Assembly: GCA_003136315.1 (NCBI GenBank)
Contig: PLDW01000409.1
Coordinates: 62,918 to 98,833, forward strand
Source of the DNA: Gemmataceae bacterium
Lineage (GTDB): Bacteria; Planctomycetota; Planctomycetia; Gemmatales; Gemmataceae
Length of the DNA: 35,916 nucleotides
Direction of reading: 5' to 3'
A model generated the notes under the pieces. It was given only the letters and a program-made list of their open reading frames with translations, was not told the DNA's origin and searched no databases. Shown here one piece after another: positions 1 to 35,916 of this stretch; positions within the stretch are counted from its first letter, which is position 1, and each line of letters begins with the position of its first letter. The position numbers and the translations under genes were made by a program.

Positions 1-60
1 CCGTTTTGCTCCTCTTCGCACGCCCGGCGAACAACACGGTTTTGATCTTGGACACGTTCT
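1..60. repeat. Dispersed 60-bp repeat, copy 1
   Basis: This stretch matches 20619-20678 on the same strand with about 8 mismatches in 60 bases (my alignment by eye). Both copies begin CCGTTTTGCTC and contain AACAACACGG and TTTGATCTTGGACA. It touches the left window edge, so the true element may be longer. No gene is visible in it. The function is unknown. Confidence 0.7.
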
Positions 61-85
61 AAGAAGGAAGGGGGGGCCGGAGTTA

Positions 86-187
86 GAACCTAACCCCCCC
101 AACCCCCTTCCCTAAGAAGGAAGGGGGAGCAGGAAGGCGGTTTGACTCCCCTCTGCCTCACAGTCGAGGGTTTTGTCTGGTGGTCCT
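86..187 (+). repeat. C/G-tract dispersed element, full copy 1
   Basis: The element begins with AACCTAACCCCCCCAACC, continues into a hairpin with a 9-bp stem (CCCCCTTCC / GGAAGGGGG, loop about 7 nt), and ends with a conserved block containing CAGTCGAGGGTTTTGTC and GGTGGTCC. Near-identical full copies lie at 2236-2337 (opposite orientation) and 11831-11931, with two short copies at 1389-1484. A partial tail of the hairpin (CTAAGAAGGAAGGGGG) also precedes this copy at 59-74. It lies in the gap before the first gene. I infer a short non-autonomous mobile or recombination-spread element. Confidence 0.75.
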
Positions 188-254
188 GGGCTTTTGATCC
201 CTGGCCAGGTCTGGTCTGATGGGAGTGTCTCGCTGACTTGTACCGAGTGAAGCC

Positions 255-590
255 ATGTCCGACATCACCCGGCAGATGCTCCGCGACTACTTGCACGATG
301 CCCTGCCGGAAACGGAACTGGCTGCGGTCGAGCGTGCCTTGCGCGGCTCGGCGGAACTTCAGAAGCAACTCGGCGAAATCCGTGAGGAAGAAGATCGCGG
401 CGAACACACAGCCGGAGCGATCTGGAGGCGGGAACGAGTCAGTTGCCCATCTCGGGAGCAACTCGGCGGCTACCTTCTCGGATCGATCGACGAGGGCCTG
501 GAACACTACGTCCGGTTCCACCTTGAGATGGTCGGCTGCCCGTTTTGCCAGGCAAACCTCGATGACCTCCGCAAGCTCCAGGGCGGATGA
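255..590 (+). CDS. Small hypothetical protein with C-terminal CxxC
   Basis: A 111-residue protein whose family I cannot name. It has a charged, helical N-terminal part beginning MSDITRQMLRDYLHDALP, then a short second half containing the segment HLEMVGCPFCQANLDDL. The arrangement (a short N-terminal helix with DALPxxELAxVE, then a CPFC pair near the C terminus) resembles small cytoplasmic proteins common in Planctomycetes, some of which sit near sigma factors and have been likened to anti-sigma zinc-finger proteins. No sigma factor is in view, and the classical HxxxCxxC zinc motif is incomplete, so that role is only a possibility. It lacks a signal peptide and membrane segment. The stop is 48 bases before the LOG-family gene on the same strand, so the two may be co-transcribed. 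The start has only a weak GAG-type ribosome site. Confidence 0.7.
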   Translation: MSDITRQMLRDYLHDALPETELAAVERALRGSAELQKQLGEIREEEDRGEHTAGAIWRRERVSCPSREQLGGYLLGSIDEGLEHYVRFHLEMVGCPFCQANLDDLRKLQGG

Positions 591-638
591 CGACTGAGCC
601 ATTCCATGTGATTCTCCCACTCGACCGGAAGTGAGTGA

Positions 639-1223
639 ATGCGAAAGGTTTGTGTCTTCTGCGGATCTCAGTCAGGGACGGCGCCGGAATACGTTGCCGC
701 AGCGCGCGATCTGGGGACTGAACTGGCTCGCCGCGGCCTCGGGTTGGTCTATGGCGGCGGCCGAGTCGGGTTGATGGGCGAACTCGCAGCGGCCGCACTT
801 GGAGCGGGGGGGACGGTTGTCGGGGTGATCCCACAGGCCTTGTCGGCGAAGGAAATTGCGTTCGCAGAGGCGACCGAACTGATCGTGGTCGACACGATGC
901 ACACGCGGAAGGCGCTGATGGCCGACCGGGCCGATGCATTCGTGGCTCTCCCCGGGGGGTATGGCACCTGCGACGAGTTGTTCGAGATCCTCACGTGGGC
1001 TCAACTCGGCATCCATCACAAGCCGGTCGGGGTTCTGAACGTGCGCGGGTTCTTCACCCCGCTACTGGCCTGGCTGGATCACATCACAACGGAGGGTTTG
1101 CTGAAGCCAACTCACCGCGACCTACTCCTGATAGCGGACACGGCCCCGGCCCTCCTCGACTGCCTGGCCAAGTATGTTCCACCTACTTCGGTGGCAAAGT
1201 GGGTCGACCCGGCCGAGCGGTAA
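639..1223 (+). CDS. LOG family protein (nucleotide phosphoribohydrolase)
   Basis: A 194-residue cytoplasmic protein of the LOG / TIGR00730 Rossmann-fold family. Family members cleave nucleoside 5'-monophosphates to free base and ribose 5-phosphate; in plants and some bacteria they release active cytokinin from its riboside monophosphate. Visible signatures are the N-terminal VCVFCGS strand-loop (residues 4-10), the VYGGGRVGLMG nucleotide-binding loop (about 37-47), the MHTRK segment (87-91) and the hallmark PGGYGTCDE (105-113), with Arg90 and Glu113 matching the catalytic residues of the family. The length is normal for the family (about 190). The ATG follows GGAAGTGAGTGA. It is followed 18 bases downstream by a strong palindrome that could end or protect the transcript. 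Its true substrate in this organism is not shown by the sequence. Confidence 0.93.
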   Translation: MRKVCVFCGSQSGTAPEYVAAARDLGTELARRGLGLVYGGGRVGLMGELAAAALGAGGTVVGVIPQALSAKEIAFAEATELIVVDTMHTRKALMADRADAFVALPGGYGTCDELFEILTWAQLGIHHKPVGVLNVRGFFTPLLAWLDHITTEGLLKPTHRDLLLIADTAPALLDCLAKYVPPTSVAKWVDPAER

Positions 1224-1240
1224 GAACAACTCCTGCTAAC

Positions 1241-1300
1241 GGGAGGGCGCGGCTCCTGCCGCGCGTAAGTGGTGCGGCTCGGCAGGAGCCTCGCCCTCCC
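1241..1300. repeat. 60-bp palindromic repeat, copy 1
   Basis: Two 21-nt arms, 1241-1261 and 1280-1300, pair with one mismatch (left arm starts GGGAGGGCGCGGCTCC, right arm ends GGAGCCTCGCCCTCCC) around an 18-nt loop. The same palindrome occurs at 6097-6158 and 15870-15929. This copy starts 18 nt after the LOG gene stop. There is no U-tract, so it is not a classical intrinsic terminator. It could still act as a 3' RNA stem, REP-like element or terminator. Confidence 0.85.
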
Positions 1301-1388
1301 ATTTGCATGTCAAACCGTCTTTCCGGAGATGCGACACCATCTGTGGGTTCCTGGATCAGAGGAGAATCGCTCAGACCGGACACTCTGA

Positions 1389-1484
1389 GCTCCCCTTTCC
1401 TTCTTAGGGACGGGGGCTGGGGGGTTAAGTTCCTTTCCTGCTCCCCCTTCCTTTTTAGGGAAGGGGGTTGGGGGGTTAGGTTCT
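1389..1484 (-). repeat. C/G-tract element, two short tandem copies
   Basis: Two imperfect copies of the hairpin half of the C/G-tract element lie head to tail with a period of about 51 bases (1389-1432 and 1440-1484). Each reads GCTCCCC...CTT...TAGGG then G-runs and ends TTAGGTT or TTAAGTT. They lack the CAGTCGAGGG-type half present in full copies. The G-rich strand has several runs of three to six G and could form a quadruplex. With the palindrome at 1241-1300 they fill the gap between the LOG gene and the kinase-like gene. Confidence 0.7.
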
Positions 1485-1512
1485 GGCCGGTCCCGTCGGG
1501 AAAGGAATCGGC

Positions 1513-2160
1513 GTGCTTGTCGTCAAAGTCGGCGGCAGTCTGTACCATCACCCGAGACTCGGACCGGGGTTGAGGGAGTACCTCGGAACACTCGCCCCAT
1601 CGTCCGTCCTGATCGTCCCCGGTGGAGGCGAGTTTGCGGACGCCGTCCGGAAACTCGATGTGATCCACGGGCTTGGCGAAGAACGCGCCCATTGGCTTGC
1701 CCTCACCTCACTTTGGGCCGCCGCGGCATTCCTCCGCATCCTCCTGCCCGGCTCGGAATGCGAGTCTCACCCCGATGCCGCCCGGTTCGACTCTCTCCCT
1801 CTCGGTTCCATCCGAATTCTCGATTCGCACATGTTCTGTCAATTCCATGCTTCCGCCCCTGACCACCTTCCCCCCAGTTGGGACGTGACGAGCGATTCGA
1901 TCGCGTCACGGGCCGCAATCGTGTATAGGGCGACAAGGCTCATCCTTCTGAAATCTGTCGATGTGCCTCCAAATACCTCCTGGTCGCATGCAGCCGAGCA
2001 GGGGTGGGTCGACCGACACTTTCCCCACCTGGCGCTCGACCTTCGGATTCCGGTTGAGGTGATCAACTTTCGCCGCTGGCTCGACGACAACACGACACCG
2101 TTCACGCCTGATCCCGGGACATCCTCCACCGGTCAAGTTGACCCGGTGGCCCGTTCCTGA
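1513..2160 (+). CDS. Amino acid kinase family protein
   Basis: A 215-residue protein with the N-terminal signature of the amino-acid kinase fold (aspartokinase, glutamate 5-kinase, uridylate kinase): VVKVGGSLY at residues 3-11 and the phosphate-binding IVPGGGEFAD at about 34-43, followed by a helix with DVIHGLGEERAHW. Such enzymes phosphorylate carboxyl, phosphate or related groups with ATP. At about 215 residues it is shorter than glutamate 5-kinase and nearest in size to uridylate kinase and the archaeal MfnE group. Planctomycetes with methanopterin-linked C1 enzymes carry a kinase of this kind, so such a role is possible, but no other C1 gene is in view. The start is a GTG preceded by AAAGGA. 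A C/G-tract repeat array abuts the start and another full copy lies 76 bases after the stop. The substrate is unknown. Confidence 0.8.
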   Translation: MLVVKVGGSLYHHPRLGPGLREYLGTLAPSSVLIVPGGGEFADAVRKLDVIHGLGEERAHWLALTSLWAAAAFLRILLPGSECESHPDAARFDSLPLGSIRILDSHMFCQFHASAPDHLPPSWDVTSDSIASRAAIVYRATRLILLKSVDVPPNTSWSHAAEQGWVDRHFPHLALDLRIPVEVINFRRWLDDNTTPFTPDPGTSSTGQVDPVARS

Positions 2161-2235
2161 TCATCGTTGGACCTTCCACCACAGCCAGTCCAATACGATG
2201 AGTTGATCAGGGGTCTGGGGTGCAACTGGCACATA

Positions 2236-2337
2236 GGACCAGCGGACAAAACCCCTCGACTGGGAGGCAGAGGAGAGTCAAACCACCCTCCGGCTCCCCC
2301 TTCCTTCTTAGGGAAGGGGGTTGGGGGGTTAGGTTTT
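2236..2337 (-). repeat. C/G-tract dispersed element, full copy 2
   Basis: This is the reverse complement of the element at 86-187: GGACAAAACCCCTCGACTG at the left end, then GGCTCCCCCTTCC / GGGAAGGGGG hairpin and a G-rich end GGTTGGGGGGTTAGG. It lies between the convergent ends of the kinase-like gene (+) and the lipoprotein gene (-), where it could help separate the two transcripts. Confidence 0.75.
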
Positions 2338-2376
2338 GTTCACTGGCACACAGGGTCGCAACCCCACTCACCGACA

Positions 2377-3225
2377 TCATGAGCCCCCGTTCCAACCACC
2401 GCCACCCTGACTGCCACCGCCACTGTTACGGCCGCCACGCCCACCTTTCCCGCCACCACCCTGGCCGCCACCACCACCCTTTGACCCGGGGTTGTCCTTG
2501 ACGAAGAGTCGGTGGGCAGCGTTCCAATCGGCCTCTGTTCCGACCACGAAGTACTGGACATCTCCCTCACACCGCAACCATCGGAAGCCGATGTCCAGGC
2601 CCTTCACATTCATCGGCAGGGGGGTGCCATCGGCATATTGGGCACGGAAATCGGGTCCGAGCCCGTGCTTGAAGATCGGTGGCCCGACCACATCCACCGC
2701 ACCGGTGGGATCGACTGTGAAACGGAACACCCGCTGACCGACCTGGACTGGCGGATCTTGCTGGACGTGGACCGCCGCCTTCACCATTCCCGTATACCCC
2801 GTCGGGACGATCAACTCGACGCTCGGTCGTGGACCAGCAAAAACTTCTACCACATGCGGTTCAGGGCTTGCGGCAGTCCGTTGGGTTCCGCTCTGTGGGA
2901 TGGGCTGGGGGGGCAGGGAGAAGTCGCTCTGTTCCGGCAGATACCCCGGAGCGCTCACCGCGAGCACCAACCCGACATCATCCCCTGTGATCGCCCTCAC
3001 CTGCATAATCCCGTCGGCTCCGGTGATCCCAGACGTGTCAGAGCCGAGGTCCGGTCCACGCGGATTGGGGCACCACAACCGGACCTGAGCTCCGGCCACG
3101 GGTGCATGGGTTTCCGCATCAATCACCACGATCGGAGTGGGGACCGTTTTGGGTGTTGTGTGGCACCCCACAACAGATGAGAGGAGCACTCCGACCAACC
3201 ACAGTATTTGTCGTGTATCCCTCAC
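2377..3225 (-). CDS. Lipoprotein with carboxypeptidase-regulatory-like domain and Gly-rich tail
   Basis: A 282-residue exported protein. The N terminus is a lipoprotein signal (hydrophobic ILWLVGVLLSS followed by the lipobox VVGC, lipidated Cys about residue 21). Next comes a beta-sandwich-like segment starting PIVVIDAETHAPVAGAQVRLW, typical of carboxypeptidase-regulatory-like / CnaB-type repeats that form surface or structural beta domains. A middle part follows (VFAGPRPSVELIVPTGYTGMVKAAV) without recognisable catalytic residues. The last ~35 residues are almost pure Gly with Lys, Arg, Ser and Gln, a flexible low-complexity tail that is unusual for this fold. It is probably anchored in a membrane facing the periplasm. 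It stands alone: its neighbours are a convergent kinase-like gene and, about 430 bases upstream, the YeiH pair. Function unknown. Confidence 0.82.
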   Translation of the reverse strand: MRDTRQILWLVGVLLSSVVGCHTTPKTVPTPIVVIDAETHAPVAGAQVRLWCPNPRGPDLGSDTSGITGADGIMQVRAITGDDVGLVLAVSAPGYLPEQSDFSLPPQPIPQSGTQRTAASPEPHVVEVFAGPRPSVELIVPTGYTGMVKAAVHVQQDPPVQVGQRVFRFTVDPTGAVDVVGPPIFKHGLGPDFRAQYADGTPLPMNVKGLDIGFRWLRCEGDVQYFVVGTEADWNAAHRLFVKDNPGSKGGGGGQGGGGKGGRGGRNSGGGSQGGGGWNGGS

Positions 3226-3652
3226 CGGCCACCCCCCGACGTCCGATGCTCAGCGGAAGCACCCCATATCATCGGTTGGAGGGGTTGTCCAGACGAGGCC
3301 GGTGGAGCAAATTCTCGGAGTCGAGTCGATTCCGATTCCAAGCGAGTTTTTCAACAGGCCGTGACCGGATACCTCTTCGCGAGAGCCCGGTGTGACAACC
3401 CCTGGGCACTGGCCGGGCTGTTCTCGTTGGCCTTTGGGCATGGTTCAATGAGTGGGTGCGAGGGGTAACATTGGATTGGCGAACCGGCGACGTCAGTCGC
3501 CGGGTGAGCTGATACGTACCCGGCGACTTACCTCCCTTGGAAGCTGACCCGGCGACTGACGTCGCCGGTTCGCCAGTTGTTAGGGAGGACAACGACTGAT
3601 CCGAGGCCGGGGGGTGTCGCAGGGTGAGACGCGACGAACGGCCGAGTACGCA
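3226..3652. other. Intergenic region containing a perfect inverted repeat
   Basis: This gap of about 430 bases separates the lipoprotein start (3225, minus) from the stop of the small membrane protein gene (3653, minus). The only structure I can support is the inverted repeat at 3477-3575. Short open frames on both strands here have no recognisable protein features. The lipoprotein promoter should lie in 3226-3450, but I see no convincing -35/-10 pair. Confidence 0.5.
3477..3575. repeat. Perfect 29-bp inverted repeat (99-bp palindromic element)
   Basis: Left arm 3477-3505 (TGGCGAACCGGCGACGTCAG...) and right arm 3547-3575 are exact reverse complements over 29 bases, separated by a 41-base loop that carries a further partial copy of the arm end (ACCCGGCGACTT, 3518-3529). 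It begins 78 bases after the stop of the 59-residue membrane protein gene. The design is that of a miniature inverted-repeat element. In RNA it would form a very stable long stem. No target-site duplication is obvious. Confidence 0.88.
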
Positions 3653-3832
3653 TCACGAGGGATTGGCCGGGAAGAATCGGGTGCTGACCCACCAGAGGAC
3701 TCCGAGCAGAATTAGTCCCAGGAGAAGGCTGCCAGCAATCAGCCATTTCTCAACCGGCAGAAGCGGCTCGACTTGGACGCGCCGAAGCTCCTCGGCTGTT
3801 TCCCGGTCATCGGGCGGTCTTGGCGTGGGCAT
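3653..3832 (-). CDS. Small single-span membrane protein (59 aa) behind the YeiH gene
   Basis: I read this short gene directly. It starts with ATG only six bases after the YeiH-family stop, begins MPTPRPPDDRETAEEL and ends FFPANPS. The order is a charged N-terminal half with acidic residues, one hydrophobic helix (KWLIAGSLLLGLILLGVLWW, about residues 29-48), then a short tail. The tight spacing behind the transporter and the coherent topology (soluble N terminus, one membrane span) argue that it is real and co-translated with the YeiH protein, possibly as a small partner subunit. No family is recognised. It could be a spurious open frame, but the conserved-looking amphipathic and membrane layout makes that less likely. 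Confidence 0.65.
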   Translation of the reverse strand: MPTPRPPDDRETAEELRRVQVEPLLPVEKWLIAGSLLLGLILLGVLWWVSTRFFPANPS

Positions 3833-3838
3833 TGCGTT

Positions 3839-5308
3839 TCACCCCTTGGCGGCTGGTGGCATTACCCCGTGGAAGAACAGCCACGAGATTGCCAGACCAA
3901 CCCAGATCACAAACCCGAACAGGCTGACCACATACACCAGCGCCAGGCGGCCCAGCCCCTCGGCCCACAACCGCCGGAGGTTCGCTGCCAGCCCGATCGA
4001 AAAGAAGGTCAGAACGAAGAAGAGCTGACGGATCACGTCTCCTTGCCCCGTCCCTCGCTGGAGGGCTGGCACCAGTTTGGGATCCGATAAACCGATCGCC
4101 AGGAAGACTCCGAACGTGAGTGCATAGCCGAACACAAACTTGGGGAATCGCTGCCAAATCTCCTGAAGCGGGAGCCGGCGATCCGCCCTTGGCTCGATTT
4201 TCCACGACCAGATGGCGGCCAGGATCACCGCCCACACGCCGATAAACAGGTCGATGAAGACCTTCACGGTCGTGGTCGTCATCACCATCCAGCCAGGAGC
4301 GTAGTCGTGGCCGCTCTCGACGGAGCGGGTGTAGATCAGCGATTCGGTCACCGCCCCACTTGCCACTGCGGCTCCGTCGGTCTTTACGGCCAGCCCCATC
4401 CAGGCCGCCGCGACCATCGGCTCATCGGCGAGGAACGTGCTGGCCAGCGGCGGGAGAATCAGCATCTCCACCACGGAAAAGATAACCACCAGCGACGAGA
4501 CCATGATCGGAACGACCGGACGGGCGCGGACCGCAGCGCCAGTCGTGATCGCAGCCGAGACCCCACAGATCGAGATGCCCGAAGCGAGTGGTGCGGCCCA
4601 CTCGCGACTGAACCCGAAATACTTCCGGGCGATAAAATAGACCACCGCCCAGTAAATCAGATAGGCTTCGACGATCGCAGCGAGTCCCCGGAACAAAATG
4701 ACGGACGCCAGCCCCTGTGCTCCCGCAGCCTTGACCCCAAGCCCAGCGCCAAGCACGACGACCGCCGTCTTGATGTAGAGTTCGGAGCGAGCCGCCTCCT
4801 TGAGCCACGCAGCGACACCCGGCAGGAAGTTGCCGATGAACAACCCACCCAGGAGGGCCAACAGATAACCAGCCTCGCCCGTCAGACCGAGTGACCAGGG
4901 TATCCCAAATGCGCTGCGCTTATCCGGCGTCGCTGCGATGTAGGCGAAGTTCCCTGCCGCCCAGCAGCCAAAGGCGAGCGCGAACACGATGGTGAAACGA
5001 ACCGCGAACCTTGAAGGGGAGATACCGAGGAACTTCGCGCCTGCGGTCAGGACCAGCAACAGGAACACATACGTCAGGCCGAGGCTGCCAACACCGGTCA
5101 GCCAGGGGTAGCCCTTCGATGCGGGAGAGAGAATTTTCCCCGGGTCGAGCCAGACAGATGTCGACACGACCCACCCCAGCAGATCGCCACCAGCGAGCAC
5201 GCCGAGGCTCAGGCCGACCACAAGCAAACCCAGAAACACCGCGAGGGTATCTTCGGAACGGAGCCAGGATCGCGGTGGTGGGGTCTGTTCCAGTGGTGGG
5301 GTCAGCAT
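3839..5308 (-). CDS. YeiH (UPF0324) family membrane transporter
   Basis: A 489-residue polytopic inner-membrane protein of the YeiH / UPF0324 family, often labelled putative sulfate exporter; members are thought to move small anions, but the substrate is unproven. The N terminus is cytosolic (PLEQTPPPRSW), followed by about 11 hydrophobic helices. Family-typical stretches include KEAARSELYIKTAVVVLGAGLGV (about 170-190), ASGISICGVSAAITTGAAV in the middle, and AWMGLAVKTDGAAVASGAVTE further on, which match the conserved Gly-rich helices of the family. Usual members have about 330-350 residues; this one is longer, with extra helices at the N terminus (DLLGWVVSTSVWLDPGKIL) and an insertion near the end, as in other planctomycete and proteobacterial long forms. 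It is followed after six bases by a small membrane protein gene. The region upstream is a ~900-base gap, so it probably has its own promoter. Confidence 0.88.
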   Translation of the reverse strand: MLTPPLEQTPPPRSWLRSEDTLAVFLGLLVVGLSLGVLAGGDLLGWVVSTSVWLDPGKILSPASKGYPWLTGVGSLGLTYVFLLLVLTAGAKFLGISPSRFAVRFTIVFALAFGCWAAGNFAYIAATPDKRSAFGIPWSLGLTGEAGYLLALLGGLFIGNFLPGVAAWLKEAARSELYIKTAVVVLGAGLGVKAAGAQGLASVILFRGLAAIVEAYLIYWAVVYFIARKYFGFSREWAAPLASGISICGVSAAITTGAAVRARPVVPIMVSSLVVIFSVVEMLILPPLASTFLADEPMVAAAWMGLAVKTDGAAVASGAVTESLIYTRSVESGHDYAPGWMVMTTTTVKVFIDLFIGVWAVILAAIWSWKIEPRADRRLPLQEIWQRFPKFVFGYALTFGVFLAIGLSDPKLVPALQRGTGQGDVIRQLFFVLTFFSIGLAANLRRLWAEGLGRLALVYVVSLFGFVIWVGLAISWLFFHGVMPPAAKG

Positions 5309-5738
5309 CGTTTCCTCGTGTGCCGGACTGACCGCCAGCTTTCGGCCAACACCATCTTAATAATCTGTCCAGGATCAAGCCCGTGTTTTGGCGTCTTCCG
5401 GGCCTCCAGGGGTTGGGCCTGGGGCGGAAATGGGCCAGTCATCATGGGGAATTGGTCAGGCAGGAACGGCCCCAAGTGGGCCGAATGCACCATCAACCGC
5501 GACCTTCTCTGGCAGGCAACTTCCCCCAGTAGGGTGACCTGAATGATCTTTCTTGATGACATCCCGCAACAGAGTGGGATTCGGCATCGGGCCGCAGGGG
5601 CGAGGCCCAAGGTGTCCCAGAATGCTTGGAAGACGCTTCCATGAGTGTAACCAGGAGGCAGTTGTGACGATTCCCACCCACAACCCCTGGAACTCGTCCC
5701 ATCTGGAACACCCCCGAGAACCCCGTGGACCAGCCGAA

Positions 5739-5844
5739 GCGGGGCAGCTCAGAAAATGTAACAGAATAGATTTGTCAGAGTGTCCAGGTGTTACCCAAGC
5801 GGGGCAACGCAGAAAATGTAACAGAATAGATTTGTTTGAGTGTT
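5739..5844 (+). repeat. Tandem 60-bp duplication
   Basis: The segment GCGGGGCA..CGCAGAAAATG-type followed by TAACAGAATAGATTTGT occurs twice at an exact 60-base period (5739-5784 and 5799-5844) with only a few differences. The motif is AT-richer than its surroundings. Only two units are seen, so this is a local duplication rather than an array. No function is evident. Confidence 0.8.
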
Positions 5845-6096
5845 GTATCGTGATCCGGCTCTGTCCCCAATCCTCGAGCTGTAACCGCTACCCTGGCCAA
5901 CGGTCTGGGCTGGAGGACACGGCTTGTCAGGCCGAAGATGCGGATCGCGCGCCCAATCTCGGTAGTGTTCCGCGACGAGTCCAAATGGCTGCTTCTGCTC
6001 CCGGCACCCCAAAAGCCGGATGCACGCAGGGCCGTTCCTGCCTGATACAGGAACCCGCAGAGGCTGTCTCATCCCAGGAGCAAGCATCGGTCTAAC

Positions 6097-6158
6097 GGGA
6101 GGGCGAGGCTCCTGCCGAGCGTGTGGGTGGTACGGCTCGGCAGGAGCCTCGCCCTCCC
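6097..6158. repeat. 60-bp palindromic repeat, copy 2
   Basis: Arms 6097-6120 and 6135-6158 are perfect reverse complements over 24 bases (arm start GGGAGGGCGAGGCTCCTGCC) with a 14-base loop. It begins about 65 bases after the stop of the halogenase-like flavoprotein gene (which ends at 6223 on the minus strand). It is the best-conserved of the three copies in the window. Confidence 0.9.
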
Positions 6159-6222
6159 ATACATACGTATAATCGTCTTTTTTTCGATGCGATAGCCTCA
6201 GCGGGATACTGCATAAGACGAG

Positions 6223-7731
6223 TCAGCGACAAGAGGCCGGAAGGGTGCTGACGAACGGATACATGTTCCGTCGGTCAGGGTCGCACAAACCACAGAGGTT
6301 GTAGGGCTCAAACCCGTGTCGGGCGGCTGCCATGAATCGATCGGAATCCGAAGCGTCGACGGTCAGAGCCTGTCGGAAGAGCCGGTCCGCCATCTCACGA
6401 TAGCCAGGATGGTCTGCGAGCAGGAATGCCTCGTCAGGTCCGGCCTGGCCAGTTCGTTCCCGTTCCTCGCAGAACATCGCAGCTGCGAAGTACAACATGG
6501 TCACAGTAGCCATGACCGGGAAGCGGTCGAAGCAGGCGAAGCAGGTTCCGGTGATCTCGTCCACCCAGGCGAGTTCCCGCAACACAGCCCGGCCGTAGCC
6601 CGCCAGACGCTGCTCCCGTGTAGGGCTGCGCCAGTCCTCCGCCAGAAGTCGGCCGAGGCGGTTCACGGCGAAGAGAGTCTGCGCGATCCCCGGGCTTAAC
6701 CAGGCGTCGAGAAAACCGGCCGAGTGAGGGAGCAGAGCCCAGTTGGGGCCAGCCGCCTGGGTCAAACGGCGCTGGAGGCGGCCAGTTCGGACGAACGGCC
6801 GCACGGGTTCCGCCTCAGTGAACTGTCTTGCGAGGGAGGGGTAGGTGCGAAGCAACCGTTTCCACTCGGCTTCCGGTGTCTCGTCTGGCCGGATCGGGTG
6901 CGTCTCGGGGTCGAGCGAAAACCCGGCACTCGTCACCCCGTTCTCGAAGCGGAGCACCCACATCCACCCGCCATCAATAATCTGGTGCAAGGCTGCTGCA
7001 TCGCATGGGAACATGTGCTCCGCGGTGGCCGCCGGACCGGCCGTTTCTTGCAGCACGTCGTGCCACCGGGCCACACCGACGAAGTGCGAATACACAGCCC
7101 GAGAACGAGCACGCAAGCAGGAGGGATCCACCGATTCCAGGCCCAGCGGTTGGCTCAACGCCTGACCGTTCCCGGTCGCGTCCACAAGAAAGCCAGCGTG
7201 AATGCTTGCCGCACCGTCGGGCCTGATCCCTTCTAACTCCCAGCCTCGATCACTGTGCCGGATCGAGTGAATCTCCAGTCGGTCGAGATAAGGAACACCC
7301 TCTGCGATCGCACGGTTGACGAGGTGAGCATCGAATTCTGCCCGGAACCAGTGCGTATCCGCAATCGCATCGTCGGGGCTCGCAGCGACCAGGAGGGCGT
7401 TGGTATTGTGTGCCGTCGGGGTGAACGCCTTGCCCAGGTCGTGCCGGAAGAAGCTGAAGCCACGTTTCAGGCCGCAGGTGAGGTGGGGATAATTCGCCTT
7501 CCAGGTTCCGTACTTGGCGAACGGCCGGAGCCAGTCGAGGCCAAATCGGTCCGCGATGGCTGCAAGCTTGAAATCCGCCAGGGGGGTCGAGGATTCCCCG
7601 ATTGCAAACCGCGGGTGCGTACCTCGTTCGAGTAGCGCGACCGAGTAACCTAGTGTGCGTGCGATGATCGCGAGGAGGGTGCCGCCGAAGCCAGAGCCCA
7701 GAATGGCGAGGTCACAGTCGAGTCGGGTCAT
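6223..7731 (-). CDS. FAD-dependent oxidoreductase, tryptophan-halogenase-like
   Basis: A 502-residue cytoplasmic flavoprotein. Residues 7-17 form the FAD-binding strand and loop (DLAILGSGFGG, GxGxxG). GESSTPLADF at about 45-54 corresponds to the GES(T) flavin motif of flavin-dependent halogenases and related oxygenases. YGTWKANY at about 74-81 places a lysine near residue 78, close to the catalytic lysine of tryptophan halogenases. The motif GGWMWVL at about 254-260 resembles, but does not fully match, the halogenase signature GWxWxIP. FLVDATGNGQ at about 181-190 is the second FAD-binding motif. The protein could be a true halogenase or an oxygenase/reductase of the same superfamily. It is the last gene of the four-gene cluster; its ATG overlaps the radical SAM stop by four bases (translational coupling). 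A palindrome follows it. The substrate is unknown. Confidence 0.85.
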   Translation of the reverse strand: MTRLDCDLAILGSGFGGTLLAIIARTLGYSVALLERGTHPRFAIGESSTPLADFKLAAIADRFGLDWLRPFAKYGTWKANYPHLTCGLKRGFSFFRHDLGKAFTPTAHNTNALLVAASPDDAIADTHWFRAEFDAHLVNRAIAEGVPYLDRLEIHSIRHSDRGWELEGIRPDGAASIHAGFLVDATGNGQALSQPLGLESVDPSCLRARSRAVYSHFVGVARWHDVLQETAGPAATAEHMFPCDAAALHQIIDGGWMWVLRFENGVTSAGFSLDPETHPIRPDETPEAEWKRLLRTYPSLARQFTEAEPVRPFVRTGRLQRRLTQAAGPNWALLPHSAGFLDAWLSPGIAQTLFAVNRLGRLLAEDWRSPTREQRLAGYGRAVLRELAWVDEITGTCFACFDRFPVMATVTMLYFAAAMFCEERERTGQAGPDEAFLLADHPGYREMADRLFRQALTVDASDSDRFMAAARHGFEPYNLCGLCDPDRRNMYPFVSTLPASCR

Positions 7732-8657
7732 GGAGAGCCTCCCTGCTCGAACCTCTGGGTACGGTTTATCATTGCCAGCCGTGCAACCCGCTCAGCGCGG
7801 TTCGGGGCGTCGGGAGAGACGTTGTCGATGTCCCACATGTCGAGGAAGACCCGGCCGGTTCGGAGTGATAGGCCGTACTCCACCGCCTGCTCCAACGATT
7901 CGAGGGAGGGAGGGGCAAAGAGCCCCTGACGTGCGAGCTCTTCCATCGCACCATTGCCCTCCCGGGTTGGGATCAGGCTACAGCACTCGACTCCCACAGA
8001 GAATGCATAGTCGAGCGACCGACAGGCCCACTCCAAACCTTCCGCATCAGTCAGGTAAGGCGGGCGGACGAGGATGAATGCCCGCACGGCAACCGCTGCA
8101 TCGCGAAGCGAACGGACGGCACGGGCAAAGTCGTCCAGGGTCATCCCCTTATTCAACCTGGGAAGGATATCGGGGTGGACCGTCTCCAGCCCCATCGCCA
8201 CCTCGAAATCACCTGCGAGAAGGTTGCGAAATTCCCAGCACCGTCGGCCGACCAGTCTGGGGTGGCACTCGACGATGACCCGCTCGAACGGGGCCGCCAG
8301 TCTGGCGATCTCGATGTAGTCCTCGGGTGGAATGGCGCGAGCGTCGAAGAAACTTCCTGCGTTGTACAGTTTCAGGTGTTGAGCGGCCGGGAGTTGGTCG
8401 AGAGCCCAGCGGATCTGCTCCGGGACTTGCCCCGGAGCGACCGACTCGACAAGAGTGTTTTTCCACAGATCGCACATCAGGCAGCGGAAGGGGCATTCCC
8501 GGTTGGTCAGAAAGAGCGTGGCAACATCCAGCACCCGCCCATCGGCGGCGTATTCAGGTTCGACCAGCCAGGCGTACGGCCGATCAGCCGAGAGCCGGTT
8601 ACGGGGTGGCCGGTGGCTGAGGATCCAGTCATCCTGAAACTGCGGGAGCGGCTTCAT
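7728..8657 (-). CDS. Radical SAM protein of unknown substrate
   Basis: A 309-residue radical S-adenosylmethionine enzyme. The cluster motif CPFRCLMC (Cys55, Cys59, Cys62 from the chosen start; spacing CxxxCxxC) binds the [4Fe-4S] cluster that splits SAM. Downstream, LKLYNAGSFFDARAIP and VIVECHPRLV resemble the equivalent stretches of the Elp3/RaSEA (TIGR01210) group, and AMGLETVHPDILPRLNKG matches the conserved AxGLET segment of that group. There is no SPASM domain, since the C-terminal part lacks a Cys-rich region. I place the start at ATG 8657 because AGAGGG lies just upstream and the alternative at 8687 has no ribosome site; either way the gene overlaps the end of the asparagine-synthetase-like gene by about 30 bases or more. 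Its place in the cluster suggests it modifies the same unknown product. Confidence 0.88.
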   Translation of the reverse strand: MKPLPQFQDDWILSHRPPRNRLSADRPYAWLVEPEYAADGRVLDVATLFLTNRECPFRCLMCDLWKNTLVESVAPGQVPEQIRWALDQLPAAQHLKLYNAGSFFDARAIPPEDYIEIARLAAPFERVIVECHPRLVGRRCWEFRNLLAGDFEVAMGLETVHPDILPRLNKGMTLDDFARAVRSLRDAAVAVRAFILVRPPYLTDAEGLEWACRSLDYAFSVGVECCSLIPTREGNGAMEELARQGLFAPPSLESLEQAVEYGLSLRTGRVFLDMWDIDNVSPDAPNRAERVARLAMINRTQRFEQGGSP

Positions 8658-9972
8658 ACGCCCTCTGGAAGATCCGACGATATTCATCCGGGCCAGACGG
8701 AAAGAGCCCGTCCGCCTGACTTGCCGCCCCGTGTTGGAAACGACGTTTGGGGAAAATCGGCATGTCCAGCCCGGTCACCGCCTTGACTCCGGCGGCCACC
8801 ACCTGCCCTTTCAAGCCGTACAATCGCTCGTGATCCCAGGCGGTCAGCTCAATAAACGGGATGCCTTCGGCGACGGCGATCACTCCGGGGCAGACGAACG
8901 GGCTGAGTCCGATGAACCCGTTGACTGCAACCGGAGCGTATGTTCTGGCGTAACCGCGGCTTTGACCACCCGAGTAAGTGAGCGAATGCTTGATCGCCTG
9001 GACGCCCCACCCCTCCTGGTACAGCATGAGGTTATTGAGCACACTGCGGATGGTCAGTTCGGGATTTTCCTCGATCGGGTAGTCTTTCAGGTTCTCGTCC
9101 CCACCGTCGCCATCCAGTAGATACTTCCAGTCGGGGTAGCGAGTCCGGATGCCTCGGCAAAGGGCCACGGCCATCGCTGCGGACTGCACATCGAGTGGTT
9201 TGTAGTCCTCAATCACCCGAACGGCGTCCTCGATCCTCACCGCATCACGGGCAACCGGGATCGGTTCGAGGAACAGTTCGAGTCCAAGCCGACGGAGAAA
9301 CTCGCGCGCCTGTTCGAGGTCAGGGCCGTCACCACCCACCGCGAGCGTGAACGCTTTCAGGCGGCCTGGGCTCTCACCACGGCTGAGGAGAGCGTGATAC
9401 GTGAGCAAGAAGACTGCGCCACTATCGACACCGCCGGAGAAACACACACCGATCGGTTCCCGCGGTCCGACCCGATCAAGCCAGCGCGAGATTTCGTGGT
9501 AGGCAGCGCCGATGTACTGCTCCCCGATCATCGCCACATCCGCGGGCAAACTGTTCCGGGTCGGGGCAAAGAACCGGGTGTAGGTGGGGTTCGGGTCGGG
9601 GCAGCCGACCAGTTCGATCCGCACAACATGGTGGGCGGGGATCATCCGGGTGTAGGAGGGGTGGAACTGGCCGCCCAGACCGAGGGCCGCGAGTTGATTG
9701 CGGATGGCATCGATGCGATCGGCAACGATCAAGATCGGTCCGTCGTGCCATTTGGCGATAAAATACCGCATCAGGCGCCCGATCGTCCGGGCCAGGCTCA
9801 CGCTCTTCCCTTGTTGGCCCACAAGGGCGAATTCCCCGTCGATCCGCCGAACATCGTTGGTATCACCGCCGGCGACCAGGCCACGGGCCTCCTCGACCGT
9901 CATGTTATAGATGCGGTTGCCTGCGGGGTCGGTCAGATCGATGACCCGGGAGAGGGGAATCGGTTGGTGCAT
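8629..9972 (-). CDS. Asparagine-synthetase-like amidotransferase lacking the catalytic Cys
   Basis: A 447-residue protein with a C-terminal asparagine synthase domain: PP-loop SGGVDSG at residues 179-185, which adenylates a carboxylate with ATP, and a later LDGDGGDEN at about 287-294 that corresponds to the AsnB GxGGDE segment. True AsnB has Cys2 for glutamine hydrolysis; here the first residues are MHQPIPLS and the N-terminal domain, although showing a glutaminase-like IDGEFALV (about 44-51), lacks that Cys. This is the pattern of asparagine-synthetase relatives such as beta-lactam synthetases and some lasso-peptide cyclases, which form amide bonds without glutamine. The length is below AsnB (about 550-600). 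An internal ATG at 9903, four bases after the acyltransferase stop, is another possible start. It overlaps both neighbours, so it belongs to the four-gene operon. Its substrate is not known. Confidence 0.85.
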   Translation of the reverse strand: MHQPIPLSRVIDLTDPAGNRIYNMTVEEARGLVAGGDTNDVRRIDGEFALVGQQGKSVSLARTIGRLMRYFIAKWHDGPILIVADRIDAIRNQLAALGLGGQFHPSYTRMIPAHHVVRIELVGCPDPNPTYTRFFAPTRNSLPADVAMIGEQYIGAAYHEISRWLDRVGPREPIGVCFSGGVDSGAVFLLTYHALLSRGESPGRLKAFTLAVGGDGPDLEQAREFLRRLGLELFLEPIPVARDAVRIEDAVRVIEDYKPLDVQSAAMAVALCRGIRTRYPDWKYLLDGDGGDENLKDYPIEENPELTIRSVLNNLMLYQEGWGVQAIKHSLTYSGGQSRGYARTYAPVAVNGFIGLSPFVCPGVIAVAEGIPFIELTAWDHERLYGLKGQVVAAGVKAVTGLDMPIFPKRRFQHGAASQADGLFPSGPDEYRRIFQRAYEAAPAVSG

Positions 9973-11128
9973 GAGTCGGTTCTCGGAAGTGGCGGATGAC
10001 TCGGATGAGTGGGCCAGTGGAGAATGTTAGCAGGCCCCATCCAATCCGCCAAAGACCCCGCAGCAACGTCGGCCGGACGTGGATACGTGTGCGGATTCGC
10101 ACTAACCACTCCTTGAATTCCGCTGGCTTCACCTTTGCGAGCGGTCGCAGTCGAGAGTGGAGTGCGCTTTCCAACCGACCGAACAGCAACCCGCCACCAA
10201 TCGCTGCCACGACTGCGACCCACAGCACTTCGACCCGTCCGACCCATCCGAGTCGTGAAGCGGGATAGAGAACCGCTAACAGGATCGGACCGTGGAACAA
10301 GAAGAGTCCGTAGGTGCAGTCCCCGAGTCGAGCCAGGGGGTTCGACTCCTTCACCTGGGAGAACGTGACGGCCAGCCAAACGGCCCCGGCCGCCGCAAGC
10401 CCCATACAGCTCCAACCGAGTTCGGGTTGGATTGGCCGGGTCGAGATCACGTACAACAGGGCGACAACTGCCGACAGGACTGCCCACCGCCACTTCCTGC
10501 CACGATCCTTCAGTTGATACGTCAGCACCCCGAGTAAGAAGGGAACATTATAGACCGACAGCGCAATCGTGGGCCAGTTCGGGATCGGGTCGAAGTAGTA
10601 ACCGGGCCAGAAAACCATTTTGACGCTAATCGCAATCAGCCACACAGCCGACAGGATCGGCACGCCGCGACGGGCACCGAAGAGGCGCAGTCCTGCCAAA
10701 GCGACGGAGAGAAAGGCTTCGTACACCAACGACCACTCGACGCCGAGCAAGTAGGTGCATCCGGCCGGACCTGCTGGCCAGAGAGTCAACTCGGTCAAGT
10801 TGATAAAATAGATCAGCCACCGATGATACTCGGTGAAGACACGCAACCGCATCAGGACGACCACCCCAACCAGAGCCAGCCAGTACCCCGGGTATAATCG
10901 CAGGAACCGGGCGAGAAGGAACCGACCGGGCGAGGCAGTGCGGACGGCCTGCGCCAGCACAAATCCAGACACCGCGAAGAATAGCGGAACCGGGAAACCC
11001 CCGATGAGTCCATACCGGAGCCAGGAGAAGTCGATCCCAATGCGTTGAGGGGCATGGCACTCCAGGTGGTACAGAACCACCCCGATGGCCGCCGCGACAC
11101 GCAGGAGTTGAATGTTGTGGAACCGCAA
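9905..11128 (-). CDS. Acyltransferase 3 family membrane protein
   Basis: A 407-residue polytopic membrane protein of the acyltransferase-3 (OafA/NodX-like) family, which transfers acyl groups to sugars, peptidoglycan, lipids or small molecules. Key features are NIQLLRVAAAIGVVLYH near residue 20, with the catalytic His of the RxxA...H motif, GGFPVPLFFAVSGFVLA (about 43-60) and about ten hydrophobic helices, with a family-like FLFHGPILL segment near residue 270. The C-terminal ~80 residues are soluble and basic. It is the first gene of the cluster: its 3' end overlaps the asparagine-synthetase-like gene by about 68 bases. It probably adds an acyl group to the cluster product or an envelope component, but the donor and acceptor are unknown. 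The start at 11128 (MRFHNIQLL) places the first helix correctly. Confidence 0.9.
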   Translation of the reverse strand: MRFHNIQLLRVAAAIGVVLYHLECHAPQRIGIDFSWLRYGLIGGFPVPLFFAVSGFVLAQAVRTASPGRFLLARFLRLYPGYWLALVGVVVLMRLRVFTEYHRWLIYFINLTELTLWPAGPAGCTYLLGVEWSLVYEAFLSVALAGLRLFGARRGVPILSAVWLIAISVKMVFWPGYYFDPIPNWPTIALSVYNVPFLLGVLTYQLKDRGRKWRWAVLSAVVALLYVISTRPIQPELGWSCMGLAAAGAVWLAVTFSQVKESNPLARLGDCTYGLFLFHGPILLAVLYPASRLGWVGRVEVLWVAVVAAIGGGLLFGRLESALHSRLRPLAKVKPAEFKEWLVRIRTRIHVRPTLLRGLWRIGWGLLTFSTGPLIRVIRHFREPTHAPTDSPLPGHRSDRPRRQPHL

Positions 11129-11406
11129 TGTGATCCCTGAACCGAAACACCAATGGGCCAGCCTGTGCTGGAGCTTTCGGTTTGTCGGACCAACCAGGAT
11201 AAGATGGGCCTGTGACTAAAACTGACCGGCATTCTGGGTGAGCATGATTATTCGGATCAGGGTAATGAGGCGAACTGGGAAAGCTGTCAGTGGGCACACG
11301 AACACGAATCCAACTGATCCCTCCTGCCAGGGTAGCTGACCAATGGGGATGTGCCGTCGGATACGAGCGGTCACTCCGGAGGATGTCGGCCACTTGCAGG
11401 CAACGC

Positions 11407-11790
11407 CTACCGGCGATGGCGCCGCCTCGGGTGCCGTGGACGAGCCGTCGGTGAGCTTGGAAAAGGCCTGGCGTGGACTCCACTTCCTACTGACTGGCTC
11501 GGTCGGGCCTGGAGAATGGCCACTTGGGTTCCTTCTTGGCGGCGGTACGCCCGTCTGGTCAGGAGGCTGCGTCGGGCATCGAGGCACCCTGTGATATCGA
11601 GGACTCGCCGAACCTGGTCTGGCGGGATAACCTGTTCAAGCAGCAGTTTGTCGAGCACCCTGCCCGCCTGTCTTTCTGGCAGGATACTCTCTCGACGTTG
11701 GCGCTTCGTCTGCCGCTTCCCAGGCGGCTTCGGCTTCTTGCCGGTTCCCTTCGCGGCTTCCCTGGTAGTGAGGTCCTGAGTAAACCTAAA
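11407..11790 (-). pseudogene. Possible remnant of a coding sequence
   Basis: An open frame on the minus strand has no ATG in its first part but contains protein-like text: a Lys/Arg-rich stretch (GKKPKPPGKRQTK) followed by ERQAGRVLDKLLLEQVIPPDQVRRVL (about 11600-11690), which reads like a helix-rich domain start similar to GspE N-terminal segments. After about residue 90 the text becomes low complexity and looks out of frame. The nearest possible start is GTG at 11658. I read this as debris of a gene or a short unrecognised protein; it could also be chance. Confidence 0.25.
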
Positions 11791-11830
11791 CTACTAGGGG
11801 GCTGCGGCCTGCGCCTACGTGCAACGGTAT

Positions 11831-11931
11831 TGAACCACCCCCCAACCCCCTTCCCTAAAAAGGAAGGGGGAGTAGGAGGGAGTATTGACTTTCGTCTGTT
11901 TCCCAGTCGAAGGGTTTTGTCCGGTGGTCCC
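11831..11931 (+). repeat. C/G-tract dispersed element, full copy 3
   Basis: The same structure and orientation as 86-187: TGAACCACCCCCCAACCCC, a hairpin (CCCCCTTCC / GGAAGGGGG), and the second half with CCCAGTCGAAGGGTTTTGTC and CGGTGGTCCC. It ends 38 bases upstream of the nikR start, so it sits in the expected promoter or leader region of that gene. Confidence 0.75.
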
Positions 11932-11969
11932 AAGAACCCGGGAGTGCGTCTCCCGGCCGGAGAGCGGCC

Positions 11970-12431
11970 ATGTCGGAACTGGTGCGATTCTCGGTGTCGT
12001 TGGAAAAAGAGTTGCTCGATGAGTTCGATCGGTTCTGCACGGAGGGGAAATTCGCGACCCGGAGCGAGGCCATCCGCCAGTTGTTCCGGGAGAAGCTCAC
12101 CTCCACCGCCTGGGCAGCCGATGCGGCCGACGTCGCTGCCAGCCTGACGCTGGTCTACGACCATCACAAAACCCGGCTCACTGATAAGATGCTCGATCTC
12201 CAGCACGCCCACTCCGATCGGGTGGTATCGAGCATGCACGTTCACCTCGACCACGACCTTTGCCTGGAGGTGATCGTCCTTCGGGGGCCAGCCGCCGATC
12301 TCCAGGCCCTGGCATCGGAATTGACTGGGCTCAAGGGCATCCACCAGGCCCAACTCGTGATCGCCCGTGCGATGGCGGACGCGGGAAGTCCCGGCCACGA
12401 TCACCCCCATCCCCATCCCCACTCACATTGA
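11970..12431 (+). CDS. nikR: Nickel-responsive transcriptional regulator NikR
   Basis: A 153-residue cytoplasmic repressor. The N-terminal ribbon-helix-helix DNA-binding domain (VRFSVSLEKELLDEFDRF, residues 5-22, then TRSEAIRQLFREKL at 30-43) is joined to the ACT-like nickel-binding tetramerisation domain. The nickel ligands of E. coli NikR (three His and one Cys) correspond to the His around 79-81 (LQHAHSD), His90 and His92 (MHVHLDHD) and Cys98 (LCLEV). The length and order match the family; the last nine residues add a His-rich tail (DHPHPHPHSH) that may bind extra nickel. It should repress nickel uptake when nickel is sufficient. No nik or cbi transporter, urease or hydrogenase lies in the window. 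GGAG sits eight bases before the ATG. A short hairpin follows the stop. Confidence 0.95.
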   Translation: MSELVRFSVSLEKELLDEFDRFCTEGKFATRSEAIRQLFREKLTSTAWAADAADVAASLTLVYDHHKTRLTDKMLDLQHAHSDRVVSSMHVHLDHDLCLEVIVLRGPAADLQALASELTGLKGIHQAQLVIARAMADAGSPGHDHPHPHPHSH

Positions 12432-12438
12432 GTGGCGT

Positions 12439-12484
12439 CCCAGGGTTGTCACCCGGGCTATTATCCGCCGTCCCGTTGGGACGG
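12439..12484. repeat. Double hairpin after nikR
   Basis: An imperfect hairpin CCCAGGGTTGTCACCCGGG (12439-12457) is followed by a perfect 7-bp stem, CCGTCCC / GGGACGG, with a 3-nt loop (12468-12484). It starts seven bases after the nikR stop (12431). The CCCAGGG...CCCTGGG-type first hairpin also appears at 29771-29798 and 35795-35820. It may end the nikR transcript, although no T-run follows. Confidence 0.6.
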
Positions 12485-12643
12485 AAAGCCGGTGGATTGA
12501 GGGGGTGAGGGGGCCGTTAGAAAGTAGGCCAGGGGGCCTCCAGGATGTCCTTTCCTGGACTCATCCTCTCAGCCTGAGATTGCCGATGATGGATGGGGGC
12601 TACCGGTCGTACCGGTGGCGCAGATGCGCACGGGGGAAACGGG

Positions 12644-13966
12644 ATGCAGTTGCGTGTCATCCCGCTGGTTCTCGTTGGTGTCCTGGCAGTCGCTCTGAGC
12701 GCCTGCACTCGTCGGAATTGCGTACCGGACTCCCTCGCCACCAATCGGAATCTGGTTGACCTCTCGGCAGACCCAACCGCCCATCCCGTTATTACCAAGG
12801 GGTTGACTAGCGAGGTCGCGGCCGAATTTCGCCGCCACAGTGCCGGGCAACACCCACCTGGAGCTCGACCGTATACGTTTTTGGCGCTCTCCGGTGGGGG
12901 GTTATATGGCTCGTTCGGGGTCGGTGTGCTCCACGGCTGGACCGAATCGGGCTCACGTCCCACCTTCGACGTTGTGACCGGAATTAGTACCGGTGCGCTG
13001 ATGGCTCCTCTCGCGTTCCTCGGCCCTGCTTACGATAGTGTTCTGCAAGAGAACATGCTTGGAGTTAAGCGGGCCGACATCCTTCGAAGCCGATCGTTTC
13101 TGCGTATCCCCTTCGCCGATGCAATCTACAGCTCCCGCCCGATGGCGAGGCGGATCGAAGAAGTCTGTACACCGAAGGTGTTGGCCGAGGTAGCGGCCGC
13201 TCACGCGATGGGTCGGCGGCTCTACATTGGGACCACGAACATCGACAGCCGCCGTCTGGTGATCTGGGACATGGGGGCGATTGCCTCCCAGGGTACGGAA
13301 GAATCGACGAAACTCTTCCGGCAGATCCTTCTGGCGTCGAGTTCGATACCTGGCGCATTCCCACCTGTTCCGATCAAAGTGGAGATTGATGGCAAGGAGT
13401 ACGAGGAGTTGCATGTTGATGGTGGAGCGAGTGACGAAGTGATCTTTCGCTCATTCATGGTTGGCGATTTGAACCGCCTGGCCGGAGTCCCAGGAGCCCA
13501 GGCCCCGGCGGGATCGACTCTTTATGTGATCGAGAACGGAAAACTGTACGCCGATCCAAAATGCATCCGCCCACGGCTGACCGACATGATCTCGGCTTCG
13601 TTCCGGTCAATCATCTACGGGAAAGCCCGCGACGAACTCTACCGGATCTACCTGAACTGTCTGGAAACGGGGGTGGAGTTCCGGCTCCTGGCGACCCCCC
13701 AGGACTACCACCTGAAATCCAGCGGCGGGCTTGGTCTCACCTCAGACGACCAGCACCGATTATTCGAGCTAGGTGCCCTGCTGGGCTCACACGCTGGCTC
13801 TGGGGAAGGCTGGCGAGATGTCCCGCCGGGAACTGACCCGAGCGAGCAGGCCATGCCCCGGGCTGGCACCCGCTTCACCACCCAGGGCGGGTCGGGCGCA
13901 GCGTGCTACCCGCCACCGGTTGATGGGCGATCATCTTCACCGGGGCTCCCCGTCACCTCACGCTGA
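12644..13966 (+). CDS. Patatin-like phospholipase, predicted lipoprotein
   Basis: A 440-residue patatin-family acyl hydrolase with a lipoprotein signal (VIPLVLVGVLAVALSAC, lipidated Cys about 21). Catalytic features are complete: the oxyanion GGGLYG at 84-89, the nucleophile elbow GISTG with Ser115 (113-117), and the catalytic Asp in the DGG motif (HVDGG, Asp259). Such enzymes cut acyl chains from phospholipids, so it likely acts on membrane lipid outside the cytoplasm, tethered by its lipid anchor. I choose ATG 12644 (MQLRVIPL), preceded by GGGGGAAACGGG, over the in-frame ATG at 12593, because only this start puts the hydrophobic signal at the N terminus. The C-terminal ~60 residues are Pro/Gly-rich. 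The gene stands between nikR and phosphoglucomutase with no clear operon partner. Its regulation is not evident. Confidence 0.9.
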   Translation: MQLRVIPLVLVGVLAVALSACTRRNCVPDSLATNRNLVDLSADPTAHPVITKGLTSEVAAEFRRHSAGQHPPGARPYTFLALSGGGLYGSFGVGVLHGWTESGSRPTFDVVTGISTGALMAPLAFLGPAYDSVLQENMLGVKRADILRSRSFLRIPFADAIYSSRPMARRIEEVCTPKVLAEVAAAHAMGRRLYIGTTNIDSRRLVIWDMGAIASQGTEESTKLFRQILLASSSIPGAFPPVPIKVEIDGKEYEELHVDGGASDEVIFRSFMVGDLNRLAGVPGAQAPAGSTLYVIENGKLYADPKCIRPRLTDMISASFRSIIYGKARDELYRIYLNCLETGVEFRLLATPQDYHLKSSGGLGLTSDDQHRLFELGALLGSHAGSGEGWRDVPPGTDPSEQAMPRAGTRFTTQGGSGAACYPPPVDGRSSSPGLPVTSR

Positions 13967-14141
13967 CTGTCCGGTCGTCGGGAATCACCCGGCCTGATCG
14001 TCCGCACAGGCCATTTCCGCTGCCTTCCTGATAATACAACTCGGTGGCTGATGACCACGGGGGTGAGGCGGGCGTCATTCAATTCCGCAACTCCCGCAGC
14101 CACCCCCGATCCAGGGCCGGACTTGCGTGAGGCGCTGACAC

Positions 14142-15782
14142 ATGGCTATTTCCCCCTTCGCCGGAAAGCCGGCACCGAAGGAATTACTCATCGACCCGGC
14201 CGCGCTGGTGGAGTGGTATCTCGACCGCTCCCCGGACACTGCCGACCCCCGTCAGCTCGTTGCCTTCGGGACCAGCGGCCATCGCGGCACACCGATTGAC
14301 AGGACGTTTACCGAAGCTCACATCCTCGCCATCACCCAGGGGATTTGCGATTACCGTGCCTCCCGGGGGGTCACCGGTCCCGTGATCATGGGAAAAGACA
14401 CCCACGCCGTCTCCGGCCCTGCGGAGCGAACCGCCCTCGAAGTGCTGGCGGCCAATGGGGTGGAAACACTCATCCAGGAGAATGATGGGGTCACACCGAC
14501 CCCAGTCGTGTCCCATGCCATCCTGACCCACAACCGAGGCCGATCCTCCGGACTCGCCGATGGGATTGTCATCACACCGTCGCACAATCCTCCGTCCGAT
14601 GGCGGGTTCAAGTACAACCCGACCAACGGCGGGCCAGCTGACACCGACGTGACGAAGTGGATTCAGGATCGGGCAAACGCACTTCTCCGGGCGGGGAACG
14701 CAGGAGTGAAACGGGTGCCGTACTCTGCTGCCCTGGCTGCCTCAACCACTCACAAAGTCGACCTCGTGCGGCCCTATGTGGATGACCTCCGCAACGTGGT
14801 CGACATGGATGCCATTCGAGCGGCGGGGGTGAAGATCGGGGTCGACCCGCTTGGTGGCGCGTCCCTCCCCTACTGGCAACCAATTGCGGAAACATATGGG
14901 CTTGATCTGACAGTCGTGAACCCTCATCTCGACCCGGCATTTGGGTTCATGACCGTGGATCACGACGGTAAGATCCGCATGGATTGCTCAAGCCCATACG
15001 CGATGGCAAGGCTGGTTGGCCTCAAGGACCGGTTCCAGGTCGCGTTCGGGAATGATCCTGACGCGGATCGACACGGGATCGTCACTCCCTCGGCTGGGCT
15101 CCTCAACCCCAACCACTTTCTGGCGGTTGCAATCGCCTACTTGCTCGATCACCGGCCCGGGTGGTCGGTCACGGCTGGGGTCGGGAAGACGCTGGTGTCG
15201 AGCACGCTCATCGACCGGGTCGTGGCCAGCCGGGGGCGGAGACTGTTGGAGGTGCCCGTCGGGTTCAAGTGGTTCGCACCGGGGCTTTTCGACGGGTCAG
15301 TCTGCTTTGGCGGGGAGGAGAGCGCGGGGGCGAGCTTCCTTCGCCACGATGGGACTGTCTGGACGACCGACAAGGATGGGCCAATTATGGGCCTTCTCGC
15401 GTGCGAGATCACAGCCCGAACCGGGAAAGATCCGGGCGAGCATTTCGCAGCCATCGCTGCGGAATTCGGGATGCCGAGTTACACCCGAATCGACGCCCCG
15501 GCCACACCGCAACAGAAAGCGAAGCTCGCGAAACTGTCGCCGGAGAATGTGGCGGCCAGCGACCTGGCGGGCGAGCCGATTCGCCAGAAGCTGACGACCG
15601 CCCCGGGCAACGGGGCAGCAATCGGCGGGCTCAAGGTCGTGTCGGATGGGGGCTGGTTCGCGGCCCGGCCATCCGGAACCGAGAACGTCTACAAGGTGTA
15701 CGCCGAGAGCTTCCAGGGACCGGCCCACCTGGACCGGATTGTCGCCGAAGCCCAGACGATTGTAGCGGCAGCGTTGGGATAA
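14142..15782 (+). CDS. pgm: Phosphoglucomutase (alpha-D-glucose phosphate-specific)
   Basis: A 546-residue cytoplasmic enzyme that interconverts glucose 1-phosphate and glucose 6-phosphate, linking glycogen and sugar-nucleotide synthesis to glycolysis. Visible: [10 protein letters not shown] at residues 42-51, the catalytic phosphoserine in TPSHNPP (Ser147), the metal-binding DPDADRHG (305-312), the sugar-binding [10 protein letters not shown] at about 390, and the C-terminal phosphate-binding [14 protein letters not shown] (about 508-520). The length matches the TIGR01132 Pgm group (about 545). The start is ATG with a GTGAGG box ten bases before. Downstream, 88 bases after the stop, is a strong palindrome shared with the convergent DUF1501 gene. 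No co-transcribed gene is apparent; it looks like a stand-alone housekeeping gene. Confidence 0.95.
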
Positions 15783-15869
15783 AGTGAGTGACAGTCAGAC
15801 AGAGTTTGTAGGTCGGGTCGAGGCTCTGCGAGACCCGACGGAGCTGGGCACGAGATGTATTATACTTAC

Positions 15870-15929
15870 GGGAGTACGAGGCTCCTGCCGAGCTACACCT
15901 TCACAGCTCGGCAGGAGCCTCGCACTCCC
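15870..15929. repeat. 60-bp palindromic repeat, copy 3
   Basis: Arms 15870-15894 and 15905-15929 pair over 25 bases with one mismatch (left starts GGGAGTACGAGGCTCC, right ends GGAGCCTCGCACTCCC) around a 10-base loop. It lies between the convergent stops of pgm (15782) and the DUF1501 gene (15965), where it could act as a two-way terminator. Confidence 0.88.
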
Positions 15930-15964
15930 ATGCGTCCAAAGGTTTGCCCTCTTGTGTTCCCCGA

Positions 15965-17434
15965 TCACGCGATCACTTCCTTGACCACACGGCCATGCAC
16001 ATCGGTCAGGCGGAAGTCGCGGCCGGTGTAGCGGAAGGTCAGTTTCTCGTGGTCGAGGCCGAGGAGGTGGAGAATGGTCGCGTGCAGATCGTGCATGTGA
16101 ACCTTGTCCTGCACCGCCAGATGGCCAAATTCGTCGGTCGCGCCGAGCGCAAATCCGGGCTTGACCCCCCCTCCGGCCAGCCACACTGTGAACCCGCCAG
16201 GGTTGTGATCGCGACCGGTCCCGTTCCCTTCGGCGTAGGGGGTGCGGCCGAATTCGCTGCCCCACCAGACAAGCGTGTCTTCCAAGAGCCCGCGCTGTTT
16301 CAGGTCCGCCAGCAACCCCGCGATGGGCCGATCGACCGCCCGTGCGTGGTCGCCGTGCTTGGGCATATTCGAGTGCTGATCCCAGGCCGGGTTGGCGCTA
16401 TTGTCGCCGTAGGTCACTTGAACGAACCGGGTTCCCGCCTCGCACAGGCGACGAGCCATCAGGCACTGTCGGCCAAATGTGTCTGTGGCCTTCTCGTTCA
16501 CCCCGTACAGTTTGAGCGTATCGATGCTCTCCTTCGAGAGATCGAGGATGTCCGGGGCGTTTTGTTGCATCCGCCAGGCGAGTTCATACGAATTGGCGAC
16601 GGCTTCCAACTCGGCGTCGCCGGGGGACCGCTTGAGTTGCTCGGCGTGAAGATCACGCAGGAGGTCGAACCGCCCCCGCCCATCGGCCGACGGAAGCGGA
16701 CCGGCAAGGTTGCGGATCGTTGCTTCGGATGGCGGGCCGCCCGCCTTGCCAAGCGCTGTCCCCTGGTAGACGGCCGGGAGGAATGCCGGGCCATAGTTCC
16801 GCGGGCCACCATTGCCGGCCGATGGGGCAATGCTCACGAACCCAGGAAGATTCGCATTCTGCGTCCCCAGACCGTAGAGCACCCAAGACCCCATACTCGG
16901 GCGGACGAAGTTGGTGGCTCCGCAGTGTAAAAACAGAGTGGCCGGGCCGTGGGCGACTCCCTCAGTATGCAGGGAGTGGATGAAGCACAGATCATCGACG
17001 CGCTTGGCCAACTCGGGGAACAAGTCCGATGCCCAACGCCCTGACTGCCCCTTCCGGGCGAACTTCCAAAGTGGCTTCATCACCCGCTTGGACGAGCCCC
17101 GCAGTCCGGAATTCGCGATGGCCCGCGCATCGTCGAACGGGAGTTGCTTGCCGTCGTCCTGGTCGAGCCGGGGTTTGTAGTCGTACGAATCGACATGACT
17201 CACCCCGCCTTGCATAAACAGGAAGATCACCCGTTTCGCTTTTGCGGGGAGGTGGGGAGGTTTCGGTGCCAGTGGGTCGGCTGGCACGCGTGTACCATCG
17301 GCCCCACGCGATTCGGTGGCCAGGAGTCCGGCCAGAGCCACGGCACCAAACCCGCACCCGGTCCGGGCCAACCACTCACGCCGGGAAACGATCGTGAGAT
17401 GCGGGTTGTGGGATGGACTATCCGAGGACATCAT
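15965..17434 (-). CDS. DUF1501 domain-containing protein, Tat-exported
   Basis: A 489-residue exported protein of the DUF1501 family, distantly related to alkaline phosphatase/sulfatase folds and very abundant in Planctomycetes, where it is encoded next to PSCyt1/DUF1549/DUF1553 genes. The N terminus is a twin-arginine signal (SRREWLARTGCGFGAVALAG, RR at 18-19). Family motifs: RVIFLFMQGGVSHVDSYDYKP (about 64-84), the FIHSLHTEGVAHGPATLFLHCG segment (about 150-170), GTRFVQVTYGDN, and the late GSEFGRTPYAEGNGTGRDHNPGGF (about 391-414), whose His and Asp are probable metal ligands. It acts in the periplasm or a planctomycete compartment, probably on polysaccharide or sulfated material. The start follows GGGGAGAGACC. 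It is 34 bases downstream of the PSCyt1 gene in the same direction, so the two form an operon. Confidence 0.93.
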   Translation of the reverse strand: MMSSDSPSHNPHLTIVSRREWLARTGCGFGAVALAGLLATESRGADGTRVPADPLAPKPPHLPAKAKRVIFLFMQGGVSHVDSYDYKPRLDQDDGKQLPFDDARAIANSGLRGSSKRVMKPLWKFARKGQSGRWASDLFPELAKRVDDLCFIHSLHTEGVAHGPATLFLHCGATNFVRPSMGSWVLYGLGTQNANLPGFVSIAPSAGNGGPRNYGPAFLPAVYQGTALGKAGGPPSEATIRNLAGPLPSADGRGRFDLLRDLHAEQLKRSPGDAELEAVANSYELAWRMQQNAPDILDLSKESIDTLKLYGVNEKATDTFGRQCLMARRLCEAGTRFVQVTYGDNSANPAWDQHSNMPKHGDHARAVDRPIAGLLADLKQRGLLEDTLVWWGSEFGRTPYAEGNGTGRDHNPGGFTVWLAGGGVKPGFALGATDEFGHLAVQDKVHMHDLHATILHLLGLDHEKLTFRYTGRDFRLTDVHGRVVKEVIA

Positions 17435-17468
17435 GGTCTCTCCCCAGAGTGAAGATCACGTATCGGAT

Positions 17469-20357
17469 TCACTCGACATAACGGAAATCCGCAGAGGCGA
17501 ACAACGCCTGGAACAGACCTGCCCAAGCCGCGGTCCGGTCGGCAGTGTGACTCGTCAGAAACTTCGCTACGACCGACCGTTCTCCTGTGGTCGGGAGGCG
17601 GCCGAGGCACAGCCGGTACGCCTGGGCGACCCGGGCATCGTCCGAAGATTGTGTGTCAGCGAGCAGTCGAGCGGCGGCCTGCTTTGCTGTCGTCACCACG
17701 AACGGGTTGTTCATCAGGAAGAGGGCTTGCGGGGCAACGGTCGACGTCGTTCGCCGGCCGACGACCATGCTTGGGTCGGCGAAATCGAACACCTCGAACA
17801 TCTCCGGCAGCGCGTTCCGAAAAACAGGCAGATAGACGCTCCGGCAGCTTGCCGTGTGCTTGAACCCGTAGTCCGCTGCGAGTGTCTCCGGAAAGCTCGC
17901 TCCGCCGTGGGGTTCGCTCAGTGTCCCCCCGACTGCGAGCATGGTGTCGCGGATGCTCTCAGCATCGAGCCGCCTCCGGTTCGCTCGTCCCAGCAGGCGA
18001 TTCTCCGGATCGGCCGCGAGACTCGTCGCGGCCGCAGCAACCGACTGTCGATAGGTGTGACTGAGCACAATCGACCGCACCAACTTCTTCACCGACCAGC
18101 CCTCCCGGACGAACTGGCTGGCAAGATGGTCGAGCAATTCCGGATGTGAGGGCGGTTCTCCCGTGGTTCCGAAAGTATCGACGGTGCGGACGATCCCGGC
18201 CCCGAAGAGCCAGTGCCAGGCCCGATTGACGTACACCCGGGCCGTCAGCGGATTGGTTGGCGAAACGATCCACTCGGCCAGTTCGGCCCGACCGCTCTGA
18301 TCCTTCGGCACAACTGGGGCTGAACCCACCAATGCCACCCGCAGGAAGCCCCGTGGTGCGAGATCGCCAAGATTGTGAACGACCCCACGGACATGGATCT
18401 TGCAGTCGGTAATCTCCTTCTCTTCAATGACCGACATCGCCATCGGCCTCTTCGGGGCAGTTGCCTGAAGCTTCTTGAGTTCTGCCTCCAGCGCGGCCAC
18501 TGTATCGCCGGGTTTTCCCGGATCGCCGCCTTTCGTGGGGGGAGACGGGGACGCCAGGGCAATAGCCGGAACTTTGTCTGCCGGGATAAACGTGACTGCG
18601 TCCGCAATCACATGGCCCTTTGTCCCCTCGTTTGACACCAGGACGAAGCTCTGGCCGTCCTTCTCGAAACGGTACTGCCCGAGCGACACGTACCGCCCCC
18701 CAATGGGTGGGTTGGCCTTCATATCGATGTGGAGGGTTTTTTCGCCTTCGGCACTGAAGACCGTCACGGGAACACTGCTGGCACGGTTTCCGCCGGGTGC
18801 ATAGGCGAACCAGACCTCGTACCGACCCGAGGCCGGTAACTCCGGTTGGAAGGTGAGCGTCTTCTTTCCCTTATCGGCATCCAGATCGTGCGTGTAGCCG
18901 GCCCCAATATAGGTTCCATTAAAGGTCGAATCTTTCCACTCCCCGACTTTCATGGCCTTGGTGTCATCAATGACGATCCCGGGCACATCCTTGATGGCGA
19001 GTACACCTCTGGCGGCCGATGCGGCTCCCGGTGTCCTGGCCTTCGCCGTCGCGAGGCGGTTCTGGAGCGATTTGACCGCAGCCTCGTGCTTGACGACCGC
19101 TGCCTCGACCTCCGGGGAGGCCGGAAGCGGCACTTCCACCCATTGCGACACGTTCGCATCCTTCAGCGCTTTCACGTTTCGCAGGATGCCAGCGAGAGCG
19201 TAATAGTCCGCTGTGGGGATCGGGTCGAATTTGTGGTCGTGGCAGCGGGCACAGGTGACGGTCTGGGCGAGCAACCCTTTCGCGATCACGTCGAGTTGCT
19301 CATCCACCACATCCATCCGGAGTTGCTTTTTGTCCTGTTCTTCCAGATTGCTGTTGCCGAGTTGCAAGTAAGTGGTCGCGATCAGTTGCTGCGCTCGATC
19401 GGCTGGAGTGGCGGCCGGTAGCAAGTCGCCGGCAATCTGCTCTTTCACGAACCGGTCGAACGGCACATCGTGGTTGAAACTGTCGATCACGTAATCGCGA
19501 TAGCGCCAGGCTTCATGGAACACCAACCCGCGGAGAGTGACCGATTCGGCGTAGCGGGCGACATCAAGCCAGTGCCGCCCCCACCGTTCCCCGAACCGCG
19601 GCGACTCCAACAACCGGTCCACGAGCGACTGGTAGGCGTTCGGGGCGGGATCATTCACGAAAGCATCAACCGCCTCTGGGGTCGGGGCGAGTCCGTGAAG
19701 GTCGAAGTACAGCCGTCGAGCGAGGGTGGCGCGGTCGGCGTCCGGGGCGGGGCTGAGCCCTTTGGCTTCAAGTCCAGCGAGGATGAATCGATCCATGTCG
19801 GAGATGGCCCACGAGGCGGCCTTCGGAACGGGGGGGTTGGTCACTGGTCGATAGCACCAGAACTTCCGCCCTTCTTCGATCGAAAGTCCCACCTGTTTCC
19901 CTGGCCCGACGGCTCGACGCGGATCGGGTGTGCCCATCTTTACCCAGGCTTCGAAGTCGGCAATCACACTCGCCGGAAGTTTCCCCTTTGGGGGCATCTT
20001 CACATCGCCGTCGTACTTGAGTGTCTGGACGAGAAGGCTCTCGGCGGGTTTGCCGGGCACAACAACCGGGCCGCTATCGCCACCGGCAAGCCACCCTTCC
20101 CGACTGTCCAGGAGCAACCCTCCCTTGAGCTTTTTCTTGGTCGCCGCGTCGGCGGAATGGCAGGCGGCACAGTGCTCGACGAGCACCGGGCGAATCTTCT
20201 TTTCAAAGAATTCGATAGCCTTCGGATCAGTCGCCTCAGCAATGGGTGGGGGTGGTGTGGGTGGGGCCGAATCGGTGGGGGGACGTCCGCCAGCCGGGGT
20301 GGCGATCAATACGGCCATCAGAAGCACCGCGATGGCTGGCGCTGTGAGGTGGCGCAT
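17469..20357 (-). CDS. PSCyt1/DUF1549/DUF1553 planctomycete cytochrome c protein
   Basis: A 962-residue exported protein with the planctomycete-specific order PSCyt1 (cytochrome c, haem site CAACH at about residue 64, after a signal helix LTAPAIAVLLMAVLIATPAGG), PSCyt2/DUF1549 (SWAISDMDRFILAGLEAKGL, then RRLYFDLHGLAPTPEAVDAF), and PSD1/DUF1553 (SQFVREGWSVKKLVRSIVLSHTY, MNNPFVV). Between DUF1549 and DUF1553 there is a beta-rich insert with GRYEVWFAYAPGGNRASSVPV and DAVTFIPADKVP, resembling golvesin/xanthan-lyase C-terminal domains. The family is thought to take part in carbohydrate or sulfatase-linked breakdown with the DUF1501 partner encoded just downstream. An ATG 51 bases upstream (20408) is possible, but ATG 20357 (MRHLTAPAI) puts the signal helix first. 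A repeat-rich gap lies upstream. Confidence 0.9.
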   Translation of the reverse strand: MRHLTAPAIAVLLMAVLIATPAGGRPPTDSAPPTPPPPIAEATDPKAIEFFEKKIRPVLVEHCAACHSADAATKKKLKGGLLLDSREGWLAGGDSGPVVVPGKPAESLLVQTLKYDGDVKMPPKGKLPASVIADFEAWVKMGTPDPRRAVGPGKQVGLSIEEGRKFWCYRPVTNPPVPKAASWAISDMDRFILAGLEAKGLSPAPDADRATLARRLYFDLHGLAPTPEAVDAFVNDPAPNAYQSLVDRLLESPRFGERWGRHWLDVARYAESVTLRGLVFHEAWRYRDYVIDSFNHDVPFDRFVKEQIAGDLLPAATPADRAQQLIATTYLQLGNSNLEEQDKKQLRMDVVDEQLDVIAKGLLAQTVTCARCHDHKFDPIPTADYYALAGILRNVKALKDANVSQWVEVPLPASPEVEAAVVKHEAAVKSLQNRLATAKARTPGAASAARGVLAIKDVPGIVIDDTKAMKVGEWKDSTFNGTYIGAGYTHDLDADKGKKTLTFQPELPASGRYEVWFAYAPGGNRASSVPVTVFSAEGEKTLHIDMKANPPIGGRYVSLGQYRFEKDGQSFVLVSNEGTKGHVIADAVTFIPADKVPAIALASPSPPTKGGDPGKPGDTVAALEAELKKLQATAPKRPMAMSVIEEKEITDCKIHVRGVVHNLGDLAPRGFLRVALVGSAPVVPKDQSGRAELAEWIVSPTNPLTARVYVNRAWHWLFGAGIVRTVDTFGTTGEPPSHPELLDHLASQFVREGWSVKKLVRSIVLSHTYRQSVAAAATSLAADPENRLLGRANRRRLDAESIRDTMLAVGGTLSEPHGGASFPETLAADYGFKHTASCRSVYLPVFRNALPEMFEVFDFADPSMVVGRRTTSTVAPQALFLMNNPFVVTTAKQAAARLLADTQSSDDARVAQAYRLCLGRLPTTGERSVVAKFLTSHTADRTAAWAGLFQALFASADFRYVE

Positions 20358-21000
20358 GGGAGAACAATCCGAGAGGTCTGCGGAGCGGGCGGGTGTTGCT
20401 CGGAGCATAGTCTATTATGCCACCCCACCGCGAGAAAGAACACCGGTGGCCACCGATCTCGCTCAGATACTGGAACCCGTTAAGGCAGTCGCATCTATTG
20501 AAAGACAATTGTACGTATAAATAGTTGTCAATAAATAAGACCGTAAAATCTGGTGGCTCGGGCATCTTGCCCGTGTCGGCCCAGCATGGCCAGGATGGCC
20601 ATGCCACATCGAATGCGGCCGTTTTGCTCGTATTCGCACGCTCGACAAACAACACGGATTTGATCTTGGACAAGTTCCAAGTGGGAGGGCAAGGCGACGC
20701 CTTGGTTTAGAGACCCAAGTCTTCTCGGCAAACCACTCACGTCGAGCCAAGATGTGAAGTCGGGTTGGGTGTCAAGCCGACGCGACGCGGGGTTGTGGGA
20801 AGGCATTTTCCATCCTCCGGTCGCGTATCAACGGAATGGCACCCCCCTATCCTGCGTGTCTTGGCTGACCGGAACTCCTTCCCCAGCCTGGAGCGGGAGT
20901 CAACCTGGGAATTTGCATCGATTATCGCGGTCCTGCCAATTTTGCCGATTCCATAGGGGAGCCGAGAGATCGGAAACCCGGCGAATGTGGAGGGCATGCA
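20358..21000. other. Intergenic divergent region with repeats
   Basis: About 640 bases between the PSCyt1 gene (-) and the hydrolase-like gene (+); both promoters should be here. A pair CATAAT / TATGCT on the minus strand near 20407-20425 could be a -10 region for the PSCyt1 gene, but I find no good -35. A repeat at 20619-20678 (copy 2 of the 60-bp repeat at 1-60) is preceded by the GGCCAGGATGGCCATGCC palindrome (around 20589-20606). Small open frames here (for example the one encoding GQDARATR on the minus strand) look like repeat sequence, not genes. Confidence 0.45.
20619..20678. repeat. Dispersed 60-bp repeat, copy 2
   Basis: Matches 1-60 on the same strand, with about 8 differences. It starts CCGTTTTGCTCGTATTCGCACG and contains AACAACACGGATTTGATC. 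Just upstream, at about 20550-20617, lies a palindromic block (TGGCCAGGATGGCCATGCCA) that may be part of a larger element; whether it also precedes copy 1 cannot be seen because the window starts there. Confidence 0.7.
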
Positions 21001-21855
21001 ATGACCGCTCAAGCGTGGCTGGTTGGTGTCGGGGTGGGGGTTTTGTTGACCGGGTCAGGCTGTGTCACCTCCTGCCACCAGGCTGCGAAAGCGAGTCTCG
21101 AAGCTGGCCCGAACTGCGAGGTTCCCCTCCGCGATCGACAGCACACCTACGCCGTTCTGCTGAACGGGCTGACTCCAACCGGCCTCGATGGCCTCCGTGA
21201 TCAGCTTGCCAAACATGGCTTCACGAAGGTTTATTCCGCGGATCTTTGCTATGTCTGGTGGCTGGAGTGGGAGATGCGCCGTGTGTTCCGAGAGGACAAG
21301 TCCGCGCGGTTCGTGCTCGTCGGATACGATCTCAGCGCCCCTTCGGTCCTCGGGATGGCTCGTGAGGCGACCCGCAATGGACTTGCTGTCGACTCAGTCG
21401 TGCTGCTTGATCCCGTGGCAACCCAACTCGCTGCCTGCAATTCGACGCGGACAATCGTGGTCCGAAGCGCGGGGGATTGTGAACTCGTTCCTCACATGGA
21501 GACAGTCGCAGTGCCGGAGGCCGGGCATTTCACGCTCCCAACGCACCCGAAAACGGTTGCCGCCGTGTGTGCGGCTCTGAACGAGACCGCTGCACGCATT
21601 GTCCACCCGCCCGTCTATTCGATGGCCGAGAAAAACGAGCTTCTCCCGTTCCCTCGGCCGATCTCCGCGACATCACCTCCCGTTGCTCCCGAGTGGCAGT
21701 TTCTGGACGACCAACCCGGCACGCACTCCGTACCCTTGACTCCGTACCCGTGCGATCGGCCGCTCCCCCAACTTCCTCCTGGTTCGATCGATGGCAACAT
21801 GCCAGGACAGGCCATCCCCCTCCCAGCCCCGAGAAAAGTCGGAGAAGGTCTATAA
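21001..21855 (+). CDS. Alpha/beta-hydrolase-like lipoprotein without a normal nucleophile
   Basis: A 284-residue exported protein. The N terminus is a signal with a lipobox-like LTGSGC (Cys about 21). The middle resembles an alpha/beta hydrolase: a strand AVLLNGLTPTGLDGL (about 51-65), FVLVGYDLSAPSV (about 103-115) at the position of the nucleophile elbow, LLDPVA (about 136-141), and a late GHFTLP around residue 175 that could be the catalytic His. The nucleophile motif GxSxG is replaced by GYDLSA, so it may be inactive or use Asp as nucleophile; the family was not recognised. The C-terminal ~70 residues are Pro-rich and likely disordered. GGAGGG lies seven bases before the ATG, an unusually good ribosome site for this window. 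No operon partner is apparent. Confidence 0.72.
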   Translation: MTAQAWLVGVGVGVLLTGSGCVTSCHQAAKASLEAGPNCEVPLRDRQHTYAVLLNGLTPTGLDGLRDQLAKHGFTKVYSADLCYVWWLEWEMRRVFREDKSARFVLVGYDLSAPSVLGMAREATRNGLAVDSVVLLDPVATQLAACNSTRTIVVRSAGDCELVPHMETVAVPEAGHFTLPTHPKTVAAVCAALNETAARIVHPPVYSMAEKNELLPFPRPISATSPPVAPEWQFLDDQPGTHSVPLTPYPCDRPLPQLPPGSIDGNMPGQAIPLPAPRKVGEGL

Positions 21856-22109
21856 TTCAACAATATGATAGATTAGCAGATCAAGTGAAGGCGAATCAAG
21901 GAATTGAACGCCACCCTCGCCGTGGAACTACGCAACCGGGACAAAGTCAGCGGGGACAAGACCGACGGAGGACCGTCCAAATGATGGCTGTTCGGCACAA
22001 GCCGAAGGGCGGTCGCTCTTCGCCCAGGTGGGGGCGTTCGTAGCTAACCTCGGCGGAAGCCCTGGTCGCACCTGTGCGGGCCACTCGGAATTACAACCAA
22101 ATCCTCTTC
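21856..22109. other. Short intergenic region between convergent genes
   Basis: This gap separates the ends of the hydrolase-like gene (+) and the prenyltransferase-repeat gene (-). I see an AT-rich stretch at 21856-21900, a G/C-rich part with a weak partial inverted pattern (GAAGGGCGG / CTCTTCGCC) near 22000, and nothing else. Confidence 0.5.
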
Positions 22110-23243
22110 CTACTTCTGCAAAATAGGTAGATAATTATTTGGCAATTGCAGTATAATGAGACTCATCGCAGTGGCGTAAGCCGAGCCGTTGGGATCGGCC
22201 CACCCGCCACTACGAGCCTTGTTGAGCAACTCATCTCGGATCGCCGGGAACCACTGGGTCCAATAATCTCCCCCGGCTGTCCACATTGCCAGCGCGGCAT
22301 AGTACTGGCCGTAGAAGTAGTGATCGGCCGGAATCACCCTGGCGGCGAACTGCTGGCCCGGCACGAACTGCTGAAGATACCGGAGTCCACGATCGATTTC
22401 CCGCCCGGAATAGATGCCGGCGCTGTAGAGCCCAACAATAGCTGCGGCTGACCTGGCAAACGCCGAGCCGCCCCCCGGCCACTGGCCCTTGAAGTAGCTA
22501 AAGCCTCCATCAGGGTTCTGGCACCCACGGATGAACTCCACCCCACCATCGACGACGTTCTTCCGCACGAACAGACCCGCGTTCTTGGCTGCTCGGAGGG
22601 CCATCATCTGAGCCACGGTCACCGACACGTCCGCAACCGCTGGAGTTTTGTCGTATCGCCACCCACCTTCCCTGTTCCGGGCCTCGACCGTATACGCGAT
22701 CGCTTGCTCCAGCACTCCCTTCACCTTTTTTTGCCGGGCCGGGTCCGGCAGCATCCCACAGACTTCGGCCAGGAATAAGCACCCAAATCCGTGGCTATAC
22801 ATGGGAGGTTGGTTCGCCCCTCTGCGAGGTCCAGCCGGACCATCCGCTCCCCCGAGTAACCCGGACCCGTTGCTGGCTGCGCTGAGGAGGTAGTCGACAA
22901 CCCGGGAGACGGTCCGTCCGTAACGCCCTCGACCGGGTTGGTGGCCGCCTGCCATCATCGCAAGCCCAGCCAGCGCAGCAATCCCGACACTGGCCCCGCT
23001 GAACCGATCGGAGAACGATCCGTCGTCGAGTTGAACGCGGGCGAGGAATGCCAGGCCGCGGTCGATCGCAGCCTGGGTTTCAGGAGTGATGAACTCCGCT
23101 CCGGAATCGGCACCGCGGGGGGTCGGATCTTCAGCCTGCCCCGGTGTGTCGTGTCCGGCCCACCCGAGCACCCCGACCGCTCCCGCAGCAGAAGCCAGGC
23201 GGAGAAACCGGCGGCGGGAAACAGGGAATACAGATTCTGACAT
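22110..23243 (-). CDS. Prenyltransferase/squalene-oxidase repeat protein, Tat-exported
   Basis: A 377-residue exported protein. A Tat signal (SRRRFLRLASAAGAVGVLGWAG, RR at 10-11) is followed by squalene-cyclase/prenyltransferase repeats of the alpha-barrel type: AIDRGLAFLARVQLDDGSFSDRFSGA (about 58-85), the middle AIAYTVEARNREGGWRYDKTPAVADVSVTVAQMMALRAAKNAG, and FIRGCQNPDGGFSYFKG (about 237-253), with QFVPGQQFAARVIPADHYFYGQYYAALAMW near the end. It lacks the DXDD of true squalene cyclases, so it is probably a periplasmic enzyme or binding protein built on the same fold; such proteins are common in Planctomycetes. Its start has no Shine-Dalgarno; instead a GTTTAAA tandem array sits 10 bases upstream. 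It is the next gene after the oxidase operon, same strand, about 240 bases downstream. Confidence 0.85.
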   Translation of the reverse strand: MSESVFPVSRRRFLRLASAAGAVGVLGWAGHDTPGQAEDPTPRGADSGAEFITPETQAAIDRGLAFLARVQLDDGSFSDRFSGASVGIAALAGLAMMAGGHQPGRGRYGRTVSRVVDYLLSAASNGSGLLGGADGPAGPRRGANQPPMYSHGFGCLFLAEVCGMLPDPARQKKVKGVLEQAIAYTVEARNREGGWRYDKTPAVADVSVTVAQMMALRAAKNAGLFVRKNVVDGGVEFIRGCQNPDGGFSYFKGQWPGGGSAFARSAAAIVGLYSAGIYSGREIDRGLRYLQQFVPGQQFAARVIPADHYFYGQYYAALAMWTAGGDYWTQWFPAIRDELLNKARSGGWADPNGSAYATAMSLIILQLPNNYLPILQK

Positions 23244-23252
23244 GGTGTACCG

Positions 23253-23292
23253 GTTTAAAGTTTAAAGTTTAAAGTTTAAAGTTTAAAGTTTA
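23253..23292 (-). repeat. Heptad tandem array GTTTAAA (x5)
   Basis: Five exact GTTTAAA units (23253-23287) and a partial sixth occupy the position where the ribosome site of the prenyltransferase-repeat gene should be (the ATG complement is at 23241-23243). On the coding strand the leader reads TTTAAAC repeats and then CGGTACACC before ATG. It is AT-rich in a GC-rich genome. Function unknown; it may set translation or transcription of that gene. Confidence 0.85.
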
Positions 23293-23382
23293 TTAAGTCG
23301 ACAAGAGCCCGTTTCCTGGGAACGGAAGCCAGATCGGCCGAGGCGATTGTTGAGGCTGGCTTCAAGGCGCGGTGTCTTCGAC

Positions 23383-23410
23383 TTTAAACTTTCAACTCGA
23401 AACTTTAAAC
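23383..23410 (+). repeat. Degenerate heptad array TTTAAAC
   Basis: Four heptads in the opposite orientation: TTTAAAC, TTTCAAC, TCGAAAC, TTTAAAC. With the array at 23253-23292 it flanks about 90 bases and could pair with it to form a long hairpin in the gap between the CcoP-like gene stop (23483) and the prenyltransferase-repeat gene. The two might be one element whose ends are heptads. Confidence 0.7.
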
Positions 23411-23482
23411 CCCCATGATACCTGGCGTCAGCTCTGGCGCCAACACGCTCTCGGCTCGCGAGTGCCTGATCCCACCGGCCCA

Positions 23483-24373
23483 TCACTTCTTTGGGGGTGG
23501 GGGCAAGTCGGAGTAATCGAGGGGGATCTTCTTCAACTCTGCCTCGACCATTGGCTCGCGTTTCCCAACTTTTTCGCGAGCCGACTTCACAACCGCGGTG
23601 CTCACCCCGGGGTTCGCATCGTCTGGATCGGCCTTGTTTCCCCAGGAGTTCCGGACATGGGTCAGCACCGCAGCGATCTCGTAATCCTTCATCGCTCCGC
23701 CCTGCGCTGGCATTGCCTCCCGGCCGTATACCCGCCCCCGGACCGTCACCGATTGGTGCAGGCCGTACAGCAGGATGCGGGCGAGCCGGGCGGGTGATGC
23801 CTCCGTGCCGGAAACCCATTCGGATCGATTCAGTGGGGGATAATCCTTGCTCGCGTCCCCCTCTCCGTCGGTCTTGTGGCAGGCGAGGCAGACGCGCTGG
23901 TAGCGGTCGGCCCCGATCACCATCAACTCGGCTACAGTCTTCGGCTCAGGGTCGGGGGCCGTGGCACCCGGATCGACCCGGAGTCCAGCGTAGCGGAACT
24001 CGCCAGTGTCGTAGACATCGCGGCGGAAGTCGGCCGAGTTCGCTCCGATGTAGTACCCGCCCCACATCAGGAGTCCACCGAATACGGCTATCACCCACAT
24101 CGGAACCGGCTCGAACCCGTCCCGGGGTTCGGCCTGTTCTCGCATGAAGATGTCGTGCATCGCCTGGACGGTGTCTTGGCCGCCAGATGTCGTATCCGGC
24201 TCATCCGCGTCCGGGGTGCCTGGCTCTCCGCGAGCCGAGAGCATGACCGGGTCGTTCATGACTTCCATGTGGGACCGGTGCAGCCCGAGCACGGAGTCTG
24301 ACCCGCCCGGCCCTGGGACATCGGAATCGGGGAGGTCCTTGGTTCGATGGGGTTCGGGGTTCGAGGTACTCAT
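23483..24373 (-). CDS. Single-haem CcoP-like cytochrome c subunit of the cbb3-type oxidase
   Basis: A 296-residue membrane-anchored cytochrome c, likely the CcoP-like electron-entry subunit. A Pro/Asp-rich cytosolic-side N terminus (residues 1-90) is followed by one membrane helix, PMWVIAVFGGLLMWGGYYIG (about 91-110), then a soluble domain with one haem c site, CLACH (Cys162-His166), and MPAQGG with Met221 as the probable distal ligand. Usual CcoP has two haem sites; here only one CxxCH is seen, and the N-terminal soluble part is longer than normal. It overlaps the ccoO gene by four bases (ATGA), so it is translationally coupled as the last subunit gene of the oxidase. It may take electrons from ActE or a soluble cytochrome. 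Confidence 0.88.
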   Translation of the reverse strand: MSTSNPEPHRTKDLPDSDVPGPGGSDSVLGLHRSHMEVMNDPVMLSARGEPGTPDADEPDTTSGGQDTVQAMHDIFMREQAEPRDGFEPVPMWVIAVFGGLLMWGGYYIGANSADFRRDVYDTGEFRYAGLRVDPGATAPDPEPKTVAELMVIGADRYQRVCLACHKTDGEGDASKDYPPLNRSEWVSGTEASPARLARILLYGLHQSVTVRGRVYGREAMPAQGGAMKDYEIAAVLTHVRNSWGNKADPDDANPGVSTAVVKSAREKVGKREPMVEAELKKIPLDYSDLPPPPKK

Positions 24374-25185
24374 TCCTTGACCTCCGGCAGTGGGGTCTCG
24401 GCTTTACGCAGTTCCAGGAGATACGCGACCAGAGATTCGGCTTCCGGGGTCGGGATGACCTGGTAGTCCTCCTCGTCGGTCGTGAGCCAGAACGCGAGCA
24501 ATTCGGCCTTCCCCGCAGCCGTGGTCAGGTTAAACGGGTTGGGAGTCGCAGCCTGGGATACGTCTGGGAGTGTGGACACCCGTCGGGCAAGAATGGCTGC
24601 CCATTCGGCGTCGGTCGGTCGCCACCGGTAGCCGGGATTGACGGTCCACTCGCGGCCGAGCTTCAGGGCCTTATCCGACTTTTGTCCCCCAACCACCTTC
24701 TCCCGAGTGTAGAGGAATGCGAACGACGGCATGGTACTCCAGCCATTGATCGCCCGGGGGTTGAGAAGGTGCGGGTGGTGCCACGCCTCGGCATAGCGGG
24801 TGCCGACGTTGGCCAGGTCCGGCCCGGTCCGCATTGTCCCGAGCATGGTCGGGCGATCATAAATGTAGTCACGGGACACGGTCCGGCGAGTGCCCCACCC
24901 GCGGCGAATGTCGGCCCCGGTCTTCATCTGCCCGTCTTCCCACCAGTTCCCGAACTTGGCGCTGCGAACCTGTTGCGTGTGGCAATAGAGGCAGCCGTTC
25001 GCCTGGTACACCTTCACCCCGGCGAGGGCCGCTCCACCCAGCGGACGGGGATAGAGGTCGTCGCCGGGGGTCTTGGCGTAGGGCTGCTCGTTCTGCATCT
25101 GCCAGTACGGGTACAGGATCAGCCCGAGCCAGCTTGACGAGAAGGTCAGCAAAGCGCCAACAAAGATCACCATTCCGCGGTCCAT
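24370..25185 (-). CDS. ccoO: cbb3-type cytochrome c oxidase subunit II (CcoO)
   Basis: A 271-residue membrane-anchored monohaem cytochrome c. It has one N-terminal helix (MVIFVGALLTFSSSWLGLILYPY, residues 5-27), then the family-defining CLYCHTQQVRS with haem site Cys65-His69. Further on are DIRRGWGTRRTVSRDYIYDRPTMLGTMRTGPDL (about 92-124), and HPHLLNPRAINGWSTMPSF with the probable distal Met near residue 148; these are the typical CcoO stretches. The length is close to the family (about 200-240), with a longer middle. ATG 25185 has GGGGGAG a few bases upstream; a GTG at 25221 would extend it by 12 residues but lacks a ribosome site. It transfers electrons from the CcoP-like subunit to CcoN. 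It lies 19 bases behind ccoN. Confidence 0.93.
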   Translation of the reverse strand: MDRGMVIFVGALLTFSSSWLGLILYPYWQMQNEQPYAKTPGDDLYPRPLGGAALAGVKVYQANGCLYCHTQQVRSAKFGNWWEDGQMKTGADIRRGWGTRRTVSRDYIYDRPTMLGTMRTGPDLANVGTRYAEAWHHPHLLNPRAINGWSTMPSFAFLYTREKVVGGQKSDKALKLGREWTVNPGYRWRPTDAEWAAILARRVSTLPDVSQAATPNPFNLTTAAGKAELLAFWLTTDEEDYQVIPTPEAESLVAYLLELRKAETPLPEVKE

Positions 25186-25204
25186 GTCCGCTCCCCCCAG
25201 AGCG

Positions 25205-26671
25205 TCAGCCCTGGACATCACCCGCGTTCGGGGCTGGTTCGACGAAATAGGTCGGACCGCCGGATCGCTGCCGGCCCCACCCCATTAGATTCGCCACCAG
25301 TAGGAGTGCAAACGCCAGATGCCCAAGGCCGATCAGGCCCCCGGCAAGCGACCGGGCGAACAGGAAACGGAGGAGATACTCGATGATATTCGGCATCGGG
25401 ATATTGGGGTTGTTCAGCATCCGCCCCTGCCACCATCCGCCGATCGACAGGCTGACGAAATAGATCGTGATGCCGATCGCGTCGCACCAGAAGTGGACGC
25501 GGATCAGGGTTGGGCTGGCCCACTCTCGACCCGTTAATCGGGGGACCATGTAATAGAAGAGCCCGAACATGGTCATGGTGAAGAACCCATACATTCCGAG
25601 GTGCGCGTGGGCGACCGTGTAGTGGGTGAAGTGGGCGACCTCGCTGAAGTCTTTCAGGGCCTCGATCGACCCCTGAAAGCTGACTGCTGTGTAGGAGATT
25701 GCCCCGAACACCGTGAACCGCAGCGCGGGACTGTACTTCAACCGCTGGAAACTCCCGAGCATGGTCATGTGATGGTTGATAGCAACCGCGATCACCGGTA
25801 TGAACATCATCATGCTCCCGACCGTGCTGGCCGTGGCTAACCACGCAGGGATCGGCCCACCGATCAGGTGGTGCATCCCGGCCCACGAGTAGAACAGTGC
25901 CAGGGACCAGAACCCGATAATACTCAGGTAATAACTGTGGACTGGGCGACCGATGACCTTTGGGATAATATAGTACGTCGTCCCGACTGCGATGGGGGTC
26001 AGCCACAGGCCGAGGTAGTTGTGTCCGAACCACCAGTTCACGACCGGCTGGATCACTCCGGTTGCGGGCATCCAGAAGATCATCAGCACCGCGACCGTGT
26101 ATAGCCACGGGAACCAGAACACCGCGGCCAAGATATACCACTGGGTAACGTAGACATGCAACTCGCGGCGGCGGCGGAAGGTAGCGACCGTCCACGCCGA
26201 GACGATCCCGACTCCCGTGATAAAGAAAGGCGGGACGTAGGAGGGAGCATCAAGCCACTCGACCGACTGAGCATCCCCGCTCAAGATCCCGACCACATCC
26301 GCAATCATCCCAATGTTCCACATCGTGCCGGCGAACACGAGCAGAGTCGGGTAGATCAGGGCGACTCGTGAGAGGCGGCACATCAGCCAAATCGCGGCAG
26401 CCATCACCATCATCGCCGACCAACCGACCCCGACGGCCTGGAGGTGGGCCATCCGCACCCGCCCGAAGGTGAGTTCCGGACTGCCTGTCAGAAAGTACGG
26501 GCTGTGCAACTTGATCGAGGCGATGATCCCCAGGACCGTCCCGACCAAAAGCCAGAAGGCGGCACTCGTGGCGAAATAGAGCACCGGAACCCGGCAGGAG
26601 GCGTCGATCTCTCGTCGCTCAAGAGCGGACCGTTCCCGGTCGGTCTGCGTCAACGGGGTGGTGGTGGCCAT
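25205..26671 (-). CDS. ccoN: cbb3-type cytochrome c oxidase subunit I (CcoN)
   Basis: A 488-residue haem-copper oxidase catalytic subunit with about 12 membrane helices. Conserved residues visible: RMAHLQAVGVGWSAMMVMA (low-spin haem His near 75), WWFGHNYLGLWLTP (CuB His), ALFYSWAGMHHLIGGP (Tyr that in cbb3 oxidases is cross-linked to the CuB His, and the paired CuB His-His), and HFTHYTVAHAHLGMYGFF (haem ligands). These are the C-family (cbb3) patterns. It reduces oxygen to water and pumps protons across the cytoplasmic membrane. It is preceded by a CcoS-like gene (27 bases) and followed by ccoO. cbb3 oxidases usually have high oxygen affinity; whether this one serves low oxygen is not shown. 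Confidence 0.96.
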   Translation of the reverse strand: MATTTPLTQTDRERSALERREIDASCRVPVLYFATSAAFWLLVGTVLGIIASIKLHSPYFLTGSPELTFGRVRMAHLQAVGVGWSAMMVMAAAIWLMCRLSRVALIYPTLLVFAGTMWNIGMIADVVGILSGDAQSVEWLDAPSYVPPFFITGVGIVSAWTVATFRRRRELHVYVTQWYILAAVFWFPWLYTVAVLMIFWMPATGVIQPVVNWWFGHNYLGLWLTPIAVGTTYYIIPKVIGRPVHSYYLSIIGFWSLALFYSWAGMHHLIGGPIPAWLATASTVGSMMMFIPVIAVAINHHMTMLGSFQRLKYSPALRFTVFGAISYTAVSFQGSIEALKDFSEVAHFTHYTVAHAHLGMYGFFTMTMFGLFYYMVPRLTGREWASPTLIRVHFWCDAIGITIYFVSLSIGGWWQGRMLNNPNIPMPNIIEYLLRFLFARSLAGGLIGLGHLAFALLLVANLMGWGRQRSGGPTYFVEPAPNAGDVQG

Positions 26672-26698
26672 TTCAGATCGGTCTCCGGCCAGTACGGA

Positions 26699-26935
26699 TC
26701 ACGGATCACAGGAGTCGCTTACGACCCTCGGGAATTCATCGGTCGTCTCGCCGATGGGCTCGTCCGGACCAAAGATCGACTGCGCTCCCTGCTGGAAGTT
26801 TTCGAACTGACGGTGGCGGAATGCCCACCCCATCGCCAGAACAGCGGCACCACCGAACATCACGACCGAGCCAATGATTGTGGCCAGGATCATGAAATCA
26901 GCGGAGTTACGATTGATAAACTCAGTCGTGTTCAC
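26699..26935 (-). CDS. CcoS/FixS-like small membrane protein
   Basis: A 78-residue protein with one membrane helix (ILATIIGSVVMFGGAAVLAMGWAF, about 16-39) followed by RHRQFENFQQGAQSIFGPDEP. The latter matches the WAxxxxQFxDLxxPAxxIL stretch after the helix in CcoS/FixS, a factor for maturation of cbb3 oxidases. Its position directly before ccoN fits. The match is partial and CcoQ-like subunits are also short and helical, so I do not give a symbol. The start is GTG, with the strong site AAGGAG a few bases upstream, one of the better ribosome sites in the operon. The stop is 27 bases before ccoN. Confidence 0.7.
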   Translation of the reverse strand: MNTTEFINRNSADFMILATIIGSVVMFGGAAVLAMGWAFRHRQFENFQQGAQSIFGPDEPIGETTDEFPRVVSDSCDP

Positions 26936-26974
26936 GCTCGCTCCTTCAGGTCTGTGGCCGCGTAACAGACGCTC

Positions 26975-27325
26975 TCACTTTTTTTCCGGTGCCGTTGGTG
27001 CTGCAATCGGTTCAATGGGGAACGGCAGCCGGCCGTAGCGATTTTTGTCGTCCTTTGACTTCTCGGTGTGAGCCAACACCTCGGCAGTCGCCTTGCCGAC
27101 GGATAATTTCACCGTCGAGTCAGTCCCGTCGAGGACAGCTTGGTTCCGGGCCTGGACTTCCTTCAGTTTGGCACCTGGATCGGCCTTCGTCTCGATTCGC
27201 GCATCGCCGAGGTAATTTGGCGAGTAATACGCGACCAGCACAAGACCGACAAACAGGAAAAGCCCCAGAAGCGTGGCCACTGCGGTGGCGTAGGGAAAAC
27301 CTTTTGGTGAGTCGGTGTCTGACAT
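26975..27325 (-). CDS. Small single-span membrane protein of the respiratory operon
   Basis: A 116-residue protein of unknown family. It has a short cytosolic start (MSDTDSPKGFPY), one membrane helix (ATAVATLLGLFLFVGLVLVAYY, about 13-34), then a charged, Lys/Glu-rich outer domain (EVQARNQAVLDGTDSTVKLSVGKATAEVLAHTE) and a C-terminal Pro/Ala tail. It has no haem or metal site. Placed between actF and the CcoS-like gene, it may be an accessory subunit or an assembly factor that links the two complexes; that is inference. The ATG has no ribosome site; a GTGTTTC heptad array is directly upstream, and 27326-27431 separates it from actF. Confidence 0.7.
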   Translation of the reverse strand: MSDTDSPKGFPYATAVATLLGLFLFVGLVLVAYYSPNYLGDARIETKADPGAKLKEVQARNQAVLDGTDSTVKLSVGKATAEVLAHTEKSKDDKNRYGRLPFPIEPIAAPTAPEKK

Positions 27326-27326
27326 G

Positions 27327-27356
27327 GTGTTTTAGTGTTTCGTGTTTCGTGTTTCG
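27327..27356 (-). repeat. Heptad tandem array GTGTTTC (x3 plus partial)
   Basis: Three exact GTGTTTC units (27335-27355) follow an imperfect one (GTGTTTT, 27327-27333, plus A). They sit within about five bases of the ATG complement (27323-27325) of the 116-residue membrane protein gene, so the coding-strand leader reads CGAAACACGAAACACG..ACACC before ATG, with no Shine-Dalgarno. The same ACACCATG junction is seen at the prenyltransferase-repeat gene. Confidence 0.8.
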
Positions 27357-27431
27357 TAGATAGCACTCCACCTGCCGTCTGTGACTATTCGGCCCTCTTG
27401 AACTCCAAACGGGTGGCCGAAGCTCAACGAG

Positions 27432-28715
27432 CTATGGTGTTTCATTCTCATATCCAATCGTTTCGTTGAGCCGGGCGTCCCGAATCGGGATCAGGGGAGA
27501 CCGCTGGAACCCGCGGAGAGCCGACAGAAGAACCATCGTGGACATGAACACTGGAGCGGCCACATCGAGCAGGCGGAGGTGGATCGTACCCTGATGCAAG
27601 ACGGGCAGGATCTGCCAGTACAAATCAAACGCATGGGTCAGGAGGATCCACCCGGCCGCCACGGCCAGCATTACCGGGTTCCGCTTGTTTGCGCGGGGGA
27701 GAAGCAAGAAAAACGGGACGACAAAGTACAGAATCGGGAGGAGGATTGAAGCGTTATACCAGCCCCCGTTCCTTCGCAGAAGGTAGAACTGCGTCTCCTC
27801 CGGCATGTTCCCGTACCAGATCAAGAAGTACTGGCTAAAGGCGATATACGCCCAGAACACCGTGAATCCAAACATCAGTTTGGCCACGTCGTGGAGGTGC
27901 TCGATCGTGATCGTGTTTCGCAAGTAACCAGCGTACCGAAGGATCAGCACAAGAAGAACGCCTGTCGAGAGCGACCCGCGCAACGCACCCGCCCAGAAGT
28001 ACACCCCGTAAATCGTGCTAAACCACGAATACTGGAGGCTCATCAACACATCAAAGCTGAAGAACGTGGCTGTCAGCCCGAGCAGGAGGACTCCGGATGG
28101 TGCCCACTGCTGCATCTTTCGCGTCAATGCGGCTCCACCGACGGCATCTTGCTGAAGCGACCACCGCCGCATTGCAGTGGCGTAGCCGACCCAGACACCA
28201 AAGTAGATCCCCAGGCGGAAGAGGAAGAATGGAATGCTGAAATACAAATGCTTGACCTGCCACTGATGATGTTCGTGGCTACCAAACGCTGGCTCGGGTT
28301 GGGAGATGAGATCATACCATTGATGCAGATTCCCGGAGTAGATCCCAAGCACCAGCGGCAGGAACAGCAGAGCCAGTGGGCCGATCGCCCGCGTGACGTT
28401 TTCGTACACTCGCCGCAGTCCGACCGACCAGCCCGCGTCGGCGACATGGTGGATCAGAATCCAGAACAGGGAACCGAGGCAGATGTCGAGGGCGAACACG
28501 TATCCGAAGAGATACGAATGGAAGAACTGCCGACGGGTAGTCTCCCCAACGGCCCCAACGAGGAGGATGACACCTGTTACTCCCAGGATCAGCAAAAGTG
28601 TACGGAATGCCCCGGCCGTACGGTCGCCAAGGGGCGCGACATCGTCCGGGAGCCCCGGCGGCAGGGTGAAGGCCTGGTCGGTGTCGATCCCGTTGGTGAT
28701 GGTTGCGGTGCTCAT
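27432..28715 (-). CDS. actF: Alternative complex III subunit ActF
   Basis: A 427-residue polytopic membrane protein of the ActF group (NrfD/PsrC-related), a quinol-oxidising or structural subunit of alternative complex III. About ten helices are visible: TLLILGVTGVILLVGAVGE, FHSYLFGYVFALDICLGSLFWIL, IGPLALLFLPLVLGIYSG, FLFRLGIYFGVWVGYAT, GVLLLGLTATFFSFDVLMSL and others. The conserved GYVFALDICLGSLFWILIHHVADAGWS and WYGNMPEETQFY are typical of ActF proteins. The ATG at 28715 (MSTATITNG) is chosen because the upstream in-frame start at 28772 adds a polar, unconserved stretch and lies right against the actE stop. The gap to actE is 58 bases. It works with ActC to take electrons from menaquinol or ubiquinol. 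Confidence 0.92.
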   Translation of the reverse strand: MSTATITNGIDTDQAFTLPPGLPDDVAPLGDRTAGAFRTLLLILGVTGVILLVGAVGETTRRQFFHSYLFGYVFALDICLGSLFWILIHHVADAGWSVGLRRVYENVTRAIGPLALLFLPLVLGIYSGNLHQWYDLISQPEPAFGSHEHHQWQVKHLYFSIPFFLFRLGIYFGVWVGYATAMRRWSLQQDAVGGAALTRKMQQWAPSGVLLLGLTATFFSFDVLMSLQYSWFSTIYGVYFWAGALRGSLSTGVLLVLILRYAGYLRNTITIEHLHDVAKLMFGFTVFWAYIAFSQYFLIWYGNMPEETQFYLLRRNGGWYNASILLPILYFVVPFFLLLPRANKRNPVMLAVAAGWILLTHAFDLYWQILPVLHQGTIHLRLLDVAAPVFMSTMVLLSALRGFQRSPLIPIRDARLNETIGYENETP

Positions 28716-28773
28716 CAAATCGCCGTTGGCCTTGTCTTCGGTATGTCGTCCGCTCGCTGGACGCGAGACCACA

Positions 28774-29652
28774 CTACTTTTTGTCCACCATGCCCACCGG
28801 AGCGCGGGCGTACTGTAAGACCCGGAGGTAGGCGACGATGGCCCACCGGTCCTGCACTTTTACCTGATGCCCGTACCCTGGCATCGACCCCTTCCCATTT
28901 GTGATCGTGTGGAACAACTGCCCGTCCGGCAGGGACTGGTAGGTGGCCCCGGTCACATCCGCCGGGGCGACTGAAAGCCCATACGCGCCGACAATCCCGT
29001 AGGCATCAGTCCCCGCACCGCCCTTCCCACTCGTGCCGTGACAGGCTGCGCAGTGGACGTTGAACTGCTGCCGGCCATGTTGGAGCATCGGTCCCCACCC
29101 GCCAGCCGTGGAGACCGCCGCGTCTGGCACCCGTGCGACAAAATACCCCTCGGTGATTTGCCCCGCCTTCCACTCCGGGGGCTTGGGGACCGACACCCCG
29201 TCCTTCGTCTCTTTGGCGGTCGGGTTGGCGATCCCCAGATAATATCGCTGGTCAGCCTTCAGGAAATCGGCTGTCGGGCCAGGATGGTATCCGGCATCGG
29301 CGAAGTAATCGGTCCCATCGAACGGGATGGTGTTCTCGACCGGTAGCCGCATCGCCCGACCATCGGCGAACAACTTGCTCTCACCCTGAGCGGAATACCT
29401 CGGCTGATATTTCATGTCGAGGAAGAAGTGCCACGGCCGGGAACCGCTCGCCTGGCCGCGGAACCCGAGTGCGGCCACGACCAGTCCGAAACAGACGAAC
29501 AGGGCGGTGAGCATGGACAGGTACGAGAAGCCCCGGCCCCTCTTTCCGCGGACGCTGGAGAGGAACAGGGTGGCAACGACGAGCAACACCCCTGTGCCGA
29601 GGATGAGCCCGATCACCCAGTTCATGAAGACGTTCGTGTCGACGGAATACAT
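28774..29652 (-). CDS. actE: Alternative complex III subunit ActE (monohaem cytochrome c)
   Basis: A 292-residue membrane-anchored cytochrome c. It has two N-terminal helices, WVIGLILGTGVLLVVATLFL (about 12-31) and YLSMLTALFVCFGLVVAALGF (about 44-64), then the ActE-specific stretch FFLDMKYQPRYSAQGESKLFADGRAMRLPVENT (about 76-108). The haem site is CAACH (Cys201-His205) and GSMPGYGH supplies the distal Met257. It carries electrons from the ActB iron-sulfur/haem subunits to the terminal oxidase. The ATG has AGGTGA upstream. The 275-base gap above it, between actCD and actE, is filled with hairpin repeats. The length agrees with ACIII ActE proteins (usually about 200-300). Confidence 0.93.
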   Translation of the reverse strand: MYSVDTNVFMNWVIGLILGTGVLLVVATLFLSSVRGKRGRGFSYLSMLTALFVCFGLVVAALGFRGQASGSRPWHFFLDMKYQPRYSAQGESKLFADGRAMRLPVENTIPFDGTDYFADAGYHPGPTADFLKADQRYYLGIANPTAKETKDGVSVPKPPEWKAGQITEGYFVARVPDAAVSTAGGWGPMLQHGRQQFNVHCAACHGTSGKGGAGTDAYGIVGAYGLSVAPADVTGATYQSLPDGQLFHTITNGKGSMPGYGHQVKVQDRWAIVAYLRVLQYARAPVGMVDKK

Positions 29653-29728
29653 GGATCACCTGATCGCAGTTGTCACTTTATCATGCGGATGGTATCGAAC
29701 CCTCCAACCCGCTGGGAAGAAACCTATC

Positions 29729-29826
29729 TAACCGCTTCGCGGTAAAAACGCTGGTGGGGGCAACTGTATACCCAGGGTGCGCGAAGCGCGACCCTGGGCT
29801 TTGTTCTGTAACCTCTTCGAGGTAAA
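29729..29826. repeat. Compound hairpin repeat in the actCD-actE gap
   Basis: Two near-identical small hairpins, TAACCGCTTCGCGGTAAA (29729-29746) and TAACCTCTTCGAGGTAAA (29809-29826), lie 80 bases apart in the same orientation, and between them is a larger stem CCCAGGGTGCGC / GCGCGACCCTGGG (29771-29798). The same CCCAGGG...CCCTGGG core appears at 12439 and 35795. It lies in an operon gap, so the mRNA would carry it. I saw nothing else in 29653-29927; a small open frame there appears to be repeat-derived. Confidence 0.75.
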
Positions 29827-29927
29827 GACAACCAACGGATTCACCTTCACTCGGGTCTCACAGGTTTTTTCTCGCGATTTGGGCGCACTGGGTAGATCGC
29901 GCCCTTCCAACTGGCTACTCCCAATCA

Positions 29928-32024
29928 CTAGCCTTCAACGACTGCAACGTGCTTCCCACCAAGCGACTCCAGGAATCCCCGGGTGCGGTCTGGATCGAAC
30001 TGCGGATCGGCAGCCTCGACAGTCAGGAGGAACCCGCCGAGCGAGGACCGTCGGAATGTCGGGTGGTGATCAACCGGATGGAACAGCCTGGGCAGTCCAC
30101 ACAGCCCGATCAGGCTGAACAGGGTAAAAAACGCGGCAAACAGGACGGTGAGTTCAAAGAAAATCGGGACGAATGCTTCCCAGCTCCGGAATTCTTTCCC
30201 ACCGACGATAATTGGGTAGTAATACGCGCTGAGGTAAAACTGCATGGTCGCAGCCACCGCCAGCCCGGTCAACCCACCAGCCAAGGTGAAGAGTGGCAAC
30301 CGACTGCGGCTCCGGCCGATGGCCGTGATCATCCCGTGGACTGGGTAGGGGGTCCAGGCATCGAGTCGCTGGTACCCCGCCTCACGTGTCCGGCGGGCGG
30401 CCACGAGGAGGTCGTGCGGGTTGGCGAACTCGGCGATTGCCCCCCACGGCTTCCCCGTCCCCCCCGGCGCAGCGAGGAAACTCGGCACGGGCTCGGGCGA
30501 CTCCGGCACCTCTGTCCGGGCTGGCCGGGGTGCGCCGAACGCTGCGGCCCTTTCATGGTCGGCGGTCGGGTACTGGCCGTTGACCTTGAGGTATTCTGAC
30601 TCCATGAATGGGTCGGGGTTGGCGGCCGGGAGCACTCCTTTCACCTCGGCGATGGCAATCATCGGCAGAAATCGCACGAAGAGGAGCGTCAAGGTGAAGA
30701 ACAGGCCGAAGTCGCCGACCATCTGAAGCCAGTCGACCCAGGTCGGGTAGAACTGGCCCCACGATCCGGGCAGGAAATCGTGACTCGTCGACTGGACGAT
30801 AATCACAAACCGTTCGTACCACATCCCAACGTTCACGCACGTCACGACGAGCAGCACGAACCACGGGGTCTGCCGGCACCACCGTATCCAGAACACCTGC
30901 GGGATGATGAGATTGCAGGTCATCATCGTCCAGTAGGCCCAGGTGTAGTCACCGGTGAAGGCCCGATCCTGGAAGGTCTGCCACTCATACGGATTGCCGG
31001 AGTACCAGGCAATGAACAACTCCATGCAGTAGGCGTACCCGACAAGCGACCCGGTCGCGAGGATGAACTTACACATCACATCGATGTGCCTGATGGTGAC
31101 GAGATTGCTCAACCCGTACACTGCTCGCGCCGGGATCATGCACTGGAGGACCATTGCGAACCCACCGAAGATCGCTCCAGCCACGAAATACGGTGGGAAG
31201 ATCGTCGTGTGCCATCCGGGGATCACAGACGTGGCGAAGTCGAACGACACCACCGAGTGGACCGACAGAACCAGAGGAGTGCTCAGCCCGGCAAGCATCA
31301 GGTACGCAACCTCGTAGTGCCGCCAGTGGCGGGTACTGCCCCTCCATCCCAGCGCCAGGAAGCCGAAGATCACCTGTCGGGTTCGACTTCTGGCGCGGTC
31401 TCGCAGCGTGGCGAGGTCAGGGATCAACCCGACGTACCAGAAGATGAGCGAGACAGTGAAATACGTGCTGACCGCGAACAGATCCCAGAGGAGCGCAGAG
31501 CGGAAGTTCGGCCAGATGTGGTTCGCGTTCGGCAGCGGGAACATGAACCACGCATACCAGAACCGGCCGACGTGGATGCCCGGGTAGACCATCGCGCAAA
31601 TCACGGCGAAGATGGTCATCGCCTCGCTGAACCGATTAATGCTCGTCCGCCACTTCTGCCGGAACAAAAACAGGATCGCTGAAATGAGAGTTCCCGCATG
31701 CCCGATCCCGATCCAGAACACAAAGTTGGTGATGTCAAAGGCCCAGTTTACCGGGTTGTTCGATCCCCACACACCGACTCCGGTCGAGATCAAGTAACTC
31801 GCTGCCAACACCCCGCCGAGCAGGAGGGCGGAGGTGACAAGCAGGGCCGGCCACCACCAGTTCGGCTGAGGCTGTTCGGTAATCCCGGCGATCTGGTCGG
31901 AGAGTTGATCGAAGTCGGTCGGTCCCCACACGAGCGGAATGCGCGGCAGCGGATCGGCGAATCGGCCATGTGATGGCTCGTTCGCTCCGGCGACCTCGTG
32001 CGTTTCGTGGGCCTTCGCGGTCAT
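29928..32024 (-). CDS. Fused alternative complex III subunits ActC and ActD
   Basis: A 698-residue protein that joins two normally separate ACIII subunits. Residues 1-480 are ActC (NrfD-like): a cytosolic start, then about ten helices, with [34 protein letters not shown] (about 103-136), [22 protein letters not shown] and [14 protein letters not shown] Pro-rich linker (about 480-520) follows. Residues 523-698 are ActD (DUF3341): [35 protein letters not shown], then helices [21 protein letters not shown] and [18 protein letters not shown], ending with [11 protein letters not shown]. ActC is the quinol-side proton-translocating subunit; ActD is an anchoring subunit. ATG 32024 ([10 protein letters not shown]) is preferred over an upstream in-frame start at 32072, which would include repeat-derived residues. 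The repeat-filled gap above it separates it from actB. Confidence 0.9.
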
Positions 32025-32052
32025 TGAGCTTTCGCTTTCGCAAAACCAAACC

Positions 32053-32206
32053 GGTGGTATCGCTACGCTCAACCACCGGCTAATCGCTGCGACCCCTCCG
32101 GGGTCGGTTGGGCCATCATATTCGCGTCATTGTCGCCGTCCCCGCCCCCGGTGGTAGAGCTGCGCTCGACCACCGGCTAATCGCTGCGACCCCTCTAGGG
32201 TCGGAC
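32053..32206. repeat. Two-copy repeat in the actB-actCD gap
   Basis: Two copies, 32053-32109 and 32150-32206 (period 97), share GGTGGTA..GCT.CGCTC.ACCACCGGCTAATCGCTGCGACCCC and GGGTCGG. Each holds an inverted pair: GGTGGT at one end and ACCACC inside, which forms a small stem. The remaining bases between copies (CATCATATTCGCGTC...) are unique. Such a unit looks like another short dispersed element inserted in an operon gap. Confidence 0.75.
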
Positions 32207-32213
32207 TTCTTCC

Positions 32214-32248
32214 GCGTTCCGCGTTCCACGCTCCGCGTTCCGCGTTCC
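32214..32248 (-). repeat. Heptad tandem array GCGTTCC (x5)
   Basis: Five heptads, four of them exact GCGTTCC and one ACGCTCC (32228-32234), run from 32214 to 32248, only three bases after the actB stop (TAA complement at 32251-32253). It is the third heptad array in the operon, with a third sequence. It lies in the mRNA between actB and actCD. Confidence 0.85.
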
Positions 32249-32250
32249 GC

Positions 32251-35200
32251 TTACGATGTCAGTTCCGGGTTCGGGTTCCGGACCCGAGGCAAGTAACTCG
32301 TCCGGGGTTTCGTGTTCAGTTCGCCGAGCAGCAGGTACTCGGCCTCCTTCGCCTTCTGTTTTGCCACGCGGCTGGTTGGGTCGAGGACGTTCCCGAAGAC
32401 GATCGCCTCGGTCGGGCAGGCGGCCGCGCAGGCGGTCGTCACCATCCCGTCCGGGACGATCACCCGGCCGGAGCGGTCGAGGTCGTATCCGGCAGTCAGC
32501 GGCTTCTTGGGCTTGCGGTAGGCCGATTGCTCCCGGCCTTCGGGCTTGAAGTCAGAATCCACTTCGACCACCTTGCGGCCTTGGGCCACTTCTGTGGCCG
32601 CGATCTTCGCTCCGTACTTCGCACGCTCCAACCGCTGGACACAATAGGTACATTTCTCCATTACACCGCGCATCCGGACAGTCACATCCGGATTTTTCTG
32701 CATCTTCAGCGTTTCGGGCATCAGATTGTGGGTCAGCGACGACCCGCCATCGGCGAATGGAGTCGGGACTCGGAGCTGGTCGAGTGGCCGCTTGTTGAAG
32801 TTGAACCAGTTGAAGCGCCGGACCTTGTAAGGGCAGGCGTTCGCACAGTAGCGAGTGCCGATGCACCGGTTATAGACCTGAAGGTTGAGCCCCTCCGGAC
32901 TGTGGACCGCAGCGTTCACCGGGCACACCGTCTCGCACGGGGCCTGCTCGCAGTGGACACACGCGACCGGCTGGGTCACCACCTGGGGCTCATCGGGGGT
33001 CGAGGCGAAGGTCGTGAAGTACCGGTCGATCCGGATCCAGTGCAACTCCCGGTTCCGCTTCACCTCAGTCTTCCCGACGACCGGGATATTGTTCTCGCTC
33101 TGGCACGCAATCACACAGGCCGAGCATCCGGTGCAGGTGTTCAGATCGATGACCATGCCCCACTGGAACTGGCTGTCGAGCAACTCGGGGCGAGCCAGAT
33201 CGAGTGGGAACCGCTCCTGCTTGCGACGGGCCGGAGCTGGCGGCTGCTGCGGGTTCCCGTAGCCACCCTGGAACCCCTTCTTGAGGTCGTGCTCATTGGC
33301 GAGTTGTGCCGGAGGGAGCCCGATCTTTGGCCCATGCCGGGGTCCGGCCGGGTGGTCGTGGGGGGGGCCAGCGAGGAGTTTGTGGTATTCCGGCAGGGCG
33401 TACTCCTTGATGATCTCCCGGCCCTCCGGAATGACCCCGTGTTCCTGGGTGGTCACCAGATCGGCTGTCCGGCCAGTGGGTTCGAGTTTGCACCCGCCGA
33501 CAAAGTGCAGGGTATCCGAGCGCCGAGCCGGGAAGACGTCTGTTCCACCGCCCTCGGGGACGTGGCCAATCCGCATCTCACCAAGTTGGCCGAAGGGGAG
33601 TGTGATCGACCAATCCGCCTGGCCGGGAAGGAGATAGACCGGGATCTCGATCACCCCGCCATCCCGGATTGTCACCCGGACAATGTCTCCGGTCTTCACC
33701 CGGAACTCGGCCGCTGTCTTCGGGCTGATAATCGCTGCGTTGTCCCACACGAGCTTGGTGATCGGATCGGGGAGTTCCTGGAGCCACGGATTGGTCGCGA
33801 ACCGGCCATCGTAGACGGTGTAACTGGGGACGAACCCGACCTCGAGCCCATCTCGCGTCGGGGCCGGGGGGAGCTGGATCTTCGCCAACTCCCCCCCGAT
33901 CCGAGCGGTGTCGAGTTTCACATCGACAGGAGGCTTCGGCTTCCCCCCGGCCTTGTCCTTGTCAGCCGGGAGGAAACCAAGCTGTTTGTACCGGTTGAAC
34001 TCGGTCTCGAACGCGGGGGCGGTGGCGGCGATTCCCGCACGGTCGGCAAACACTCGCCGGATGAGTTCGTACGCTTTTGCCTTGGCGGTCAGATATGAGG
34101 TCGTGGGCGGGTTGGTCTTCGGATCTCCGCCCGGGAAGGCGTATTGCGTCATCAGTGTGAGGACTTCCAGCACCGTTCGGCCGCCACGGGGGGAGGTGGC
34201 GTCGGATATCGTGTCCGCCCCCCGACCGCTATTGAGCGGCGCGATCAGCGGCTGAATGCAGCAGAGAGTACCGTCGGTGGCTTCGGCGTCTCCCCAGCCT
34301 TCGAGCGGGTGGGCCAGAGGCAGGTGCCAGTCGGCCGCCTCGGATGTGTGGTCGAAAAACAGTCCGAGCCGGATCTTTCGCGTGACCTTCTGGAGCGCGC
34401 TTTTCACGTTCAGGTCCGCGGGGGCGGTGAGAACCGGATTCCCGCCGACGATCAGCAGCGTTGTCACCTTGTCCGCAGCAATGTCCTTGACCAGTTCGAC
34501 GAGACCCTTGTCGGTTGCCTCCGGGGGGGGGTCGCGAAATTCGATCACCCCGGTCTCGGTGTTGCCGAGCACGTCGTTCACAACATGCCCAAGAGCGTGA
34601 ACCCACCCTGGCTGGCGGTAGCCGACCACGACCACCCCTTTCCCGGCGTTCGCAGCCAGGTCTTTCGCAACCGCTTTCACCCACGTCTCGTTCAACCCGG
34701 TTGGAGTGGCCAGTCCGCCCAGTTGGGGCGGGACCGCGCTGGGCTTCTTGAGCCGGTCCTTGTGAGCCGACGTGAGTTCCTTCGCGACCGCGATGAGAAA
34801 CCCGCCGACAAGGGCACTCGGAAGCCGGAGCCGGTGGTCGGCCATCGTTCCGGTCACGGTGTAGGTACTCTCGACGACGTACAACCGGCTCATCGCGTCC
34901 TTGGGTGTGTCGACTCTTCGCCGGGCTGCAAACCCCCGGCTGTGGGAAATCAGGTCTGCATCCAGTCCGAGGAAATCGCTTTCGAGGGCGAGAATCCGAT
35001 CGGCCTTGTCGAGGTTGTACCGGGCGATGAGTCGTGTGCCAAAAGCGATCTCGGCCCCCTTCCGAACCTCGCCAGGGTCGACGGGCTCGTAGGTATGCCA
35101 CGACGCCTCCGGCATCGCCTCCTTGAGATGCGAACGAATGAGCCGGACGGACGGGGAGTTCAGATCCTCCGCGAGGACGGCGAATCCCTTCCCTTTTTCC

Positions 35201-35787
35201 TTGACGAGGCGATCGGCCTCAGCGCGGGCGAAGGTATCGAAATCGTCCCAGGTTCGTACGACACCCTTTTCCATCACTCCCGGGTATTTGTCGGACATCA
35301 CCCGGTCGGGGCTGTAGAGATCGAGAACGGCGGCCTGGGCGAAGGCATCCGTGCTTCCCCGACTGCACGGATGGACGGGGTTCCCCTCGACCTTGGTGGG
35401 CCGACCCTCGTGGCTTTCAACGAGCACAGGGAAAGCGCCCCCCGGGCGGGGGAGGCAGGTGGCGTAGAAGGTCGGCTTTCCGGGAATGAGCTGGCCGATC
35501 TGATCGTCCGGGACGGCAGAGAACGGGAGGATCGTGATCTCCGGGCGGCGGCAGCCCGCCAGACCAGCGAGTCCGAGGGCCGCGGCCGAAAGGGCGAGGA
35601 ACGCGCGGCGGTCGACGCTGGGCGAATCTCCCTCCCGAAGTTCGGCCTCCCCGAGGCTTTCGTAGACATTGGCGAACCCGGGGAACTCGTCCCGTGCGAA
35701 CGCCCGGAACTCTGGCGTCTGGGCCAGGTCGTCCAGGCTCCGCCAGTAGTCCTTGCAGTCGGCGGTCGTCCGGTTCGGGGTTGCCAT
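32251..35787 (-). CDS. actB: Alternative complex III subunit ActB (fused molybdopterin-like and Fe-S domains)
   Basis: A 1178-residue exported iron-sulfur protein, the large ACIII subunit. A Tat signal lies unusually far in (SVDRRAFLALSAAALGLAGLAG, RR at 60-61) after a cytosolic ~57-residue lead (DYWRSLDDLAQTPEFRAF) typical of ActB. Residues about 80-830 form the molybdopterin-oxidoreductase-like domain, which in known ACIII lacks the cofactor. Residues 870-1178 are a ferredoxin-like domain with four clusters: CTGCSACVIAC (about 880), CVHCEQAPCETVC (about 940), CIGTRYCANACP (about 975) in which Thr replaces the second Cys, fitting a [3Fe-4S] cluster, and CTYC with CAAACP (about 1048 and 1115). 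It passes electrons from quinol to the cytochrome subunits. No Shine-Dalgarno is seen. The first operon gene seen; actA may lie further upstream. Confidence 0.95.
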   Translation of the reverse strand: MATPNRTTADCKDYWRSLDDLAQTPEFRAFARDEFPGFANVYESLGEAELREGDSPSVDRRAFLALSAAALGLAGLAGCRRPEITILPFSAVPDDQIGQLIPGKPTFYATCLPRPGGAFPVLVESHEGRPTKVEGNPVHPCSRGSTDAFAQAAVLDLYSPDRVMSDKYPGVMEKGVVRTWDDFDTFARAEADRLVKEKGKGFAVLAEDLNSPSVRLIRSHLKEAMPEASWHTYEPVDPGEVRKGAEIAFGTRLIARYNLDKADRILALESDFLGLDADLISHSRGFAARRRVDTPKDAMSRLYVVESTYTVTGTMADHRLRLPSALVGGFLIAVAKELTSAHKDRLKKPSAVPPQLGGLATPTGLNETWVKAVAKDLAANAGKGVVVVGYRQPGWVHALGHVVNDVLGNTETGVIEFRDPPPEATDKGLVELVKDIAADKVTTLLIVGGNPVLTAPADLNVKSALQKVTRKIRLGLFFDHTSEAADWHLPLAHPLEGWGDAEATDGTLCCIQPLIAPLNSGRGADTISDATSPRGGRTVLEVLTLMTQYAFPGGDPKTNPPTTSYLTAKAKAYELIRRVFADRAGIAATAPAFETEFNRYKQLGFLPADKDKAGGKPKPPVDVKLDTARIGGELAKIQLPPAPTRDGLEVGFVPSYTVYDGRFATNPWLQELPDPITKLVWDNAAIISPKTAAEFRVKTGDIVRVTIRDGGVIEIPVYLLPGQADWSITLPFGQLGEMRIGHVPEGGGTDVFPARRSDTLHFVGGCKLEPTGRTADLVTTQEHGVIPEGREIIKEYALPEYHKLLAGPPHDHPAGPRHGPKIGLPPAQLANEHDLKKGFQGGYGNPQQPPAPARRKQERFPLDLARPELLDSQFQWGMVIDLNTCTGCSACVIACQSENNIPVVGKTEVKRNRELHWIRIDRYFTTFASTPDEPQVVTQPVACVHCEQAPCETVCPVNAAVHSPEGLNLQVYNRCIGTRYCANACPYKVRRFNWFNFNKRPLDQLRVPTPFADGGSSLTHNLMPETLKMQKNPDVTVRMRGVMEKCTYCVQRLERAKYGAKIAATEVAQGRKVVEVDSDFKPEGREQSAYRKPKKPLTAGYDLDRSGRVIVPDGMVTTACAAACPTEAIVFGNVLDPTSRVAKQKAKEAEYLLLGELNTKPRTSYLPRVRNPNPELTS

Positions 35788-35794
35788 GAGTGGC

Positions 35795-35916
35795 CCAATG
35801 CAACCCAGGGCGTTGCCCTGGGCTGAGAAATCTCAGCCTTTCAGGCTGAAAACCATCCACGTATCGGCCACGGTCTGACCGTCTTCACCCCAAAGGGGTG
35901 AGATCTCTCAGCCCAG
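35795..35916. repeat. Terminal-inverted-repeat element next to actB, cut by window edge
   Basis: After ACCCAGGGCGTTGCCCTGGG (a small hairpin) comes CTGGGCTGAGAAATCTC (35818-35834), which pairs with GAGATCTCTCAGCCCAG at the window end (35900-35916) over 17 bases with one mismatch. Inside are further hairpins CAGCCTTTCAGGCTG and CACCCCAAAGGGGTG. It lies directly before the actB ATG (35785-35787), in the place where an upstream gene or promoter would be, and runs to the edge. Confidence 0.75.

Follow-up and report, generated by a model that had tools for sequence, protein, structure and literature searches.

The window analyzed here is a 35,916-nucleotide stretch of a Gemmataceae bacterium contig. 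Its minus strand carries four long open reading frames (ORFs), encoding a membrane acyltransferase (ACT), an enzyme of the asparagine-synthetase/beta-lactam-synthetase fold (ASN), a radical SAM enzyme (RSAM), and a halogenase-fold flavoprotein (HAL) (Table 1). A sequence-only reading of this DNA had described four packed, overlapping genes on one strand, and both that arrangement and the enzyme types it named hold: successive genes overlap by 68 (ACT/ASN), 29 (ASN/RSAM, counted from the ATG at 8657), and 4 bases (RSAM/HAL), as read from the sequence, and all four enzyme types exceed the curated Pfam cut-offs. For RSAM, an alignment of homologues favors the internal ATG at 8657 over 8687 as the start. 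ASN, RSAM, and HAL are real genes, because relatives with 69–83% identity are found in Gemmataceae-type loci (L023–L027 and L029). The earlier statements that the window holds no NRPS or PKS and that the four-gene set cannot be assigned to a known pathway were also confirmed; neither of these systems, nor a carrier protein, turned up in the Pfam scan of 21 window ORFs, and no known pathway matched. The inverted repeat beyond HAL suggests a terminator or a REP-like palindrome; related copies lie at 1277 and 15879–15920 of the window.

Table 1. Features of the gene cluster and its 3′ flank, in window coordinates.
Feature	Position	Strand	Details
ACT, membrane acyltransferase (Acyl_transf_3)	9905–11128	−	TTG start, 407 aa; PF01757, E = 3.4e-25
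ASN, asparagine-synthetase/beta-lactam-synthetase-fold enzyme	8629–9972	−	447 aa; PF00733, E = 6.7e-14
RSAM, radical SAM enzyme, archaeosine-RaSEA-like	7728–8657	−	ORF open to 8687 (319 aa); PF04055, E = 1.5e-7
HAL, halogenase-fold flavoprotein, CtcP/PltM-like	6223–7731	−	502 aa; PF04820, E = 9.8e-8
24-base perfect inverted repeat just 3′ of HAL	6097–6158		arms 6097–6120 and 6135–6158; found by script

ASN has a degenerate N-terminal Ntn domain and retains the PP-loop SGGVDS. Cys2 is absent from the window protein and from the start-reaching rows of a 12-row alignment, in agreement with the earlier description of an amide-forming enzyme without the glutaminase Cys. Within the PP-loop (FSGGVDSG), S178, G180, D182, and S183, numbered without the first Met, are invariant in 33 rows. 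The AF2 model of ASN (pLDDT 82) has the Asn synthetase fold, with human Asn synthetase 9b6c as its best Foldseek match (TM 0.64/0.56, E = 1.9e-12), and aligns with beta-lactam synthetase 1mc1 at TM 0.62/0.57. Its score against TIGR01536, the NCBIfam model of glutamine-dependent asparagine synthetase, is 38.2 bits, below the cut-off of 267. The lasso-peptide macrolactam cyclase model was absent from the NCBIfam matches of 33 ASN members, and no lasso precursor or protease neighbor was recognized in the Pfam-scanned ORFs and neighbor clusters, small precursors excepted. The protein is ∼60% identical across phyla, and 150 of its 447 positions are at least 95% conserved among 66 members. Searches for solved-structure relatives of ASN and RSAM, by single sequence or by profile, returned at their thresholds nothing beyond one chance-level match (E = 0.71).

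RSAM carries the radical SAM motif CxxxCxxC (CPFRCLMC), whose three Cys are invariant in a 12-row alignment, with conservation of 95% or more across 71 members. All 12 family members scanned match TIGR01210, the RaSEA equivalog model, against which RSAM scores 94.3 bits (cut-off 212); the QhpD model was not matched in NCBIfam scans of the window protein and 12 members.

HAL is most similar in phmmer searches to tetracycline 7-halogenase (7xgb, E = 1.6e-54) and PltM (6bzt, E = 5.3e-45). The GxGxxG motif that binds FAD is intact (G12, G14, and G17 in 25 of 25 members), and 24 of 25 members retain Lys89, which, from the alignment to CtcP, we take to be the catalytic Lys of flavin halogenases. The halogenase motif WxWxIP is altered to WxWxLR: the two Trp are kept in 25 and 24 of 25 members, whereas Ile is replaced by Leu in 23 and Pro by Arg in 21. 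The best NCBIfam match is QhpG (NF049967; 60.4 bits, cut-off 240), followed by CmlS, with GoxB and LodB lower.

ACT adjoins the other three genes solely in the window, among 102 loci compared. A tblastn search of these loci (E ≤ 10) returned nothing credible outside the window genome's own locus; the hits elsewhere were just three scraps with E values of 0.17 to 7.1, the best of which comprises 37 residues in L023 and runs across the start of ASN. Absence could be assessed directly in five loci where ASN is 79–83% identical and the upstream DNA is included. We therefore rejected ACT as a member of the set, and this comparison of loci indicates that it is probably a local chance neighbor, outside the conserved module.

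The remaining three genes (hereafter the trio) are distributed together. ASN and RSAM occur in the identical 22 of 392 Planctomycetota genomes and the identical 15 of 188 Bacteroidota genomes. HAL accompanies them in 35 of these 37 genomes: it is present in 21 of the 22 planctomycetes versus 2 of 18 genomes of the same class that lack ASN/RSAM, and in 14 of the 15 Bacteroidota versus none of 12 tested, out of 173, that lack ASN (2 with and 10 without CRT1, the exported protein described below). ASN and RSAM lie no more than 3.5 kb apart in 19 of 22 Planctomycetota and 15 of 15 Bacteroidota, and RSAM and HAL in 9 of 21 and 13 of 14, respectively. Three of the 22 planctomycetes (G087, G216, and G365) have ASN and RSAM on separate contigs, and in seven single-contig genomes HAL is at least 236 kb away yet present. 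HAL is not universal, because it is missing in G365, the sole ASN-positive planctomycete sampled without it, and in all 11 genomes picked, non-randomly, from Bacteroidota-type linked loci (9 Bacteroidota including G394, 1 Marinimicrobia, and 1 Deferribacteres). The whole trio also occurs in Acidobacteriota, and the ASN-RSAM pair in further phyla; given its presence in Bacteroidota and Acidobacteriota, the trio is no planctomycete speciality, and the sequence-only reading has to be revised on this point. Its proposal of one pathway for all four genes, to be judged by co-conservation, stands for ASN, RSAM, and HAL, which share genomes and a conserved order, and falls for the acyltransferase. A shared function of these three proteins is almost certain.

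To place the trio in context, we clustered the neighbors in 76 of the 102 loci, leaving out loci shorter than 4.5 kb. The most widely shared clusters are an FG-GAP/UnbV (CRTAC1-like) family (51 of 76 loci), HAL, and a binding protein. The FG-GAP/UnbV partner, CRT1, is a large exported protein composed of TPR and FG-GAP repeats, an UnbV/ASPIC domain, and an unannotated C-terminal domain (CTD) of ∼440 residues; PF13517 and PF07593 exceed the Pfam cut-offs in the L023 and L046 proteins, which identifies them as CRTAC1/UnbV-ASPIC proteins. As read from the sequences, CRT1 N-termini are lipoprotein-like or membrane-anchor-like. The gene adjoins the trio in Gemmataceae-type loci and ASN-RSAM in Bacteroidota loci, and is often distant from the trio; in the window genome it is on another contig. 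A LIV-like periplasmic binding protein lies next to CRT1 in many Bacteroidota clusters (cluster 4, 21 of 76 loci); the cluster 4 member was typed from L046. An AF2 model of this C-terminal domain reaches only moderate confidence (pLDDT 68.6). Its Foldseek matches to jelly rolls of the APC10/discoidin type are weak and cover parts of the fold (for APC10, target-based TM ∼0.4 across ∼133 columns), those to virus capsids look like chance, and we assign no fold from them. We found no bacterial function for FG-GAP/UnbV proteins in the literature consulted. These neighbors bear on whether the trio might modify tRNA or a nucleobase in a manner akin to archaeosine synthesis, unrelated to CRT1. The RaSEA matches of the RSAM family, with ASN potentially filling the role of ArcS, fit such a function; RSAM nevertheless scores far below the RaSEA cut-off, the commonest neighbor clusters are those named above, a halogenase-fold partner would be unexpected, and the distribution is patchy, all of which makes this explanation very improbable.

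The CTD of CRT1 is present in every ASN-positive genome (22 of 22 Planctomycetota and 15 of 15 Bacteroidota). The superfamily as a whole is not strictly trio-dependent, a notion we rejected since some CTD is encoded in 135 of 392 Planctomycetota genomes, 113 of which lack ASN/RSAM. The association resides in particular residues: Trp28 occurs in all 37 ASN/RSAM genomes, and 36 of them have a CRT1 that also contains Trp74, Gln151, and Pro183. Where Planctomycetota lack ASN/RSAM, their CRT1-like CTDs seldom have these residues. In a comparison of 62 CTDs with ASN/RSAM and 106 lacking them (L103, L104, L115, and L116, duplicates of the L118 and L220 copies, are left out), the three columns that separate the two groups best are Pro183, Trp28, and Trp74. 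Loci were obtained for 80 of 296 listed RSAM relatives, and CTDs were found in 38 of the 80, all with Trp28. Conversely, a Trp28-type CRT1 without ASN/RSAM occurs in at least 4 of 370 Planctomycetota, a lower bound because column 28 was left unread in 17 CTD-positive genomes (of 135), none of which has ASN/RSAM, and in 2 of 173 Bacteroidota. Such a CRT1 can thus exist without the pair, as in G266, G024, G361, G245, G574, and G578, where the absence of RSAM was rechecked by profile. Fisher tests of the Trp28–ASN/RSAM association gave 2.7e-32 and 2.4e-20, values that ignore shared ancestry. The trio is, very likely, coupled to the Trp28-type CRT1.

One form this coupling could take is the maturation of a quinone from Trp in CRT1, resembling the QhpD/QhpG case or the CTQ of LodB/GoxB; HAL would hydroxylate Trp28 or Trp74, and RSAM would make cross-links. 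QhpG is the top NCBIfam match of HAL, the CTD offers two module-specific Trp and the invariant Cys9, and G365, which lacks HAL, is also the sole ASN-positive planctomycete with Tyr at column 74. Moreover, the motif altered in HAL, WxWxIP, is proposed to prevent hydroxylation (PMC10696468). These points are offset by the QhpG score, which is far below the cut-off, by the closer relation of HAL to CtcP/PltM in the PDB search, and by an RSAM that is RaSEA-like and unmatched by the QhpD model. Furthermore, HAL-less genomes such as G394 retain both Trp, and Cys9 is equally invariant without the trio. We regard a quinone of this kind as improbable.

We favor a more general scheme, to which we give about an even chance, in which the trio is dedicated to making or installing a chemical group that the exported CRT1 needs. 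The chemistry we propose is drawn by analogy with ArcS-RaSEA. ASN would activate a carboxylate with ATP and join it to an amine donor, which might be an amino acid; ASN would be unable to use glutamine because the N-terminal Cys is gone. RSAM, probably in a complex with ASN because their genes overlap, would cleave the C-N bond of the donor while the nitrogen stays in place, in the manner of ArcS and RaSEA on tRNA. HAL would then oxygenate or halogenate an aromatic ring. The product may be a CRT1 residue modified in the vicinity of Trp28/Trp74, or else a small ligand or cofactor that binds at this site. Direct modification of CRT1 falls somewhat short of an even chance, and would have to precede export since the enzymes are apparently cytoplasmic; a small ligand or cofactor is an equally plausible product. 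CRT1 would work extracytoplasmically and may take part in redox chemistry, as cytochrome, RnfD-like, or hydrazine-synthase-like genes adjoin it in some lineages. In its most specific and tentative form, the scheme has the trio building a nitrogen-bearing, oxidized or halogenated aromatic group on or at Trp28/Trp74, which would represent a widespread, previously unknown cofactor and define a new extracytoplasmic class of redox enzyme, working in some bacteria with cytochromes or hydrazine-synthase-like complexes.

The product could instead be a free small molecule, a metabolite or signal, with CRT1 sharing the lifestyle of the trio or binding or sensing the product extracellularly. Among solved structures, HAL is nearest to CtcP and PltM, halogenases whose substrates are small aromatics; the ASN fold resembles that of beta-lactam and carbapenam synthetases, and the LIV-like binding protein beside CRT1 would suit such a role. 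However, the conservation of ASN is unlike that expected of fast-changing natural product genes, the window ORFs lack carrier proteins, NRPS, and PKS, and the CRT1 residues track the trio. We consider a free product rather unlikely, and the secondary metabolite suggested earlier, such as an acylated amide, finds no support in the cross-phylum identity of ASN or in the leading further partner of the trio, which is an exported TPR/FG-GAP/UnbV protein and not a set of biosynthetic genes.

The link between the trio and Trp28, Trp74, Gln151, and Pro183 provides a concrete, testable site in an FG-GAP/UnbV protein. A group on CRT1 would mean that a protein-derived or bound cofactor can be made by a new route; a small-molecule product would be a metabolite conserved across phyla. 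No description of the trio or of its link to CRT1 was found in the open-licence PMC literature. A related published context is that of hydrazine-synthase-like clusters outside anammox bacteria (PMC12758564), in which an FG-GAP/CRTAC1 gene is next to genes resembling HZS-alpha and HZS-beta-gamma, and one clade also has binding-protein genes; a text search of the paper's main text found no mention of radical SAM. The same gene combination adjoins ASN-RSAM in L069, L089, and L096, and in L098 (with RSAM; ASN not found) it is cut by the locus end. HZS-alpha-like genes are nonetheless optional, because they occur in 2 of 15 ASN-positive Bacteroidota (∼9 kb from the CRT1 domain in G394 and ∼5 kb in G526) and none of 22 ASN-positive planctomycetes, the 4 of 76 genomes that have them including two without ASN (G167 and G357). 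A hydrazine-synthase link as a general feature was rejected on these counts, although the occasional neighbors could bear on the workings of hydrazine synthase relatives.

Beta-lactam and carbapenam synthetases, like ASN, combine the Asn synthetase fold with loss of the glutaminase Cys. They differ from it in having other partners and just 11–18% identity in structural alignments, the beta-lactam synthetase comparison being one of overall fold alone. The maturation of quinohemoprotein amine dehydrogenase likewise pairs a radical SAM enzyme (QhpD) with a halogenase-fold flavoprotein; there, a peptidyl Trp is the residue modified by QhpG together with the radical SAM enzyme (PMC7876137). Trp is implicated in both systems, and the probable beneficiary is an exported protein. 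In the trio, by contrast, HAL is nearer to CtcP/PltM, RSAM belongs to another family, ASN is added, and the candidate substrate CRT1 is not an amine dehydrogenase subunit. The precedent for the ASN-RSAM chemistry is ArcS-RaSEA in archaeosine synthesis (PMC11298593); the trio likewise pairs a radical SAM enzyme of the TIGR01210 neighborhood with an enzyme that may attach an amine donor. Here, however, the latter enzyme has the Asn synthetase fold instead of being a TGT paralogue, the RSAM score falls far short of the RaSEA cut-off, and the system is bacterial and includes an extra flavoprotein.

ORF boundaries, Pfam matches and overlaps of 68, 29 and 4 bases in the window sequence bear out the sequence-only reading of four overlapping minus-strand genes, encoding in turn an acyltransferase (ACT), an asparagine-synthetase-like protein (ASN), a radical SAM protein (RSAM) and a halogenase-like flavoprotein (HAL). 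The closest named relatives of the window, among the matches listed, are Gemmataceae MAGs and isolates. A REP-like palindrome with the core AGGCTCCTGCCGAGC occurs at three places in the window. HAL is followed downstream by another minus-strand gene, for a membrane protein that matches Cons_hypoth698 (PF03601) and weakly resembles the YeiH family model, and the minus-strand region 23483-35787 carries an alternative complex III-like cluster, then COX1, FixO-like and CBB3-type cytochrome genes.

Positions of features in the window and in compared loci (L numbers, compared loci; G000, the window's genome)
Feature	Position	Strand	Remark
ACT	9905-11128	minus	class confirmed by Pfam
ASN	8629-9972	minus	class confirmed by Pfam
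RSAM	7728-8657, open to 8687	minus	class confirmed by Pfam
HAL	6223-7731	minus	class confirmed by Pfam
24-base perfect inverted repeat	6097-6158		after HAL; REP-like palindrome
REP-like palindrome, further places	1277; 15879-15920
Membrane protein	3839-5308	minus	PF03601
Iron-sulfur protein	32251-35787	minus	alternative complex III-like cluster
NrfD+ActD protein	29928-32072	minus	alternative complex III-like cluster
Cytochrome	28774-29652	minus	alternative complex III-like cluster
COX1	25205-26671	minus
FixO-like gene	24370-25221	minus
CBB3-type cytochrome gene	23483-24373	minus
RnfD/NqrB-like protein	L023:15841-16941		PF03116
FG-GAP/UnbV-type, HZS-alpha-like and fused HZS-beta-gamma-like genes	L069:4979-10156; L089:8928-14094; L096:9036-14137		beside ASN-RSAM; Bacteroidota
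RSAM, FG-GAP gene, HZS-alpha-like gene	L098:9117-13077		partial; locus ends soon after
LIV/ANF-receptor-type binding protein	L046:246-1325		upstream of CRT1
Second CRT1-like protein	G000:C487, ~4.0-7.6 kb		L116, L220

Among 102 loci collected by RSAM similarity (80, of 296 relatives, came from named genome records; the window's genome and the Planctomycetota sample supplied the other 22), some of them too short to reveal every neighbor, ASN shares the locus with RSAM in 91 and HAL in 35; the only case of ACT near RSAM is the locus of the window's own genome. We also sampled 392 evenly drawn Planctomycetota genomes and 188 genomes of Bacteroidota, the phylum to which the L046 genome belongs. 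RSAM occurs in 22 of the former and ASN in the identical 22, while ASN occurs in 15 of the latter and RSAM in the identical 15. HAL is found in 21/22 ASN-positive Planctomycetota and 14/15 ASN-positive Bacteroidota, and in genomes without ASN it is found in 2/18 same-class planctomycetes and 0/12 Bacteroidota tested. At most 3.5 kb separates ASN from RSAM in 19/22 Planctomycetota and 15/15 Bacteroidota; in genomes G087, G216 and G365 the two are on separate contigs. RSAM and HAL are no farther apart than 3.5 kb in 9/21 and 13/14 genomes, respectively, and in seven single-contig genomes (G048, G069, G181, G238, G299, G385 and G389) HAL is present 236 kb to 2.1 Mb away from RSAM. Because the genome sets are identical and HAL is kept even at a distance, ASN, RSAM and HAL constitute a functional unit rather than a mere frozen operon. 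HAL is not a universal companion of the ASN-RSAM pair: it was not found in G365, an ASN-positive planctomycete, or in any of 11 genomes picked from linked loci (nine Bacteroidota, including G394, one Marinimicrobia and one Deferribacteres), and was found in all five planctomycete and acidobacterial genomes picked likewise. ACT is probably incidental to the module. The shared pathway earlier proposed for all four genes is therefore supported for ASN, RSAM and HAL, which co-occur, and not for ACT; gene order is likewise conserved elsewhere as ASN-RSAM(-HAL), linked across phyla, with ACT unlinked.

The most widespread neighbor family besides ASN and RSAM consists of FG-GAP/UnbV proteins, present in 51 of the 76 loci used for neighbor clustering. 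Domains were typed in four proteins, from L023 and L046. The family comes in two recurrent kinds: CRT1, of ~1180 residues, in which TPR, FG-GAP and UnbV_ASPIC domains precede ~440 residues without a Pfam match (the CTD), and a shorter protein of ~550-700 residues. Gemmataceae-type loci (L023, L024, L026, L029) display the order ASN-RSAM-HAL-CRT1, followed by the short FG-GAP/UnbV protein and/or an RnfD-like gene, and many Bacteroidota loci the order binding protein-CRT1-short FG-GAP/UnbV protein-ASN-RSAM. This periplasmic binding protein is of the LIV/ANF-receptor type (cluster 4, 21/76 loci), and no permease was recognized beside it in those loci. CRT1 of the window's genome, 70% identical to that of L023, lies on a separate contig from the three enzyme genes. 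As read from sequence, CRT1 N-termini appear lipoprotein-like in Bacteroidota and membrane-anchor-like in Gemmataceae-type proteins.

A CTD profile (A1, E ≤ 1e-20) matched 135/392 Planctomycetota genomes, including 22/22 with ASN/RSAM, and 17/188 Bacteroidota genomes, including 15/15 with ASN/RSAM; the CTD is missing in 13/18 same-class genomes without ASN/RSAM. CRT1-like domains are more widespread than the three enzymes, and no ASN-RSAM pair without such a domain was found in the 392 Planctomycetota and 188 Bacteroidota genomes. The three-enzyme module is real, extends across phyla and is tied to CRT1. The planctomycete product once envisaged gives way to a module that Bacteroidota and acidobacterial genomes also carry, and a secondary-metabolite-type product is disfavored by the tie to a specific exported protein and by the lack of an obvious secondary metabolite cluster. 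The literature searched yielded no description of the module, which, as far as that literature shows, is apparently undescribed.

Two sets of CTDs were compared: 62 from genomes with ASN/RSAM or from linked loci, and 106 from Planctomycetota without these genes. Four columns separate the sets best: Pro183 is present in 61/61 versus 5%, Trp28 in 61/62 versus 4/106, Trp74 in 60/62 versus 4% and Gln151 in 60/61 versus 13%. Ser8, Cys9 and Asp25 show no variation in either set. All 18 Bacteroidota CTDs (17 genomes) have Trp28, Trp74, Gln151 and Pro183. Column 28 was read in 118 of the 135 CTD-positive Planctomycetota genomes. Trp28 occurs without ASN/RSAM in Planctomycetota G266, G024, G361 and G245 and in Bacteroidota G574 and G578, where a radical SAM profile search did not find RSAM; G266 and G361 retain HAL. 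Among ASN-positive planctomycetes G365 alone has no HAL, and it alone has a CRT1 with Tyr at column 74, a single case. Fisher values for the association between Trp28 and ASN/RSAM take no account of shared ancestry; the pattern recurs in two phyla with differing gene orders. The sole Trp28 exception in the ASN/RSAM-positive set is a divergent second copy in the window's genome (L220). This second CRT1-like protein is ~30% identical to the linked ones, and Gly replaces its Trp28.

A multiheme cytochrome (cluster 7, typed in L066) adjoins in seven loci, and an RnfD/NqrB-like membrane protein (cluster 6, typed in L023) lies near the FG-GAP/UnbV genes in seven Gemmataceae-type/Acidobacteriota loci (also L024, L025, L026, L029, L081 and L082), with no other Rnf genes recognized around it. 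Proteins resembling hydrazine synthase (HZS) alpha are encoded in L069, L089, L096 and L098, and HZS-beta-gamma-like proteins in the first three; against the PDB, the L069 alpha-like protein matched 5c2v_A (phmmer, E = 4.5e-16) and the fused protein 5c2v_B (E = 2.1e-47) and 5c2v_C (E = 8.1e-18). HZS-like clusters containing a CRTAC1 gene have been described in a paper whose main text makes no mention of radical SAM (PMC12758564). The cytochrome, RnfD-like and HZS-like neighbors are optional, yet their presence in some loci suggests extracytoplasmic redox work by CRT1.

An AF2 model of ASN (mean pLDDT 82) most resembles asparagine synthetase and beta-lactam synthetase in Foldseek (TM ~0.6, 15-18% identity). 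Compared to asparagine synthetase, ASN retains the PP-loop but has lost the glutaminase Cys; it scores far under the NCBIfam asparagine synthase cut-off, and about one third of its positions are ≥95% conserved (66 members). The nearest curated model to RSAM is RaSEA (94 bits versus a cut-off of 212), which all 12 members scanned matched. The nearest solved structures to HAL are the halogenases CtcP and PltM; the FAD motif and the Lys aligned with that of CtcP are retained, and WxWxIP is replaced by WxWxLR in most of the 25 members compared. Since WxWxIP has been proposed to prevent hydroxylation (PMC10696468), HAL may be an oxygenase instead of a halogenase.

We propose that ASN, unable to use glutamine, would join a carboxylate and an amine donor in an ATP-dependent reaction, that RSAM would then cut the donor's C-N bond, and that HAL would act last, on an aromatic ring. 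The substrate could be CRT1 itself, modified in the manner of QhpD/QhpG in quinohemoprotein amine dehydrogenase maturation (PMC7876137), or instead a small ligand or cofactor that docks at Trp28/Trp74. Direct cytoplasmic modification of CRT1 is somewhat less likely, because CRT1 is predicted to be exported as a lipoprotein or anchored protein. The RaSEA step of archaeosine synthesis is a C-N cleavage that leaves the nitrogen behind. Euryarchaeal ArcS attaches lysine, and RaSEA, complexed with ArcS, turns the adduct into archaeosine (PMC11298593); a glutamine-incapable ASN, always paired in the samples here with a RaSEA-like RSAM, would fit the same logic.
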